Shown here: positions 1 through 64,000 of the stretch, piece by piece
Numbering within the stretch: position 1 is the first letter of the stretch
Layout: every line of letters starts with the position of its first letter
Assembly (NCBI RefSeq): GCF_004796535.1
Contig: NZ_SPHY01000003.1
Span: 124,001 to 188,000 of the forward strand
Length of the DNA: 64,000 bases
Source of the DNA: Sphingomonas flavalba
GTDB lineage: Bacteria; Pseudomonadota; Alphaproteobacteria; Sphingomonadales; Sphingomonadaceae
Reading direction: 5' to 3'
Position numbers and translations under genes: made by a program
The notes under the pieces: generated by a model
What the model was told of the DNA's origin: nothing
Seen by the model: only the letters and a program-made list of their open reading frames with translations
Databases searched by the model: none

Positions 1-2
1 GC

Positions 3-302
3 GGAACGATGGCGACGTGGCGATTTGCGAAGGAGGTCGAGGAACTGGAAATCAACCCGCAAGGCAGACTGACGCTAAGTTCGGCACATCAGGAACTGCA
101 AGCGGCTCTTGCGGGATCCGGGATAGCCCACCTCTTCGAAGACTACGTCCGCGATTATGTGGAACAGGGCAAACTCAGCGAATTGCTCACCGACTGGAAG
201 CAGAAGCTGCCAAGCTGGTATCTGTACTACCCAAATCGGCGGCACACGAGCGCCGCCATGAGAGCGTTCCTCGATCACGTACGCAGCTATAAATGGACAT
301 GA
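3..302 (+). CDS. LysR-family regulator, C-terminal fragment (cut by window start)
   Basis: The reading frame is open at the window edge and ends with TGA at 300-302, giving the last 99 residues. The fragment matches the end of a LysR effector-binding domain: a Trp-Arg-Phe strand near the start, a segment of the type seen where these domains recognise the effector (AGSGIAHLFEDYV), and the usual closing block with a YPNRRH motif followed by an amphipathic helix. The DNA-binding half would lie upstream of the window. The target cannot be told from this part. The first in-frame ATG (position 9) is internal, not a start. Confidence 0.7.
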   Translation, partial: GTMATWRFAKEVEELEINPQGRLTLSSAHQELQAALAGSGIAHLFEDYVRDYVEQGKLSELLTDWKQKLPSWYLYYPNRRHTSAAMRAFLDHVRSYKWT

Positions 303-495
303 GCCTCAACCGCTGACAGCTTGCCACGCAAAGAACGCGACCTCAGCAGAGGTCAGAGTGATGCTGGCCGCACATATGCCAACTGCCGATACCGCAGTCC
401 GCAGGGCGGACTACGTTCCGTTTGGCGGCTCTGACAAACGCCGTCGATATGCTGGCCCAGGCTGCGCTTGCACCTCCATAGTGCTCACGCTGATT

Positions 496-942
496 TCATT
501 GATCTTCCATGGGGCCGCAATTTGTCATTTCTGGTCGCCAATCAGCCGCAAGGTCAGCAACCGACGTGCTCTCCAAGACGTTTTCGAACTGACGGCGAGC
601 AGCTTCAAGCGCTTTGGTAGTTGCTTTGTTTGCGGCTTTGGCTAGCAGGCATCTCGGCTCGACTTCATCGTTGCCGATTGCAAACAAGATTGGTGAACCC
701 AGGGCGGTATAAATGTCCATAAGCGAGATGTCGCCTAGCGACCTCGCCAGCGACCAACCACCCCGATGTCCCTTCGTGGACGTGACGATTCCGGCGGCGC
801 GTAATCCTCCCATCGTTCTTCTGACCACCGCCGCGTTTGTTCCCAACATGCCCGCGATCAGTTCCGACGTCGCAGGTTCTTGCATTTGCTCGAGGTGCAA
901 CAACGCGTGCAGGACGCGGGAAAGACGGCTGTCTTGTCGCAT
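496..942 (-). CDS. Rrf2-family transcriptional regulator
   Basis: A 148-residue protein with an N-terminal winged helix-turn-helix typical of Rrf2/YwnA regulators: a helix rich in Leu and His after MRQDSRLSR, the recognition segment TNAAVVRRTMGGLRAAGIV, and the wing GHRGGWSLAR. The middle has the Rrf2 dimer region (ISLMDIYTALG). Only isolated cysteines are present, not the three-Cys set of IscR/NsrR, so an Fe-S cluster is unlikely and a redox or electrophile sensor of the YwnA type is more plausible. The start at 942 gives the canonical N-terminus; an in-frame ATG ten codons upstream is less likely. No divergent partner is close. Confidence 0.8.
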   Translation of the reverse strand: MRQDSRLSRVLHALLHLEQMQEPATSELIAGMLGTNAAVVRRTMGGLRAAGIVTSTKGHRGGWSLARSLGDISLMDIYTALGSPILFAIGNDEVEPRCLLAKAANKATTKALEAARRQFENVLESTSVADLAADWRPEMTNCGPMEDQ

Positions 943-1342
943 GAAAACACCTGCTTTCAATTCATGTAACAAACGGACGCACGAGACATTGACTCGAGCG
1001 GTTCACGATGCAATCGTTGATACATGACCTGCACATGTAAATCCAGTGATGCGACGACTGCCAAAGGTTGCCCCATGCGGCCGCTCCCGTTGCTCTCGAT
1101 GGATTTTGGCCCATTACGACACACCGGTCGCGTGCCCAGCGGTCCTCAATCCCCAGACATGGTCTTTCCGAGCGCGCAAGAGGAGTTGAAAGCACTCGGC
1201 CTTGGCTCCGAAAACCGGCGGGAAGTCTTCGTCGGCAGGTCGAACGTGAGGGCATGGGACCGATGGCCTACGTGCCATGGTTACCGACACGATAGTCGCC
1301 GTAGAGCGGCGTTAATCCCTATTCACATGAAAGGACGCAGTT
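943..1342. other. Intergenic region, nothing recognised
   Basis: The stretch between the Rrf2 gene and the alpha/beta hydrolase has short open frames on both strands but none with a convincing start, ribosome binding site or recognisable product. It should hold the promoters of both flanking genes; I could not assign them. Confidence 0.4.
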
Positions 1343-2284
1343 ATGGCGCTTCTCAAATCCGCAAAACTGGCATCGGCAGCGATCATGTTGCTTACGCTTT
1401 CGGCTCCCTCCCTCGCCGAAAGTACGACGATAGCGGATCGGACGCTTTCTCTTGATCACCAGACCTTCCGTTATCTTTCCGCCGGCACAGAGGGTCCGCC
1501 AATTGTGCTTCTGCATGGCTGGCCACAGAGCGCCGATGAATTCAGGGAGATCATCCCAGAACTTTCGGAGTACTATACTGTATACGCTCCTGACTTGAGT
1601 GGCATCGGGGGCTCGACCGCACCCGGCCAGGATTGGAGCAAAGAAGCGCTCGCACGCGACATCGATGCATTTATCAATGCTTTGGAACTTGAGGACCCGC
1701 TGATCGTGGGGCACGACATCGGGGGCATGGTCGCCTATGCCTACGCCCGGCTGTTCCCTGAAGAACCGCTCGGCGTCGCCATTCTCGACGTTCCCGTTCC
1801 TGGCCTCTCGCCATGGGACACTGTCGCTATGAGTTCCCATGCGTGGCACTTTGACTTCCATAAGCAGACCGGGCTAACCGAAAACCTTGTGGTAGGACGC
1901 CAGGCCGAATATTTCCGCTACTTCATCGACAGTACTGCCGCCAATCCCGACGCGATTCCCGACAGCGCCATCGCACGTTACGCTGAAGCTTATGGCACGC
2001 CCGAACGCCTTCGCGCCGGCTTTGAACTCTATCGGGCATTTGACGAAGATGCGGCATTTTTCCAGTCGCTCAACGAGCCGTTCGATGTGCCCATGCTTGT
2101 GGTGGGAGCCGAGTTCTCTACGCAGGCCGCGTTGCCCGCGATGGCAACATCCTACGCCGCACAGGGGGCTACAGATGTCACGACCTTGGCGATAGAAGGC
2201 GCAGGACACTGGCTGCCTGAAGAACGTCCTCAAGCGACCATTGACGCGATCATCGGATTCGCAGCCAGGTTAAGCCAAAGGTAG
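1343..2284 (+). CDS. Exported alpha/beta hydrolase, epoxide hydrolase/dehalogenase-like
   Basis: A 313-residue protein with a Sec signal peptide (Lys-containing start, hydrophobic core, probable cleavage after SLA near residue 25). The fold signature is clear: the oxyanion motif HGWPQ at 58-62, the nucleophile elbow GHDIGG with Asp125 in place of Ser, and the catalytic His289 in GAGHW. An Asp nucleophile is typical of epoxide hydrolases and haloalkane dehalogenases rather than esterases. The acid member of the triad could not be placed. AAAGGA lies about 8 bases before the ATG. It stands alone, ended by the hairpin at 2301-2327. Substrate unknown. Confidence 0.8.
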   Translation: MALLKSAKLASAAIMLLTLSAPSLAESTTIADRTLSLDHQTFRYLSAGTEGPPIVLLHGWPQSADEFREIIPELSEYYTVYAPDLSGIGGSTAPGQDWSKEALARDIDAFINALELEDPLIVGHDIGGMVAYAYARLFPEEPLGVAILDVPVPGLSPWDTVAMSSHAWHFDFHKQTGLTENLVVGRQAEYFRYFIDSTAANPDAIPDSAIARYAEAYGTPERLRAGFELYRAFDEDAAFFQSLNEPFDVPMLVVGAEFSTQAALPAMATSYAAQGATDVTTLAIEGAGHWLPEERPQATIDAIIGFAARLSQR

Positions 2285-2300
2285 CGCCTTCTGTGTGACC

Positions 2301-2327
2301 GGATGCTGCCATTGTACGGCAGCATCC
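2301..2327. terminator. Hairpin terminator between convergent genes
   Basis: A perfect 10-bp stem (GGATGCTGCC / GGCAGCATCC) with a 7-base loop lies 16 bases after the hydrolase stop and upstream of the convergent TetR gene end. It has no clear T run on either side, so it may act as a weak, two-way terminator or a transcript-stabilising hairpin. Confidence 0.55.
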
Positions 2328-2405
2328 CTACCCCGTCCAACGGGCAAATAGGGTGAAATTGGCATCGGCGCCTCACCCGTCTGATCAATGCCCGCATGGC
2401 AGATG

Positions 2406-3044
2406 CTAGGTCTTTGAAATTCTGACCGCCTCCAGGTAGCAAAGGCACATCATCGCCAGTTGGTCGCGAATCTCGGCCTCCAAAGCGGCCGGCAGATCCC
2501 TCTCGAAAACATTGCGTACCGTTCCAAAGATTACGGACAGAAGAGTTGTGTTGATCAGCGCGAGGTTGACGTAGCTCGCATCAGACGCGCTGCTGAGCAT
2601 GGCGATAGTTGCTGCATCCACGCGCTTAGCGAAAGCTTCAATCAACGCCTCGTTATCAAGCTCAACTGCCGAACGATAGAGCGCGCGCGTCACGTCGCTT
2701 CGCTCGGTTTTCGCCTGCCAGTACGCGTCAACGAGTGCGTTGACCATCTCTGATGTCGTTGCGCCGTGCTTGTTTTGACATGTCGTTTCCACCTTTTCGG
2801 CCACGATATCCAGGTAACGCTCGTTGAGCGCATAAAGCAGCGCCTGCTTGTTCGGAAAATACTGGTACATCGAACCAACCGAAACGCCGGCACGCTCCGC
2901 CACGCGTGTGGTGGTCAGCCGGTGTAGCCCTTCCGCGAGCAAAACCTGAATAGTTGCCTCGAAGATGGCGTCCAGGGTCGCGGCCGCGCGCGCCTGTCGC
3001 GGCTTTTTTCGGGCTTTCAAGTGCATGGGTGGCGTTGCAGCCAT
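2406..3044 (-). CDS. TetR-family transcriptional regulator
   Basis: A 212-residue protein with a basic N-terminus and a TetR helix-turn-helix at about residues 25-70, including TTTRVAERAGVSVGSMYQYF followed by a PNKQALL helix. The C-terminal ligand domain is all-helical and not diagnostic. It is divergent from the SDR gene at 3115, only 70 bases away, with an inverted repeat in between. This arrangement suggests it represses itself and the dehydrogenase. A ligand cannot be predicted. Confidence 0.85.
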   Translation of the reverse strand: MAATPPMHLKARKKPRQARAAATLDAIFEATIQVLLAEGLHRLTTTRVAERAGVSVGSMYQYFPNKQALLYALNERYLDIVAEKVETTCQNKHGATTSEMVNALVDAYWQAKTERSDVTRALYRSAVELDNEALIEAFAKRVDAATIAMLSSASDASYVNLALINTTLLSVIFGTVRNVFERDLPAALEAEIRDQLAMMCLCYLEAVRISKT

Positions 3045-3048
3045 ATGC

Positions 3049-3070
3049 GAATCCTCAAAGCGAAGGATTC
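3049..3070. promoter_or_regulatory. Candidate TetR operator
   Basis: The perfect 7-bp arms GAATCCT and AGGATTC are separated by 8 bases and lie 5 bases upstream of the TetR start, inside the 70-base space shared with the divergent SDR gene. Position and symmetry fit an autoregulatory TetR operator. This is inference from layout. Confidence 0.5.
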
Positions 3071-3114
3071 TTCATATATTGGCGACCACGTCAAACCAGA
3101 AAGAAGGTCATATC

Positions 3115-3843
3115 GTGGAAACCAAACGTATCGCGCTCGTCACGGGAGCCAACAAAGGCATCGGTTTTGAAATTGCTCGTCAACTCGCAGAAGCCGGCGT
3201 CACGATCCTGCTCGGTGCTCGCAACTTTGAACGTGGCAAAACGGCGGCGGCGGACTTGTCGTCAGCCGGCCTTTCGGCCGAATACATCAAGCTCGATCTC
3301 AATGACGAATCGAGCATTGCTGCTGCCGCCGCGGAGATTGCGGCCAAGCATGAACGATTGGACATCTTGGTGAACAATGCCGGTATCGTCGACGCGGCCG
3401 ATGGTCCACCAAGCACTGCCTCGACAACAGCAGTTCGCCGGATCATGGAGACGAACTTTATCGGGACGCTGGCGGTCACGCAGGCGATGCTTCCCCTTCT
3501 GCGCAAATCGCAGGCTGGCCGCATTGTCAACCTGGCGACGACGCTGGGATCGCTGACAATCAATGGCGACCCATCCTCACCCTATTACTCGTCACGCCTC
3601 ATCGGGTACAATGCCTCCAAGGCCGCTCTGAACATGCTAACCGTGCAACTGGCCGCAGAACTTAAGGGTACGCCAATCGTTGTGAACTCGGTTTGTCCGG
3701 GATATGTGAAGACCGATCTGACAGGAAATTCCGGATTCATGACGCCTGAAGAGGGAGCACGATTGCCGGTCGAGTACGCGTTGCTGGGTCAGGATGCTGT
3801 CTCCGGATGCTTCGTGGAGCCGGATGGTGACACCCCTTGGTAA
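3115..3843 (+). CDS. Short-chain dehydrogenase/reductase (SDR)
   Basis: A 242-residue classical SDR: cofactor motif TGANKGIG at 10-17, NNAG at 87-90, and catalytic YNASK with Tyr165 and Lys169. The start is taken as GTG at 3115, because AAGAAGG sits 7 bases upstream and the Rossmann strand begins right after; longer frames would run back into the TetR gene. Arg/Asn after the first glycines and the next strand (GARNFER) suggest NADP(H). It is divergent from a TetR regulator, and probably controlled by it. Likely a carbonyl reductase for a xenobiotic or an aldehyde; the substrate is not known. Confidence 0.85.
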   Translation: METKRIALVTGANKGIGFEIARQLAEAGVTILLGARNFERGKTAAADLSSAGLSAEYIKLDLNDESSIAAAAAEIAAKHERLDILVNNAGIVDAADGPPSTASTTAVRRIMETNFIGTLAVTQAMLPLLRKSQAGRIVNLATTLGSLTINGDPSSPYYSSRLIGYNASKAALNMLTVQLAAELKGTPIVVNSVCPGYVKTDLTGNSGFMTPEEGARLPVEYALLGQDAVSGCFVEPDGDTPW

Positions 3844-4076
3844 GGGATACCAACAATTGATCGCGCGCTGCCCACTTTGATGCCGCAAGCGGTCGGCCAG
3901 CAGCGTTTTCCAACGCAACCCATCTCGCGCCTCAGGGCGTTGCGCGCGAGGTGAGGTCGCGGCGCGGTCACAAGCCTGGCGTCGCGACTGCATTGAGCGA
4001 CATTCGGCTAGGCAGAAAGCCAAACCTGACAGTGGGCGCGGACGGTCGAGCCTCACGCACAGGCAAGGCTATCAAA

Positions 4077-4970
4077 CTATAAATCCGCCGCAGCGAAAAC
4101 CCCCGCCACCCAATCGAGGAAAACCCGAACACGTGGCGATAGCTGACGGTTCTGCGGATAGTAGGCGGCGAGCGGCAGGGGCGGCGGCGGGTGATCCGGC
4201 AGAACCTCGACAAGGGTGCCTCGCGCCAGATCCTCCCGGAAGCGATAGCTTGGCGCTTGGATCAGTCCGTAGCCCATCCGTGCCAGATGATGCGCCGTCT
4301 CCGCCTCGTTGGCGGTCACGCGGCAGGGAAGTGTCACCTCTTTGATACCCTCGGCGGTCTGGAACTCCATCGGCATCACGCGGCCTGTGCGTGACGATAC
4401 GAAGCCAATCATCTGGTGTCGGTCGAGATCATCGACCGAGGCGGGCGCTCCGTGATAGTCGAGATATTGGGGACTCGCGCAGGTCTGCTCCGGAATATCA
4501 GGGAGCTTGCGCATGATGAGGCCGCTGTCATCCGGCTCCCCTGCCCGGATCACGCAATCCACCCCCTCGCGCACCAGATCGACCAGCCTATCGCCCTGGC
4601 CGATCTGCAGGCTAATCTGTGGATACGCCTCCAGGAAGTCCGGCAGGCGCGGCAACAGGAAAGCCCGCGTCAGCGCGCCGTGGGCGTCGATGCGCAGCAC
4701 TCCCGACGGTTCGCCGCCGCGCAAGGCGCCCTCCGCTTCGTCGATATCGGCGAGGATCGACAGGCACCGGCGGTAATAGGTTTCGCCATCCGGCGTGGGC
4801 GCCACGTGACGCGTAGTGCGTTCCAGGAGCCGGCTGCCGAGATCGCGCTCGAGCCGCCTGATCGCTTCGGTCGCCGTCGAACGCGGAATGCCAAGATCGG
4901 CCGCCGCCGCCGTGAAGCTGCGACGGTCGATGACTCGCACAAAAAGACGCATAGCATTGAGACGATCCAT
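4077..4970 (-). CDS. LysR-family transcriptional regulator
   Basis: A complete 297-residue LysR protein: winged helix-turn-helix at residues 1-60 (SFTAAAADLGIPRSTATEAI), a linker helix, and a periplasmic-binding-protein-like effector domain (from about 90) ending with YPQNRQLSPRVRVFLDWV. It is divergent from an SDR and tautomerase pair, with a perfect T-N11-A palindrome just upstream of its own start. This is the standard layout of a LysR activator that controls the neighbouring divergent genes and represses itself. Confidence 0.88.
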   Translation of the reverse strand: MDRLNAMRLFVRVIDRRSFTAAAADLGIPRSTATEAIRRLERDLGSRLLERTTRHVAPTPDGETYYRRCLSILADIDEAEGALRGGEPSGVLRIDAHGALTRAFLLPRLPDFLEAYPQISLQIGQGDRLVDLVREGVDCVIRAGEPDDSGLIMRKLPDIPEQTCASPQYLDYHGAPASVDDLDRHQMIGFVSSRTGRVMPMEFQTAEGIKEVTLPCRVTANEAETAHHLARMGYGLIQAPSYRFREDLARGTLVEVLPDHPPPPLPLAAYYPQNRQLSPRVRVFLDWVAGVFAAADL

Positions 4971-4975
4971 GATTG

Positions 4976-4990
4976 TTCGGAATATCCGAA
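4976..4990. promoter_or_regulatory. Candidate LysR operator (T-N11-A palindrome)
   Basis: TTCGGAATATCCGAA is a perfect 15-bp palindrome with a 3-base centre and matches the T-N11-A rule for LysR sites. It lies 5 bases upstream of the LysR start codon and 76 bases before the divergent SDR start, so it could serve autorepression and activation at once. Confidence 0.6.
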
Positions 4991-5066
4991 TTTAATTGCC
5001 GAAAGAAGGATGATTATCCCGTCTCCAACGCTCCTTACCTTCTTGCCGAGCAACGGAGGTCAGGAA

Positions 5067-5804
5067 ATGAGACTGAAAGACAAAACCGCGATCGTGACCG
5101 GCGCCGGCAAGGGCATCGGCGCGGCAATTTCACGACGGCTTGCCCAAGAGGGTTGTGCTGTCGCGGTGAACTATGCACGCGATGAATCGGCTGCCCGTCA
5201 GGTCGTGCAGGACATCGAGCAGGCGGGCGGGAAGGCGGTTGCAGTGCAGGCCGACGTCGGCGATCCGGTCGGCATGCCCGCGCTGTTCGATACGGCTGAA
5301 GCCGCGTTCGGCCCGGCCGACATCCTGGTCAACAATGCAGGCATGATGCGGCTGTCTCCATTGGCGGACGCTGCAGACGCGGATTTCGACGACCACTGTG
5401 CCATCAACCTTGGCGGCACGTTCCGCGGGATGCGCGAAGGTGCCAGGCGGCTGCGCGACGGCGGGCGGATCATCAGCGTGTCCTCAAGCGTAGTGGGCTT
5501 CTACCAGCCCGGCTACGGCCTTTACGCCGCAACGAAAGCCGGGATCGAGGCCATGACGCATGTGCTCGCCAAGGAGTTGGGACCGCGCGGGATCACGGTG
5601 AACGCGGTCGCGCCCGGCCCTGTCGAAACCGATTTCTTCATGCGCGGCAAATCTGAGGAACTGGTCGCCAGCATCACCCGGATGATCCCGCTCGGCCGCC
5701 TCGGCCGTCCCGATGACATCGCCGACGCCGTTTCGTTCCTGGCCGGGCCGGAAAGCCACTGGATCAACGGTCAAACCATCCGCGCTAATGGCGGCGCGGT
5801 CTAA
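5067..5804 (+). CDS. Short-chain dehydrogenase/reductase, FabG-like
   Basis: A 245-residue classical SDR: TGAGKGIG at 11-18, NNAG at 89-92, Ser138/Ser140 in SVSSS, catalytic YAATK with Tyr153 and Lys157, then the conserved VNAVAPGPVETDFF segment and a C-terminal INGQTIRANGG block. ATG at 5067 is preceded by GGAGG and AGGA, and the nucleotide fold begins at once, so longer upstream frames (antisense to LysR) are rejected. Divergent from LysR and followed 28 bases later by a tautomerase. Likely an NADP-dependent oxidoreductase; the substrate is unknown. Confidence 0.88.
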   Translation: MRLKDKTAIVTGAGKGIGAAISRRLAQEGCAVAVNYARDESAARQVVQDIEQAGGKAVAVQADVGDPVGMPALFDTAEAAFGPADILVNNAGMMRLSPLADAADADFDDHCAINLGGTFRGMREGARRLRDGGRIISVSSSVVGFYQPGYGLYAATKAGIEAMTHVLAKELGPRGITVNAVAPGPVETDFFMRGKSEELVASITRMIPLGRLGRPDDIADAVSFLAGPESHWINGQTIRANGGAV

Positions 5805-5832
5805 GCATCCCCCAAAACCCAAGGAATACACT

Positions 5833-6045
5833 ATGCCTTTCGCGAACTATAAACTGCCCCAAGCCTCGCTTTCGACGGCACAGAAGGAAGACCTGATCCA
5901 CAAAACGACCGAGCTCATGGTCGGCTATTTCGGGGAGATCGTGCGTCCGACCACGATGGTTCTGATCGAGGAAGTGCCTGACGGCGGATATGGACGCGCG
6001 GACGAGATCTTCCTTATGCCGGACGAGTACCGGGCAAAGGACTGA
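5833..6045 (+). CDS. 4-oxalocrotonate tautomerase-family protein
   Basis: A 70-residue protein with proline directly after the initiator Met, which becomes the catalytic Pro1 of the tautomerase superfamily. The strand-helix-strand layout (FANYKLP, then a long helix with KEDLIHKTTELMV, then TTMVLIEEVPDGGYG) and the length fit the 4-OT group. AAGGA precedes the ATG. It lies 28 bases after the SDR gene and is probably cotranscribed under the LysR regulator; a role in keto-enol chemistry beside the reductase is inference. Confidence 0.8.
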   Translation: MPFANYKLPQASLSTAQKEDLIHKTTELMVGYFGEIVRPTTMVLIEEVPDGGYGRADEIFLMPDEYRAKD

Positions 6046-6520
6046 CGCCGTTAGCCCGGGAGCAGAAGTCGGCGTCTCCTACCGCGTGATCCTGGCTGGG
6101 CCGCCAGACGTTCCCTTGAAAATTAGCGCTCTCTGGCGTCGCTCGAGGTAGATATAGGCGCGTTAGGTTGATCGCCGACCTCGACCCGCTTCGGCAACAA
6201 CGCAATGGCGCTGATGGCCGCGTCGATTGTGCTTTGCTCCATGTTGCTTGAGAACGCACTGCCAGCCATACGCAGTGGCAGCCACCACGTCCTTTTCGAT
6301 GCGATGCCCGGCTTGACTAGAGCGGTCGACCGCCCTCACAGCTTCGCGCTGATTTGGGACGCCGGGTGAAGGGCAGCTTCATAGGACGGTCGTTCCAACG
6401 TGGATGACACGTTTTGACACCCAGCCGTGCGAGCCTGTCCCTATTGAAGGACAGACGATTCACGACGTTCCCGAACAATCTGCTCTTCAACTAGCTAGAT
6501 GACGGTATCGGGAGAATTCG
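6046..6520. other. Intergenic region, nothing recognised
   Basis: About 475 bases between the tautomerase and the TIR gene. A 39-codon minus-strand frame (6123-6242, beginning MEQSTIDAAI) is open, but it has no ribosome binding site I can point to and no family I recognise. It may mark a junction between an oxidoreductase block and the defence cargo. Confidence 0.35.
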
Positions 6521-7321
6521 ATGAATTTCACGCACTATAATCTGGGGCACGTCGAACGGGGCAGTGTCGTTGTGGTGACGCTCAGCGGAAGCGCGGCCAA
6601 CGTCCGTCTCATGGATGGTTCGAACTTCAGCAGCTACAAGGCCGGGCGCCAGCATCGCTACGTCGGCGGACTCGCCAAACGTTCTCCGGTGCGGCTGCCG
6701 GTACCGCATTCCGGCACCTGGCATGTTGCCGTCGACATGCAGGGGCTTCGCGGATCGGTGCGATCCGGAGTTCAGGTCGTCCCGGGTGCGGCGTTCAACC
6801 CTCTGCCTACAATCAACGAGGCACCGCTGCGCAGCGTCCCCACACTCGTCCGCGACGCCGATGATGATCTCGCGCCGCCCCCCGAGGCACCCGATGGCCG
6901 AGTGTTCGACGTTTTCATCTCCCATGCGTCCGAAGACAAGGACGAGGTCGTCCGACCGCTGGCGAATGCACTGCGCGAAACAGGATTGTCGGTCTGGTAT
7001 GACGAATTCGAACTGCGGATCGGCGACAGTCTTCGCCGCAAAATCGACCGAGGCCTTGGAAGCAGCCGCTTCGGCGTGGTTGTGCTGTCGCTGGCGTTTT
7101 TTGGCAAAGGCTGGCCTGAATACGAGCTCGACGGGCTCGTCACCCGCGCCGTATCGGGCGAGCAGATCCTGTTGCCGATCTGGCACAACGTCTCCAAACG
7201 CGAGGTGATCGGCTACTCGGCTTCGCTCGCCGATCGACTGGCGCGCAGCACCGCCACCCACACCGTCGAAGAGATTGCCACGGAAATCGCGGACGTCGTG
7301 CGCTTGCCGAATGCAGCGTGA
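6521..7321 (+). CDS. DUF1883-TIR domain protein, candidate NADase effector
   Basis: A 266-residue protein with two domains. Residues 1-90 match DUF1883, a small beta-rich domain (THYNLGHVERGSVVVVTLSG near the start, then a SGTWHVAVDMQG strand). After a Pro/Asp-rich linker comes a TIR domain (128-260): FDVFISHASEDKD at 129-141, the DEFELRIGDSLRRKID loop, and the WPEYEL helix where Glu202 is in the position of the catalytic Glu of TIR NADases. Bacterial TIR proteins commonly deplete NAD in antiphage responses. No ThsA-like partner is nearby, so it is not a standard Thoeris pair. Two small tandem genes follow 25 bases downstream. Confidence 0.85.
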   Translation: MNFTHYNLGHVERGSVVVVTLSGSAANVRLMDGSNFSSYKAGRQHRYVGGLAKRSPVRLPVPHSGTWHVAVDMQGLRGSVRSGVQVVPGAAFNPLPTINEAPLRSVPTLVRDADDDLAPPPEAPDGRVFDVFISHASEDKDEVVRPLANALRETGLSVWYDEFELRIGDSLRRKIDRGLGSSRFGVVVLSLAFFGKGWPEYELDGLVTRAVSGEQILLPIWHNVSKREVIGYSASLADRLARSTATHTVEEIATEIADVVRLPNAA

Positions 7322-7346
7322 CGCCAGATGCATCAGGAGAGAGCAG

Positions 7347-7544
7347 ATGAGAAAGCAGATTGAGGATGAATGGAGCGGCTGGGATGGCGACACCATCGTC
7401 CGGCTGACCGACGGCTCGGTGTGGCGCCAGGAGGAATATCACTATGAGTATCGCTACGCCTACCGCCCCTCGGTAACCCTGTCCGGCAACGTCATGCATG
7501 TCGAGGGCATGAGCCGCGGCATCCGCGTCCGCCGGATCGACTAG
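7347..7544 (+). CDS. Small 65-residue protein, first of a tandem pair
   Basis: A 65-residue protein beginning 25 bases after the TIR stop, with AGGAGAGAG ahead of the ATG. It has a GDTIV strand, a VWRQ turn, an alternating-Tyr stretch (YHYEYRYAYRP) and a VRRID end, which suggests a small all-beta, SH3-like barrel. It matches the next gene at about 37 of 65 positions. I do not recognise a named family or function. The context suggests cotranscription with the TIR protein. Confidence 0.75.
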   Translation: MRKQIEDEWSGWDGDTIVRLTDGSVWRQEEYHYEYRYAYRPSVTLSGNVMHVEGMSRGIRVRRID

Positions 7545-7557
7545 GAGAACAACGCCG

Positions 7558-7755
7558 ATGCAGACACGCATTGCAGGAGCCTGGACGGGCTGGAGCGGCG
7601 ATACCATTGTCAAGCTCGCCAACGGGACAGTCTGGCGTCAGGATCAGTACTATTATCGCTATCAGTACAAGTACCGGCCGCGTGTGGTGATCGAGGGCCG
7701 GTATATGCATGTCGAGGGCATGCCCAAGGCGGTGCGCGTGCGCCGCATCGATTAG
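7558..7755 (+). CDS. Small 65-residue protein, second of a tandem pair
   Basis: A paralogue of the preceding gene: same length, no gaps, with conserved GDTIV, VWRQ, alternating Tyr (YYYRYQYKYRP), MHVEGM and VRVRRID. The 13-base spacing contains AGGAG. The most variable positions are in the first eight residues and the middle turns, while the aromatic ladder is kept. This points to a tandem duplication held under selection. Function unknown; possibly a sensor or partner of the TIR protein. Confidence 0.75.
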   Translation: MQTRIAGAWTGWSGDTIVKLANGTVWRQDQYYYRYQYKYRPRVVIEGRYMHVEGMPKAVRVRRID

Positions 7756-7886
7756 CAGGCAAAGTGTCGCCTCCGCGGCGGCGCTCATAACCGCTCATTC
7801 AAGACTCTGCCCGCCACCGGTTTGGAACATCTCAACAAGTTGCTGATAATCAGCCATTTGAATCTGGATGTTCGGGCATATCGAAT

Positions 7887-10673
7887 GTGGCATTGAGCAA
7901 ATTGTTGTCCAGCCGAGCGCAGACATACCGCCCCGGCTTTCTTGCAAGGTTGTTTGGTTCCGGAAAATGGAAGCTGACCCTGGATCCGAAATCATCCGGG
8001 CGCATCCGGCTGCGCCAGGATGGCGATATCGAGCTTGCCTGCCTCGATATCGTGTCGATTTCGGCCAGCAAGGCTCTGCTGTGGCACAGCGTTGAGATCC
8101 GCTCTCGCGGCAGAACGGATGGTCTGTCCAGGCTGACGGGCGAAGCAGCCACGCAATTGGTCGCCGACCTTCACGCCTTCATCAATACCCATCTCTTCGG
8201 TCTGATTGGTGCCGAAACTGGCCGCTTGTACGATGTCGATGCCCGGCTTCGGAAAATCACCGAAGGCAGCAGGCAGTATCTCGCTCAGGCCGATCTTGGC
8301 CGGGCGATTGCCAGCGTGCCAGGCGATGCGGCGGCGGCCCTCGCGCATCCGCTCCTGAATTCACAGATGATGCCGGCCAAGCTCAAGGCGTCTCTGCCGC
8401 CTTCGTTCACCTTCCTGACGGATCCGGGCGTTCGCGAAGCCTATAATGAAGCATTTGTCGCCGCGGAGCTGGAAAAATTCGGGCCTTTCTTCGACGATCT
8501 CGACGGGCGGTCCCTGTCCGATCAGCAACGCGAAGCCTGCATTCGTCTCGAGGACAACAATTTGCTGGTCGCCTCGGCGGGCTCGGGCAAGTCGGCAACC
8601 ATGGTCGGCAAGGTTGCCTATGTCCTGGAAAAGCAGCTCTACCGGCCTGAGGAGATCCTGCTTCTGGCTTTCAACAAGAGTGCTGCCGATGAATTGAAGA
8701 CCCGGATCGCCCGGCAGTTGCAGGTCGAAGAAAGCGAGCTGGCTTGCCGCGTCACGACGTTTCATGCGCTGGGACGCGGCATTATCGAGGAGGTCGAGGG
8801 GCGGCCGCCCCAACTGGCCAATTGGGTCGAGCACCCTGCCGGCGAAACCAAGGTCATCGAAGAGATCATTCAAGCCTTGGTCGAGAGCGATCCGGAATTC
8901 GCGCGGATGTGGAGCGATCTGCTGGTGGTGCATCCCAAGGCCGACATTCCAGTCGAGGTTTTCGACACCGAAACCGACTATAATCGCTATGTCTCCGATC
9001 GCCTCAGGAAAGGCTCAGCCACGATCGGTTCGCTTGCCGGCACTATCGTCAAGTCGCTGCAGGAGCAGAAGATCGTCAACTGGCTGTGGCTGCATTCGGT
9101 TGCTTTCGAATACGAGCGGCAGATCGCAGTCGAAGACGATGATGGTACGGTGCGCCACCTCCATCCCGATTTCTATTATCCGCAGGCTGACACGGTGCAT
9201 GAGCACTTCGCGCTCAACGCCGATGGGACCTCACCATTTGCCGACTATGCCGTGCATGCCGAGAGCAAGCGGCAGGCCTATCGCCGCAAAGGCATCGACT
9301 TCTTCGAAACGACGTCAGCCCAGGCGAGCAGCGAAACGTTTTTGAGCACGCTTGAAGCCGAGTTGGCGCAGCGCGCCGTGCCATTGGAGCGCAGGGACTA
9401 TGCCGAGATCACCAAGGCGATCGAGCCGGTGGTGATCAAGCATTATCACAAGCTCATATCGATCTGCATCAAGCACATTCGCGCCAGCCATTTGACGCTC
9501 GACATGCTGCTCGAACGCGCCAAAACCCTGCACGACAAGGAGCGGGCAAAGCTCTATGCCCGGGTCGTCTGGTCGATCGCGCAAGGCTATTCCCGCCGCC
9601 TGGAAGAGACCGACCGGATCGATTTCGATTCCATGATCGCCGATGCCGTACGGCTTGTCGAAACCGGCCGCTATCAGAGCCCCTATTCGCTGATTCTTGT
9701 CGACGAGTTCCAGGACATCTCCGAGCCGCGCGCCAATCTCATCAAGGCGCTCAAGCAGCAGGTGGCGTTCAGCAAGGTATTCGCCGTCGGCGACGACTGG
9801 CAGTCGATCTACCGCTTTGCCGGATCGGACCTCACGATCTTCACGCAGTTCGAGGCCAATTTCGGAGCAAGCTGGCGGGGGCGGCTGGAACAGACCTATC
9901 GCTGCAATCAGCTGATTGCCGAGACGGCCGCCAAATTCGTCCAGCGCAATCCGGAACAAATCGCTAAGGCGGTTCGCTCGACACGACCCGCCATCGCGCG
10001 GTCGATCCGGGTCATTCCCATCGATGATGAGCGCGGCAGACCCGATTTTGCCAAGGCTTGCCATCGCCTGCTCGAACGGCTCGACACGGCTCTGGGCGGT
10101 ATGGCCGCGCAGTGGCGCAAGGAGCCGAACGCCAAGCTCAAGGTTCTGGTGTTATGGCGGTACAATCTGCTCGATCCGTTCGCAGGGCGTCCGCCCGCCT
10201 TTGCCCATATCGAGGTTTCGGGGATGTCTTTTCACCGGGCCAAGGGGCTTGAGGCCGACTACACGATTTTACTCGATGTGAGCGAGGGCGACTACGGCGT
10301 GCCGAGCCGCATCGAGGATGATGAACTGCTTAATCTGGTTATCCCCCGTCCTGAGACTTACGCATATGCCGAAGAACGACGTCTGTTCTACGTTGCGCTG
10401 ACGCGCGCTAGTCGGGGCGCCTATCTCATCACCAATAGCCGGCAACCGTCCCGCTATATCCGGGAGCTGTGCGAGATCGCAGGCGACGAGATCCGCTTTG
10501 AGACGATCGAAGGCGCAGCGCTGCGTCAATGCCCCAAATGCCTGGTCGGGCAGATGGTCGAGAAGCGCAACAGGAACGGCACGGTGTTCAGCGGATGCAA
10601 CCAGTTCCCCGATTGCAGCCATAGTGAAGGAGCCGAGACGCATCCTGCGACCCGCTTGCGACGACGCGCATAA
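7887..10673 (+). CDS. UvrD/Rep-family (HelD-like) superfamily 1 helicase with C-terminal zinc finger
   Basis: A 928-residue SF1A helicase resembling E. coli helicase IV (HelD) but about 240 residues longer. It has an N-terminal region of about 210 residues, the Q motif LSDQQREAC, Walker A ASAGSGKSA near 229-237, Walker B LILVDEFQDIS near 603, motif III GDDWQSIYRFAGSD near 634, and the C-terminal motifs (FHRAKGLEADY, RRLFYVALTRA). The last 50 residues carry a topoisomerase-type zinc finger (CPKC then SGCNQFPDC). An internal segment around the DFYYPQAD motif resembles a nuclease-like insert but is not conclusive. The start is GTG at 7887, chosen because no upstream ATG is in frame; this is uncertain. 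Role: DNA or R-loop processing, possibly defence. Confidence 0.85.
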   Translation: MALSKLLSSRAQTYRPGFLARLFGSGKWKLTLDPKSSGRIRLRQDGDIELACLDIVSISASKALLWHSVEIRSRGRTDGLSRLTGEAATQLVADLHAFINTHLFGLIGAETGRLYDVDARLRKITEGSRQYLAQADLGRAIASVPGDAAAALAHPLLNSQMMPAKLKASLPPSFTFLTDPGVREAYNEAFVAAELEKFGPFFDDLDGRSLSDQQREACIRLEDNNLLVASAGSGKSATMVGKVAYVLEKQLYRPEEILLLAFNKSAADELKTRIARQLQVEESELACRVTTFHALGRGIIEEVEGRPPQLANWVEHPAGETKVIEEIIQALVESDPEFARMWSDLLVVHPKADIPVEVFDTETDYNRYVSDRLRKGSATIGSLAGTIVKSLQEQKIVNWLWLHSVAFEYERQIAVEDDDGTVRHLHPDFYYPQADTVHEHFALNADGTSPFADYAVHAESKRQAYRRKGIDFFETTSAQASSETFLSTLEAELAQRAVPLERRDYAEITKAIEPVVIKHYHKLISICIKHIRASHLTLDMLLERAKTLHDKERAKLYARVVWSIAQGYSRRLEETDRIDFDSMIADAVRLVETGRYQSPYSLILVDEFQDISEPRANLIKALKQQVAFSKVFAVGDDWQSIYRFAGSDLTIFTQFEANFGASWRGRLEQTYRCNQLIAETAAKFVQRNPEQIAKAVRSTRPAIARSIRVIPIDDERGRPDFAKACHRLLERLDTALGGMAAQWRKEPNAKLKVLVLWRYNLLDPFAGRPPAFAHIEVSGMSFHRAKGLEADYTILLDVSEGDYGVPSRIEDDELLNLVIPRPETYAYAEERRLFYVALTRASRGAYLITNSRQPSRYIRELCEIAGDEIRFETIEGAALRQCPKCLVGQMVEKRNRNGTVFSGCNQFPDCSHSEGAETHPATRLRRRA

Positions 10674-10721
10674 GGTCGGGTCTGCGGTCGGAAGGAAGGT
10701 CAATTGGCCTCGATGACGGCC

Positions 10722-11387
10722 TCATCCGCCGGGCGGCCGATCGTGGGTTTCCGGCGCACTACTTGTTCTTCGATATCGCCCCTTCCGCCGCGATCCGACG
10801 TAGCAGATCAGGTTCGCCATTTTCAGCGCGGCGATGTCGCGGCGCGCGGTTTTGAGGCTGACCTGCCACAACGCCATGATCTCGCTGGCGCCGCAGCGGT
10901 CGCCTTCGGCGACTCTGGCCAGAAACCAGTATTGGCGCTCATTGAGTTCAGCCCGATCAGGGTCATTCATAGGGTCGCGATCAGGGTCATCTTTAGGGTC
11001 ATTTGGCCGGTGATCCGCCGGTCTCCTGCCCCCGGCAAACTCGCCGACGACATAGGCGGCCCGGGCCGCCGCCAGCGCATAGCGATCGACCGACCCTGAC
11101 AATTTGGCGGCCACCGGTCCCTCGATGATCCCGAGAGCGAACGCGCGAATGACGGGTGAGGACACCACGAGACGCAAGAAAAACACCGTATCGGGACCGT
11201 GTTGGCCCGAGAGCCAGTGTTTGACGGTGCGCTCGCTGGCATGGGTCTGGCGCATAATCTGCTTGATCGCGCGGTGGCTGTCGCCGTGCTCCTTGCGCAG
11301 CAGTTCGGCCATGGTTTGCGCATAGATCTGGCGCGTGGCCAGAACACCTTTCCATGGCGGTAATTTCCTGCCCTTTTTCTGCAACAT
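10722..11387 (-). CDS. Helix-turn-helix protein divergent from the recombinase module
   Basis: A 221-residue protein with two probable DNA-binding segments. The first, near residues 35-65, has AIKQIMRQTHASERTVKHWL, a Cro/XRE-like helix-turn-helix. The second, near 160-200, has ASEIMALWQVSLKTARRDIAALK, a winged-helix pattern, followed by a basic tail. Between them is a charged stretch of Asp-Pro repeats (DPKDDPDRDPMNDPD). It is divergent from the serine recombinase, with a long palindrome in the gap, so it probably controls that operon or acts as a directionality factor. No exact family recognised. Confidence 0.7.
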   Translation of the reverse strand: MLQKKGRKLPPWKGVLATRQIYAQTMAELLRKEHGDSHRAIKQIMRQTHASERTVKHWLSGQHGPDTVFFLRLVVSSPVIRAFALGIIEGPVAAKLSGSVDRYALAAARAAYVVGEFAGGRRPADHRPNDPKDDPDRDPMNDPDRAELNERQYWFLARVAEGDRCGASEIMALWQVSLKTARRDIAALKMANLICYVGSRRKGRYRRTSSAPETHDRPPGG

Positions 11388-11446
11388 CTTCCGGTCTCTC
11401 CGCAGTTAAACTGGTCGAGGTGCGGAAGCGGTGGCGAGGCCACGTG

Positions 11447-11477
11447 CTGAGGCGGTCGGTTGCCCGGACCGCCTCAG
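11447..11477. promoter_or_regulatory. Long palindrome upstream of the serine recombinase
   Basis: Perfect 11-bp arms CTGAGGCGGTC and GACCGCCTCAG are separated by 9 bases. The site is in the divergent gap between the HTH protein (start 11387) and the recombinase (start near 11500), 23 bases before the proposed start. It could be an operator for the HTH protein, a recombination site, or an RNA hairpin in the recombinase leader. There is no T run, so a simple terminator is unlikely. Confidence 0.5.
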
Positions 11478-11499
11478 GTAAAGCAGGAAAGGGCAAAGT

Positions 11500-13068
11500 T
11501 TGCCGAGATGGGATCTTCACGACGACGACCGATCCGAGCTGGCACCTCTGGTGCGCGCGGCCGAATATGTCCGCATGTCGACCGATCATCAGAAATATTC
11601 GACTGAAAACCAATCCGACGCGATCCGGCAATATGCTGAAGCGCGCGGGATCGAGATCGTGCGCACCTATGCCGATGCTGGCAAGAGCGGGCTCAAGATC
11701 GAGGGCCGCGATGCACTCAGGAAGTTGATCGAGGATGTTGAGGCCGGCACGGCCGATTTCACATTGGTGCTGGTCTATGATGTCAGCCGCTGGGGCCGGT
11801 TCCAGGACGCCGACGAGAGCGCTTACTACGAATATATCTGCCGGCGCGCCGGGATTGCGGTGCAATATTGCGCCGAGCAATTCGACAATGATGGCAGCCC
11901 GGTCTCGACCATCGTCAAAGGCGTCAAACGCGCCATGGCCGGCGAATATAGCCGCGAGCTTTCGACCAAGGTGTTTGCCGGGCAAGGCCGGCTGATCGAA
12001 AAGGGTTTTCGCCAGGGCGGCCCGGCCGGGTTCGGCCTGAGGCGCACGCTGATCGACGAACATGGCGCGACCAAGGGGGTTCTTTCGCGCGGTGAGCACA
12101 AGAGCATCCAGACCGACCGGGTGATCCTCACGCCCGGGCCGGACGAAGAGGTCGCGCTGGTGCGCGATGTCTACCGCGCCTTTGTCCATGAGGGGCGAAG
12201 CGAAAGCGTGATCGCGGCCGATCTCAATGCGCGGGGCCTTACAACCGATCTTGACCGGCCCTGGACGCGCGGCACGGTCCATCAGCTGCTGATCAATGAG
12301 AAATATGTTGGCGACAATGTCTGGAACCGCCGCTCGTTCAAGCTCAAGAAGAAGCGGGTGCGCAATGCGCCCGAGATGTGGATCCGCGCCGATGGCGCGT
12401 TCGCGGCGATTGTCGAGCGCGAATTGTTCGAGGCGGCACGCTCGATCATCGCCGCGCGCTCGTTCCGCTTGAGCGATGAAGAGATGCTCAAGGCCCTGGC
12501 CGAGCTGTACCAGCGTCAGGGCATGCTTTCGGGGATCATCATCGACGAATGCGAGGCCATGGCCTCGAGCAGCGCGTACAGTTCACGCTTCGGCAGCCTG
12601 CTCAGGGCCTATAGCCTGGTCGGGTTCACCCCGGAGCGGGACTATCGCTATGTCGCGATTAACCGCGAACTGCGCCAGCTTCATCCTGGCATCCTGCGCG
12701 AGGTCCTCGACGGTCTGCAGGCAAGCGGCAGCGAAGCGTGGCGGGAGGACGAGAGCGACCGGGTGATCGTCAACGGCGAATTCAGCGTCTCGGTGGTGAT
12801 CGCGCGCTGTTTCGAAACCCCCACGGGGCTTTTGCGCTGGAAGCTGCGTTTTGATACCTCGCTTGCCCCTGACATTACCGTGGTCGTGCGCATGGACCGC
12901 GCCAATCGTGCGCCCTTCGACTACTACCTGTTCCCGCGCCTTGAGAAACTGGCCGACAAGATCCGGCTGAGTGTAGACAATGCGCTGGCGCTCGACGCCT
13001 ACCGCTTCGACGACCTCGACCTGCTCTACACCATCGCCGCTCCCATCCCCTTACCGGAGGCTGCCTGA
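11500..13068 (+). CDS. Large serine recombinase (resolvase/invertase superfamily)
   Basis: A 522-residue protein with an N-terminal resolvase catalytic domain (about 18-170) whose nucleophile is Ser27 in YVRMSTDHQ, followed by conserved Arg residues in the VYDVSRWGRF and GEYSRELS blocks, and a Recombinase domain (about 190-300) with LNARGLTTD and WTRGTVHQLLINEKYVGD. The C-terminal half lacks the usual Cys4 zinc ribbon and is atypical. The start is unsure: TTG at 11500 with an AGGAAAGGG ahead is possible, and a GTG about 50 bases further on would still keep the catalytic strand. It overlaps the next gene by one base (TGATG) and heads a three-gene operon. Confidence 0.88.
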   Translation: MPRWDLHDDDRSELAPLVRAAEYVRMSTDHQKYSTENQSDAIRQYAEARGIEIVRTYADAGKSGLKIEGRDALRKLIEDVEAGTADFTLVLVYDVSRWGRFQDADESAYYEYICRRAGIAVQYCAEQFDNDGSPVSTIVKGVKRAMAGEYSRELSTKVFAGQGRLIEKGFRQGGPAGFGLRRTLIDEHGATKGVLSRGEHKSIQTDRVILTPGPDEEVALVRDVYRAFVHEGRSESVIAADLNARGLTTDLDRPWTRGTVHQLLINEKYVGDNVWNRRSFKLKKKRVRNAPEMWIRADGAFAAIVERELFEAARSIIAARSFRLSDEEMLKALAELYQRQGMLSGIIIDECEAMASSSAYSSRFGSLLRAYSLVGFTPERDYRYVAINRELRQLHPGILREVLDGLQASGSEAWREDESDRVIVNGEFSVSVVIARCFETPTGLLRWKLRFDTSLAPDITVVVRMDRANRAPFDYYLFPRLEKLADKIRLSVDNALALDAYRFDDLDLLYTIAAPIPLPEAA

Positions 13069-13967
13069 TGTCCGCCGTGCGTTCCAGCGGTGTCGAAATG
13101 ATCCCGATTTCGCGGATCACTGTGCTCAACTCGCGGGCGCGCAACAAGCGCCAGCACCGCGAGATCGTCAACAATATCGAGGCCATCGGGCTCAAGCGCC
13201 CGATCACGGTGGCGCGCCATAACGGTCCGGGCGGCGCGCGTTATGATCTGGTCTGCGGCGAAGGCCGGCTCGAAGCCTTCCAGATGCTCGGCCAGAGCGA
13301 GATCCCGGCGGTGGTGATTGAGGCAAGCGAGAGCCAATGCCTGGTGATGAGCCTGGTTGAAAACATTGCCCGGCGCACGCCGCGTCCGATCGACATTATG
13401 CGCGAGATCGGCGCCTTGCGCGCACGGGGCTATAGCGACACGGCGATTGGCGAAAAGCTCGGGGTCGGCGCGTCCTGGGTCAACATGATCGCTTCGCTGC
13501 TCGAACGCGGCGAGGAGCGTCTGGTCGCCGCGGTGGAGACGGGCGTGATCCCGATCACGCTGGCGATGGAGATTTCCAAGGCCGAGAGCGAGGAAGCCCA
13601 GACCCTACTGCTCGACGCCTATGAGACCGGCAAGCTCAGAGGCAAGAAGCTGGCAGCGGCGCGGCGCATGCTCGACATGCGCATGCGCGCGCAGGGCAAG
13701 GGGCTGCCTTCGGGGCGATTGGGCCGCAAAGGCAGCGGGAGGCGGATGACCGCCAATGATCTCATGCAGGTCTATCAGCGCGAGGCGGAAAAGCAGCGGC
13801 TCCTGGTCAAGAAGTCCGATTTCACGCAGACGCGGCTCTTGTTCATTGTCGAGGCGCTCAAAGACCTGCTCACCGACGAGAGCTTTCTTAACCTGCTCAG
13901 AGCCGAGGGCCTGGCGACGATGCCGCGGGCGCTGGCGATGCGGATTTCAGGAGAGCACGATGGCTGA
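13068..13967 (+). CDS. ParB-like nuclease/partition domain protein 1
   Basis: A 299-residue protein with a ParB N-terminal domain (about 10-100): IPISRITVLNSRARNK, a GLKRPITVARHN strand, CGEGRLEAFQ (the ParB box II GERR-like motif in altered form), and VMSLVENIARR (box III). A helix-turn-helix follows (YSDTAIGEKLGVGASWVNMIASLL), then a C-terminal helical part like the RepB C-terminal domain of plasmid partition proteins. It starts with a 1-base overlap with the recombinase and overlaps the next ParB-like gene by 8 bases, so all three are translationally coupled. No ParA is nearby, so classical DNA partition is unlikely. Confidence 0.83.
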   Translation: MSAVRSSGVEMIPISRITVLNSRARNKRQHREIVNNIEAIGLKRPITVARHNGPGGARYDLVCGEGRLEAFQMLGQSEIPAVVIEASESQCLVMSLVENIARRTPRPIDIMREIGALRARGYSDTAIGEKLGVGASWVNMIASLLERGEERLVAAVETGVIPITLAMEISKAESEEAQTLLLDAYETGKLRGKKLAAARRMLDMRMRAQGKGLPSGRLGRKGSGRRMTANDLMQVYQREAEKQRLLVKKSDFTQTRLLFIVEALKDLLTDESFLNLLRAEGLATMPRALAMRISGEHDG

Positions 13968-14889
13968 ACGGATCGACGATCCTGGCGAGCGCATCCATCA
14001 GGCGTTCGAAAGCCAATTTTTGACCATACCCGTCGCAAGCATCGTGCCGCTCAAGACGCTGCCCGATGGCGCGTGCGAAGGCCGAACTTTCGCGCAGGTG
14101 CTCTCCTCGATTAAGGCGGTCGGGCTAATCGAAGCCCCGGCGGTCATGGCCGATACGGCCAAGACCGGATCGTATTTCCTGCTCGATGGGCATTTGCGGA
14201 TCGAAGCGCTCAAAGAGCTTGGCATCGAACAGGTCGAATGCCTGATCGCCACGGACGACGACACCTATACCTATAACAAGCGGGTCAACCGGATCCCGCC
14301 GATCCAGGAGCATCGGATGATCGCGCGGGCCATGGATCGCGGGGTGGCGGCGACCGATATAGCCGAGGCGCTGAACCTGCAGGTAGAATCGGTGATCCGG
14401 CGCTTTCGCCTGCTCGAGGGCATCAGCCCCGAAGCGGCCGAAATGCTCAAGGATACGCCCTGCTCGATGAAGGTATTCGACATTCTGCGGCAGATGTCGG
14501 CGGTGCGGCAGATCGAGGCCGCGGACCTGATGATCGGACAGAACAATTTTTCGATCACGTTCGCCCGCGCCCTTCGCGCAGCGACCCCGGACAATCAGCT
14601 GGCGACAGCCAAGAAAGGTAAGGGCGCCGGCATACCGACGCCGTCCGGCCAGCAGATCGCGCGCATGGAGCGCGAACTGGCGGCGCTGCAAACGCAGGTC
14701 AAATCGGTCGAAGAAACCTATGGGGTCGACAATCTGCATCTGACGGTGGCGCGCGGCTATGTTGCCAAGCTTCTGGCCAATGGCCGGGTGGCGCGCTGGC
14801 TCGCCAGCCACCGGCAGGAGTATCTCGGTGAGTTTGAAAAGATCGCCGAGATCGACACGCTCGCGCCGATGGCCGAGCAGGACGCCTGA
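13960..14889 (+). CDS. ParB-like nuclease/partition domain protein 2
   Basis: A 309-residue protein, related to but divergent from the previous one. It has the ParB fold start (IPVASIVPLKTLP), a YFLLDGHLRIEALKELG segment in the box II position, a helix-turn-helix (ATDIAEALNLQVESVIRRFRLL), then a coiled-coil-like region (QIARMERELAALQTQVKSVEE) and a basic C-terminal part. ATG at 13960 lies 8 bases inside the upstream gene with AGGAGAG just ahead. Two unlike ParB proteins behind one recombinase suggest a heteromeric DNA-binding partner of the recombinase. Confidence 0.83.
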   Translation: MAERIDDPGERIHQAFESQFLTIPVASIVPLKTLPDGACEGRTFAQVLSSIKAVGLIEAPAVMADTAKTGSYFLLDGHLRIEALKELGIEQVECLIATDDDTYTYNKRVNRIPPIQEHRMIARAMDRGVAATDIAEALNLQVESVIRRFRLLEGISPEAAEMLKDTPCSMKVFDILRQMSAVRQIEAADLMIGQNNFSITFARALRAATPDNQLATAKKGKGAGIPTPSGQQIARMERELAALQTQVKSVEETYGVDNLHLTVARGYVAKLLANGRVARWLASHRQEYLGEFEKIAEIDTLAPMAEQDA

Positions 14890-15157
14890 AGCAAACCAAT
14901 GGGGACCCGGACCCGATAAGCGCGGGGACCATGGGAGACGCCGCACTGTGGGGCGGGTCGAGCATGGCGGTGGGAATGGCGGCGAACCCGCAGGAAGCCC
15001 ACCAGGCTGGCCGCCATCAGGTCCAGCCGCCCCGCGGAAGCACCACAAGCTCCCGCATCACAGATCGGCGTGTCGGAGACGCCATCCGGCACGCCGATCG
15101 ATCACAACAGTGGAAGTGCCGAGGGGCCGTAGGCCTGACGTCGAGCCTTCTCCAGCC

Positions 15158-18100
15158 TCATGTCGCAGCGACAGTGGCCACGTGCTCTCCAGAACGCCCG
15201 TCCTCTGCGGGATTGGCGACGGCAACTAGGTCGAACTCCTCTCGGCCCTTCACCTTGTCGACCAACAACTCTCTCTCGGTCCTTATTGCCTCTGCTCGTG
15301 CCGACGGATTCTGCACAATAGTCAGTTGGGCTTGACTGCGCCCTGCCGCGTCAAAGCTGATCCTATATATGTGATATCGTTCGCCAAGATTGTTGGCGGC
15401 AACCCACTCGTTGTCCGAAAATCGCACGCTACCGGACTTCGTCTCGATGAACCGGCTGACCAGATCGATCCGATCCGGATCCTTCTGGAATTCGGCGCAA
15501 TCCTCTTCACTATCAAAGGAGAGATAGTCGCACCCAAAAGCTCTCGATCCTTGCAGGTGAGCAACGAGCAGAGGCCAGCGGCCGTCGGCGCGCTCGAACG
15601 CCGCTGTCCAATGCTCCGCATCGGCGGCACGGTTGGGGTCAGAGCCATTTTGACTTGGAACGTGACCTGTAGGCCCCGCGACCCGTAGCGTTCGGCGAGG
15701 GAAGATCGCGCGCGCCTGTGATGAATTGTTCTGCGGCTGCCGCTGATGAACGGATAGCTCCACCTCGGAAGGGTCAGATTCGCTTGATACATGGTTCGGG
15801 ACGCGATCGAGCTCATCACCCCCACTATCTCCCATCGAAGCGGTTGCCGTTCCGCGCGAATTTGTTCGGGCCGGAGCAGGACCCGAAGCCAAGGTCTCGG
15901 CATCTACGTCCGGCGCAAACGGTGAAACAAACGCCTGATCAACGCCACCGATCAACGAGGCAAGTTCGTCCTCGCTAAGTGAAGGCAGAGCACGTTGGAG
16001 ATGGGCACGACGCAATGCATCGGTCGAAGAAGTCAGGAATGGCACGAAATCTGCGCCGCTCTGCAGCTCAAAAAGCTCAGCAAGCCCATCCGCTATTGCA
16101 TGGCATCCGAGATCCATCATTTCCTCGAAAGAGCCCGAATCGTCGACCGTTATGATCATCGCGTCATCATCGAAGCTGTGACGCCATGGGTCCAACTCCT
16201 CTACAATCTTAGCATCATCGATCGCGAGTTCCATTTCGGCGCGGCGCGCGACTTTGAGCTGAACCGCTTCGAAGCGGCGCAGGTGAGTGCCGTCGGGAGA
16301 TAAAGCCTTACGCAGCGCCATTATGTAAGGCTTGGAATCACGGAACCGCGAACGTAGAGCTATCGAATCTCCCTCCTCCACCTCGTCCAGCGAGCAAATT
16401 CTCAGATTGAGGGCATCCTTCTGCAAGGTTGCAACACCGAAACGTGCCAGGACCTGTTTGGCATTCCGACGAGATGGCAGATCGAGGAGGCGCAGGTGTG
16501 GCTTTGCAGCCGAAGGGAAGTCATCACGCTGAGCGTAGTAAACGCCCTCACGATCAGCCCAAACTCGTCGTCCTTCCAGTTGGATAGGCAGTTGGCCCTT
16601 GGCCCGAAAGGCGATTCCGTCCGCCCCTCCAAGTTCGGGATCGAATGTTTCGCGCTCCAAGATTTGCAGGAAGAGCCTGCTGCCGACCTCTGGCTTTATC
16701 TGCCGTGACGGAAGCGAAGAAAGGAGCCGGTAGACGTGTGGTTCTGGGAGATCATCAAGATTGCGAACGACACCGGCACGCTCCAGACCTCGCCGCCAAT
16801 GAGCTTTGTCCAGGCCGAACTCCAGCTCGCTCGACGAATTGGCTGCACGTGGTGCCTGGAACAGCGCGGAAAGAACTCCTGGTTCGATCATTGTGTCTCG
16901 GGGCGCGTGACGCTGGCCGTCTTGGCAATCGAGCCATGCGCTCGTCTGGATATCGAGATGAACCGTGTTGGGCAGAGTGCCCTCGTATGTTCGAAACTTC
17001 GACAACCCATTATCTCGGGCTTCTAGCTGCACAGCAAAGGTCGGAACGGGCACAAGCGGGTCGAGACGCGGATCTTGGGCAAGCCACGCCAGAATTGCTT
17101 CTGACGGTGCGCCGCTGAGAATTCGGTCAAGCGCCTCAACAGTGTCGTGAGTTGCTTTGGCCGTATAGCCCCAAGACAAGTCCGACCGCTTGACCTCTCT
17201 CGACGTGTTTCCGTCGGTGACCTGAACGGTCTCAGGCAGCGTGTCGACTATCGATTGACGCCATTTCTCTGGCAAAGGCTCTGTAATTCTCCGCGGCCAT
17301 GGATTGATCCCCAGCCACACGAGGAAATCTGCCAAGTCATCCGGCTCTTCGCTAAATCCATTCTCCTGTGGTGTGCCGATGAGCAGCTCCGGCTGACCGG
17401 AATAAAGAGCCGCCGTAGTTCGCCCGACTTTTCCGTAATTCTCAGAGAGGTGTACGGTTGTGATGTCATGCCATTGCCCGTCTTTGCATCGCACCCGAAA
17501 GATCCCTTGTGGTCTGTTCCGCGTCCGGTCATGCAAGGAATAAACGGTAGCCAGCAAACTTGCTTGCAGGTGATCAGGATTGCTTCGGTTCTTCTTTAAG
17601 AGTTCCGAAACTCTGCTGCGAATCGCCGAAATAACGGCCTCCGCACTATATTCGACGACCCGAAATCCCCTAAGCGCGTGGATTTTATCGCGGACAACGT
17701 TTCCCGACACCTCAGCCAGAAGTTCGGACCAAAGCTCTGGATGGATAAACCGCGCGTTTGCCCAATCGGGAAGCCCATGCCGCTTAGCTTCATCGGCGGG
17801 AGGCGGAAATGCCGTGGCTGTCGAAGGCATCTCCTTACCCTTTATGTCGATCAGTAGACGCCGATCATGTTTGTCTTCGGGAAAGGTCTTCGCAATGCCC
17901 ACAATCGCTTTTGCGCGCTCCGAGAAGCTGAGATCGGCGCTCCGAAGCGTACTAATAATGTCTTTTGTGTCGACCATTGGCACACCGAGTTCGTGCCTAA
18001 GAAGGGCCTCGGTGTTGGCGGCCTTGATCCGGGCAAGTTGGCCGAAAAGCCGTGGCGGAAGGTATTCAGCATATCGGACCGGACCAATTCGTGCATTGAC

Positions 18101-19387
18101 GGCTTTACGCCAAGCACCATCCATGCATTGCACGATAGGCAGGTCTCTTGCCCGTAGCCACGCTGCCTCTGAAACTGGTTTCAGCGCATCGGGAAATTCC
18201 TGATGCGCAATGAGCCAGTTCAACGGCTCGGAAATGCGGGCCGATTTACGGAGTTCGGCCAACATTTCGGCGTGAAGACGACCAAGGGCCTCCAGCACCT
18301 CGTTGTTGTGCTGCGAATTTTCATTGATGGTCTTGCGGCTAGAGTCGAGTTCCAGCGTAGCGTGAAAGAGGCCAGAAAAGGGTAGCGGCAGAGAGGTCGG
18401 GAAGAAGCTGTGCAGTTTGCCCGGCTTGTTCGTTTCATCGCTCCTAATAGCTATGGCGAGCTCGAATTCCCGTTCGTTCTCGCCCTCTCCAATAGATCCC
18501 ATCTGTTGCCTGACGATCCAATCCTGTGTGCTGGTATCTGGGCCACATTCGAGCCATAGCGATACATCGCCATTGTCCTTCAACTCTTTGATCCAGCACT
18601 TCTCATCACAGTCCGGGACCCGAATACGGATCTCTTCCAGCGCCCGGACAAACAAAAGAAAACTGGGCTGGAATTGGCCTGCTTGCTCGATAGCGCGCTT
18701 TAATGCACTGGCGCTCCCGAGAGGCGCTGCAATGACCGTATCGTAGCCATCTTGGCGAAGTTTACGGGCATACTGCACCACGGTCTGCGTACCGCACTCG
18801 AGAGTCTCCAGTTCCGTGCCGGCAGCAGGAAATACGAGCAACGGCGGCAAGTTGGGATTGGCCCCGCTGAAGTTGGCCGCAATCTCGGCGTTCTGGCGCG
18901 CCAGTTTGGCAACCACTGCACGCGCATGGGTTCGCGAAAATCCCAACTCAAGAGCACCGCTACTGACGATCGGGGCCTCGGTCCAATTCAGGATCGCACG
19001 AAATCCTAAGCCTTTTGCGCCGATCATCCGCGCGGCGCGGGTCGGCTTGTCGCTGGTATGGGCGGTCATTAACGACGCTACACCACCTCTGCGGAACGGC
19101 TGCCCGGTGTTGGCTACATAAAGGGCCTCCTGCGTCACCTCGATCAGGACCCGTCCAGAGCCGCCCATTTCACTGGCGGCGTCTGCCGCATTCTGAACAA
19201 GCTCCAAGAGTTCGCGGCCGGCATAATCTGCCGTAGTCTGCTGTTCGGTGCGTGAATGCCCTAAAAGAAAGGCCGGCTTCTCAAGATACGCCTTACACGT
19301 CGATTGAAGCTCGGCGTCAATGAACGCAGCCCAAGCCTCACCTGTCATATGCGCCTCTTCGGCTCCAGCATTCCTTTTTTGGTTCAT
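15158..19387 (-). CDS. Giant GHKL (sacsin/HSP90-like) ATPase with C-terminal DUF3883
   Basis: A protein of 1409 residues (or 1396 if it begins at the ATG at 19348). The N-terminal 250 residues form a GHKL ATPase: the N-box ELLELVQNAADAA near 61-73, VANTGQPF (the G1-type DxGxG region in altered form) and the lid IGAKGLGFRAI near 119-129, close to sacsin and HSP90. The centre is long and unassigned. Residues of about 1265-1355 match DUF3883 (NO VEIN C-terminal): a GCDYLSFDSE strand, RFIETKSG and NEWVAANNLGERYHIYRI, which includes the E-x-K of a PD-(D/E)XK-like nuclease fold. Proteins of this build occur in defence islands. It is separate from, but codirectional with, the DUF4357 and TM0106-like genes upstream. 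Confidence 0.82.
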   Translation of the reverse strand: MNQKRNAGAEEAHMTGEAWAAFIDAELQSTCKAYLEKPAFLLGHSRTEQQTTADYAGRELLELVQNAADAASEMGGSGRVLIEVTQEALYVANTGQPFRRGGVASLMTAHTSDKPTRAARMIGAKGLGFRAILNWTEAPIVSSGALELGFSRTHARAVVAKLARQNAEIAANFSGANPNLPPLLVFPAAGTELETLECGTQTVVQYARKLRQDGYDTVIAAPLGSASALKRAIEQAGQFQPSFLLFVRALEEIRIRVPDCDEKCWIKELKDNGDVSLWLECGPDTSTQDWIVRQQMGSIGEGENEREFELAIAIRSDETNKPGKLHSFFPTSLPLPFSGLFHATLELDSSRKTINENSQHNNEVLEALGRLHAEMLAELRKSARISEPLNWLIAHQEFPDALKPVSEAAWLRARDLPIVQCMDGAWRKAVNARIGPVRYAEYLPPRLFGQLARIKAANTEALLRHELGVPMVDTKDIISTLRSADLSFSERAKAIVGIAKTFPEDKHDRRLLIDIKGKEMPSTATAFPPPADEAKRHGLPDWANARFIHPELWSELLAEVSGNVVRDKIHALRGFRVVEYSAEAVISAIRSRVSELLKKNRSNPDHLQASLLATVYSLHDRTRNRPQGIFRVRCKDGQWHDITTVHLSENYGKVGRTTAALYSGQPELLIGTPQENGFSEEPDDLADFLVWLGINPWPRRITEPLPEKWRQSIVDTLPETVQVTDGNTSREVKRSDLSWGYTAKATHDTVEALDRILSGAPSEAILAWLAQDPRLDPLVPVPTFAVQLEARDNGLSKFRTYEGTLPNTVHLDIQTSAWLDCQDGQRHAPRDTMIEPGVLSALFQAPRAANSSSELEFGLDKAHWRRGLERAGVVRNLDDLPEPHVYRLLSSLPSRQIKPEVGSRLFLQILERETFDPELGGADGIAFRAKGQLPIQLEGRRVWADREGVYYAQRDDFPSAAKPHLRLLDLPSRRNAKQVLARFGVATLQKDALNLRICSLDEVEEGDSIALRSRFRDSKPYIMALRKALSPDGTHLRRFEAVQLKVARRAEMELAIDDAKIVEELDPWRHSFDDDAMIITVDDSGSFEEMMDLGCHAIADGLAELFELQSGADFVPFLTSSTDALRRAHLQRALPSLSEDELASLIGGVDQAFVSPFAPDVDAETLASGPAPARTNSRGTATASMGDSGGDELDRVPNHVSSESDPSEVELSVHQRQPQNNSSQARAIFPRRTLRVAGPTGHVPSQNGSDPNRAADAEHWTAAFERADGRWPLLVAHLQGSRAFGCDYLSFDSEEDCAEFQKDPDRIDLVSRFIETKSGSVRFSDNEWVAANNLGERYHIYRISFDAAGRSQAQLTIVQNPSARAEAIRTERELLVDKVKGREEFDLVAVANPAEDGRSGEHVATVAAT

Positions 19388-19481
19388 GGCTTCGTGCGCG
19401 TCCGATCTGTTCTACATAAAACCTATTGGCGGTCCATTTTCCCTCAGGACCTAATTCGCCCAAACATCACGAATTGGACCA

Positions 19482-19811
19482 CTAGCCGAATACGTCCTTG
19501 ATCGTCTTTCCGTCATTTGGCCGGCTCCAGCTCTGGGGCCCGCTGCAATTGCCGTCCTTGACAATTCCACCAGCGACACTCGAGCTGCCGAAGAGATGGT
19601 CGCGCGAAAAGCGGTACAAGTCCGGATCAGTATCCGGCACGAGGACCCCCTGCCGCACCAACCGGTCCCGCTCCTCGCGATCCCGCTTCACACGCGGGGT
19701 GCCTTCCCGCATTGCCGTTGACCCCTTGCGGACCAGGAAACCCTCGGCCTCAGGGCGGCCATAGGCTTGAGCTTTCTGCGGACGCATCACAAACCAGTCG
19801 TTGTCGCTCAT
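19482..19811 (-). CDS. DUF4357-domain protein
   Basis: A 109-residue protein matching DUF4357: EGFLVRKGSTA, a charged helix (RVKRDREERDRLVRQGVL), then YRFSRDHLFGSSSVAGGIV and a SWSRPNDGKTIKDVF end. DUF4357 is often fused to or next to nucleases such as GIY-YIG proteins and is taken as an accessory DNA-binding module. Its ATG overlaps the TGA of the TM0106-like gene by 4 bases (ATGA), so the two are translated together. Confidence 0.8.
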   Translation of the reverse strand: MSDNDWFVMRPQKAQAYGRPEAEGFLVRKGSTAMREGTPRVKRDREERDRLVRQGVLVPDTDPDLYRFSRDHLFGSSSVAGGIVKDGNCSGPQSWSRPNDGKTIKDVFG

Positions 19812-22800
19812 GGATTTCTTCCTTCGATTTGTGTGAATTCAGGCAATGCACATAGCGTGTTGACGAGGCGCATCTGTTCAACGGTGTTGCATTTTGCTTC
19901 GCGCAGCCGCGGCGCCCCGAAGACGAGCGCCAGGCCTTTGGCGCGCGAGACAGCGACGTTGATGCGGTTGAGCGAGAACAGGAAATCCATGCCGCGCGGG
20001 GTTTCCTCGACCGAGGAGGCGGTCATGGACACCAGGCAGACGGGTGCTTCCTGCCCCTGGAACTTGTCGACCGTGCCGACACGAATGCCAGCGGGCAACG
20101 CGTCCTGCAGAGCATTGACCTGCGCATTATAGGGCGCAACGACGATGATATCAGCGGGCTCAAGGGCGCGCGTTGTCCCATCCTTATCGGTCCAGGTTCC
20201 CGTGAGCAGATCGTCGATCGCCGCCTGAATGGCAGCCACTTCCTCGGTCGCGATCTGGGCATTGCCCTCATGGACGACCGGCACCCAGAAAGCGCCAGCT
20301 TCCGGAAAGCCTGTTCCCCGGACGGCCTGGACGGCTGTATCGGGTGCGCTGTTGAGACGGCCTTCATAGACCTGCCGCGAAATAAACCCGCAGACATCGG
20401 GATGCATACGGCGCGAGACCGGCAGGAAGATGCCGCGATCCGGCGGGATGGTGGCGTGATCGCCCAGCATCCACTCGAGACAGGAAAGGTTGGCCGGATC
20501 GGGATGGGCACCCTGGATGACCTGCGGCAATTGCCGCGGATCGCCGACCAAAACGATGTTGCGCGCGCAGCGCCCCATGGCGACCATATTGGCCAGCCCC
20601 ACTTGCCCGGCTTCATCGATGAAGAGCCAGTCGAGCGCCTGCTCGTGCTCGGATCGGGCAAAAAAGAAGGCGGTGCCGCCGACCACATGGGCGCGGCTCC
20701 AGAGGGTATCGTCATTGGCCGTCGAGCGGATGACGCCGGTACAGTCGTCCGGATAACCGTCTTCGCCGCTGCTGACCTTGTGCCCGATGCACAGGCCCGG
20801 GACAGGATCGCCATCATCTTGCGCGGCAAGACACCCCATCAGCACATTGCGGATCGCCTCATGGCTGTTCGAGGCCACGCCAACACGGTGCCCCTGGCGC
20901 ACCAGCGCAAGGATTGCCCGCGCGGTGACATAGGTCTTGCCGGTTCCCGGCGGCCCCTGGATCGGCAGCACGGTGCCATCCATGGCGGCGATCGCCGCGA
21001 TCGTGCCGGTCAGGGGATCGGCGCCATCGAGCAGGTCGGCGCGCGGTCCCGTCACCAGACGCGGGGCCGTGCGCGCGAGCAGATCATCGAGCGCGGTCAG
21101 GCGGCGCGCACCGCATTGATCCTCGATCACATCGCGCAGGGCCCCTGCAATGACGTCCGTATTGAGCGGCCAGTCCGGGTGGAGCGTCAGGCGATCGGTC
21201 AAAAGATGCGCCTTGGCCGCCCCTGCCTTGACCGCGATGATCCGCTCGGAGCGGTCGAGCTCTTCGATGCTGACCGTGGCCGGCGGTCCGTCGATGACCG
21301 GGACCGTCGCTTTGCGGCCGGCCCGCAGCTTGGTCTCCTGGAGCGGAAAGCGATAACGGCGCAGCACCGAGCGTTTGACGGGTTCTGCCGGATCAATGGC
21401 TTCCAGACCGGCCAGTGCATCGAGATCGTCGATCAGCTCGTCCTCGTCCTTGCCGGCGCTGTCGAAAACCGCCCATTGTGCCGGCTTAGCCTCGCGCTTG
21501 TGGAACAGGCCGAGGTTGAACAACATGTCTTGCCGCTCCTGCGGCAGACCGGATGCGGCAAGCTTCGCGCGCAATGCCTGCGTATCGGCGTCCTCCTCGA
21601 CTTCCTTGTCGCCGGCATCCACCGCCAGCATCGGCCAAGGCGCGACGGGGCGGATGCTCACCAACCAGCCGCGCAGCTCCTCGGTCGAGATACAGTCGAC
21701 GCGGTTATACTCTTCGATCTCGTCGAGGATCGATTGTTCGCCGGTTTCGCGCCAGCGCTCATAGGCAACGACCGAGCCGCCGGCGGTCTTCACCTCACCT
21801 TCGCGCACCCGGCCATAGAAGGCTTCCATCGACTTGATCGAGTAATTGGCTTCCGAGCCGATCAGCGCGCCGCGCACTACCGCGAAAAGATCGACAAAGC
21901 GTCGCTCGCGCAGCAGGCGATCGAGAAAGGCCTCGCCGATTCCATATTGTGCGGTCAGCCGCCGCAAGGCGGTGATCTCATAGGGTGCATAGTGATAGAT
22001 GCGCGCTTCAGGATAGGCCGCGAGCCTTTGCCGGAAAAATTCCAGAAGGTCCGCCAAGGCCCGCGCTTCGGCGCCATGGTCATGCGCCCAGAAAGCCTTG
22101 AACTGGCCGTCGAACCAGACGCCGTGGAGATATTCGAGGCCACCTTCGTAGTGCGGATCGCCCTCGATATCGTAGAAAAGATCGCCCGGCTGCGGCGCGG
22201 GCAAAAGATCAAAGCCCTTGCCGGGTTCGGCCTCGCGCAACTCGAAGGCCGGTGCCCCGGTCTTGCGGGCGTGCTGCAGGCGCGCCTGTGTCACTAGCCG
22301 CGCCCGGGTGGTCTCGGCCATGCCGCGGATGGGATGATCGAGCCCGGCCAGCCGCTCCATGGTGGTGATGCCAGCCGCCTCGAGTTTCTTGACCTGGGTC
22401 CGGGTAATATTGGCGACGTTGAACAGGCTGTCCTCGGCCTGCCACTGGCTTTCGCAGTGTTCACCCCAGCGGCACAGTCCACAATCGGCGCAAGGGATCG
22501 GCCGGGTCGGCGCCGGGTTTTCCAGGAAAGCCTCGAGCCGCTGACGCGCCATGCGCGCATAGGCCTGATAGTCCGCCAGCCGTAGCTGCGCTCTGCTGCC
22601 ATCACCGAGTTCGACATGGGCAAATTCAGGGGCGATGCCCTGGATCTCGGTCAGCAAATCCGAGTAGAGCACCAGTTGCAGCACATGTTTGGGATGGGGC
22701 CGTCGCTTGAGCTTGGTGTCAGTGACTTCGTAGCTGAAGGGACCGAGATCCGACGGGCGCTCGACGCGCTCGAGAAAGTCCGACCAACCGCCCCAATTGT

Positions 22801-23116
22801 CGCCCAGCAGCGCCCCCTGAAAGACGATCTGCGGCCCGCTTGCCAAAGCCGCCCGGGTTGCCTGCGCATTTTCGGCAAGGTCGGACCGGTCGATTTCGAT
22901 CACCGACACATCCGATGCCTTGAGCTTGGCCAGATGAGCAGCTTCGTGGGCATCACCCTGCTTCTGGAGCAGCGCGGCATCCTCGGTATCTTCGCGCGGC
23001 ACTGGCCCCTTGCCATGCATATAGGCGAGATCGAGCCTGGTCGCGTGAGCGCAGCCCATGAACCGCATCAGATCCGATGCGGACAAGAGTATCCGATCCC
23101 CCTCAATAGTTCGCAT
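19808..23116 (-). CDS. TM0106-like RecB nuclease-SF1 helicase
   Basis: A protein of 1102 residues when started at the ATG at 23116, which follows a purine-rich GAGGGGG and gives the family-like start (ILLSASDLMRFMGC). A longer start at 23173 is possible. Order of parts: a RecB-like PD-(D/E)XK region (1-205), a Cys cluster with CADCGLC near 207 and a further Cys after WGEH, an RNase H-like exonuclease domain starting FYDIEGDP near 311, then an SF1B helicase with GPPGTGKT near 716, FIDEAGQ near 829, GDPRQLPQV and FQGQEAPV. This matches the TM0106 family and Dna2-like end-processing enzymes. It is divergent from a WYL regulator 118 bases away and translationally coupled to DUF4357. Confidence 0.85.
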   Translation of the reverse strand: MRTIEGDRILLSASDLMRFMGCAHATRLDLAYMHGKGPVPREDTEDAALLQKQGDAHEAAHLAKLKASDVSVIEIDRSDLAENAQATRAALASGPQIVFQGALLGDNWGGWSDFLERVERPSDLGPFSYEVTDTKLKRRPHPKHVLQLVLYSDLLTEIQGIAPEFAHVELGDGSRAQLRLADYQAYARMARQRLEAFLENPAPTRPIPCADCGLCRWGEHCESQWQAEDSLFNVANITRTQVKKLEAAGITTMERLAGLDHPIRGMAETTRARLVTQARLQHARKTGAPAFELREAEPGKGFDLLPAPQPGDLFYDIEGDPHYEGGLEYLHGVWFDGQFKAFWAHDHGAEARALADLLEFFRQRLAAYPEARIYHYAPYEITALRRLTAQYGIGEAFLDRLLRERRFVDLFAVVRGALIGSEANYSIKSMEAFYGRVREGEVKTAGGSVVAYERWRETGEQSILDEIEEYNRVDCISTEELRGWLVSIRPVAPWPMLAVDAGDKEVEEDADTQALRAKLAASGLPQERQDMLFNLGLFHKREAKPAQWAVFDSAGKDEDELIDDLDALAGLEAIDPAEPVKRSVLRRYRFPLQETKLRAGRKATVPVIDGPPATVSIEELDRSERIIAVKAGAAKAHLLTDRLTLHPDWPLNTDVIAGALRDVIEDQCGARRLTALDDLLARTAPRLVTGPRADLLDGADPLTGTIAAIAAMDGTVLPIQGPPGTGKTYVTARAILALVRQGHRVGVASNSHEAIRNVLMGCLAAQDDGDPVPGLCIGHKVSSGEDGYPDDCTGVIRSTANDDTLWSRAHVVGGTAFFFARSEHEQALDWLFIDEAGQVGLANMVAMGRCARNIVLVGDPRQLPQVIQGAHPDPANLSCLEWMLGDHATIPPDRGIFLPVSRRMHPDVCGFISRQVYEGRLNSAPDTAVQAVRGTGFPEAGAFWVPVVHEGNAQIATEEVAAIQAAIDDLLTGTWTDKDGTTRALEPADIIVVAPYNAQVNALQDALPAGIRVGTVDKFQGQEAPVCLVSMTASSVEETPRGMDFLFSLNRINVAVSRAKGLALVFGAPRLREAKCNTVEQMRLVNTLCALPEFTQIEGRNP

Positions 23117-23234
23117 TACCGCCCCCTCGTCGAACGCAACCTGCAACAAGACTTGCATCTCGACAGATTGCACGTTCAGCCATAGCGTGCGTGGGTGTCA
23201 ATATCTGACATAGTCTGTAACCAGGATTTGGATC

Positions 23235-24218
23235 ATGTCGTTCGCCAAGGCTCAGGACCTGATCAGGCTGGCGCGTCTGGCCGCCACGCGGCGGACGGGA
23301 ATCGGCCTTGATGAGATCTGCGAGGAATTCGGCGTTTCGCATCGCACGGCGCAGCGCATGACTGATGCGCTGGAGACCGTGTTCACCAATGTTGAGGCGG
23401 TGGATGGCGACGACCGTCGGCGGCGCTGGCGTGTCGCCGACACCATGCTCGACCGGCTCCAGACCCGCCAGGAAACGGCGGTCGAAGCGCTGGAGATCGC
23501 CGGACGAACGGCGCGCGGCGATGGCCGGCTACGCCACGCGGCGGCCCTTGAAGACCTGCGCGACGGATTGCTGGCGCGGCTGACTCCAAAGGATGCGCTG
23601 CGCACCGAAGCTGATGTCGAGGCGGTCCTGCTGGCAATGGGTTCGGTGACGCGCCCCGGCCCGCGCGTCAATCTGGCGCCGGCGGTGCTCGATGCCGTGA
23701 TCGAGGGACTGCGCGGCCCGTTTCGTCTGCGGTTGCGTTATCGGGACGAGGATGCGCCTGAGCGGATCATCGAGCCGTACGGGCTCCTGCTGGGCCATCG
23801 CAGCTACCTGGTGGCGCGCCAGCCGGCGCGCGGCGAAGACATTCTGAACTTCCGGATGGACCAGATCCTGAGCGCCCAAACCCTGGATGAGAGCTTCAGC
23901 CTGATGCCCGGTTTTTCGCTGAAGGATTATGCGGCGCAATCCTTCGGCGTCTACCAGGGCCCGGCGCAATATGACGAGGTCATCTGGCGGTTTGCGCCGC
24001 ACGCCGCAGCAAGGGCGGCCGAATTCTGCTTTCACCCAAAGCAAACCGTTGAGGTGCAAGAAGATGGCGGGCTTATCGTGCGCTTTCACGCGGCGGGCTG
24101 GCTCGAAATGGCGTGGCATCTCTATCAATGGGGCGATGCGGTTGAGGTTATCGCGCCCCAGGGGCTGCGCACGCTGGTCGAAAATTACCGCAGGAGCGAT
24201 TTTGGCGCCCTGCCATAA
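23235..24218 (+). CDS. WYL-domain transcriptional regulator
   Basis: A 327-residue protein. The N-terminal winged helix-turn-helix (about 5-70) reads IGLDEICEEFGVSHRTAQRM with a DDRRRRWRV wing. The WYL domain (about 150-240) has LRGPFRLRLRYR, a GLLLGHRSYLVAR segment in place of the W-Y-L core, and FRMDQI; a WCX-like extension follows with WRFAPHAAARAAEF and WLEMAWHLYQWG. WYL proteins regulate defence genes and often sense nucleic acid. It is divergent from the nuclease-helicase and followed 20 bases later by the HEPN gene. Confidence 0.87.
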   Translation: MSFAKAQDLIRLARLAATRRTGIGLDEICEEFGVSHRTAQRMTDALETVFTNVEAVDGDDRRRRWRVADTMLDRLQTRQETAVEALEIAGRTARGDGRLRHAAALEDLRDGLLARLTPKDALRTEADVEAVLLAMGSVTRPGPRVNLAPAVLDAVIEGLRGPFRLRLRYRDEDAPERIIEPYGLLLGHRSYLVARQPARGEDILNFRMDQILSAQTLDESFSLMPGFSLKDYAAQSFGVYQGPAQYDEVIWRFAPHAAARAAEFCFHPKQTVEVQEDGGLIVRFHAAGWLEMAWHLYQWGDAVEVIAPQGLRTLVENYRRSDFGALP

Positions 24219-24238
24219 GGCAACAGGAACGAAGCGGA

Positions 24239-24910
24239 ATGACCAAAAAGACCGGCCTCACACATGCAGAACTGAAAACCAAGCAGCGCGCGATCCGCGA
24301 AGGCTTTCCGCAAACGATGGGCCTGCGCGTCCATCGCGCTATCAGCTGGATCGGCCGCGCCGAGGCCTGCGGAACCGACGACGACGCCAAATTCATCTTC
24401 TTATGGATCGCGTTCAACGCCGCGTATGCCGACGAAGGCGAATTCCAGACCATCCAGCCGGGCGAACGCGCCGCTTTCGCAGACTTCTTCGGAAAGTTGA
24501 TCGACCTCGACGAGCAGCGTCGTATCTATGGGGCAATCTGGCAGCGCTTTTCCGGACCGGTACGACTGCTGATGGAGAACCGCTACGTCTTCAATCCGTT
24601 CTGGCAGCACCATAACGGGATTGCCGGCTTCGAGGATTGGGAAGAGCGTTTCAAAGCCTCCTCCCGCGCCTTCGCGCAGGCCATCCAGAGCGGTGATACC
24701 AAGCGCGTGCTCAGCTTCGTCTTCGACCGGCTATATGTGTTGCGCAACCAGCTCGTTCATGGCGGCTCGACCTGGAACAGCGGCATCAACCGCACCCAGG
24801 TCCGCGATGGCGCGGCGATCCTCGGCTTCCTGATGCCCGTCTTCACCGACCTGATGATGGACAATCCCGAGAAGGACTGGGGCAAGCCCTTCTATCCGGT
24901 CGTTCCTTGA
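24239..24910 (+). CDS. HEPN-domain protein, candidate ribonuclease
   Basis: A 223-residue all-helical protein with a HEPN active-site motif R-N-x3-H: RNQLVHGG with Arg169, Asn170 and His174, in the C-terminal third as in other RNA-cutting HEPN proteins. The N-terminal half has an aromatic-rich helix (KFIFLWIAFNAAYADE) as in HEPN proteins of the Apea type. It begins 20 bases after the WYL gene, so the two are likely cotranscribed. There is no MNT-type nucleotidyltransferase antitoxin nearby. Probable role: RNA cleavage in an abortive response, by inference. Confidence 0.8.
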   Translation: MTKKTGLTHAELKTKQRAIREGFPQTMGLRVHRAISWIGRAEACGTDDDAKFIFLWIAFNAAYADEGEFQTIQPGERAAFADFFGKLIDLDEQRRIYGAIWQRFSGPVRLLMENRYVFNPFWQHHNGIAGFEDWEERFKASSRAFAQAIQSGDTKRVLSFVFDRLYVLRNQLVHGGSTWNSGINRTQVRDGAAILGFLMPVFTDLMMDNPEKDWGKPFYPVVP

Positions 24911-24949
24911 TAGCCAGCAAGGCATCGGTGGAGCGGATCGTTCGCAGCC

Positions 24950-26743
24950 TTATCCAGCAGTCGCAAAGGAGAACGGCCGCATGTATCGGCCGCTGGTCTG
25001 GAAGATGCCTGAGGAAATATGCTGGAGGCGAGAGATCGTCGGATTGGTAAGTTCGGACACATGATAGGGGATGATCACATGGGCTTGGGCGCGTGAGATC
25101 GCCACATTGATCAGCCGATCACCTTCCTTCCCACGGAGAAAACTGGACGTTGCGTCGACCGGATCAAAAATGATCACCTTGCGCTCGCTACCCTGCGCGC
25201 GATGGACTGTACTGACGGAGATCGTCGGGTGCCGGCGCTTCAGGAAACTCCTGATCAGGGTCCGTTGCGCACGGAAAGGCGTAAGGATCAGAACGTCATC
25301 CGCATCGATGTAAGAGCCAGCGAGATGATCAATAATCGTCTCAACCATTTTGGCCGACTGAAAACGGATGAAGCCGCCGTAATTCTGCGAATATTGGTAG
25401 GGTTCCGACACTTGCTCGAAACACACGCGCGGCACTTCACGCCCGTTCACGAAATACGGACTGCGGTACATCTTCCAGGCCTTGTCCCGCCGAGCTTTGC
25501 GGCAAACCGTCAGCTCGCCATTGTAGAAGGTTCTGCTCACTGCATGGCAAATCCCCATGGCCATACGGGACTGCTCGTTCAGAAACGTGGTGGGCGCGTG
25601 GGCAAATAGATCAAAGGCAGTCTTCGCGAGGAGATTCCGATGGACCTGCCCCTCAGACTGGACGATCGGCGAAAGCTGCTTGGGATCGCCGGCAAAAATC
25701 GTTTGCTGCCCCAGCGCCGGAACCATGAGGGCCGCCGGCCCGATTATCTGACTGGCTTCGTCGCAGATGACGAACGGCCATGGCCCTGCGGCCTTCAAGA
25801 CATGATGCCACTTGATCGCCGTGGCGACAGTGATCCCTACAACACGGGCGCTATGGGCGACGCTTTCGATATCCGCGCCAAGCTCCTTGCGTGCAGCCGC
25901 GAGGCGATCCTTCCATCTGACATATTCGGCAATCTTGCTTTTTGATGGTTCGGATGCCTCCAAAAGCAGAAATCCCGTGACTTTCTGGTCCAGTCCGGCG
26001 GCCAGAAGATGGGGGCGGTCAACATATTTGCGCGGATCGAAATGCGCGCCGACCCGCTTCATCTGCTTGGCGATGTCGGGGCGCCCGGCTTTGGCCAACC
26101 AGTCATCGATGGACAGGAGAGCCGTGTCCACCGCCACGTTGGTCGGGCCGATCACCAATATGCGCGCTTTGCTGAACCGCCGCAGAAGATAAGTGCCCAG
26201 CGCGCCAACCGTAAACGTCTTGCCGGTTCCGGGCGGGCCAATCACCACCGAGCACCGGTATGCGGCATTTCGAACGGCAGTTTTCTGCCGCTCGCGCAGC
26301 TCGTCGAATTCAGGACCAAGCGGACGAATTTGCTGAAGCGGTTCGGTTTCTTCTTTGGACTGGCGCAATCGCTTCGCCGCCAGCTTGCCCATTTCCCCGC
26401 CCCACATATCGATAAGCGGGCCAAGAAAATCTCCGGGGAACAGCCAAAGTGTGTCGCCAATGTTGGGCTGCCCGCCGGTAGCCGGCAACACAATGATGCG
26501 CTCGAGGTCCGCATCGACGACCTTGATCAAGCCTGCATATTCAAGTTCCGCACCCCATTTGACACGCACGCCTTCCAAGGCTTCGTCAATGGCGACACGG
26601 TTACGGCCTTTGAGCGGCTTGACGCTCAAAACCAGATAGTGCTCCTCCCAGAAAACGGAGGCGACCTCCAAGCCCCCGCCCTTCTGAGTGAGACGACGTT
26701 CTGCTTCCAAAGCAGTCTGTATGGATTGTCGGGTAATCGCCAT
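24950..26743 (-). CDS. SF1B DNA/RNA helicase (Dna2/Upf1-like AAA ATPase)
   Basis: A 597-residue helicase. After an N-terminal beta-rich region (1-140) come the Q-like segment LRERQKTAVRNA, Walker A GPPGTGKT near 168, Walker B ICDEASQI near 324, GDPKQLSPI, then the second RecA lobe with ILTPFRAQRTLIRSFL, VSTVHRAQGSE and LINVAISRAQAHVII. No nuclease domain is visible. It begins 54 bases after the Res gene on the same strand and could be the last gene of that operon; it converges on the HEPN gene with 39 bases between stops. Assignment to the restriction-like operon is inference. Confidence 0.83.
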   Translation of the reverse strand: MAITRQSIQTALEAERRLTQKGGGLEVASVFWEEHYLVLSVKPLKGRNRVAIDEALEGVRVKWGAELEYAGLIKVVDADLERIIVLPATGGQPNIGDTLWLFPGDFLGPLIDMWGGEMGKLAAKRLRQSKEETEPLQQIRPLGPEFDELRERQKTAVRNAAYRCSVVIGPPGTGKTFTVGALGTYLLRRFSKARILVIGPTNVAVDTALLSIDDWLAKAGRPDIAKQMKRVGAHFDPRKYVDRPHLLAAGLDQKVTGFLLLEASEPSKSKIAEYVRWKDRLAAARKELGADIESVAHSARVVGITVATAIKWHHVLKAAGPWPFVICDEASQIIGPAALMVPALGQQTIFAGDPKQLSPIVQSEGQVHRNLLAKTAFDLFAHAPTTFLNEQSRMAMGICHAVSRTFYNGELTVCRKARRDKAWKMYRSPYFVNGREVPRVCFEQVSEPYQYSQNYGGFIRFQSAKMVETIIDHLAGSYIDADDVLILTPFRAQRTLIRSFLKRRHPTISVSTVHRAQGSERKVIIFDPVDATSSFLRGKEGDRLINVAISRAQAHVIIPYHVSELTNPTISRLQHISSGIFQTSGRYMRPFSFATAG

Positions 26744-26797
26744 GAGTCGGTCAGACCACCAACTTCAATGCGCGAGAACCCACCCCGCCCCCATTCG

Positions 26798-29700
26798 TCA
26801 TGCAGTAACGCCCACGACCTCCATCAACTTCCCATAGTCGGTAACAACGTCATATTTGACGCGATCTTCAGTCACCTGCCGGCTGATCTCATCAAAGAAC
26901 TTGCGGGCACACGCGATCTTCGTGTTCTCAATCTCCCGCAGCTTCATAGACGACATCGTGCCCTTCGTTTCCGCGACGAAGTAGATGTGCCTGACGCTGC
27001 CGGCCCTGAACGAAAGAGCCCAGTCAGGGTTGTAATCGCCAACGGGGGTCGGGATCAGGAAACCGCGCGGCAATTTGGCGTAGACGACGACTTCGCTGCT
27101 CGTATCGAGCTCTTTGACGAACGCCCGTTCCACATCCGAGTCCGTGATCGCGTAATCATAGACATGATTCTTGAGCTTCGCTGTGGCGCGCGAGAAATCC
27201 TGCCCGGTCTGATTGGCGGTGAAGATGTCGACATCGTACCTTTCATCGACTTCGTCATAGGCCAGACGCTCAATTACCATGGCGGCCTTCTGTTCGGCGA
27301 TGATGCGCGAAGCCTCGGAGATGAAGTGCTCGGGGTTGCTCTTGAACTGCCCGAAAATCGCAGTCTCGATTTGGCCAAGGATCGTCGCGGCCGTGTCACG
27401 TGTCAGCTGTGCGTTTTCAGCCAGCTTCCCGACGAGGTCGTACTTCACCAGCGAGTGGATCGAGTCCCCCTGCTGGGTAGTCGTGTTCGTGACGGTGAAG
27501 CCGTCGCCCTCGCGAAGCTGGTCGTCGATCAAACCGTCATTCTGCACACCAACCTGCACGGTGTATTGCAGCGGGGTAACCCGCAGCTGGCTATCCAGCG
27601 CGCTGATGCACTTGCGGATCAACTCCGCAGAATCGAATTCGACCCGATAGACCGCCTTGCGATTGATCCGCTTCCAAAGTTCCTGGAATTCTTTCTTCTC
27701 GAAGTTTGCATTGAGCGGATTGGTCTTGGGCTTGCGGCCATCGCCGATGTCCGGAAGCTGGGACTCGCTGAAGACACCATCGATGAGTCCGAATACCTGC
27801 TCGGCGTGAGGCTTCAGCTCATCGGGTAGCTCAGCCAATGTTCCTGCCGCTTTGGCGTTGTGATAGGCGTCGGCGATCTGGTCGGCATCATCGGTGTAGT
27901 CGTTCTTCACCAGATAGCGGTAGATCTGTTTGGCCATTGCGGCGCTCACCTCGACCGGACCTTGTTCGGTCGTGATCGTCTTGCCGGTGAAATAAGCCTC
28001 AGTCGCCCGCCGCGGACGCGACGACAGGGTTTCGGCAATCTCCTTCTGAAGGCCGGCAACGAAATTCTTGTAGCTTTCGCTCGCCACAACGGTCAGCACA
28101 TTGATGTCGTGCACGACGGCCGGATGGTCCATCCGGTCTCCATGCTGGTCAACGCTCAGCCGAAGGCCGCGCCCAACTTCCTGGCGGCGGGAAATGGTGT
28201 TGTCACTGTGCTTGAGCATGCACATGACGAAGACATTTGGATTGTCCCACCCCTCGCGTAGCGCCGAGTGCGAGAAGATGAACCGCGTGGGTTCAGCGAA
28301 GGACAGCAGTCGTTCCTTATCCTTCAGGATCAGGTCGTAGGCATCGACGTCATCAGAATCGACTGACCGGGCGCCGACCGCTGGGTCCTTCAGACGGTTC
28401 GTTTTTTTGTCGATCGAGAAATAGCCGTTGTGGGTTTTGGCCGGATCGATCCCGGCAAGGTACTTTCGGTATGCCTCGTTATCGATCGCAAGTTCCGCAA
28501 GGTACTCGTCCTTCAGCAGCTCATATTCTTCCTCGAAGACGCGAGCGTATTCGCCTTTCTCGTCGGCCTGGCCGTAATCCCGGTACTTCACGACCTCGTC
28601 GATGAAGAAAAGTGACAAGACCTTGATGTCCTGTGCAAACAGCTGCTTTTCCTTGTCGAGATGGGCCTTGATCGTCTCGCGGATCTGAATGCGGCGGATA
28701 TCGCGCTCGGAGACGTCGCCATTGGCCTCACCAGCGTTCAGCACCACGCCGTTGGTGAATTCGACCGTGTCGTTGACGGCGTCGATCTGGCTGATCGTGA
28801 ACCCACGATACTGGTCCAGCTCGCCCGACTCCACGAACAGGTCGTCGCGGAACTCGAGTCGCCGTAGCTGGCGCTTGATCTCGCCTGACTTCAGCTTCAC
28901 CTCTAGCTCGATCCGGGCGACAGGCGCCTTCTTCGAAATGTCGATACCTTCCAGGTAGAGATAGGCATTGGTGCCGGACAGACCGCGAGTCTGGATGCCG
29001 CGCACCGCGATCTTCTTGACCAGCTTCTGGTTGAAGGCGTCGAGCGCATCCAGCCTGTGAACCCGGTTGTGCTGGGTACGGTGGGTCGCCGAATAGCGTA
29101 GGATGAACAGCGGCTTAAATTTCGGCAGCGCCTCCATCGTCGCCGCGCCTTCCATCTTTTGCGGCTCGTCCAGAATCAGGATCGGCCGGTTCGAGGCAAT
29201 CACGTCGATGGGCTTGCGCGATTGGAAATCATCCAGTTCCTCGTAGATGCGGCGGTTGTCGGCCCCACGCGCGTTGAACGCCTGGATGTTGATGATCATC
29301 ACGTTGATCCCGGCATCCGAAGAAAAGCTCTCCAGCTCATGCAGGCGCTTGGAGTTGTAGATGAAGAACCGCGCCTTCTTGCCGTAGCTCTCGGTGAAGT
29401 GCTCGGCCGTGATCTGCAGCGACTTGTAGACCCCTTCGCGGATAGCGATCGACGGCACCATGATGATGAACTTCGACCAGCCATAGCGCTTGTTCATCTC
29501 GAAGATGGTCTTAATGTAGCAATAGGTCTTGCCCGTGCCGGTCTCCATCTCGACGTCGAGATGGACTCGGGTGGCGGCAAGCGCATCGCGCCTGTAGGCC
29601 GCCGGAACGGGCACGCGCTCCCCGCGGGCGTTGAAGGTAGTGAAATCCGTCAGCGATTGTGAGACGGGCAGGTTCTGCCGCCGCTGGACCTTCTGGATGT

Positions 29701-29893
29701 TCTCCAGGATCTGCGCCTCGCTCAACGCGAAATCGGCGTTCTTGAACCCTTCCTCGAAGGCGCTGGCCTGCGCCTTGCGGCCGGGGTCGATGCGGTAGGT
29801 CAGGCCAGAGGTCATGGGCTGGCCAGCGAAGCAGTCGACCACGTCGTTGACGGCATTGGTCTGATAGGGCTGGACCTTGAACTTGAGCTTCAT
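26798..29893 (-). CDS. Type III restriction-like Res subunit (SF2 helicase-nuclease)
   Basis: A 1031-residue DEAD/DEAH-type protein. The motor has [15 protein letters not shown] near 111-125, IILMVPS-type motif Ia ([14 protein letters not shown]), motif II ILDEPQK near 238 (the DEPx form typical of type III Res) and late motifs [15 protein letters not shown] and [11 protein letters not shown]. The C-terminal part (from about 950) has NPDWAL and then FVAETKG, the D...E-x-K set of a PD-(D/E)XK endonuclease. It starts 9 bases after the Mod stop. Together they make a type III-like restriction-modification core. Confidence 0.88.
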
Positions 29894-29902
29894 GGCGCGC
29901 CC

Positions 29903-31840
29903 TCAGATCGATTTGACGTCGGTGGTCGACGAAAGCTGGCGGAAGATCTGCCCGACGTTGATCTTCACCGCGTCCGAGGCAAAGCCGTTGTCGCGGAAGA
30001 CGACACGCAAAGGCTCACGCTTCGCCAGCTCCTTCACGAGTTCCTCGGTCACACCGCGATCAAAACAAGCTACAAGGGCGTTGTCGTCGACGAAAAACAC
30101 GGTCTTGCCTTGGACCGTCTCTCGGCGGACCGGCAGCGTGAGGTCAACGCCCCAGTCGACCAGCACCTGGAACAGCAGGTCTTCGGACGTGCGGCCTTCC
30201 TTCACATTGTCGACCATATCGAGCAGGTCTGACTGCTTCAGTTCATCGGGACGGTAATAGACGTCCTTCATGTTCGACGTATCCACCTTGAGCACACGGA
30301 AGCCGACGTCGCGGTCCCAGTTCGCATGGCAGATGCCTTCAAGGATCTTCTCCCCGGCGCGGCGGATGCGCTCCTTCGTAATTTCAACTACAGTCGAAAA
30401 GCCCGCCTTTCTTGCCTCTGAACCCTCGGGCGTTTGCTCATCTATCTGAACCATAATGAATTTACGGTTGCCACCATCCTCAGCGTTCTGAGCTAGCACC
30501 GCATGTCCGGTTGTTCCTGAGCCAGCGAAGAAATCTAGAACAACAGAGTCCCTATGTGTCGACATGCGGATTACTTCTCTTAACGTATCCACTGACTTTG
30601 GAGACTGAAATATCTTTTCTCTTGTTTTAAAGAGCTCGTTGAAGGTGGCTTGTCCCTTCTCGGTATGAAAAATCTTATCAGTCCAAATAGATTTTACCTG
30701 CTTTGTTGCCTCGCCGTCCTCACCTTCCGCGTAATTCTTTCGAAAAATCTTCCAAGAACCCTTCACCTCTCTTGCAACCACTTCGTCTAGTTGGGATCGA
30801 GCCTTACCTGTGCCCCAGGTCCAGCACCCTTCAAATCCGTCGTCCCAATCCGGGAATACGGGATGAAAGCCTGGCTGAGCGTCGAGCGAAACCTGACCGG
30901 TGCTGCTGACGTAGAAAGGGTAGTATAGATTTTTACGATTATGTTTACCGAACTCTCTGTGCGTATTTCGGAGTTCGAGCTCGCGATACCGTCCGCGTTT
31001 GTCCTTTAGCTTATAATTGGCCGCAATTTCCTCATCATCCTTTGGGACATTCACAGAGCCCTTCGGCAAATTTTGCTTTGAGTATCCAACCAGGTATTCG
31101 TGGCAGTTGGCAACATATTTATCCTGGGATCGGCCTTTGGGATTACACAGAAGAGTAATCTGGAAGAGTAAATTGTCTTCGCCAAAAACTTCATCAAATA
31201 CCTTACGCAGGTTCGATATTTCATTCTCGTCGATAGATGCCACGATGATTCCATCGTCTGAAAGCAGGTTCCGGGCAATGCGTATGCGAGGGTAGATCAT
31301 ATCTAACCAGTCCGAGTGAAAGCGGCCGCTACTGTCTGGGTTGGCGACCAGACGATTGCCGGATTCGGTGACCTGATTTGATTTAAGTAGAAAGCTCTCT
31401 GTGCTTAATCCGAAATCGTCCTCGTAAACAAAATCATTGCCTGTATTATAGGGGGGGTCGATATATATTAACTTAACTCGACCAAGATAAGTCTCTTGAA
31501 GCAACTTAAGGGCCTCAAGATTATCGCCTTCGAGAATCAGGTTTCGAGTATCTTCGAACGTAACGCTTTCCGCGATCGAAGGACGAAGTGTTTTTGCAAT
31601 TGGTGCATTGGCGAGAGTCAATGCCTGTCGCTTGCCGGGCCATTCGAGGCGATAACGCTCCTGCGGCCCATCGACGATATTCTCGCTCAGCTCTTGTCGA
31701 AGTTGATCGAAGTCCACAGCCAATCGCAGCTTGCCGGACGTCTCATCGCGCGCCTCAGTTACGCAGCCGGGGAACAGATCGCGGATCTTGGCGATGTTGT
31801 CCTGGCTCAGGTCGGGGCTATGCATCTTCAGCTTATCCAT
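29903..31840 (-). CDS. Type III-like site-specific DNA adenine methyltransferase (Mod)
   Basis: A 645-residue methyltransferase in the beta-class order: catalytic motif IV DPPYNTGNDF near 129, long target-recognition region, then the SAM-binding motif I FFAGSGTTGHAV near 434. DPPY predicts N6-adenine (or N4-cytosine) methylation. It overlaps the DUF4391 gene by 8 bases and is followed 9 bases later by Res. The catalytic motif is written with a run of seven C (31451-31457, seen as G on the plus strand). The middle of the gene, about 30.4-31.6 kb, is visibly AT-richer than its neighbours, as expected when recognition regions are swapped by recombination. Confidence 0.9.
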   Translation of the reverse strand: MDKLKMHSPDLSQDNIAKIRDLFPGCVTEARDETSGKLRLAVDFDQLRQELSENIVDGPQERYRLEWPGKRQALTLANAPIAKTLRPSIAESVTFEDTRNLILEGDNLEALKLLQETYLGRVKLIYIDPPYNTGNDFVYEDDFGLSTESFLLKSNQVTESGNRLVANPDSSGRFHSDWLDMIYPRIRIARNLLSDDGIIVASIDENEISNLRKVFDEVFGEDNLLFQITLLCNPKGRSQDKYVANCHEYLVGYSKQNLPKGSVNVPKDDEEIAANYKLKDKRGRYRELELRNTHREFGKHNRKNLYYPFYVSSTGQVSLDAQPGFHPVFPDWDDGFEGCWTWGTGKARSQLDEVVAREVKGSWKIFRKNYAEGEDGEATKQVKSIWTDKIFHTEKGQATFNELFKTREKIFQSPKSVDTLREVIRMSTHRDSVVLDFFAGSGTTGHAVLAQNAEDGGNRKFIMVQIDEQTPEGSEARKAGFSTVVEITKERIRRAGEKILEGICHANWDRDVGFRVLKVDTSNMKDVYYRPDELKQSDLLDMVDNVKEGRTSEDLLFQVLVDWGVDLTLPVRRETVQGKTVFFVDDNALVACFDRGVTEELVKELAKREPLRVVFRDNGFASDAVKINVGQIFRQLSSTTDVKSI

Positions 31841-32600
31841 GATTGTCCTCTTGGGAATTCGCTACAGCAGTGGCGGCGGTTCCCGCCGTCAACCGCTCCA
31901 GTTCCTGTTTTGCTGCGCGCAACTCGGCATTGATCGCCACGCGCTTGTTGAATTGCTTTTCGCGCCCCAGCCGCGCCTTGATCCGCCCGACCTCGCGCGC
32001 CTGTGCCTTGATCGCCTCGGCCTGCGCGATGCGCTCTTCCAGCGACACGGGGCGCTCCGCTTCGGCCGGGGTGAAATGCGTCTGCGGCGCTTCTCCCAAG
32101 CCGGTGGCCAGCCGGGCCGTCTGCCCCGCCACCAGCGGTTCGAGCAGCCGCTCGTACAGCGCGCCCATGTTCAACGCCACCGGAAGCGGGGCGCGCGGCG
32201 CATCCTCGGGCAGCCAGTCCCCCTGAAAGTAGTCGCCCACCACCCAGCGCGAGCCGTCGGCCTCACTCGGCCGCTTGTAGGCCGCGGCCAGCCTTACGCG
32301 GCCACCATGGGCCACCTCGAAGATCAGCGGAAAGGGGATGGCTTTGTCGATGGCGCGCAGCACGTCATGGTCCAGCGTCGCGGTGCGCGGGGTGATGCGG
32401 AAGACCTGCATCTCGGCTACCTGCTTGGTAGCCGCCAGATTGACCGTCTCGGGCGCCAGCTTATGCGACCAGACGATCTGATCGACCTCGCGCACGAAGA
32501 GGTCCTTGAGGCTGGTGTTCGCCCCGGCGTGTTCATAGATCTTGTTCTTGGGGATCACGCGCCCGAAGCCGGCCGCGCGCGGCCAATCGTAGAGGGTCAT
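31833..32600 (-). CDS. DUF4391-domain protein of the restriction-like operon
   Basis: A 255-residue protein matching DUF4391: a short start (MTLYDWPRAAGFGRVIPKNK), a central alpha/beta part with VDQIVWSHKLAPETVNL and FPLIFEVAHGGRVRLAAAYK, then a C-terminal coiled coil (about 185-240, rich in Ala, Glu and Arg). It overlaps the helicase gene by 4 bases (ATGA) and Mod by 8 bases, so it is made in step with both. The coiled coil suggests it bridges subunits. No catalytic motif seen; the biochemical role is unknown. Confidence 0.82.
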   Translation of the reverse strand: MTLYDWPRAAGFGRVIPKNKIYEHAGANTSLKDLFVREVDQIVWSHKLAPETVNLAATKQVAEMQVFRITPRTATLDHDVLRAIDKAIPFPLIFEVAHGGRVRLAAAYKRPSEADGSRWVVGDYFQGDWLPEDAPRAPLPVALNMGALYERLLEPLVAGQTARLATGLGEAPQTHFTPAEAERPVSLEERIAQAEAIKAQAREVGRIKARLGREKQFNKRVAINAELRAAKQELERLTAGTAATAVANSQEDNHG

Positions 32601-35600
32601 GGTTCACCCCCTTCAATGACCAGGAAGGCAATCAGCTCGAAATCGTCCAGTCCCTTGATGGTGTGGGTCAGCGCCGTCGTACGCCCGCCGCTGAACAGAC
32701 TATCAATGTCCTTTTCTTCCTTCACCTCGATCATGGACCGGATCGCGCTCGAGAGCAGATCGGAATAACGCCCCATCTGCCGCCCATCTTCCGTCCGCTC
32801 ATTGAAAATGCGGCAGACGTCCGGGATCGGCTCTTCCCGTCCCTTGCAACTGCTGCGGATCAGGTCGAGCAGCCGCTTAACCTCGGTATGGTCGGCAATG
32901 ATCTCACCGTCATCGCCGATATAGACCAGATAGAAGGGATGGAGGCGGTTCTGCTGATTGACGTTCACGCCCTCATGGATGTTCTTTAGCGCAAAGATAA
33001 CGCCAGGCTGCAGGCCTAACTCCGGCTGCGCCGGAACGACGGCGTGCATCCCAAAGGGAACGTTGTTGAGCTCGCCATGCGCCTTGACGTAGTTGAGCAG
33101 GTCCATCCGGAAGTCGTTCAGCCCGAGATCGGTGATAGAAATGCCGGCCTTCACATCCTCCAGCTCGATCACCTCGTCCTGGAGCCGCTTGAGCTGCTCC
33201 TTCCGGTAGGCAATGTCACTGGACTTGGCAGTGAGCACATTGTCATCGCCGGTGGCAGTGACGTCCGCAATCACCATCCGGTTCTCAACGCGTTCCTTCA
33301 GGTTGATATACTCGTCGAGCGAGATGTCCGGCCAATAATTCACCAGCTGGATCTGGCTGTTGGGTGAGCCGATGCGGTCGATCCGACCGAACCGCTGGAT
33401 GATCCTCACCGGGTTCCAATGGATATCGTAGTTCACCAGGAAATCGCAGTCCTGGAGGTTCTGCCCCTCCGAAATACAATCGGTGCCAATGAGAATGTCC
33501 AGTTCGGCCGGCTCATTGGGCAGGACGACAGCTTTCTCTTTCGATTGAGGGGAGAACAGGGTCAGTACGCTCTGGAAATCATAGGGCTTTCGGAGCGTGG
33601 TCTTCGGCGCACCCGATCCCGTTACCTGACCTAGATTTAGACCCAGACTCTGAGCAACCGGGGCCAGATTCTCGAAGAGGTAGTTTGCCGTATCTGCGAA
33701 GGCCGTGAAAATGATGACCTTTTGATTGCCGGGGTTGAGCGGCTCCTCGATCTTTCGCTTCAGCAGGGATAGCAGATGCTGGAGCTTTGAATCATCCCTG
33801 GGTGCCACCATGTCCATCGACGCAATAAGGCTGTCGATCAGACCCAAATCTGCCGAAAGGTCATGTTTCCACGACGGCAAGTCCATGTCGCCAAGGCTGA
33901 TCTGAACCTTCTTACCAACGGTAAATTCATCAAGGCCGGACAGATCGTCATCTTCGGGATCGAAATCGCTAATCTCTGCAAGATGGTCGCCGACGCTACC
34001 GCTGCGGCCGGTTCTTTCGAATTCGTCGATGGCATCGAGCGTGCGTGAAATATTGCCAGCGAGAGAACGCAGCGTAAGCCGAAATGCCGCGACCGAGCTT
34101 TCCAAGCGCTTGAGCAGGTTGGTGGTCATCAGCGCCTGGAGGCTGCGCTCACGATCGGCCTGCCTCAGCTTGCCGCCGCCGCCCTCCACCTGCGTATCGT
34201 AGATGTCCTCGTATTTGCGCAGCCGGCTCGGTAAAATGTAGCTGATGGGGGCGTAGACTGAGAGCTTCAGCACCGACAGCTGCGTGAAGATCTCATTCAG
34301 GCCCATTACGTCTGGCCGCTGCGTAATCGGGCAATGGAAAGAGAGCGGTTTGCGCCGCTCCGGGAACTTGCCAATGTCGGTCGTGTCGTAGAAGGTCTCA
34401 ATATGCTTGCGCGAGCGCGCGATGGTCACCGCGTCGAGCAATTCGAAAAAGTCGAAATCCAGCGCCTTCAGGATTGAGGCCGCTGTCCGCTCCTCGGGCG
34501 GAAGTGCTGACCAGTCGTTGAAGGCCCTTTGCGCCCGCCGGAAAATTTCTTCGATACTGGCCTGCGTACCCAACTTCTCGCTGAGCGTTTCCGATTGCCC
34601 CTCATAGGCGAGCGCGAGCTGATTCCGGAGATCGGTGAAACGATTGTTCACGGGGGTTGCGGAAAGCATCAAAACCTTGGTCTTCACGCCGGCGCGGATG
34701 ACCTTATTCATCAGCTTTTGATAGCGAGTTTCCCGGTCCTTATAGACATCGTTGTTCCGGAAATTGTGGGACTCGTCGATGACCACCAGGTCATAGTTGC
34801 CCCAGTTCACTCGATTTAGCGGAATGCCGAAGGACTCGCCCGATGTTCGTGACAGATCGGTATGCGCCAGGACGTCGTAATTGAACCGGTCTTTGGCGAA
34901 AATATTGGTGGTCAGATTGGTGTTATAGTTTCGCCAGTTGTCTGCGAGCTTTTTCGGGCAAAGCACCAGCACGGAGCGATTGCGTAGCTCGTAGTATTTT
35001 ACAACCGCCAGGGCAGTGAAGGTCTTTCCAAGGCCAACACTGTCGGCAAGAATGCAGCCATTATACGTCTCGAGTTTGTTAATGATGCCTGTGGCGGCAT
35101 CCTTCTGATAGTTAAAAAGTTTGTTCCAGACGAGACTGTCGCGGTAGCCAGTGAGGTCGTTCGGCAGAACGTCCTCGTCAACATCCTCCAGGAAGTCCTG
35201 AAAGATGTTGTACAGCATCAGGAAATAGACGCGCTCTGGCGAATTCTCTTGGTAGACCGACGCGATATGGTCGCAGACAGCGGCGGTGACATCGTTGAGT
35301 TTCTCCGGATCCGACCAAATCTGATCGAACAGCTGGAGATATATTTGCGTGTGACTCGGGTCGTCGAACCGGGTCACAAAATTCGAGACCGCGTCGCCTT
35401 TCTGATAGCCTAGATCAACGGCCGTAAAGCCGCTGATCGGCATATAGGCCGTCCCGCCATCGTTGCTCGCGGCGTGCAAGAACTGCTGCATCGGAGCTTT
35501 CGTGGTGTTCGAGCGAAATTTGGCCTTCTTGCGTATCCACTCGGCGCATTCGCGAGCTACGGCACGCTGCGTCAGCTTGTTCCGCAGCTGGATTTCAAAT

Positions 35601-35869
35601 TCGGTCCCATAGAGCCCACTTTCCCGTCGCGACTTTGGGATAAAAAACTCTCGCCGCTCCTTGCGAAAGCGATCGGTGGCTTCGGTGGGTATGAATGTGG
35701 GGGCGGTGAAAATGAACTGCAGGCTATCAATCTTTGAAAGCTCTGATTTCAGCGCTTCGAAGGCATAGATCGAGAAGCACGACGCGGCGATTTTTAATCG
35801 TGTCCCGCGCCCGATCGTGCTCTTCAGATCATCTCCGAGAAGCTGAGAGGTGTTATCGATGATTTTCAT
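32597..35869 (-). CDS. SNF2-type SF2 helicase with PLD-like N-terminus
   Basis: A 1090-residue protein. Residues 1-150 look like the phospholipase D-type region found at the start of many such helicases (LKIAASCFSIYAFEALKSEL), but I see no clear HxK catalytic motif. The SNF2-like motor has Walker A DSVGLGKTFTALAV near 273, motif II VIDESHNFRN near 362, SATPVNNR, and in the second lobe IGTDCISEGQNLQDCDF near 795 and IIQRFGRIDRIGS near 820. It overlaps the upstream WYL regulator by 17 bases and the downstream DUF4391 by 4 bases. Such motors probably translocate on DNA or remodel the Mod/Res complex. Confidence 0.87.
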   Translation of the reverse strand: MKIIDNTSQLLGDDLKSTIGRGTRLKIAASCFSIYAFEALKSELSKIDSLQFIFTAPTFIPTEATDRFRKERREFFIPKSRRESGLYGTEFEIQLRNKLTQRAVARECAEWIRKKAKFRSNTTKAPMQQFLHAASNDGGTAYMPISGFTAVDLGYQKGDAVSNFVTRFDDPSHTQIYLQLFDQIWSDPEKLNDVTAAVCDHIASVYQENSPERVYFLMLYNIFQDFLEDVDEDVLPNDLTGYRDSLVWNKLFNYQKDAATGIINKLETYNGCILADSVGLGKTFTALAVVKYYELRNRSVLVLCPKKLADNWRNYNTNLTTNIFAKDRFNYDVLAHTDLSRTSGESFGIPLNRVNWGNYDLVVIDESHNFRNNDVYKDRETRYQKLMNKVIRAGVKTKVLMLSATPVNNRFTDLRNQLALAYEGQSETLSEKLGTQASIEEIFRRAQRAFNDWSALPPEERTAASILKALDFDFFELLDAVTIARSRKHIETFYDTTDIGKFPERRKPLSFHCPITQRPDVMGLNEIFTQLSVLKLSVYAPISYILPSRLRKYEDIYDTQVEGGGGKLRQADRERSLQALMTTNLLKRLESSVAAFRLTLRSLAGNISRTLDAIDEFERTGRSGSVGDHLAEISDFDPEDDDLSGLDEFTVGKKVQISLGDMDLPSWKHDLSADLGLIDSLIASMDMVAPRDDSKLQHLLSLLKRKIEEPLNPGNQKVIIFTAFADTANYLFENLAPVAQSLGLNLGQVTGSGAPKTTLRKPYDFQSVLTLFSPQSKEKAVVLPNEPAELDILIGTDCISEGQNLQDCDFLVNYDIHWNPVRIIQRFGRIDRIGSPNSQIQLVNYWPDISLDEYINLKERVENRMVIADVTATGDDNVLTAKSSDIAYRKEQLKRLQDEVIELEDVKAGISITDLGLNDFRMDLLNYVKAHGELNNVPFGMHAVVPAQPELGLQPGVIFALKNIHEGVNVNQQNRLHPFYLVYIGDDGEIIADHTEVKRLLDLIRSSCKGREEPIPDVCRIFNERTEDGRQMGRYSDLLSSAIRSMIEVKEEKDIDSLFSGGRTTALTHTIKGLDDFELIAFLVIEGGEP

Positions 35870-36722
35870 CGACTACCTCCCTGTTCAACAAAACGATCTG
35901 TTGATCCTCAGGCCTTCGTGTGTTCGGCTCGGTATCAAGCCCGAGACGCCTCAAGGCGTAGTAAAGCAACGCCCTGCGAACCTTGATCTTCGTCTTGCCG
36001 CCCCGCATGCGGTAATCGAGTGCAATCACCTTAGCCTGCGTATCGGACAGCTCTGGATGCGGCCCGATCTCCAGCGTGACTTCCTCATTCCAATCGGCGT
36101 CCCCGCCGGACTTAACCCCACTGGATTTGGAACCACGCGTTTCGACAATCCGCGCGAGGAGGAAATCCTTGTAGGTTTGGTCAATCTGGCAGAAGGCCCG
36201 CGCGTGCCAACGAAAGCCATCAAAGCCGATGGCGTGCGGCGCGATCCAGCGCCAGCGCGGCACCGGCCGCGAAAGCGACTGATATTTGATCTCGATGGCG
36301 AGGTTGTCGCGAATGGCGCCGAGAACGGTCCGCAACGTTTCGTTCGTGACATTCCTCGCGGGAACAGGTGGGCCGCTAAAGGGCGGGAAATGTGCGATCC
36401 ACGACGCCGCGGCCGGCAATATACCTTCGGCAACAGATCGCAGCTGCGTGAGATAATGGGCGGCGTCAGGTTTTAAAAAGCAGGGCTGGAACGTCTCGCT
36501 CGCCACGTATCGTTTGGCGCTTTTGTCGTAGATCGCGTTGTTCGGAGCGCGTTCCTGATAAAGCGTCAGATCTTTCGATGCTTGCGGCACCGACACGTCG
36601 AAGGCTTCGACGATATCGGATCGGTTGACCCCGCCTTCCCAATAAAGACGAAACTCAATGAATTCGAGCCGGCGCTCTACGCCCCATTTCAGCACCATTT
36701 TGCCCCCCGGCATCGTAAGCAT
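35853..36722 (-). CDS. BrxR/CapW-like WYL regulator of the restriction-like operon
   Basis: A 289-residue protein. It has an N-terminal winged helix (VERRLEFIEFRLYWEGGVNR then AFDVSVPQASKDLTLYQE) and a WYL domain (about 125-200) with IEIKYQSLSRP, WRWIAPHAIGFDGFRWHARA and FLLARIV, then a C-terminal dimer part with DYRMRGGKTKIKVRRALLYY. This build matches the BrxR/CapW family, which represses defence operons until infection. Starts at 36722 or at the ATG three codons later are both possible. It is the first gene of the operon, overlaps the helicase, and has a strong promoter with palindromes directly upstream. Confidence 0.87.
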   Translation of the reverse strand: MLTMPGGKMVLKWGVERRLEFIEFRLYWEGGVNRSDIVEAFDVSVPQASKDLTLYQERAPNNAIYDKSAKRYVASETFQPCFLKPDAAHYLTQLRSVAEGILPAAASWIAHFPPFSGPPVPARNVTNETLRTVLGAIRDNLAIEIKYQSLSRPVPRWRWIAPHAIGFDGFRWHARAFCQIDQTYKDFLLARIVETRGSKSSGVKSGGDADWNEEVTLEIGPHPELSDTQAKVIALDYRMRGGKTKIKVRRALLYYALRRLGLDTEPNTRRPEDQQIVLLNREVVDENHR

Positions 36723-36728
36723 CCCAAA

Positions 36729-36805
36729 GTCGATAGCAACAAAGACTCGATGGGAATATCGACGTGACCCGTTAAGTTATTATCCTCATCTGAGGGGCAG
36801 GTCAA
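36729..36805 (-). promoter_or_regulatory. Sigma70-type promoter with operator palindromes for the restriction-like operon
   Basis: On the minus strand a -35 box TTGACC (36800-36805) and a -10 box TAATAA (36777-36782) are exactly 17 bases apart. The spacer holds a perfect palindrome CCTCATCTGAGG (36784-36795). Downstream of the -10 box lies a second pair, GTCGATA (36729-36735) and TATCGAC (36757-36763), separated by 21 bases. Both are plausible sites for the BrxR/CapW-like protein encoded directly downstream. The boxes are near consensus; binding is inferred. Confidence 0.7.
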
Positions 36806-36851
36806 TCTACGAGGGATGGCGAATGTCGGTGGCCGGTTCAGGTCGCCGGGA

Positions 36852-37082
36852 TCAGGACATGGTTGCGGAGCCCCTTCTGGCCCGGGCAAAGCCGCGATCC
36901 GTGGCAATGAACCGCTCGAGCATCGGCACGATCAGCTTCACCGGATCCGCCGCGGTTTGACCGCTCTCACGGGCCAGCGCTTCCGCATAAGCGGTCAGAT
37001 CTCGATGGAGCGGGCCGGGCAGCGCCACGGTCACCTTGACGGGTTTGTCGTCGACGATGGGGCCCAGTTTCAACTTCGCCAT
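36852..37082 (-). CDS. DUF2274-domain protein, Trb-associated
   Basis: A 76-residue protein matching DUF2274 (MAKLKLGPIVDDKPVKVTV, then LHRDLTAYAEALARESG). This small ribbon-helix-helix-like protein regularly follows trbI in integrative elements of alphaproteobacteria. It begins 2 bases after the trbI stop and ends the surviving trb run. Exact role not established. Confidence 0.82.
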   Translation of the reverse strand: MAKLKLGPIVDDKPVKVTVALPGPLHRDLTAYAEALARESGQTAADPVKLIVPMLERFIATDRGFARARRGSATMS

Positions 37083-37084
37083 GA

Positions 37085-38227
37085 TCAGCTCCTGTAAGGC
37101 TCGAGCACGAGGTCGCGGGTAACAATTACCCGAACCGGAAACCCAGGGCGGATGGTGAGTGTTGGCTCGACCTGCAATTGCCGCTGAATGATCTGCTGCC
37201 CAGCCTGATTGATGGTGTCCTGCGCGCCGTCACGGATGGCGCGGATCAGCCGGTCCTCGTCGCTGGTCGCCAGTTCGGTTCCAATGCCGAGCAATGTCGA
37301 GAGCCCGGCGGCCTTCATCAGATCCCACCAATGATAGTCGACGCCGTCTTCAAGTCCGGCATAGCCCGAAGCGCCCGCGCCAGGCTGGCGCCCCAGCACG
37401 ATCGAATGGCCATTGGGGAAGATCAGCCTGTTCCACACCAGCAACACGCGCCGCTGACCGAAAGTCACGCCGTCATCGTATTCGCCGATGATGCGGGTGC
37501 CCTGCGGGATCAGAAGCAGGCTACCGGTCGGGCTGTCATAGACGTTCTGGGTCACCTGGGCGGTGACCTGTCCCGGCAGATCGGAACGAATGCCGGTGAT
37601 CATCGCCGCCGGAATCACGGCTCCCGCCTGAAGGATGTAGGGCGATGCAGGCGCCGTGACGCGATCAAGGGCGACCGTTTGCCGATCGACGGGGCCATTC
37701 AGGAAAGCGGTGTGCCTGTCCTGTGTGGCAGACTGGCCTCCAAGATCGAGGCCGGCAAGACCAGGACCAGCCACACCCGGCGTAGCTCCAGCGGCAGGAG
37801 CGGTCTGAAAGAACACACGACTGGTGCGAGCGGCTTCTTCCTCGGCCAAACGGCGCTGCTCCTGGGGATCGACGGCCGGCGCAGTGATTGCGGGCGGCGC
37901 GACCGGCTGCCCCCGGTTCTGGGCATCGAGGATCGGACCACCGAGATCGCCCGGCAAGGGCGGTCCGAGAACCGGGCCGGTATAGTCGCGCGGCAGATCG
38001 GACAGCCCATCTGCCGTTGGACGGTTCTCGACAGAATAAAGCTCGTCGCCTCCGGGCTCGGCATCGCGCGTCTGCAGCGCGTAGATGAGCGCGCCGCCAA
38101 TGCCGAGAAGTGCGATACCGCCGATAGCGGCGAGCATCTTGCGGGATAGGCGGGTGACCCGGGGCGGTTCCGCGCGCAGCCGCATCGGTGCTGCGCCAGC
38201 GTCCTTGGGGGTAGTGGTTTCCGTCAT
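37085..38227 (-). CDS. trbI: TrbI, VirB10-like type IV secretion protein
   Basis: A 380-residue inner-membrane protein: a short cytoplasmic start, one membrane span at about 32-51 (AAIGGIALLGIGGALIYA), a Pro-rich periplasmic linker, and the TrbI/VirB10 beta-barrel domain (ILQAGAVIPAAMITGIRSDL, VYDSPTGSLLLIPQGTRIIG, LEDGVDYHWWDLM). The length is normal for this family. It overlaps trbG by 4 bases. With most transfer genes missing, it is intact but probably no longer in a working channel. Confidence 0.9.
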   Translation of the reverse strand: MTETTTPKDAGAAPMRLRAEPPRVTRLSRKMLAAIGGIALLGIGGALIYALQTRDAEPGGDELYSVENRPTADGLSDLPRDYTGPVLGPPLPGDLGGPILDAQNRGQPVAPPAITAPAVDPQEQRRLAEEEAARTSRVFFQTAPAAGATPGVAGPGLAGLDLGGQSATQDRHTAFLNGPVDRQTVALDRVTAPASPYILQAGAVIPAAMITGIRSDLPGQVTAQVTQNVYDSPTGSLLLIPQGTRIIGEYDDGVTFGQRRVLLVWNRLIFPNGHSIVLGRQPGAGASGYAGLEDGVDYHWWDLMKAAGLSTLLGIGTELATSDEDRLIRAIRDGAQDTINQAGQQIIQRQLQVEPTLTIRPGFPVRVIVTRDLVLEPYRS

Positions 38228-39240
38228 GACGAGGCACCTCCGGTCGCAGGAGGAGACGAGGCCGCAGCTTGTCTCTGCTCAGTGCGGACAATGCGGACCG
38301 TCTGCTGGTGATCGCCGCTGCCAAGGCGAAGCTCGGCCGCACCAAACAGGTGATCGACGATCAGGATACTGTGGTGGACGCGGCTGTTGACGATCTGCGG
38401 CTCGCCATCGGCGCCAAGAACAAAGATCGGCGGCATCTCGCCCTGCACGATGCCGCGCGGGAAAACGACATAGACGCGGCGGCCATCATCGAAGACCGAG
38501 ATCGGACGCCATGGCGGGCTGTCGCCGGTCAGACCGTAACGGTAGTTGCGCGCCGCTTCCTTGGGGATGATCGGCGCGGCAGGCGCAGTTTGCCGCTGAC
38601 CGGGTGGTGGCGCCGGATAGGCCCAGGCGACCGCCGGCATATAGAGCGCCTCGCGAGCCCGCAGTTCGATCATATAGGTGCGCCGGTCGGTGGTGATGAC
38701 AAGATTGGTCGAAATTTCCGGCCGCGTCGGCTTGACCAGAATATGCACCTGCGCGGCATTGCCCGCCCCGCTCGTCGTATCGCCGATAATCCAGCGGGCG
38801 GTGTCACCGGCCGCGATCGGCCCCGCGCCGGTCAGGCTTTCGCCCGGCTCGAGCGCGATATCGGTGATCTGCCCCGGGGCAGCATAGACCTGGTAGAGCG
38901 CGCCCTGCGACCAGGGGTAGATTTGAATGGCATTGTAATAGCCCGCGCGGCGCGGCTCGACGCGCGCGGCAGCGTTAGCGTTTTCAACCCGCCCGGCTGC
39001 GGTGCTCGCAGGTTCTCCGCCACGCGCGACGGTCCAGCCAGGCGGCGTGTGCAGCGGTCGCGGTCGATCATCGATAACGGATGCCTGGACTGCCGGCAGC
39101 GGCGGCACGTCAGCGTCGTAGCTGAACTGCGGCGTTCGATTTGTGGCACAGCCCGCGAGCAGGGTCGCGCCGAGCAGCAAAGCCACCGATACGGGTTTAC
39201 GGAAAGCCGGACTTGCGGACGTACGGATGGCGGAGATCAT
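38224..39240 (-). CDS. trbG: TrbG, VirB9-like type IV secretion protein
   Basis: A 338-residue protein with a lipoprotein signal (LLLGATLLAGC, lipid-binding Cys31), then the VirB9/TrbG domain: YPWSQGALYQVYAAPGQITD, IALEPGESL, GNAAQVHILVKPTRP and a C-terminal VYVVFPRGIVQGEMPPIFVL segment. Normal length. It overlaps trbI (4 bases) and trbF (4 bases). Part of the channel core in a working conjugation system. Confidence 0.9.
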   Translation of the reverse strand: MISAIRTSASPAFRKPVSVALLLGATLLAGCATNRTPQFSYDADVPPLPAVQASVIDDRPRPLHTPPGWTVARGGEPASTAAGRVENANAAARVEPRRAGYYNAIQIYPWSQGALYQVYAAPGQITDIALEPGESLTGAGPIAAGDTARWIIGDTTSGAGNAAQVHILVKPTRPEISTNLVITTDRRTYMIELRAREALYMPAVAWAYPAPPPGQRQTAPAAPIIPKEAARNYRYGLTGDSPPWRPISVFDDGRRVYVVFPRGIVQGEMPPIFVLGADGEPQIVNSRVHHSILIVDHLFGAAELRLGSGDHQQTVRIVRTEQRQAAASSPPATGGASS

Positions 39241-39825
39241 TGGCTCATCTCCCGCGACCAGTTGATGGCGTTGACATAGATGCCAAGCGGATTGGCGCGC
39301 AGGCGTTCGGCATCGCGCGGTGTCTGGATCACGATAGTCAGGATCGCGGTCCAGCGCTCGGTGGTGGAGAGCTGACCGTTTTCATAATGCCGCTCGATCC
39401 AGGCGACGCGGAAGGAATCCGGCGAAGCGCGAATGACAGAGGACATTTCGACGGCGATCTGCTGGCGCCCGACACGGGTGAACGGGTCGTTGGCGCGGGC
39501 ATAATCGTTCAAGGCCGCAGCCCCCCGATCGGTCGTCCATTCGTAGGCGCGCAGCCAGTTCTGCCGCACGATGATCGGATCGGCCGGGATCGAGCGCACC
39601 TGCTCGATGAAGCGGCCGAGGTGCCAGGCGATTTGCGGGTCGGTTGGCCGGTAGTCGGCTGTGGCCGGCGCGACCGCTTGCGCCTGGCCGAGATTGTCGA
39701 CCTGCACGACCCAGGGCACCACGGTCCCGCGCGCCGATTGCCAAACGAGGGCCGCGGCAAATCCGGCGCTAAGGATCAGCGAGCCGAACGCCATATAGCG
39801 CCAGTTGCGCGCCTGGACGCGGGCC
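39237..39825 (-). pseudogene. trbF: trbF, 5'-truncated VirB8-like gene
   Basis: The 3' part of trbF. It still encodes the membrane span (SLILSAGFAAALVWQ) and the VirB8-like periplasmic domain (VVQVDNLGQAQAV, WHLGRFIEQVRSIPADPIIV, FRVAWIERHYENGQ). The normal first 30-40 cytoplasmic residues are missing: going upstream, the frame runs into the ParB reading frame at about 39821-39835. The first internal ATG (39794) would give 185 residues, short for TrbF. This is a deletion breakpoint, not a frameshift. Confidence 0.8.
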
Positions 39826-40221
39826 GAAGGCCCGAAACTGATCGAGCGGATGAAGCGGCGCGCGCTCGATATTTTCCGCGAGCGAGACTTCGTCGATCAG
39901 GATGTCAGCATCGGCCTCGGATATGACGCACGGGACGGGCGCAGTCTTTGCGAGACGCTTCTGCCTGACCAGCAATTCAAGGGCCCGATAGCGGCGACCG
40001 CCTGCGGGCACCTCGAACATGCCGGTTTCCTTGCCCTCGGGATCGAGGAGTGGCCGCACATGCAGGGACTGGATCAGGCCGCGGCGGGCGATGGATTCGG
40101 CCAGTTCCTCGACCGAGATGCCGGCTTTGACGCGCCGGACATTGGCCTGGCTCAGCGCCAGCTTGTTGAACGGAATATCGCGCGAGGACGCGAGGGTGAT
40201 CTTCTGAACGGCAGTAGCCAT
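39769..40221 (-). pseudogene. parB-like gene, 3'-truncated at the deletion joint
   Basis: The surviving 150 codons begin MATAVQKITL and contain the ParB N-terminal domain (IPFNKLALSQANVRR, ELAESIARRGLIQSLHVRP, GGRRYRALELL as box II, SLAENIERAPLHPLDQF as box III). After box III the frame leaves ParB sequence and reads out-of-frame trbF DNA before a chance stop at 39769. Full-length relatives are several hundred residues long, so the helix-turn-helix and C-terminal parts are lost. The start is preceded by GGAG and by a structured leader. Confidence 0.8.
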
Positions 40222-40235
40222 ATGCCTTACTCCAT

Positions 40236-40276
40236 GACGGGCGCCGGGAGACTCTCTCTCCGGCCACCGACCCGTC
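40236..40276 (-). promoter_or_regulatory. Structured leader, copy 1, upstream of parB
   Basis: On the minus strand the element opens with GACGGGT and closes with CCCGTC, pairing into an outer stem. Inside, GCCGG and CCGGC pair around a GAGAGAG stretch. It ends 14 bases before the ATG and is followed at once by a GGAG Shine-Dalgarno. A second copy stands in the same place before ardC. Confidence 0.6.
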
Positions 40277-40286
40277 ACGAAGCAAA

Positions 40287-40318
40287 GCGCCGCCCTCTTC
40301 CTCTCAAGAGAGCGGCGC
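40287..40318 (-). terminator. Rho-independent terminator after the DUF2958 gene
   Basis: A 13-bp stem (GCGCCGC plus CTCTT against AAGAG plus GCGGCGC, with one wobble pair) closes a 6-base loop, followed on the minus strand by TTTGCTT. It lies just after the DUF2958 stop and before the parB leader, ending the ardC-DUF2958 transcript. Confidence 0.7.
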
Positions 40319-40345
40319 AAAATCGCAAAGCCGGAGAAGCGGGCT

Positions 40346-40750
40346 TCAGTGTTTCCGGCTCTGTGTATCGGTCTGTTTCCGGGTCGGCGTGGAGGCGGCT
40401 CGGGCGCCGGAGTAAAGAATGCGCTCGGCCTCGCGGATGCCACCGGCCCGCCGCGCCATGTCAGCCCAGACCGAGATCGGGAAATCGCCGGTGAAGTGCA
40501 GATCGCGCTCGATCCTCATGTCAAAGGGCAAGCGGATCGCCTGCATTTCGCCAAGGCTCCAGCTTCCAAGCTCTGGAAACCCCAGATCGGCAAGGCCGAA
40601 AAGGGTGTCACCGTTGCTATCCAATTCGGTCGCAAGCCAGACGCCGCTACCCAACGGATTGAAGAATTTTACCACGGGGACGGGGTCGACATCGCTCTGG
40701 CGGCCATTGGCGAGGAGCTGCTCGCGCTGGGTGCTGGTCAGGAGGATCAT
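40346..40750 (-). CDS. DUF2958-domain protein
   Basis: A 134-residue protein matching DUF2958: start MILLTSTQREQLLANG, then VPVVKFFNPLGSGVWLATEL, DTLFGLADLGFPELG and a Leu-rich region with IERDLHF. This family is found in mobile elements next to ArdC and ParB genes; its biochemical role is not known. The ATG overlaps the ardC stop by 4 bases (ATGA). Ends with a basic, Thr-rich tail. Confidence 0.82.
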   Translation of the reverse strand: MILLTSTQREQLLANGRQSDVDPVPVVKFFNPLGSGVWLATELDSNGDTLFGLADLGFPELGSWSLGEMQAIRLPFDMRIERDLHFTGDFPISVWADMARRAGGIREAERILYSGARAASTPTRKQTDTQSRKH

Positions 40751-41691
40751 GCCGCAGCCCTCCGATCCGTCGATGCTGTATCTTCGCGGGGCAGATGCGC
40801 CAGCAGCCAATCGGCCGCCTTGCTGGCCTGGGAAGCGGCGCGGACGATGGCGCGGTTGTCCTCGCGCAGCACCTCGAGCCAGGAGCCGATGTAGTCGGCA
40901 TGGCGTACGGTCGGCACAACGCCGAGCGAGGCGCAGCAGAAGGCCGCGTTCATTTCGGCGACCAATTCTTCGAATGCGTATTTCCTGGTGCCGAAGCGGC
41001 CCGACATATCCCGCCCAAGCCGGGAGGCATGGCCGGTGGCGTGCCCCAGCTCGTGCAGGGCGGTCCGGTGCCAGTCGATCGGCTCGAAATAGGCCTGTGG
41101 CGGCGGCACCTGAACATAATCGTGCGCTGGAACATAGAAGGCCTGGTTCCCACCGATGCGAAAGTCGATTCCGGTCGCCCGGATCAGCGCCTCGACCCTT
41201 GGCTCGATCATGTGGGGCGGCGGTGGCGGCGCCTCGATAGCAACATCCTCAGGCAAGCCCTCGCATTGCGCCGTGTTGAACACGGTGAAGCGTTTGAGAA
41301 ACGGGATGCTGCCAGCTTCCTCCCCCGTCTCCCGCGCGCGGCGCTTCTCATCCTCGGGCGTGAAGCGGTCGGCATAGACGACGGTCGTGCCGCGCTCACC
41401 TTTCCGGACATTGCCGCCGAGCGACAAGGCCTGGCGGAAAGTCAACCAATGCTGGGTCGGATAGCCGTATTGAACAACGGTGCCCCAGAGGATCAGAATG
41501 TTGATCCCGGAATATTGCCGGGCCGTCGCGGCATTCCTCGGCATCGCGAGCGGCGCCTTCGCCGCCGTGCCCCAGGGCTGGACCCAGGGCAAGCGCCCTT
41601 GCTCCAGCTCGTTGATGATTTTCGCGGTGATCTCGTCATAGAGATTGGTGCGGTCGCCGCCGTCGCGTGCGGCGCGGTTCTGTCTGGCCAT
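40747..41691 (-). CDS. ardC: ArdC-like antirestriction protein (ssDNA-binding plus zincin-like domain)
   Basis: A 314-residue protein. The N-terminal domain binds single-stranded DNA in this family (LYDEITAKIINELEQGRLPW, GINILILWG, WLTFRQALSLGGNVRKGERG). The C-terminal part is a zincin-like metalloprotease domain with HELGHATGH near 212, then MNAAFCCASLG. ArdC shields incoming plasmid DNA from restriction during conjugation. It fits a conjugative element that has to enter cells with restriction systems. Its leader holds copy 2 of the structured element. Confidence 0.88.
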   Translation of the reverse strand: MARQNRAARDGGDRTNLYDEITAKIINELEQGRLPWVQPWGTAAKAPLAMPRNAATARQYSGINILILWGTVVQYGYPTQHWLTFRQALSLGGNVRKGERGTTVVYADRFTPEDEKRRARETGEEAGSIPFLKRFTVFNTAQCEGLPEDVAIEAPPPPPHMIEPRVEALIRATGIDFRIGGNQAFYVPAHDYVQVPPPQAYFEPIDWHRTALHELGHATGHASRLGRDMSGRFGTRKYAFEELVAEMNAAFCCASLGVVPTVRHADYIGSWLEVLREDNRAIVRAASQASKAADWLLAHLPREDTASTDRRAAA

Positions 41692-41706
41692 CGAGATTGT
41701 CTCCGC

Positions 41707-41746
41707 GACGGGCGCCGGAAGCCTCTCTCCCGACCTTCAACCCGTC
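41707..41746 (-). promoter_or_regulatory. Structured leader, copy 2, upstream of ardC
   Basis: On the minus strand it opens GACGGGTT and closes GGCGCCCGTC, with an inner GAGAGAGG loop region. It lies 15 bases before the ardC ATG and is followed by GGAG. The spacing and ends match copy 1 upstream of parB, although the middle bases differ. This suggests a shared RNA switch or protein site that acts on translation. Confidence 0.6.
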
Positions 41747-41955
41747 ACGGCAAACCCCGTCCGCACTCTCACTCTAGGAGCCGCGGTGGGGCCTAAATGG
41801 AGAAGACCCGCCTGAGAAAGCGGCCGCAAACAGCATCAGGCCTGTCCGATCTGCACGCCATGGTCGCCGACCATACGCCGCGGCCAATTTCTGCTGGCCC
41901 TTATCGGCACATATCGGCTCCAATCGCATCACCGCACCACGATCAGGAGCTGCAG

Positions 41956-42234
41956 ATGCCATCCGTTAGCGACCGGCCCGTCAAACGTTCGATCCGAAGG
42001 AATGAACTGCGAGAAATCGTTCCTCTGGCGGACAGCACCATTTACGAAATGGAGCAGCGCGGAGAATTTCCTCGCCGCTTTGCCCTTTCACCCAGATGCG
42101 TCGTCTGGGATCTTGCCGAGGTCGAAGCGTGGCTCGAAAGCCGGCGCACGCGGCCAATCCCGCGCGCCAAACACCCCGACGTCGCCCAGCGGAAGTTCCG
42201 GCCGGTCAAAGGGCAGGGTCGGGCTCAAGCATAG
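41956..42234 (+). CDS. AlpA/MerR-like helix-turn-helix regulator, possible excisionase
   Basis: A 92-residue protein with the AlpA helix-turn-helix: RRNELREIVPLADSTIYEME followed by FPRRFALSPRCVVWDLAEVE and WLESR, the prophage-CP4-57 regulator pattern. AGGAG sits 6 bases before the ATG. It converges on the integrase, overlapping its 3' end by 29 bases. In P4-like elements the AlpA protein controls integrase expression or aids excision; this assignment is by family. Confidence 0.83.
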   Translation: MPSVSDRPVKRSIRRNELREIVPLADSTIYEMEQRGEFPRRFALSPRCVVWDLAEVEAWLESRRTRPIPRAKHPDVAQRKFRPVKGQGRAQA

Positions 42235-43462
42235 GCATGGTCGGGGGGAGAAGGGTGACAGGCCGCTTGCGACCTTCCACCCATGCGTCAACGACGTCCG
42301 ACCATTCCTGGAGCATATGGCGGCGCTGAACCTCGTACTCTGCCTTGTTGTAGACGCCGCGCGAAGATCGCCCGTCCTCGTGGGCGAGGCATTTCTCGAT
42401 CCAGTCGCTGTTGAAACCGAGTTCATTCAGCAGCGTTGAGCCGGTCCGTCGCAAATCATGGACTGTAAACGGCTCGAGCGGCAGCCCCTCCTTCTGCGCC
42501 AGATCGACCACCGCGTAGGTGATGCGGTTGAACGTCGCCCGCGACATTGGGGCATCCGCATCGTAACGCGAGGGCAGCAGATACCGGGAATTGCCGGCAC
42601 AGGTCTTGAGCGCGATCATGATGTCGAGCGCCTGTCGGGAAAGATACACATTGTGTGGCTTGGAGCGCTTCATCCGCTCCTTCGGAATGCTCCAAACCGC
42701 GTTCTCGAAGTCCACTTCGTCCCATACGGCGTCCTGCAGCTCGCTTTTACGAACCATCGTCAGCAGGAAGAGCTTCATGCCGAGGCGAATGGTCGGCAAA
42801 GTCGGGACATGCTCCAGTTGCCTCAGCATGATGCGGATCTCTGTCGGTGAAAGCGCACGGTCTCTGGGCCGAAATGCAGCAATCGAAGCTGGGCCGACTT
42901 CATCGGCGGGATTGGGCACCTTCTCGCCGTGCAGGATCGCGAAACTGTAGATCTGCTTGAGGATGTCGCGGACGTGGATGGCCGTTGCAGGCGCACCGCG
43001 ATCGACGATCTTGGCGCAGAGAGCTCTCAGATCATCTGGGGTGATTTCGCGCAGCAGCCGGTTGCGCCAGACGGGCAGCAACTCTCGATCGAAGATCGAG
43101 CGCCGCATCGCTCTGGTACTGTCCGCCATCGGAGCCTTGTCCAGCCACTTCTCGCCGAACTGACCGAAGCTCTTGGCCTCTTTCAGGCGGCGCTTCTCGC
43201 GCTGTTTTTCAATTGCGGGTGAGCGGCCCTCTCGGACTGCGCGTTTGGCGTCCAGGCAGAGTTCGCGAGCCCGTGCGAGCGAAATGCCGTCACGTCCGTA
43301 CCTGCCGAGATAGACGGTCTCGCGGCGCCCATTCAGCCGGTAATCCAGGCTGAATGAGATCAGACCTGTCGGCGTGACACGGGCATACATGCCGTCCCTG
43401 TCTGACACCTTGTAGACTTTGTCTTTTGGTTTCAGCGCCTTAAGCGCAGCGTCCGTCAACAT
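42206..43462 (-). CDS. P4-type tyrosine integrase
   Basis: A 418-residue integrase. It has an N-terminal DUF4102 arm-binding domain (MLTDAALKALKPKDKVYKVS, LDYRLNGRRETVYLGRYG), a SAM-like core-binding domain, and a catalytic domain with the R...H-x-x-R...H...Y set: TMVRKSEL near 240, HDLRRT near 333, LAHEDG, and the nucleophile in RGVYNKAEY near 369. ATG at 43462 gives the standard N-terminus; a longer start 10 codons upstream is less likely. It is adjacent to the guaA 3' end, which it probably uses as its site. Confidence 0.9.
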   Translation of the reverse strand: MLTDAALKALKPKDKVYKVSDRDGMYARVTPTGLISFSLDYRLNGRRETVYLGRYGRDGISLARARELCLDAKRAVREGRSPAIEKQREKRRLKEAKSFGQFGEKWLDKAPMADSTRAMRRSIFDRELLPVWRNRLLREITPDDLRALCAKIVDRGAPATAIHVRDILKQIYSFAILHGEKVPNPADEVGPASIAAFRPRDRALSPTEIRIMLRQLEHVPTLPTIRLGMKLFLLTMVRKSELQDAVWDEVDFENAVWSIPKERMKRSKPHNVYLSRQALDIMIALKTCAGNSRYLLPSRYDADAPMSRATFNRITYAVVDLAQKEGLPLEPFTVHDLRRTGSTLLNELGFNSDWIEKCLAHEDGRSSRGVYNKAEYEVQRRHMLQEWSDVVDAWVEGRKRPVTLLPPTMPMLEPDPAL

Positions 43463-43480
43463 GTTCGCGCAGCCTCCGAA

Positions 43481-43643
43481 AAGTACCGTCATGCGGTTTT
43501 GGGAGGTTCGTGACGCCTAAATCACTTTGTTATCAGTGTCTTACGTTGAAAAAAGTACCGTCACGATCCTCAACTCTCGCGACGGTACTGTCTGAGACGG
43601 CCGTGATCAATATGAGCGAGCACCGTCAATCGTGACGGTACTT
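43481..43643. repeat. Four copies of an integrase arm-type motif
   Basis: The core AGTACCGTC occurs at 43481-43490 and 43553-43562 on the plus strand, and as its reverse complement at 43581-43589 (one mismatch beyond the core) and 43634-43643. The full 13 bases AAGTACCGTCACG at 43553-43565 are repeated exactly, inverted, at 43631-43643. A half site (ACCGTCA) at 43622-43628 forms a short palindrome with the last copy. These lie between integrase and guaA, where arm sites for integrase DUF4102 would be expected. Confidence 0.65.
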
Positions 43644-43755
43644 GTGATTGCTACCCACCGATAGGTCTCGATAGGCAGCGGATAAAAAATTATTTTTAAT
43701 CAGAGTGTTACGGGAAATTCTGGCGCATTGTCGGCGGCGTTCGGATGGGCCTGAA

Positions 43756-45315
<1,560 letters not shown>

Positions 45316-45361
45316 GCGCCGGCTGTTAGCAGATGATGCGCGCGGGGGAAGCCCCGTCGCG

Positions 45362-45904
45362 TCAGCGCCGCGCCAAGCTGTCGCCGAGCCGAAGATCGGC
45401 GATATCGCCGTCGCGGACCGCGCAGACGAAGCGTAGCGGCGGGCGCCGGCGTTCCAGATAGCTGTCGCGCAAATCGATCGTGCCTTCGACGTCCCAGCCG
45501 TAACGCCGGGGGCCGACACGCAGGATGTCGCGAACCGCAGCAAGCCGCGCGATCGACAACCCTTCCTCTTCCGCGGCGGCGGCGCAGGCGTCTACCGCTT
45601 CCTCCTCGTAGCGGATCGACGGCGGGGCGGGACGTTCGACCGGCGGCTGTGCCTGAGCGCTGGCACCCTCCACGAAACCACGGCGAAATTCGTGCTTCGC
45701 GGCCCGCGCGGCATCTTTCGCATCGGCTGCAACGCGGCCGGCGGCGACTGCCATCGCCCCGGCGGCGCGGCCGATGTCGCGGCCGAGCGCCGCTTCCGGC
45801 CGATCGTCCGCCACCGATGACGGCGGCAGCGGCACCGTTTCAACCTGCGCGCCAAGCGGCGCGGCAAACGCCAGAGCGACAACGGATATACCCAGCCTGA
45901 TCAT
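45362..45904 (-). CDS. Small secreted hypothetical protein inside the peptidase frame
   Basis: The last 180 codons of the fused frame have their own start: ATG at 45904 with GGAAGGAT ahead, and a signal peptide [20 protein letters not shown]. The mature part is Ala/Arg-rich (about 25-90) and ends with a compact domain from about residue 100 ([51 protein letters not shown]) that looks like a periplasmic domain of a family common in sphingomonads. No function is recognised. It is most likely a separate gene whose upstream neighbour has lost its stop. Confidence 0.6.
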
Positions 45905-48118
45905 CGCACGATCCTTCCGACCAACAGTCGAGTCGTAAAGCATCATCCCGATAGACCGGTTCCGCTGTCCCGGCGATGAACTGCGCCTATTCGGAGACAC
46001 GGTGACCGTCATGCCGGTCCACCGCGCGATGAACGCCCACTGGTCGGCCGCTTCCTCGATGATCTTGTCGGTTGGCTTGCCGGAACCATGCCCGGCGCGC
46101 GTCTCTATACGGATCAGGTGCGGCCGGTCACCGAGCGCCGCCGCCTGGAGTGCCGCGGCATATTTGAAGCTGTGCCCCGGCACGACACGATCGTCGGTGT
46201 CAGCGGTGGTGACAAGGATCGCCGGATAATCCCGCCCACCGACGATGTTGTGATAGGGCGAATAAGCGTGCAGGACGCGGAAGTCCGCCTCTTTCGACGG
46301 ATGGCCGTAGTCGTCGACCCAATAGCGCCCGGCGGTGAAACGGTCGAAACGCAGCATGTCCATGACGCCGACGGCGGGGAGGGCGGCAGCGAATAGATCC
46401 GGCCGCTGGTTGACCACCGCGCCGACCAGCAGGCCGCCGTTCGACCCGCCTTGGATTGCCAGTTTCGCCTTGGTCGTGATGCCTTCGGCGATCAGATATT
46501 CGCCGGCGGCGATGAAGTCGTCGAAGACATTCTGCTTGTTAGCGAGGCGGCCAGCATCGTGCCATTCCTTGCCGTACTCACCGCCGCCGCGCAGATTGGC
46601 GACCGCCAGCACCCCGCCCTGCTCCATCCACGCCAGGCGCGTCGTCGAGAAGGCCGGCGGCAGCGAGATGTTGAATCCGCCATAGCCGTACAGCAGGGTC
46701 GGCGCGCCCGCCGAAAGATCCAGCCCCTTCTTGTGGACGACGAACATCGGTACCCTGGTGCCATCCTTCGAGGCGAAGAAGCGCTGCTCGACGCCATAAT
46801 CGGCGGGGTCGAACGCGACCTTCGGCACCGCCCACGCCACCTGTTTTCCGCTGCGCGCGTCATAACGGTAGATCGTCGTCGGCGTGGCGAAGCTGGTGAA
46901 AGCGAAAAAGGTTTCGGGGTCGCCCGCCTTGCCGTTGAAACCGCCGGCGCTGCCGATTCCCGGCAGCGCGATCGAACCAAGAGATTCGCCGGCAAGACTG
47001 TAACGACGGACTTCGCTTTTCGCGTCGACGAGATAGGACAGGATCAGCGTGTCGCCGACAATGGCGGCGCCATCCAGCGTCGCCATATCCTCCGCCACCA
47101 GCACCACCGGCCGGACGCTGCGCTGGGCAAGGTCGATCACCACCACCTTCAGCTTCGGCGCAGCGGCATTGGTGACGAAATACAGCTTTTTGTCGACGTT
47201 ACCGATGAACGACCAGTTGTTGACCAGGCCCGGGATCAGCGTGCGCAGCGGAGCGTCAGGCCGGCGCTGGTCGAGGACGGTGATCTCGTAGCGGTCGTCC
47301 GTTCCTTCCGACGAGGTGATGACCAGCCAGCGTCCGTCGTCCGACAGCTGGGCATGATGGCCAAGCTTCGGCCGGTCTGGCGTCGCGTAGATCTTGCGAT
47401 CCTGCTCCTGCGGCGTGCCGAGGCGGTGGAAATAGACAGTCTGATTCTCGTTGGTCGCCTGAAACTCGTCGCCGGCCGCCGGCGCCGCGAAACGCGAATA
47501 ATAAAAGCCGGAACCATCGGCGGCCCAGGCGATCGCGGAGAACTTCACCCAGGCGACGATGTCGGCGGTCGGCTGGCCTGTGGCAACGTCGAGCACTCTG
47601 ATCGTCCGCCAGTCGCTGCCGCCGTCCTGCACCGCATAGGCGACATGGCGGCCGTCTTCCGACGGTTGCCAGTCCGCCAGCGCGGTCGCGCCGTCCGCCG
47701 CCCATGCGTTCGGATCGAGCAGCAGGCGGCCTGGGCCATCGACGCTGTCGCGCACGTAGAGCGGTGCCTGGTTCTGCAGGCCGCTATTGTGCGTATAGAA
47801 ATAGCGGCCGCCTTTCTTCCGCGGCAGGCCAAAACGCTCATAATCGAGCAGGGCGGTCAGCCGCTGGCGGAAGACCGCGCGACCCGGCAGCGTTTCCAGA
47901 TAGGCGCTGGTCGCCGCATTCTGAGCATCGACCCATTGTCGCACCTTCGCGTCGGTGCGCACGTCGTTTTCGAGCCAGCGATAAGGGTCGGCGACCGCGA
48001 CGCCGAACAGCGTGTCGACAACCGCGTCACGCGCGGTGACCGGGTAGGCGGGGGCAGCGGCGGCAAGCTGGGTCATCGGGCTGGCAAGCAACAGGGCAAG
48101 AAGGAATGAGCGGCGCAT
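45362..48118 (-). CDS. Secreted prolyl oligopeptidase (S9A), open in frame into the next gene
   Basis: A serine peptidase with a Sec signal ([14 protein letters not shown], cleavage after the Ala run) and the S9A beta-propeller followed by the alpha/beta hydrolase domain: GGSNGG with Ser near 558, [11 protein letters not shown] with Asp near 638, and RAGHGSGK with His near 678. It starts at the ATG at 48118 with GGAAAGG ahead. The peptidase homology ends near residue 710 ([10 protein letters not shown]), but no stop follows; the frame goes on for about 25 unconserved codons into a second gene starting at 45904. Either the stop was lost, giving a 918-residue fusion, or there is an indel near the end. 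Role: cleavage of proline-containing peptides in the periplasm. Confidence 0.85.
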
Positions 48119-48138
48119 TATGGCCTTTCCAGGCATGA

Positions 48139-48171
48139 GAAAGGCCGCGAGCGTAGCACCCGCGGCCTTTC
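48139..48171 (-). terminator. Terminator of the ribosomal protein operon
   Basis: An 11-bp perfect stem (GAAAGGCCGCG / CGCGGCCTTTC) with an 11-base loop lies 41 bases after the rplQ stop. The A/T flanks of the stem give a CCTTTC run at its 3' edge. It ends the long r-protein transcript and separates it from the peptidase, whose start lies only 21 bases beyond. Confidence 0.75.
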
Positions 48172-48212
48172 ACTCAAGCAGCACCGGCATGGCGGCGCCG
48201 GACAAGGCCGGA

Positions 48213-48632
48213 TCAGGCGGCTTCGTCGATCTCTTCGCCCTGCACCGGACCAGAATCCTGCCCCTTGGCGCTGACATCGCGGTCGACGAATTCGATGATC
48301 GCAATCGGCGCAGCATCCGACGGGCGGATGCCGGCCTTGACGATGCGGGTATAGCCACCGTTGCGGTCGGCGTAGCGCGGACCGATCACGTCGAACAGCT
48401 TCTTCAACTGGGTGTCGTCCAGCAGCCGGCTATGGGCGAGGCGGCGGTTGGACAGGCCGCCCTTCTTGGCCAGCGTCACCAGCTTCTCGACATAGGGGCG
48501 AAGCTCCTTCGCCTTGGCCGTCGTCGTGGTGATCTGCTCATGCTTGATGAGCGCCGCCGCAAGATTGCGGAACAGGGCGGCGCGATGCGACGATGTCCGC
48601 TGCAGTTTCCGTCCGCCAACACGATGGCGCAT
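48213..48632 (-). CDS. rplQ: 50S ribosomal protein L17
   Basis: A 139-residue protein with the L17 start [17 protein letters not shown] and the conserved helix [17 protein letters not shown] followed by [18 protein letters not shown]. The start was set at 48632 because GGAG is 8 bases away and the protein begins canonically; an ATG two codons upstream is too close to it. The acidic C-terminal tail (about 120-139) is a lineage extension. Last gene of the alpha operon, 103 bases after rpoA. Confidence 0.95.
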
Positions 48633-48735
48633 AGTCATTACTCCGTTCGTTCGAGGGCCGTATCAGGCACCCTGGACCAGGCGGTGAGAACCGGGGGCAC
48701 CGCCGAAACCCCTGCAACAGAAACGCTCAGGGCAT

Positions 48736-49797
48736 TCAGCCCATGATATCCTGTTCCAGCTTCTTCGCCATTTCCTCGATATTCTCGGGCGGCCAGCCGG
48801 GGATCTCCATGCCGAGGCGCAGGCCCATCGACGACAGCACCTCCTTGATCTCGTTCAGCGACTTGCGACCGAAATTCGGGGTACGCAGCATCTCCGCCTC
48901 GGTCTTCTGGACCAGATCGCCGATATAGATGATGTTGTCGTTCTTCAGGCAGTTGGCCGAACGCACCGACAGTTCGAGCTCGTCGACCTTCTTAAGCAGG
49001 TAGCGGTTGAGCTGGTTCGAATCGCCGGCCTGATCGGTCTGCGCCGGGGCGGCATGACCGATCGTGCCCGTAGCCGGGGCAAGGCCGTCGTCGAAGTGGA
49101 CGAACAGCTGGAGCTGATCCTGCAGAATCCGCGCGGCATAGGCGACGGCGTCTTCCGGCGTGACCGTGCCATCGGTGTCGATCGTCAGGGTCAGTTTGTC
49201 GTAGTCCAGCTCCTGCCCGACGCGGGTATTCTCGACCTTGTAGGCGACCTGGCGGACCGGCGAGTAGAGCGCGTCGATCGGGATCAGGCCGATCGGAGCG
49301 TCGGCCGGGCGATTGGCGACCGCCGCGACATAGCCCTTGCCGACATCGGCGGTCAGTTCCATGTTCAGCGTCGCACCGTCATCCAGGTGGCAGATGACCA
49401 GTTCGGGGTTCATCACCTCAATATCGCCGGAAACCGCGATGTCGCCGGCGGTGACTGGCCCCGGGCCGGTGGCCGACAGCTGGAGCCGCTTCGGCCCTTC
49501 GCCCTGCATGCGCAGCGCGACCTGCTTCACGTTCAGCACGATGTCGGTCACGTCCTCACGCACGCCGGCGAGCGACGAGAATTCGTGGAGGACATTCTCG
49601 ATCTTGATCGAGGTGACGGCCGCACCCTGGAGCGACGACAGGAGAACCCGGCGCAGCGCATTGCCCAGCGTCAGGCCGAAGCCGCGCTCAAGCGGCTCGG
49701 CGACGAAGGTCGCCTTGCGCTTACCATCGCCGCCCGGCTTCTTCTCAAGGCCGTTCGGCTTCTTCAGTTCCTGCCAGTTTTTGGAATTCACAGCCAC
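48736..49797 (-). CDS. rpoA: RNA polymerase alpha subunit
   Basis: A 353-residue alpha subunit. The N-terminal assembly domain has [20 protein letters not shown] and the C-terminal domain (about 260-340) has [35 protein letters not shown] and [10 protein letters not shown], which contact UP elements and activators. GTG start. It lies 90 bases after rpsK, a space that holds a hairpin. Normal length for alphaproteobacteria. Confidence 0.96.
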
Positions 49798-49856
49798 GGT
49801 ATTCCCCTCGGGCAGTTGGGCGGGGGCGCGTCCGCCCCGGCCGGTAACAAACGGGA

Positions 49857-49874
49857 CGGCCCCGAACGGGGCCG
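49857..49874 (-). terminator. Terminator-like hairpin between rpsK and rpoA
   Basis: A perfect 7-bp GC stem (CGGCCCC / GGGGCCG) with a 4-base loop lies 13 bases after the rpsK stop, followed on the minus strand by TCCCGTTTGTT. The T run is weak, so attenuation or transcript processing is more likely than full stop, since rpoA must be expressed. Confidence 0.4.
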
Positions 49875-49887
49875 CCGGCGGCCACGA

Positions 49888-50277
49888 TCAGACGCGGCGG
49901 CGCTTCGACGGGCGAACGCCGTTGTGCGGGATCGGCGTCACGTCGCGGATCGAGGTGATCTGGAAGCCGACCGCCTGCAGCGCGCGCAGCGCCGATTCGC
50001 GGCCTGAGCCGGGGCCTTTCACTTCCACCTCAAGGGTGCGCACGCCGTGATCGGCAGCCTTCTTGCCGGCATCCTCGGCCGCGACCTGCGCGGCGTAAGG
50101 CGTCGACTTACGGCTGCCCTTGAACCCCATCATCCCGGCCGAGGACCAGCTGATCGCGTTGCCCTGGGCGTCGGTGATGGTGATCATCGTGTTGTTGAAG
50201 CTAGCGTTCACATGGGCGACGCCGGCGGTGATGTTCTTGCGCTCGCGCCGTTTGATGCGCTGAGGTTCACGTGCCAT
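49888..50277 (-). CDS. rpsK: 30S ribosomal protein S11
   Basis: A 129-residue S11: [18 protein letters not shown], then [21 protein letters not shown], and the C-terminal [14 protein letters not shown]. The start at 50277 ([15 protein letters not shown]) is chosen over a longer frame because it gives the normal family start. Part of the small-subunit platform. It lies 90 bases after rpsM, with an 8-bp hairpin (GTGGAGAC / GTCTCCAC) at 50310-50328 in between. Confidence 0.95.
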
Positions 50278-50367
50278 CTCAAATCCTGACCTGAAATTCC
50301 GTGGTGCCTGTGGAGACCAAGTCTCCACGGATGAGAAGAAGCCTGGAAACGTCCCGTGGACGCGCCC

Positions 50368-50736
50368 TTACTTCTTCTTGCCCGCGATCGGTTTCGCCTT
50401 GCCCTTGCGGGTACGGGCATTGGTGTGGGTCCGCTGACCGCGCACCGGCAGTCCCTTGCGGTGGCGCAGGCCGCGATAGCAGGCCAGATCCATCAGCCGC
50501 TTGATGTTGACCGCGGTCTGGCGACGCAGGTCACCCTCAACCGTGTGGTCGGCGTCGATGGTCTCGCGGATCTGCAGGATTTCCTGATCCGACAGGTCCT
50601 GCACCCGGCGCTCACGCGCGATGCCGAGCTTGTCGGCGATCTCGACCGCCTTGGTCCGGCCGATGCCGTGGATGTAGGTCAGCGCGATGACAACGCGCTT
50701 GTTGGTGGGGATGTTCACCCCCGCGATACGTGCCAT
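50368..50736 (-). CDS. rpsM: 30S ribosomal protein S13
   Basis: A 122-residue S13: [53 protein letters not shown] and the basic tail [20 protein letters not shown]. It forms the head bridge to the large subunit. AGGAG lies 8 bases before the ATG. First gene of the alpha operon here; rpmJ is not placed before it. Confidence 0.95.
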
Positions 50737-51184
50737 GTAGATTTTTCTCCTGCTCCACGGGCCGGTTGGCTGGCCGGCCCATCTCAACGCGTCAACTCCC
50801 GGGGGAACGCACACACCCGGCGCGCGAACGGATTCGCCGCCGGGATGACCGTGGTTTCGGGGTCCGGGCGATCTAGGGGGGCCAGCCGGCGCTGTCAAGC
50901 GGCACAGGATTGGAGTCTGTCCGCTTTAGGCGGCACCAGCCGGTGCCGATTCCGCTTGAAGCGGACAGACTCCAGCTCCGTCGGCGGCGCAGGGGGTTCG
51001 GCGCCCGGCGCCGGACAAGATCCAGAAGAAGCGGCGGACCGCTATGGGCCCGCCGCAGGCAACAACACGAAGGGAGTCATCATGCGCGGCTGGAACGGTA
51101 TCCGGTGCGCCACCATGGTGTGCAGTCCGCCGCATGGCACGGCGCTGAGTCGGCGATGAAATCGCGTTAATGAACGGCTGTCGA
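50737..51184. other. Intergenic region between adk and rpsM with nested palindrome
   Basis: About 450 bases without a firm gene. It holds the palindromic element at 50911-50974 and a possible short plus-strand frame at 51082-51159 with AAGGGAG ahead of the ATG, encoding 25 residues (MRGWNGIRCATMVCSPPHG start) that I do not recognise. This gap is where a promoter for the rpsM-rpsK-rpoA-rplQ unit would be expected. Confidence 0.5.
50911..50974. repeat. Nested inverted repeat (REP-like)
   Basis: Perfect 16-bp outer arms TGGAGTCTGTCCGCTT (50911-50926) and its reverse complement (50959-50974) surround an inner palindrome CGGCACC-AGCC-GGTGCCG (50931-50948). The structure is a double-decker hairpin of the sort seen in dispersed intergenic repeats. 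It lies between adk and rpsM. Whether it recurs in the genome cannot be judged here. Confidence 0.65.
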
Positions 51185-51835
51185 TCAGGCCTTGTCGAGG
51201 ATTGCCTCGATCGCCGCGCTGACTTGGGCGATGTCGGCCATGCCATCGACACGGGACACCAGGCCCCGCGCCTCGTAGATCGGCAGAATCGGCGCGGTCT
51301 TGGCCCGGTATTCGGCAAGGCGCGTGCGTACCGTCTCGGCATTGTCATCGGGCCGGCGCTTGAATTCCGTCGCGCCGCAGACGTCGCAGACGCCGGCGAC
51401 CTTCGGCTGCTTGTAGCGGTCGTGATAGCCCTCGCCGCACTTGGCGCAGGTGAACCGCCCCTCGATCCGGTCGACCAGCGCGTCTTCGTCGACCACCAGT
51501 TCGATGACATGGTTAAGCCGGCGGCCGCGGTCGGCGAGAATGGCATCGAGCGATTCCGCCTGGGCGGCGGTACGCGGATAACCGTCGAAGATAGCGCCGG
51601 CGCCGGGCGGCAGCGAATCGAGCTTGTCGCCGATCAGTTCGGAAACCACCGCGTCGGACACCAGCCCGCCCGATTCCATGATGGCTTTCGCCTTCAGGCC
51701 GACCGGCGTGCCCGCCTTGACCGCCGCGCGCAGCATGTCGCCGGTCGAAAGCTGCACCATGCCCCGTTCCTCGACGAGGCGGTTCGCCTGGGTCCCCTTC
51801 CCCGCCCCCGGCGGACCAAGCAGAATGATATTCAC
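51185..51835 (-). CDS. adk: Adenylate kinase
   Basis: A 216-residue enzyme that interconverts ATP, ADP and AMP. It has the P-loop LLGPPGAGKGTQA at 5-17, an AMP-binding segment (STGDMLRAAV), DGYPRT and a zinc-binding lid of the four-Cys type (CAKC then CDVCG at about 125-155). GTG start. It lies 31 bases after secY, as in other alphaproteobacteria. Confidence 0.95.
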   Translation of the reverse strand: MNIILLGPPGAGKGTQANRLVEERGMVQLSTGDMLRAAVKAGTPVGLKAKAIMESGGLVSDAVVSELIGDKLDSLPPGAGAIFDGYPRTAAQAESLDAILADRGRRLNHVIELVVDEDALVDRIEGRFTCAKCGEGYHDRYKQPKVAGVCDVCGATEFKRRPDDNAETVRTRLAEYRAKTAPILPIYEARGLVSRVDGMADIAQVSAAIEAILDKA

Positions 51836-51866
51836 GAGCGCATGTCCCCCATCACCGCCAATGCAT

Positions 51867-53234
51867 TCAACGCAACTTGCCGCCCTTCAGCTTCGCCTTC
51901 TTGATCAGGTCGCCATATTGATGGGCCAGCATGTGGCTCTGCATCTGGGCGACGGTATCGACCGTGACGTTTACGACGATCAGCAGACTGGTGCCGCCCA
52001 GGTAGAAGGGAATGCCAGCGCTGGCGATCAGGTATTCCGGCACTAGGCAGATCAGCGTCAGATAGATCGCGCCGATCACCGTGATCCGGGTCAGGACGTA
52101 ATCGAGATAGTCGGCCGTGTTCTTGCCCGGGCGGATGCCGGGGATAAAGCCGCCGTTGCGCTTCAGATTGTCGGCCGTCTCCTCCGGATTGAACACGACC
52201 GCCGTGTAGAAGAAGGTGAAGAACAGGATGCCGCCGCCGTAGAGCAGCATGTACATCGGCGAGCCGTGCTGCAGATACTGGTTCAGCGAGATGACGAAGT
52301 CGCCCCACATGCTCTCGCCCGCGACGCGCTGGCCGGCGAACTGAGTGATGGTCAGCGGCATCAGCAGCAGCGACGACGCAAAGATCGGCGGAATGACGTT
52401 CGCGGTGTTGATCTTCAGCGGCAGGTGGCTGCGGTCCGCCTGCATCATCCCGCGCTGGGTCTGGCGCTTGGGATACTGGATCAGCACCCGGCGCTGGCCC
52501 TGCTCGACGAAGCACATGATCGCGACCAGCCCCAGAGCCATCACCAGCACGCCGGTGATCAGCAGGCCGGAGATGTTGCCCGTCCGCCCGCCTTCGAACA
52601 GGTTGGAGAAGGAGGTCGGCAGCTCGGCGATGATGCCAGCCATGATGATCAGCGACACACCGTTGCCGACGCCGCGGCTGGTGATCTGCTCACCGATCCA
52701 CATCAGGAACATCGTGCCACCGACCAGGCTGATCACCGCCGATATACGGAAAAGCATGCCAGGGTCGACGACCGCCGCCAGCCCCTGCGATGCGCCGAAG
52801 CTTTCCAGCCCGACAGCAATGAAATAGCCTTGGATCGCCGACAGGCCGACGGTACCGTAGCGGGTATACTGGTTCAGCCGCTTGCGCCCGCTCTCCCCCT
52901 CCTTCTTGATCGCAGCCAGGGTGGGCGACAACGAGGTGGCAAGCTGGATGACGATCGACGCGGTGATGTACGGCATCACCCCGAGCGCGACCAGCGACAT
53001 GCGGCTGAGCGACCCGCCCGAGAAGGTGTTGAGGAAATCGAGCACCCCGCCCTTCGTCTGTTCGGCGAGAGCGGACAGCGCAGTCGGATCGATACCCGGC
53101 AACGGCACGAAGCTGAGCAGGCGGAACACCACCAGCGCGCCGATCGTGAACCACAGCCGCTTCTTCAGTTCCGTCGCCTGCCCGAATTTGGACAGGTTCA
53201 GGCTGGGCGTCACCGCGTCGGCTCTTGATGCCAC
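51867..53234 (-). CDS. secY: SecY, protein translocase channel subunit
   Basis: A 455-residue protein with ten membrane spans forming the Sec channel. Conserved blocks include LPGIDPTAL near the start of the first loop, MPYITASIVIQL in the second span, the cytoplasmic loop QYPKRQTQRGM, and the C-terminal part with GIPFYLGGTSLLIVV. GTG start with GAGGAA ahead. It lies 149 bases after rplO with a terminator-like hairpin between. Confidence 0.95.
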   Translation of the reverse strand: MASRADAVTPSLNLSKFGQATELKKRLWFTIGALVVFRLLSFVPLPGIDPTALSALAEQTKGGVLDFLNTFSGGSLSRMSLVALGVMPYITASIVIQLATSLSPTLAAIKKEGESGRKRLNQYTRYGTVGLSAIQGYFIAVGLESFGASQGLAAVVDPGMLFRISAVISLVGGTMFLMWIGEQITSRGVGNGVSLIIMAGIIAELPTSFSNLFEGGRTGNISGLLITGVLVMALGLVAIMCFVEQGQRRVLIQYPKRQTQRGMMQADRSHLPLKINTANVIPPIFASSLLLMPLTITQFAGQRVAGESMWGDFVISLNQYLQHGSPMYMLLYGGGILFFTFFYTAVVFNPEETADNLKRNGGFIPGIRPGKNTADYLDYVLTRITVIGAIYLTLICLVPEYLIASAGIPFYLGGTSLLIVVNVTVDTVAQMQSHMLAHQYGDLIKKAKLKGGKLR

Positions 53235-53280
53235 GGACTATTCCTCGAAATCTGTGCCGGCCCAACATGACCGGGTGTTC

Positions 53281-53322
53281 GAAACGAAAAGACGGCGGAG
53301 AGCATCTCTGCCCCCCGCCGCC
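53281..53322 (-). terminator. Terminator-like hairpin between rplO and secY
   Basis: A 6-bp GC stem (CGGCGG / CCGCCG) with an inner AGAG/CTCT pairing is followed on the minus strand by TCTTTTCGTTT. It lies about 60 bases after the rplO stop. It could act as an attenuator that lowers secY expression relative to ribosomal proteins. Confidence 0.5.
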
Positions 53323-53383
53323 TCATATAGTGTCGGCGCCGCGCTTGTCTAAGCCCGAACGCGACAGACGCGACGGGGCGCGT

Positions 53384-53920
53384 TCAGCCCTTGGCTTTCT
53401 TCGCGTCGCGCACGCTGTTCTTCTTGGCCGCAGCCTTCTCGGCGGCGGGAACCACAGCGATGACCTCGACGGAGCCGCCGGCCTTCTCGATCGCCTCGCG
53501 CGCGCCCTTCGACACGCCGGCGACGTTGAACGCCAGCTTAGCCGAGAACGTCCCCTTGCCCAGAATGCGCACGCCGTCCTTGCCGCCGCGGGCGACGCCC
53601 GCCGCCTTCAGCGCGGCATGGTCGACGATGCCCTTGGCATCCAGCTTCTTCGCATCGACCAGCTTCTGGATCGCGCCCAGATTCACCTCGGCATAATCCT
53701 TGGCGAAGATGTTGTTGAAGCCACGCTTCGGCAGTCGCATGTGGAGCGGCATCTGGCCGCCCTCGAAGCCCTTGATCGCGACGCCCTCACGGCTCTTCTG
53801 GCCCTTCTGGCCGCGACCGGCGGTCTTGCCCTTACCGGAGCCGATACCCCGGCCAACCCGCATCCGGCCCTTGCGGGCGCCGGAATTGTCGCGGATGTCG
53901 TTCAGTTTCATGTCTTGCAC
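53384..53920 (-). CDS. rplO: 50S ribosomal protein L15
   Basis: A 178-residue L15: [20 protein letters not shown] after a short start, the Gly-rich [20 protein letters not shown] and LPKRGFNN. The final 25 residues are a Lys/Ala-rich tail that makes it longer than the usual 145-160. It lies 68 bases after rpmD. Confidence 0.94.
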
Positions 53921-53988
53921 TCGCTTTCGCTTTTATCGCGCCAAGTCGAAAAATAGCGGCGGACGACCGCCCGCGCCGGCGGGGCTCG

Positions 53989-54174
53989 TCAGCCCTGCAC
54001 CTCGACCATATGCTGCACCTTGCGGATCATGCCGCGGACCTCAGGGCTGTCTTCCAGCTCCGAAACCTTGTGCAGTCGGTTCAGCCCAAGGCCGATCAGC
54101 GTCGCGCGCTGGTCCTTGGTCCGGCGGATCGGCGAGCCGACCTGCTTGATCCTGATCTTCGCCACGCCCGTCAC
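53989..54174 (-). CDS. rpmD: 50S ribosomal protein L30
   Basis: A 61-residue L30: [20 protein letters not shown], then [20 protein letters not shown] and a MIRKVQHMV end. It overlaps the rpsE stop by 4 bases (ATGA), so translation is coupled. Confidence 0.94.
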
Positions 54175-54887
54175 TCCGTGATCGCTTCGGCGTCGGCCTG
54201 CGCCGTCGCCTTATCCGCCCCGCCGCGGCCGAGCAGATCGGCAATCTTCTTGCCGCGCCGCTGCGCCACCGCCTTGGGGCTGGTCTGGTCGCCGAGCGCC
54301 TCGAAGGTCGCCCGGATCATGTTGTACGGGTTCGAGGTGCCTATCGACTTGGTTACCACGTCTGCAACACCCAGGCTTTCGAACACCGCGCGCATCGGGC
54401 CGCCGGCGATGATGCCGGTGCCCTGCGGGGCGGAGCGGACGTAGACCCGACCGGCACCGAAACGACCGGCACCATCATGGTGGAGGGTGCGGCCTTCGCG
54501 CAGCGGAACGCGGACCATCTTCTTGCGCGCGGACGCGGTCGCCTTCGAGATCGCTTCCGGCACCTCGCGCGCCTTGCCGTGGCCGAAACCAACCCGGCCG
54601 TGGCCGTCACCGACGACAACCAGCGCCGCGAAGCCGAAGCGCTTGCCGCCCTTCACCGTCTTCGAGACGCGGTTGATGTGAACCAGCTTCTCGATCAGCT
54701 CCTCGCCGCCCTCTTCCTGGGCACCGCCGCGTCGATCGTCGCGCCGACCACGATTGCCGCCTTCGCGACCACCACGCCCGCCGCGCCCGCCGCGCGAACC
54801 ACGCCCCGGCCGCCCTTCATGGGCCGGCGCCGGCGCGGCAGCCTCGACCGCCGCTCCCGGCTGGTTCTGGGTCTCGTCAGCCATCAT
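54171..54887 (-). CDS. rpsE: 30S ribosomal protein S5 with RGG-rich extension
   Basis: A 238-residue S5, about 70 longer than the E. coli protein. The core has [40 protein letters not shown], and ALRALQ-like helices at the end of the fold ([15 protein letters not shown]). The extra part is at the N-terminus: residues about 25-60 are a Gly/Arg stretch with [12 protein letters not shown] repeats. It starts at a tandem ATGATG that overlaps the rplR stop. Confidence 0.93.
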
Positions 54888-55240
54888 CAGAACTCCAATC
54901 CGCCTTCACGCGCGGCATCCGCCAGCGCCTTGACGCGTCCGTGAAACAGGAAACCGCCACGGTCGAACACCACCTGGGTGACGCCCGCCTTCCTGGCGGC
55001 GGCAGCGACGCGCTTGCCGACCTCGGCAGCCGCCTCGGCGGTCGCACCAGCCTTGCCCCGGACATCCTTGTCCAGAGTCGAGGCGGCGGCGACCGTGCGG
55101 CCGGCGCTGTCGTCGATGATCTGCGCGTAGATATGCCGGCCCGAACGATGGATCGACAGCCGGGGACGCGAACCCCCGCGGGCACGCAGCGAAGTGCGGA
55201 CGCGCTGGCGGCGACGGGCGAAAAGGGAAAGCTTTGCCAT
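54887..55240 (-). CDS. rplR: 50S ribosomal protein L18
   Basis: A 117-residue L18 with [36 protein letters not shown] and the C-terminal [20 protein letters not shown], which binds 5S rRNA. The start at 55240 ([11 protein letters not shown]) is preferred over a long frame that reads back into rplF. Confidence 0.94.
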
Positions 55241-55241
55241 C

Positions 55242-55775
55242 TTACTTCTTCTTCCCTTCCTTGCGGAAGATGAACTCGCCGCGATACTTGATGCCCTTGC
55301 CCTTGTACGGCTCCGGCTTGCGCCAGCGGCGGATTTCGGCGGCGATCTGGCCAACCTTCTGCTTGTCGATGCCGGAGATCTGCACCGTCGTCTGGTCCGG
55401 CGTCGCGATCGCGATGCCTTCCGGCACCGCAAAGTCGACGTCGTGGCTGTAGCCAAGCTGCAGCTTCAGGTTCTTGCCCTGAAGGTTGGCGCGGTAGCCG
55501 ACGCCGTTGATCTCCAGTGTCTTGCTGAACCCTTCGGTGACCCCGGTGACCAGGTTCTGCACCAGCGTGCGGTGCATGCCCCAGAAGGCGCGCGCGCGCT
55601 TGGACTCGTTGGCCGGCGCGACGACGATCTGGCCGTCCTCGATCCCGTAGCTGATGTCGTCGACCATCGCCATCGACAGCGTGCCTTTCGGCCCCTTGAC
55701 CGACAACGTACCGGCGTCGATCGACGCGCTCACGCCGGCGGGCACGGCGACCGGCTTCTTACCGATGCGGCTCAT
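55242..55775 (-). CDS. rplF: 50S ribosomal protein L6
   Basis: A 177-residue L6: [48 protein letters not shown] and the C-terminal [20 protein letters not shown]. It lies 1 base before rplR and shares one base with rpsH. Confidence 0.95.
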
Positions 55776-56170
55776 CAGAACACCTCCGCCAGCACTTCGC
55801 CGCCGACATTCTGGTCCCGCGCCTCGGCATCGGACAGAACGCCACGCGGCGTCGAGACGATGGTGATGCCCAGGCCGTTGCGGACCCGCGGCAGCTCCTT
55901 CGACCCGGAATAGACGCGCCGGCCCGGCTTCGACACACGGGCGACATGCTGGATCGCCGGCTGGCCTTCGAAATATTTCAGCTCAATGCGCAGGCCGCTG
56001 TGGCCGCCCACCTCTTCCTCGCTGTAGCCGCGGATGTAGCCTTCGCGCTGGAGCACGTCGAGCACGCGGGCGCGCATCTTGGAACCGGGCGAGACGACGC
56101 TGTCCTTGCGCGCGCGCTGGCCGTTGCGGATGCGGGTGAGCAGATCACCCAGGGGATCGGTCAATGCCAT
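55775..56170 (-). CDS. rpsH: 30S ribosomal protein S8
   Basis: A 131-residue S8: [33 protein letters not shown] and the [20 protein letters not shown] end. In other bacteria S8 represses the spc operon by binding an mRNA site near rplE; no such site was examined here. Confidence 0.95.
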
Positions 56171-56182
56171 GTCTTGTGACCC

Positions 56183-56488
56183 TTACCAGCTCGACTTCGT
56201 GACACCGGGGATCAGGCCCTTGTTGGCCAGATCGCGCAGTTGCACACGGCAGAGGCGGAACTTGCGGTAATAACCGCGCGGGCGGCCCGTCGTCTCGCAA
56301 CGGTTGCGCACCCGGGTGGGGTTCGCGTTGCGCGGCAGCTCAGCCATCTTCAGGCGCGCGATCAGCCGCTCCGTCTCGTCCTTCGACTCGTCGTCCGCGA
56401 TCGCGCGCAGCCGGGCATACTTGCCGGCATACTGCTTCACGAGCTTCTTGCGCCGCTCGTTCTTGTTGATCGAACTCAGTTTCGCCAT
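56183..56488 (-). CDS. rpsN: 30S ribosomal protein S14
   Basis: A 101-residue S14 of the long, zinc-free type: [20 protein letters not shown], then [20 protein letters not shown] and the [17 protein letters not shown] block. Only two Cys are left, so it does not bind zinc as the short form does. It lies 82 bases after rplE. Confidence 0.95.
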
Positions 56489-56570
56489 GACTTAAGTTCT
56501 CTTTTCCTACCTACGTTCCGGCCGGGCCGGAGTCCTTGTTTCAGCGCCCCGGCCGAAGCCGGGAAATGGG

Positions 56571-57149
56571 TCAGGCCGCCTTGGCCTGCTCGGCATCCTG
56601 CGGGAACGGGAAGCCGAACAGGCGCAGCAGCTCGCGCGCCTCTTCGTCGGTCTTCGCCGTTGTCGCCACGATCACGTCCATGCCGCGTACCGTATCGATG
56701 CGGTCATAGTTGATCTCCGGGAACACCAACTGCTCCTTGAGGCCCATCGCGTAATTGCCGCGGCCGTCGAACGACTTCGGGTTCAGCCCGCGGAAGTCGC
56801 GGACGCGCGGCAGCGCGATGGTGATCAGCCGGTCGAGGAATTCGTACATCCGCTCGCGGCGCAGGGTGACCTTGACGCCGATCGGCATGCCTTCGCGCAG
56901 CTTGAAGCTGGCGACCGACTTCTTCGCCTTGGTGATGACCGGCTTTTGCCCGGCGATCGCCTCCATCTCCGACGCGGCGGTCTCGACCTTCTTCTTGTCC
57001 TGGGTCGCCTCACCGACGCCCATGTTGAGCACGATCTTCGAGATGCGCGGCACCTCCAGCGCGTTCTTGTAGCCGAACTTCGCCGTCATCGCCTTGGCAA
57101 TGCTGGCGTCGTACTGCTTCTTCAGGCGCGGAACATAAGCGTCAGCCAC
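56571..57149 (-). CDS. rplE: 50S ribosomal protein L5
   Basis: A 192-residue L5: [60 protein letters not shown] and [20 protein letters not shown]. It binds 5S rRNA. GTG start, overlapping the rplX stop by 8 bases. Confidence 0.95.
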
Positions 57150-57462
57150 TGATGACCTCCCCGGACTTCACGGCCACGCGGACCTTCTTGCCGTCCCTCA
57201 CTTCGAAACGGACGCGGGTCGCCTTGCCCGTCTTGGGATCGGCGACAGCGACCTTCGACACATGCAGCGGCGCCTCGCGCCGTTCCAGCCCACCCTGCGG
57301 GTTGGCCTGGTCCGGCTTGCGATGACGCACGGCGACGTTGATGCCGGCGACGATGACCTTGCCGTCCTTCGGCAGCGATTTCGTCACCTCACCGCTACGC
57401 CCCTTGTCCTTGCCGGACAGGACGATGACGGTGTCGCCTTTCTTGATCTTGGCCGCAGCCAT
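57142..57462 (-). CDS. rplX: 50S ribosomal protein L24
   Basis: A 106-residue L24 with the KOW motif [20 protein letters not shown] near the start, then [20 protein letters not shown] and a basic end. An assembly initiator of the large subunit. It starts 1 base after rplN. Confidence 0.95.
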
Positions 57463-57463
57463 T

Positions 57464-57832
57464 TTACAGCACCTCCGGCGCGAGACTGATGATCTTCATG
57501 TGCTTCCTCGCACGCAGTTCGCGGACGACCGGCCCGAAGATACGGGTGCCGATCGGCTCCTCGTTCTTGTTGACCAGCACCGCCGCGTTCGAATCGAACC
57601 GGATGGTCGAACCGTCCGGCCGATGAATGTCCTTGGCGGTGCGGACGATGATCGCGCGATGCACGTCGCCCTTCTTCACCTTGCCGCGCGGCGCCGCTTC
57701 CTTGACGGACACGACGATGATGTCGCCGACGCTCGCAAAGCGCCGCTTCGACCCGCCCAGCACCTTGATGCACTGCACCCGCTTCGCGCCCGAATTATCG
57801 GCCACTTCGAGATTGGACTGCATCTGGATCAT
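57464..57832 (-). CDS. rplN: 50S ribosomal protein L14
   Basis: A 122-residue L14: [60 protein letters not shown]. Strongly conserved and of standard length. It lies 89 bases after rpsQ. Confidence 0.96.
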
Positions 57833-57921
57833 GGATCCGCTTCCTTCTCATCGACCACCGCATCGGCGACGGCCCGTTTCCCGTAACATTTGGCTCCCGC
57901 CGGGGCGGGGGCGCAAAACCC

Positions 57922-58188
57922 TCAGACCTCGACCGCTTCCGGCGTCTTGCCGACCTCGATCCGGTCGACGACCTTCCACGTCTTCAGCTTGGAGATCGGC
58001 GCGGTCTCCTCGATGCGGACCGTGTCGCCCTCGTGATAGGCGTTGCCCTCGTCATGGGCGTGATACTTCTTCGAACGCCGGATGATCTTGCCGTAGAGCG
58101 GGTGCTTCACCTTGCGCTCCACCCGGACGACCACCGTCTTGTCGGTCTTGTCGGACACTACCAGTCCGGTCAGCACGCGCTTCGGCAT
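57922..58188 (-). CDS. rpsQ: 30S ribosomal protein S17
   Basis: An 88-residue S17: [58 protein letters not shown]. Standard primary 16S rRNA binder. It lies 12 bases after rpmC. Confidence 0.95.
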
Positions 58189-58200
58189 GTCTCGTCTTCC

Positions 58201-58407
58201 TTACTTGGCCGCCGAGCGCGCACGCTCGTTCTGGACAGTCTTGATACGGGCGATCGAACGCCGCACGATGCGAACCCGCGACGGCTTCTCAAGCTGGCTG
58301 GTCGCCGCCTGGAAGCGCAGGTTGAACGCCTCGCGCTTCAGCTCGCCGAGCTGCTCGCTCAGCTGATCGTCGGTCTTGGCCCGCAGATCCTCGGTCGTCT
58401 TGCCCAT
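58201..58407 (-). CDS. rpmC: 50S ribosomal protein L29
   Basis: A 68-residue L29: the [20 protein letters not shown] helix, then [19 protein letters not shown] and [14 protein letters not shown]. The ATG at 58407 overlaps the rplP stop (ATGA); the GTG directly before it is less likely. Confidence 0.94.
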
Positions 58408-58841
58408 CACTCGGCTCCCAGGTGGCTGAAGTCGCCAAGCCGGGCGACCACCTTCGTCTTGATCGGCAGCTTCATCGCCGCGCGGGCGAAAGCCACCGCC
58501 GCGATCGGGCCGGGCACGCCACCCAGCTCGAACAGGATGCGGCCGGGCTTGACCCGGGCGGCCCAGAATTCAGGCGCGCCCTTGCCGGAACCCATGCGGA
58601 CTTCCGCCGGCTTCGACGACACCGGCACGTCCGGGAACACGCGGATCCACAGGCGCCCCTGGCGCTTGATGTGACGGGTGATCGCGCGGCGGGCCGCCTC
58701 GATCTGCCGCGCGGTGATCCGGTCCGGCTCCATCGCCTTTAGGCCGTAGGACCCGAAGTTGAGATCAGTGCCGCCACGGGCATTGCCGTGAATCCGGCCC
58801 TTGTGGGCCTTGCGGAATTTTGTGCGCTTCGGTTGCAGCAT
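58407..58841 (-). CDS. rplP: 50S ribosomal protein L16
   Basis: A 144-residue L16: [60 protein letters not shown]-type core and GRILFELGG. It lines the A-site tRNA region. It lies 12 bases after rpsC. Confidence 0.95.
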
Positions 58842-58853
58842 CTTTCGCGTTCC

Positions 58854-59549
58854 TTATCGGGCCGGGCGGACGCCGGAGGTCTGAGCCTCCATCATCAGCC
58901 GATCCTGGGCGAGCGGATCATGCCCCAGAATCTCACCCTTGAAGATCCAGACCTTGACGCCGCACACGCCATAGGCGGTGTGGGCTTCCGCCTCGGCATA
59001 GTCGACGTTCGCGCGCAGCGTGTGCAGCGGCACCCGCCCTTCGCGATACCATTCGGTGCGGGCGATTTCCGCCCCGCCCAGCCGGCCGCCGCAGGTGATG
59101 CGGATGCCTTCGGCACCCAGGCGCAGCGCCGACTGCACCGCCCGCTTCATCGCGCGGCGGAACGCGACGCGGCGCTCAAGCTGGTCGGCCACGCCCTGCG
59201 CGACGAGCCGCGCATCGATCTCCGGCTTGCGGATTTCGACGATATTCAGCGACACGTCCGACGAGGTCATCGCGCCGAGCGTACGGCGCAGCTTCTCGAT
59301 GTCGGCGCCCTTCTTGCCGATGATCACGCCCGGGCGGGCGGCGAAGATCGACACGCGGCACAGCTTGGCCGGGCGCTCGATCACCACCTTGGAAATCGCC
59401 GCCTGCGGCAGCGTCTTCATGATGTGCTGGCGGATCTTCAGATCCTCCAGCAGCAGCCGGCCGTAATCATGGCCTTCGGCGAACCAGCGGCTGTCCCAGG
59501 TGCGGTTGATCTGGAGGCGCAGGCCGATCGGATTGGATTTCTGACCCAT
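58854..59549 (-). CDS. rpsC: 30S ribosomal protein S3
   Basis: A 231-residue S3 with an N-terminal KH domain ([20 protein letters not shown]) and a C-terminal domain with [20 protein letters not shown]. Part of the mRNA entry helicase. It lies 4 bases after rplV. Confidence 0.95.
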
Positions 59550-59553
59550 ATGC

Positions 59554-59931
59554 TTATGCCTCTTCCTGCTCGCGCACGACGATCCGGACCTTGCTGAACG
59601 GCTTCAGAATGCGGGTCGACTTGCCGCGGCCGCGGGTGGCGAAGCGCTTCATCGTGATCGCCTTGCCGACCGACGCCTCGGCGACGACGAGCGCGTCGAC
59701 GTCGAGGTTATGGTTGTTCTCCGCATTGGCGACGGCGGAAGCCAGCACCTTGCGGACGTCGACCGCCATCGCCTTGGGCGAGAAGGCCAGGATGTTGAGC
59801 GCGTCGCCGGCCTTCTTGCCGCGAATCAGGCCCGCGACCAGATTCAGCTTCTGCGCGCTGCCGCGAATGGCGCCGCCGATGGCGAGCGCTTCCTTGTCGC
59901 CGACGCGACGCGGTGCTGCTGGCTTGCCCAT
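59554..59931 (-). CDS. rplV: 50S ribosomal protein L22
   Basis: A 125-residue L22: [20 protein letters not shown], the helix [19 protein letters not shown], and the exit-tunnel hairpin end with [20 protein letters not shown]. It overlaps rpsS by one base. Confidence 0.95.
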
Positions 59932-60206
59932 TAGCGCTTGCCCTTCCTGTCGGCGGCGTGGCCGGGGAAATACCGGGTCGGCGCGAATTCGCCGAGCTTC
60001 ATGCCGACCATGTCCTCGTTTACCGAAACCGGCACGAACTTGCGGCCGTTATAGACGTTGAAGGTCAGTCCGACGAACTGCGGCAGGATCGTCGACCGGC
60101 GCGACCAGGTCTTGATCGGGGCACGCGCGCTCGTTTCCTGCGCCACTTCCGCCTTCTTCAGCAGATGCAGGTCGACGAACGGACCTTTCCAGATGGAACG
60201 GGCCAT
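59931..60206 (-). CDS. rpsS: 30S ribosomal protein S19
   Basis: A 91-residue S19: [40 protein letters not shown] and [18 protein letters not shown]. It pairs with S13 in the head. It lies 3 bases after rplB. Confidence 0.96.
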
Positions 60207-60209
60207 GAC

Positions 60210-61046
60210 TTACCTCTTCTTCTTCGCGTGGCGCGACCGGATAATCATCTTGTCCGTCGCCTTGTTGTGGCGGGTGCGCGCACCCTTGGTCGGCTTGCCC
60301 CACGGGGTAACCGGGTGGCGGCCGCCAGAGGTCCGGCCTTCACCACCGCCGTGCGGGTGGTCGACCGGGTTCTTGGCGACGCCGCGGGTCAGCGGGCGGC
60401 GGCCCATCCAGCGGCTGCGGCCGGCCTTGGCGAAATTCTGGTTGGCGTTGTCGTGGTTCGACACCGCGCCGACCGTCGCCATGCAATCCGCCCGGATATA
60501 GCGCTGCTCGCCCGAGTTGAGGCGGACGATGACCATGCCGCGATCACGGCCGACGACCTGCACGTAGGTGCCGGCCGAACGGGCGATCTGGCCGCCCTTG
60601 CCCGGCTTCATCTCGACATTGTGGACGATGGTGCCGACCGGCATCTGGCCCAGTTCCATCGCGTTGCCCGGCTTCACGTCGGTCTTCTTGCCGGCGACCA
60701 CCGTATCGCCGATACCCAGACGCTGCGGCGCGATGATGTAGGCCAGCGTGTCGTCCTGATACTTGATCAGGGCGATGAAGGCGGTGCGGTTCGGGTCGTA
60801 CTCGATCCGCTCGACCACCGCCGGCGCGTCCCACTTGCGGCGCTTGAAATCGATGATGCGATAGCGCTGCTTGTGCCCGCCGGCGATGCCGCGCGAGGTG
60901 ACATGGCCCTTGTTGTTGCGGCCGCCCGTCTTGCGCTTACCTTCGGTCAGCGCCTTGACCGGCTTGCCCTTCCAGAGCGACGCCCGGTCGACGAGGATGA
61001 GGCCGCGCTGGCCCGGGCTCGTCGGATTGTAATGCTTCAGCGCCAT
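60210..61046 (-). CDS. rplB: 50S ribosomal protein L2
   Basis: A 278-residue L2: [40 protein letters not shown], and the peptidyl-transferase loop [20 protein letters not shown]. Standard length. It lies 4 bases after rplW. Confidence 0.96.
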
Positions 61047-61050
61047 CGCT

Positions 61051-61368
61051 TCAGATTCCCGTCGTCACGTCGATCGACTGACCTTCGGCCAGCGTCACGA
61101 TCGCTTTCTTGATGTCCGAACGGGTGTAGGGCCGCCCCTTCCACCGCTTGGACTTGCCCTTCTGAACCAGCGTGTTGACGCCGGTCACCGTCACGCCGAA
61201 CAGCGCCTCGACCGCCGCCTTGATCTGCGGCTTCGAAGCATCGGCAGCGACCTTGAAGACCACCGCGTTATGCTCGGTCAGCATCGTCGCCTTCTCGGTG
61301 ATGTGGGGCGCAACGACCACGTCGTAATGACGGAGGTCGACCGCGGCCGCGTCCTTCTTCTTAGCCAT
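61051..61368 (-). CDS. rplW: 50S ribosomal protein L23
   Basis: A 105-residue L23: [40 protein letters not shown] and [20 protein letters not shown]. It forms the docking site for SRP and trigger factor at the tunnel exit. It overlaps rplD by 8 bases. Confidence 0.95.
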
Positions 61369-61987
61369 TGAGGCGCGCCTCCAGCTTTTCGACCGCGGCG
61401 CGCGTCAGCACCAGCGTATCATGCTTCAGAATGTCGTAGACGTTGGCGCCGATGGTCGGCAGCACGTTGACACCGACCAGGTTGCCGGACGCCAGCGCGA
61501 AGCTGGTGTCGACAGTGTCGCCGTCGATGACCAGCGCGGTGCGGCCGAAGCCGAGCTTGGCGAGGCCAGCGGCCAGCGCCTTGGTCTTGCCGTCCTTCAC
61601 CGCCAGCCCATCGAGGACGATCAGCTTGCCGTCCTTCGCCTTGGCCGACAGCGCCATCTTCAGGCCGAGCGTGCGGACCTTCTTGTTCAGCGACGGATTG
61701 AAGTCGCGAACGCGCGGGCCATGCGCCTTGCCGCCGCCGATGAACACCGGCGCGCGCCGGTCGCCGTGACGGGCGGTGCCGCCGCCCTTCTGGCGACCGA
61801 ACTTCTTGCCGGTGCGCGCGACATCGCTGCGCTCGCGCGCGGCGCGGGCGGTGCCCCGGCGCTTTTCAAGCTGCCAGGTGACGACGCGGTGCAGGATGTC
61901 GGCGCGCGGATCGAGACCGAAAATCTCGTCCTTCAGCTCGATATCGCCGCTCGCCTTGGCATCGAGGGTCTGAACCTTGACCTTCAT
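61361..61987 (-). CDS. rplD: 50S ribosomal protein L4
   Basis: A 208-residue L4: [20 protein letters not shown], the tunnel loop with [20 protein letters not shown], and [20 protein letters not shown]. In E. coli L4 also represses the S10 operon through its leader. It lies 3 bases after rplC. Confidence 0.95.
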
Positions 61988-61990
61988 GGC

Positions 61991-62749
61991 TTAGCCCTCC
62001 TGGCCTTCGGTGGCTTCCGCGGCGGCCTCGACCGGGGCCGGCGTGTCGGCGGGAGCATTCTGGTTGTTGTTGGCGGCGGCCTTCAGGCCGGCCGGATAGG
62101 GCGCGTCGGCGTGGCGCGGCACCTTCACCGCGTCCCGGACGATCAGCCAGGCGCCCTTGTGACCAGGCACCGACCCCTTGACGAAGAGCAGCCCGCGCTC
62201 GGCATCGGTGCGGACGATCTCCAGATTCTGCTGGGTGCGCTGGCGGTCGCCCATATGGCCCGCCATCTTCTTGTTCTTGAACACGCGGCCCGGATCCTGC
62301 CGCTGGCCGGTCGAACCGTGCGAACGGTGCGAAACCGAGACGCCGTGGCTGGCACGCAGACCGCCGAAATTCCAGCGCTTCATCGCGCCGGCGAAACCCT
62401 TGCCCTGCGTCTGGCCGGAGATGTCGACGAGCTGGCCGGCGACATAATGGTCGGCCGACAGCTCCGCGCCGACGTCAAGCAGCGCATCCTCGGACACGCG
62501 GAACTCGGTCAGCCGCGCCTTCGGCTCCACTTCGGCCTTGCCGAAATGGCCGCGCTGCGGCTTGGCGACATTCTTGGCCTTGGCGGCGCCGGCGCCGAGC
62601 TGAACGGCGACATAGCCGTCCCGATCCGCTTCCTTGCGCGCGACGACCTGAACCTTGTCGAGCTGCAGGACGGTAACCGGCACGTGGCGGCCGTCGTCCT
62701 GGAACAGGCGGGTCATGCCCATTTTCTTCGCGATCACGCCAGTGCGCAT
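61991..62749 (-). CDS. rplC: 50S ribosomal protein L3 with acidic C-terminal tail
   Basis: A 252-residue L3: [60 protein letters not shown]. The last 35 residues are an Asn/Pro/Ala/Glu tail that is not part of the fold. The ATG at 62749 is chosen because GGAAGG lies about 9 bases upstream and the start is canonical. A terminator stands only 55 bases upstream. Confidence 0.95.
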
Positions 62750-62803
62750 GATCCACATCCTTCCGAACAGAGGCTCACGAGGCTCCCCGCGAGCGTGCCA
62801 ATG

Positions 62804-62831
62804 AAAAAGGCCCTGATCTGGGATCAGAGCC
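62804..62831 (-). terminator. Rho-independent terminator/attenuator between rpsJ and rplC
   Basis: On the minus strand, GGCTCTGATC and GATCAGGGCC pair (one mismatch) around a 3-base loop and are followed directly by TTTTT. It lies about 170 bases after the rpsJ stop and 55 bases before the rplC start. It could separate rpsJ (with tuf) from the rest of the S10 genes or act as a regulated attenuator. Confidence 0.75.
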
Positions 62832-63000
62832 AGCCCAAATATCGCGCGCCCCCGTCAGGGCCGGTTTTCCGCTTCAATATCAAAGCGAAAGACGGGGACT
62901 CGGTCGCCAGCATGCTGGCCGGTATCCCTGCTTCCCCGCCGCGACAGTTGCCGTGGCGAAAGCCCGCCGACCGAATCAATCGTTCGACGGAGGCGGCCTC

Positions 63001-63312
63001 TTAGGCCAGTTTGATCTCGACATCAACACCCGCGGCGAGATCGAGCTTCATCAGCGCGTCGACGGTCTGCGGGGTCGGCTGCACGATGTCGAGCATCCGT
63101 TTGTAGGTGCGGACCTCGAACTGCTCGCGCGACTTCTTGTCGATGTGCGGGCCACGGTTGACCGTGAACTTCTCGATGCGCGTCGGCAGCGGAATGGGCC
63201 CGCGAATGAGCGCGCCGGTGCGACGCGCCGTATCGGCGATGTCGCCGGTCGCCTGATCAAGCACGCGATGATCGAACGCCTTCAGGCGAATGCGGATATT
63301 CTGGGTTTCCAT
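63001..63312 (-). CDS. rpsJ: 30S ribosomal protein S10
   Basis: A 103-residue S10: [19 protein letters not shown] at the start, then [20 protein letters not shown] and [20 protein letters not shown]. The ATG at 63312 gives the standard start; a GTG two codons upstream is less likely. It also forms the NusB-NusE antitermination complex. Confidence 0.95.
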
Positions 63313-63363
63313 GTCCACTACCGATGCGAAAGAGCCACGCCCGTATTGTCGGGCTTCACAAGA

Positions 63364-63400
63364 GAGGCCGCCCGATTCCTCCTGATGGGGAATCGGGCGG
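63364..63400 (-). terminator. Terminator after tuf
   Basis: A 14-bp perfect stem (GGCCGCCCGATTCC / GGAATCGGGCGGCC) with a 9-base loop follows the tuf stop by about 15 bases. The T run after it is weak (TCTCTT). It separates tuf from rpsJ at least partly. Confidence 0.7.
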
Positions 63401-63414
63401 CCGACGACCTGATA

Positions 63415-64000
63415 TTACTTGGTGATCGAGGCGACAACCCCGGCGCCGACGGTCCGGCCGCCTTCGCGGATCGCGAAGCGCAGGCCCTGGTCCATCGCGA
63501 TCGGCGCGATCAGCTTGACGCCAAGCTGCACATTGTCGCCGGGCATGACCATCTCGGTGCCCTCGGGGAGGACGACCTCACCGGTCACGTCGGTGGTGCG
63601 GAAGTAGAACTGCGGGCGGTAGTTGGCGAAGAACGGCGTGTGACGGCCGCCCTCGTCCTTCGACAGCACGTAGACTTCCGAGCTGAACTCGGTGTGCGGG
63701 GTGATCGAGCCGGGCTTGGCCAGAACCTGGCCGCGCTCAACCTCGTCACGGCCGACGCCGCGGATCAGCGCGCCGATGTTATCGCCGGCCTCGCCCTGAT
63801 CGAGCAGCTTGCGGAACATCTCGACGCCGGTGACGACGGTCTTCTTGGTGTCCTTGATGCCGACGATCTCGACTTCCTCGCCAACCTTGACGACGCCGGT
63901 CTCGACGCGGCCGGTGACGACGGTGCCGCGACCCGAGATCGAGAACACGTCCTCGATCGGCATCAGGAACGGCTTGTCGAGCGGGCGCTCCGGCTGCGGG
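63415..64000 (-). CDS. tuf: Elongation factor Tu, C-terminal part (cut by window end)
   Basis: The last 195 or so residues of EF-Tu, open at the window edge: the domain 2 start [56 protein letters not shown] and domain 3 with [19 protein letters not shown] and [15 protein letters not shown]. The GTP-binding domain lies beyond the window. Confidence 0.95.

Follow-up and report, generated by a model that had tools for sequence, protein, structure and literature searches.

A probable WYL-controlled modular defence locus built around a DriD-like regulator and a divergent TM0106-family nuclease-helicase

Tiamat (TmtA) has been described as a single gene. CoCoNuTs of types II and III, in the excerpted report, join McrBC and a UPF1-like helicase, mostly with HEPN as well. 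Dna2 and the RecB/Cas4 nuclease-helicases combine nuclease and helicase domains. Among WYL regulators, excerpts of the published work on DriD from C. crescentus describe an ssDNA-activated regulator of DNA-damage genes, and excerpts on CapW and BrxR describe repressors that control CBASS or BREX defence loci from palindromic operators; CapW is reported to repress in both directions from a palindrome that lies over the -10 in its defence promoter.

The window (the whole stretch of 64,000 nucleotides from Sphingomonas flavalba that we analyzed) contains the following five adjacent genes:

15158-19387, minus strand: a TmtA/Tiamat-family giant with a sacsin-type GHKL ATPase and a C-terminal NOV_C/DUF3883-like domain; the main part of the exchangeable cassette.
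19482-19811, minus strand: a DUF4357 protein (PF14267, E = 4e-11); the first gene of the exchangeable cassette.
19808-23116, minus strand: a TM0106-family nuclease-helicase (NH) with a Cys-rich RecB/Cas4-like nuclease, a DEDD exonuclease, and an SF1B helicase similar to Dna2 and UPF1; the reading frame is open from a GTG at 23173.
23235-24218, plus strand: a DriD-like WYL regulator (wHTH, WYL, WCX).
24239-24910, plus strand: a probable HEPN-type RNase directly after the WYL gene; the predicted toxin arm.

We think that these genes probably belong to a WYL-controlled, modular anti-phage or anti-plasmid locus on a mobile element, whose core is the DriD-like regulator and the divergent NH. The sequence-only reading had grouped the five reading frames by their defence-type domains, and all are present at these coordinates and on these strands. 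Its proposal that DUF4357 and NH are translationally coupled agrees with the ATGA stop/start overlap that we read at their junction, and the WYL and HEPN frames (23235-24218 and 24239-24910, plus strand) do adjoin NH (19808-23173, minus strand) and diverge from it. NH likely starts at the ATG at 23116 rather than at the GTG at 23173, because the annotated gene from R. daejeonense begins at the equivalent codon.

To see which of these genes stay together, we scanned genomes for NH and found at least 590 stretches. We kept the best 80 of 583 relatives, which gave 79 genome loci, so all of the shares below concern the closest relatives of NH only. We considered loci to be close if NH was at least 64% identical. 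The counts out of 31 or 36 cover these genome loci and no plasmid loci, and loci with under 2.5 kb upstream or under 2 kb downstream of NH are left out of the counts that concern that side. Within the best 79 loci, WYL is divergent from NH in 26 of the 31 close loci with enough upstream sequence (the other 5 lack WYL), and HEPN lies just behind WYL in 18 of 31, with one more on the opposite strand, another downstream of NH, and TIR in one locus; the association is not accidental. If NH is under 48% identical, then the association with WYL is almost gone (2 of 23 among the same 79). Downstream of NH, 26 of 31 close loci from this set carry a named cassette (15 McrBC, 6 TmtA, 3 SbcCD, and 3 sacsin-type GHKL, with two cassettes in one locus) and 5 carry none, where the classes were defined after viewing the loci, and each assignment relied on similarity to reference sequences drawn from these same loci.

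Read as one fixed system of five genes, the earlier proposal was not supported. Among the best 79 loci, the full set is present in just 2 of 36 close loci (L031 and L076; some of the 36 are cut by contig ends), TmtA is already known and is replaced elsewhere by McrBC, SbcCD, or other GHKL giants, and HEPN can be replaced by TIR, so we rejected a fixed five-gene system. In L031 all five genes are collinear with the window (74.5% identity over 9.77 kb), and in a Roseovarius locus (L024) the set includes a TmtA from a different subfamily and a HEPN that is truncated. Judging from the loci compared, the constant core is the divergent pair of WYL and NH, and the natural unit differs from the five-gene proposal.

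The alignments also show that the modules on either side of WYL-NH are exchanged at gene borders. In Chelativorans (L028), DNA identity to the window is 94.9% from 24910 to 19836 (HEPN-WYL-NH), then breaks, and then resumes at 88.6% from 15152 to 14176. McrBC stands in place of DUF4357-TmtA between the two homologous stretches, and both ends of the swap are visible. In R. daejeonense (L006), NH is 96% identical, McrBC follows it, TIR replaces HEPN, and homology stops at the WYL stop codon. Many loci retain the order and strands of the genes, as well as the spacing between stop and start codons. On the NH tree, there were at least 11 cassette changes across 37 labelled tips (9 of the 46 tips, with "cut" or "other" cassettes, were omitted), while shuffled labels gave 12-18 changes (mean 16.3). 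Because the labels are partly clustered on the tree, exchange is frequent but not free. AU tests, which omitted the long branches L055, L050, and L047 and in which the group of the window with L031 and L076 was named after the tree was seen, rejected one-clade trees for the TmtA loci and for the McrBC loci. Because we picked the plasmid loci (L002, L003, L004, and L022) for their HEPN, pooled counts on the tree set lean towards HEPN.

PADLOC already lists TmtA (Tiamat) as a defence family, which the sequence-only reading did not recognise, and the giant matches its profile at E = 1.5e-269. The best stretch pairs residues 15-1148 of 1409 with profile positions 5-1140 of 1538, and the C-terminal part lies outside it. 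The giant also matches NF047352, the ATP-binding domain from the N terminus of sacsin (E = 5.9e-20), and its NOV_C (DUF3883) match is slightly below the Pfam cut-off (20 vs. 22.1 bits). A D..ETK motif in the C-terminal part (D99, E127, and K129 of the C-terminal construct) is aligned among relatives and is degenerate in L035. The model of this part (pLDDT 70.4) has PD-(D/E)XK-type structural neighbours (among the top rows are Hjc, the SPARDA nuclease, DpnI, RecU, and tRNA-splicing endonucleases, with Z of 5-6.9). Unlike Tiamat as described, TmtA here stands with DUF4357 behind NH as a cassette that can be swapped, under a WYL box (see below), which suggests that Tiamat can act alongside a partner dedicated to DNA degradation. 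We considered DUF4357 as a partner for TmtA only and discarded this, because DUF4357 precedes McrBC as well, in L029 and L110.

McrBC is the commonest cassette behind NH, and this resembles the McrBC, UPF1-like helicase, and HEPN of the CoCoNuTs as far as the excerpts describe them. However, two McrB proteins from cassettes (L022 and L002) have the canonical NxxD motif (MNTAD) instead of the NxD of CoCoNuTs, and their McrC partners keep D..DTK. Also, the helicase here shares one protein with RecB and DEDD nucleases, and WYL and the exchange of modules are extra. With MNTAD in these two proteins and no McrB in the window, we do not assign the locus to the CoCoNuTs.

NH matches TIGR03491 (TM0106 RecB-like nuclease) at E = 4.5e-79 and 266.6 bits, vs. 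a curated cut-off of 97.45, and its Pfam matches are RNase_H_2 (2.2e-25) and AAA_12 (2.6e-23), with an AAA_11/12 helicase. Its catalytic residues are retained in 91-92 of 92 aligned relatives. Like Dna2 and the RecB/Cas4 enzymes, it has a Cys-cluster RecB nuclease and an SF1B helicase (the helicase part matches DNA2 and UPF1 in the PDB), but it has an additional DEDD exonuclease domain and keeps company with WYL and defence modules. NH might act by itself, since in a P. seriniphilus locus (L112) WYL and NH are present but neither a cassette nor HEPN is annotated. We know of no anti-phage assay of this locus. A literature search with the term TM0106 matched only papers on corrosion, and searches for this gene combination had no match among open-licence papers; given that scope, this is no proof of absence.

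The HEPN gene (24239-24910) has no match in Pfam, PADLOC, or NCBIfam, and many of its plasmid relatives are annotated as "HEPN domain-containing protein." Its RNQLVH motif belongs to the R-x4-6-H class: R169, N170, and H174 (R169-x4-H174) are invariant in 26 aligned rows, which were picked by hand from the HEPN matches. For the AF2 model (pLDDT 85.6), HEPN toxins rank first and second in VIA, with modest scores (8xeh, Z = 6.6, and 8xdj, Z = 5.2), and Foldseek gave none at E ≤ 0.001. With this gene next to those predicted to attack DNA, the idea that genes for attack on DNA and on RNA share one locus is supported. The window also contains, 17 kb away, a gene that we predict to be a second effector under WYL control:

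6521-7321, plus strand: a DUF1883-TIR gene (Pfam DUF1883, 8.3e-36; TIR_2, 9.9e-19).

The TIR effector is likely an NADase. In the Chelativorans genome, a 97.7% identical copy follows a WYL box.

The WYL regulator has Pfam matches to WYL (1.9e-9) and WCX (2.1e-12), and its best PDB matches are DriD structures (9pfq and 8tp8, residues 3-316, E about 2e-46). It fits the DriD-type layout of wHTH-3HB-WYL-WCX, with the wHTH and 3HB covered by the DriD alignment alone. Similarity over residues 3-316, the WYL-WCX order, the divergent operon, and a site (here a putative one) over the -35 are all shared with DriD. It differs in standing in defence loci, in its site (the DriD site in the published excerpts has another sequence), and in its groove. 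R177, R189, R195, R207, and Y191 are invariant in 30 aligned rows, but of the two conserved arginines that were tested in PafB, the counterpart of one is kept (R207) and that of the other (position 210) varies among Q, R, and L. Kinship to DriD makes nucleic-acid sensing by WYL plausible, and the varying arginine makes ssDNA uncertain as its ligand.

The candidate control site, which we call the WYL box, occurs twice in the window (vs. 0 in 100 shuffles). Promoter elements are called by resemblance only:

23194-23210, minus strand: WYL box TGTCAGATATTGACACC, a 17-bp pseudo-palindrome in the promoter region between the divergent WYL and NH genes; it overlaps a -35-like hexamer (TTGACA) and is 24 bp from the WYL start.
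23182-23186, minus strand: a conserved GCTAT, -10-like, at a fixed spacing from the WYL box and pointing into NH; part of a 33-bp profile of 25 distinct sites.
6405-6421, plus strand: second WYL box TGACACGTTTTGACACC, preceding the TIR gene.

The 3.07-Mb genome has three WYL boxes, all within 29 kb, and the reversed control has none. The third precedes a transposase remnant (apparently IS3-type, from our reading of the translation) and no clear gene. Among close loci, the 700 bp upstream of NH contain a box in 32 of the 37 that have WYL vs. 1 of the 6 that lack it; the strict box is absent next to the WYL start in 6 of 39 WYL loci (NH ≥60%). It also precedes TIR in L106-L108, L006, and L060, a TIR-like stretch in L109, and SbcD in L152, L154 (the same as L057), and, more weakly, L002. 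Three WYL relatives that we inspected, which are beside AddAB-like, SbcCD, or exonuclease genes and not NH, still carry it. No box was found at a 76%-identical TIR (L157), a single case, from a genome outside the group that has this WYL. Across 10 relatives there were 44 matches vs. 5 for the reversed pattern, so part of the 44 is due to chance, and some are at no obvious promoter. In 12 genomes without a close divergent WYL at the NH locus, there were 15 matches vs. 3 reversed. The 33-bp profile, which recovers its 25 training sites by construction, had 58 matches in 1.43 Mb (counting L154, in the L057 contig, twice) and 0 in the reversed sequence. The TIR box in the window lacks the NH-type -10 spacing and is not recognised by the profile (score 3.2). 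As to the earlier idea of one WYL switch over the locus, these matches support its control-site part: a putative WYL-associated site is common to many loci.

We propose that the cassette, an NTPase with a nuclease, would recognise foreign DNA and cut it first. TmtA, with its GHKL ATPase and nuclease-like DUF3883 domain, would play this part in the window. NH, as a Dna2-like protein with two nucleases and a helicase, would then unwind and degrade the DNA from its ends. Fragments of ssDNA or other nucleic acid would bind WYL, which would act at the box over the -35 of NH and raise NH, the cassette, and TIR. If the attack on DNA fails, then HEPN (as an RNase) and TIR would stop the cell as a suicidal arm. 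On conjugative elements, the portable site and core pair would bring together known but separately described weapons (Tiamat, McrBC, SbcCD, HEPN, and TIR) as a putative regulon. Searching for the box as a simple pattern should reveal new effectors, and with the box one could directly test whether DNA fragments from the attack induce defence genes.

It is unlikely that this is an ordinary defence island, in which Tiamat, a HEPN toxin, a nuclease-helicase, and type III R-M cluster on a mobile element without a shared function. Such an island would account for the other R-M genes at 26798-36722, for the 5 of 31 close genome loci (among the best 79) with no named cassette, and for relatives that occur apart from the core: the TmtA relatives in L113 and L114 have no NH, WYL, or HEPN annotated within 9 kb, and a HEPN relative in Acinetobacter (L005) has no NH within 12 kb. 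However, order, strand, and stop/start spacing are kept and the swaps fall at gene borders of a constant WYL-NH pair, and the box recurs before NH, TIR, and SbcD with only three copies in this genome. We give a similarly low probability to NH-WYL being a DNA-repair or stress-response unit that recruits defence genes and mainly maintains mobile elements. The resemblance of NH to Dna2, the control of the DNA-damage response by DriD (in the excerpted report), and L112 with its bare core all fit this, but among the best 79 loci the pair recurs with restriction enzymes and with effectors of the suicide type (McrBC, TmtA, HEPN, and TIR).

How WYL would act in the modular locus is a separate question. 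There is a substantial chance, if somewhat under even, that it is a repressor of the BrxR/CapW type that leaves the box on binding its ligand, and not a DriD-type activator; this is compatible with our main proposal. The reported repression by CapW and BrxR in the excerpts, and the 24 bp between box and WYL start, favour a repressor. But none of the five PDB matches is named BrxR or CapW, the three alignments that we viewed are all to DriD, and by resemblance the box overlaps the -35-like hexamer as in DriD and not the -10 as in the CapW excerpts. We are more doubtful of WYL-NH as a mobile immune hub, in which ssDNA from degradation would bind a DriD-like activator, raise NH and the cassette, and switch on HEPN or TIR suicide effectors that have a box of their own elsewhere on the element. 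If this is true, then new weapons would join the immune regulon simply by acquiring a box.

Because we found no homologue at the corresponding position next to WYL-NH in any locus that we compared, and there is no WYL box there, we left out of the locus two neighbours that the sequence-only reading did not mention: an SF1 helicase (24950-26743) and then a type III-like R-M operon (26798-36722), which directly follow the five genes.

All five open reading frames that the sequence-only reading had grouped as a defence locus exist in the window and carry the domains it had named, and the coupling it claimed between the nuclease-helicase and DUF4357 genes is visible as an ATGA overlap:

15158-19387 (-), TmtA, a giant protein of the TmtA/sacsin-GHKL type
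19482-19811 (-), DUF4357 protein
19808-23116 (-), NH, a TM0106-family nuclease-helicase
23235-24218 (+), WYL, a DriD-like regulator divergent from NH
24239-24910 (+), HEPN-like protein

HEPN is a putative assignment, based on an R-x4-H motif that is invariant in 26 aligned rows, on the HEPN annotation of relatives, and on a modest fold match of the predicted structure (a Foldseek search with this model gave no significant match).

We propose that WYL and NH form a core to which other modules are attached on both sides. Our genome scan used an alignment of five NH proteins, and we considered the best 79 loci of 583 relatives. Of these, 36 have NH identity of at least 64%, and 31 of the 36 have at least 2.5 kb of upstream sequence. 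Among those 31, WYL is divergent from NH in 26, HEPN lies directly behind WYL on the same strand in 18, and TIR is found in one. (In two more of the 31, HEPN is on the opposite strand in one and downstream of NH in the other.) Downstream, 31 loci at this identity among the best 79 have at least 2 kb after NH, and 26 of them have a recognised cassette, with classes set by similarity to reference sequences drawn from the same loci: McrBC in 15 (one with a GHKL giant too), TmtA in six, SbcCD in three, and a sacsin-type GHKL protein alone in two. The other five have none of these. The conserved neighbourhood expected for the five genes holds for WYL and NH; the cassette varies. Profile checks confirmed the TmtA class for three loci (L035, L024, and L046); L077 was likewise confirmed to have a sacsin domain, and L022 and L004 to have McrC and SbcCD-type domains. 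Below 48% NH identity, again among the best 79, WYL is present in 2/23 loci and McrBC still follows NH in 8/24. The pooled table adds the window and 12 plasmid loci, four of which were chosen for carrying HEPN. All parts except a small ORF and the HEPN subfamily fall in described profile families; we did not find the WYL-NH core, its box, or the two-sided cassette exchange in the open-licence papers that we searched. Tiamat is reportedly described as a single gene.

Between WYL and NH lies the element CaTGtCAGAaATTGACACCC-N6-GCTA. Its WYL box is a pseudo-palindrome, TGTCA-N5-TGACA, that overlaps a TTGACA hexamer, and the -10-like GCTA is at a constant distance from this hexamer. The window holds two copies of the 17-bp core (TGHCANNNNNTGWCACC), versus none in 100 shuffles, and the 3.07-Mb genome holds three, on a single contig and within 29 kb; the reversed pattern has no match in this genome. 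At NH identity of at least 64%, 32/37 loci with WYL have the core in the 700 bp upstream of NH, but only 1/6 without WYL do; at 48-64% identity, the counts are 3/8 and 0/6, and below 48%, 0/3 and 0/22. The reversed pattern is absent from these segments. Across 92 loci, 35 of 53 core matches are at the 5' end of WYL. In 10 relatives the pattern has 44 matches versus 5 for its reverse, and 12 genomes whose NH has no close WYL gave 15 versus 3, so isolated matches elsewhere mean little.

Other copies precede predicted effector or cassette genes. The second box in the window (6405-6421, +) precedes a DUF1883-TIR gene (6521-7321), an arrangement shared by Chelativorans, whose TIR is 97.7% identical to the window's. 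Extra boxes precede TIR genes after WYL in L106-L108, L006, and L060, and an unannotated TIR-like stretch in L109. Boxes also precede SbcD in L152 and L154/L057, with a weaker match in L002. Box and TIR are both retained by two WYL relatives whose neighbours are AddAB-like or SbcCD genes instead of NH, and also by a third that adjoins exonuclease genes. A 76% TIR, in one genome outside those with this WYL, has no box. In Agrobacterium (L108, 3040-8837), WYL-TIR adjoins a divergent AddAB-like pair (PD-(D/E)XK nuclease and UvrD helicase), a WYL switch joined to a different DNA-degrading machine. At L149 10226 (G000 contig C23:118226), an orphan box with its leader immediately precedes a remnant resembling a transposase, which may have taken the place of an effector gene. 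In the window (23159-23166, -) and relatives, a second conserved leader element, CTGTCGAG, lies downstream of the box, and in many relatives GCGATTC comes next; upstream of the TIR genes in the window and L150, this element gives way to a CTGTC..GACAG inverted repeat and then GATTC.

The closest sequence relative of WYL in the PDB is DriD (structure 8TP8, so identified in PMC11804915). As described in PMC12340889, DriD is activated by ssDNA and targets its own divergent operon at a site over the -35. In PafB, Arg211 and Arg214 are required for ssDNA (PMC11804915); of their counterparts in WYL, as we infer them, only the first is constant, so ssDNA is uncertain as the ligand here. By its kinship to DriD, WYL may act by a similar mechanism.

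Module exchange is seen in Chelativorans (L028). Its first block of alignment to the window (94.9%) runs from 24910, where HEPN stops, to 19836, which is 28 bases short of the point where the NH stop codon ends. Alignment restarts immediately beyond the stop of TmtA, at 15152 (88.6%); in between, L028 has McrBC genes plus about 2 kb of other sequence. In R. daejeonense (L006) and Rhizobium (L060), only the stretch from roughly the stop of WYL to the end of NH aligns to the window, and these loci have TIR at one flank and McrBC at the opposite one. Conversely, all five genes of the window are collinear with L031 (74.5%); NH (77%) and WYL (70%) are less close there than DUF4357 (90%) and TmtA (81%). 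A tree built from 46 NH proteins nests the window in a group whose other members carry McrBC. The 37 labelled tips require no fewer than 11 changes of cassette, versus 12-18 in 200 shuffles of the labels, so cassettes are partly inherited and often replaced. With 43 rows, trees were rejected that placed all TmtA loci (p = 3e-7) or all McrBC loci (p = 1e-49) in one group, or that united the window, L031, and L076 (p = 2e-66).

NH has PDB relatives in DNA2 and UPF1. Its RecB D..D-K..Q..Y residues, DEDD acids, Walker motifs, and four cysteines (three C-terminal, one N-terminal) are kept in 91-92 of 92 NH proteins, so, judged by its catalytic residues, NH is expected to combine an active helicase and two nucleases. 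The cassettes (McrBC, SbcCD, TmtA) share a make-up of NTPase plus nuclease, the nuclease of TmtA being a putative one. The two McrBC cassettes examined have the McrB MNTAD and McrC D..DTK motifs. TmtA combines GHKL and a DUF3883-like domain, and the structures closest to its C-terminal model include Hjc, the SPARDA nuclease, DpnI, and RecU (Z 5-6.9). PMC3710099 terms DUF3883 "a novel REase domain".

A small ORF of about 90-120 codons often lies between WYL and NH (L022 10477-10845 and L003 10581-10850; also L030, L035, L042-L045, L048, L056, and L112). Two copies had no Pfam match and one had no NCBIfam match. In several such loci, where this ORF parts NH from WYL, the box is repeated before NH. 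Relatives from Sphingobium, Qipengyuania, and Novosphingobium have a small free-standing DUF3883 (NOV_C) gene behind HEPN (L004 12673-13506, L026 4844-5701, L038 8058-8891), possibly a HEPN-nuclease pair.

Around the locus we found:

11500-14889, upstream, serine recombinase and two ParB/RepB-like genes
26798-36722, downstream, type III-like R-M operon that includes another WYL gene
after this operon, conjugation genes of the TrbF/G/I (VirB8/9/10) type

At 51.2-60.0 kb, the window matches sphingomonad ribosomal-protein operons at about 80%. This setting suggests an integrative conjugative element within the chromosome of a sphingomonad-like bacterium. An SF1 helicase (24950-26743) precedes the R-M operon, and together they span 24950-36722. 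The operon comprises Res, Mod, DUF4391, a large Snf2 helicase that matches the PADLOC model C3a139 (HKD+Snf2), and the second WYL gene. With DUF4391 placed between Mod and the Snf2 helicase, these genes may form a composite that recurs elsewhere.
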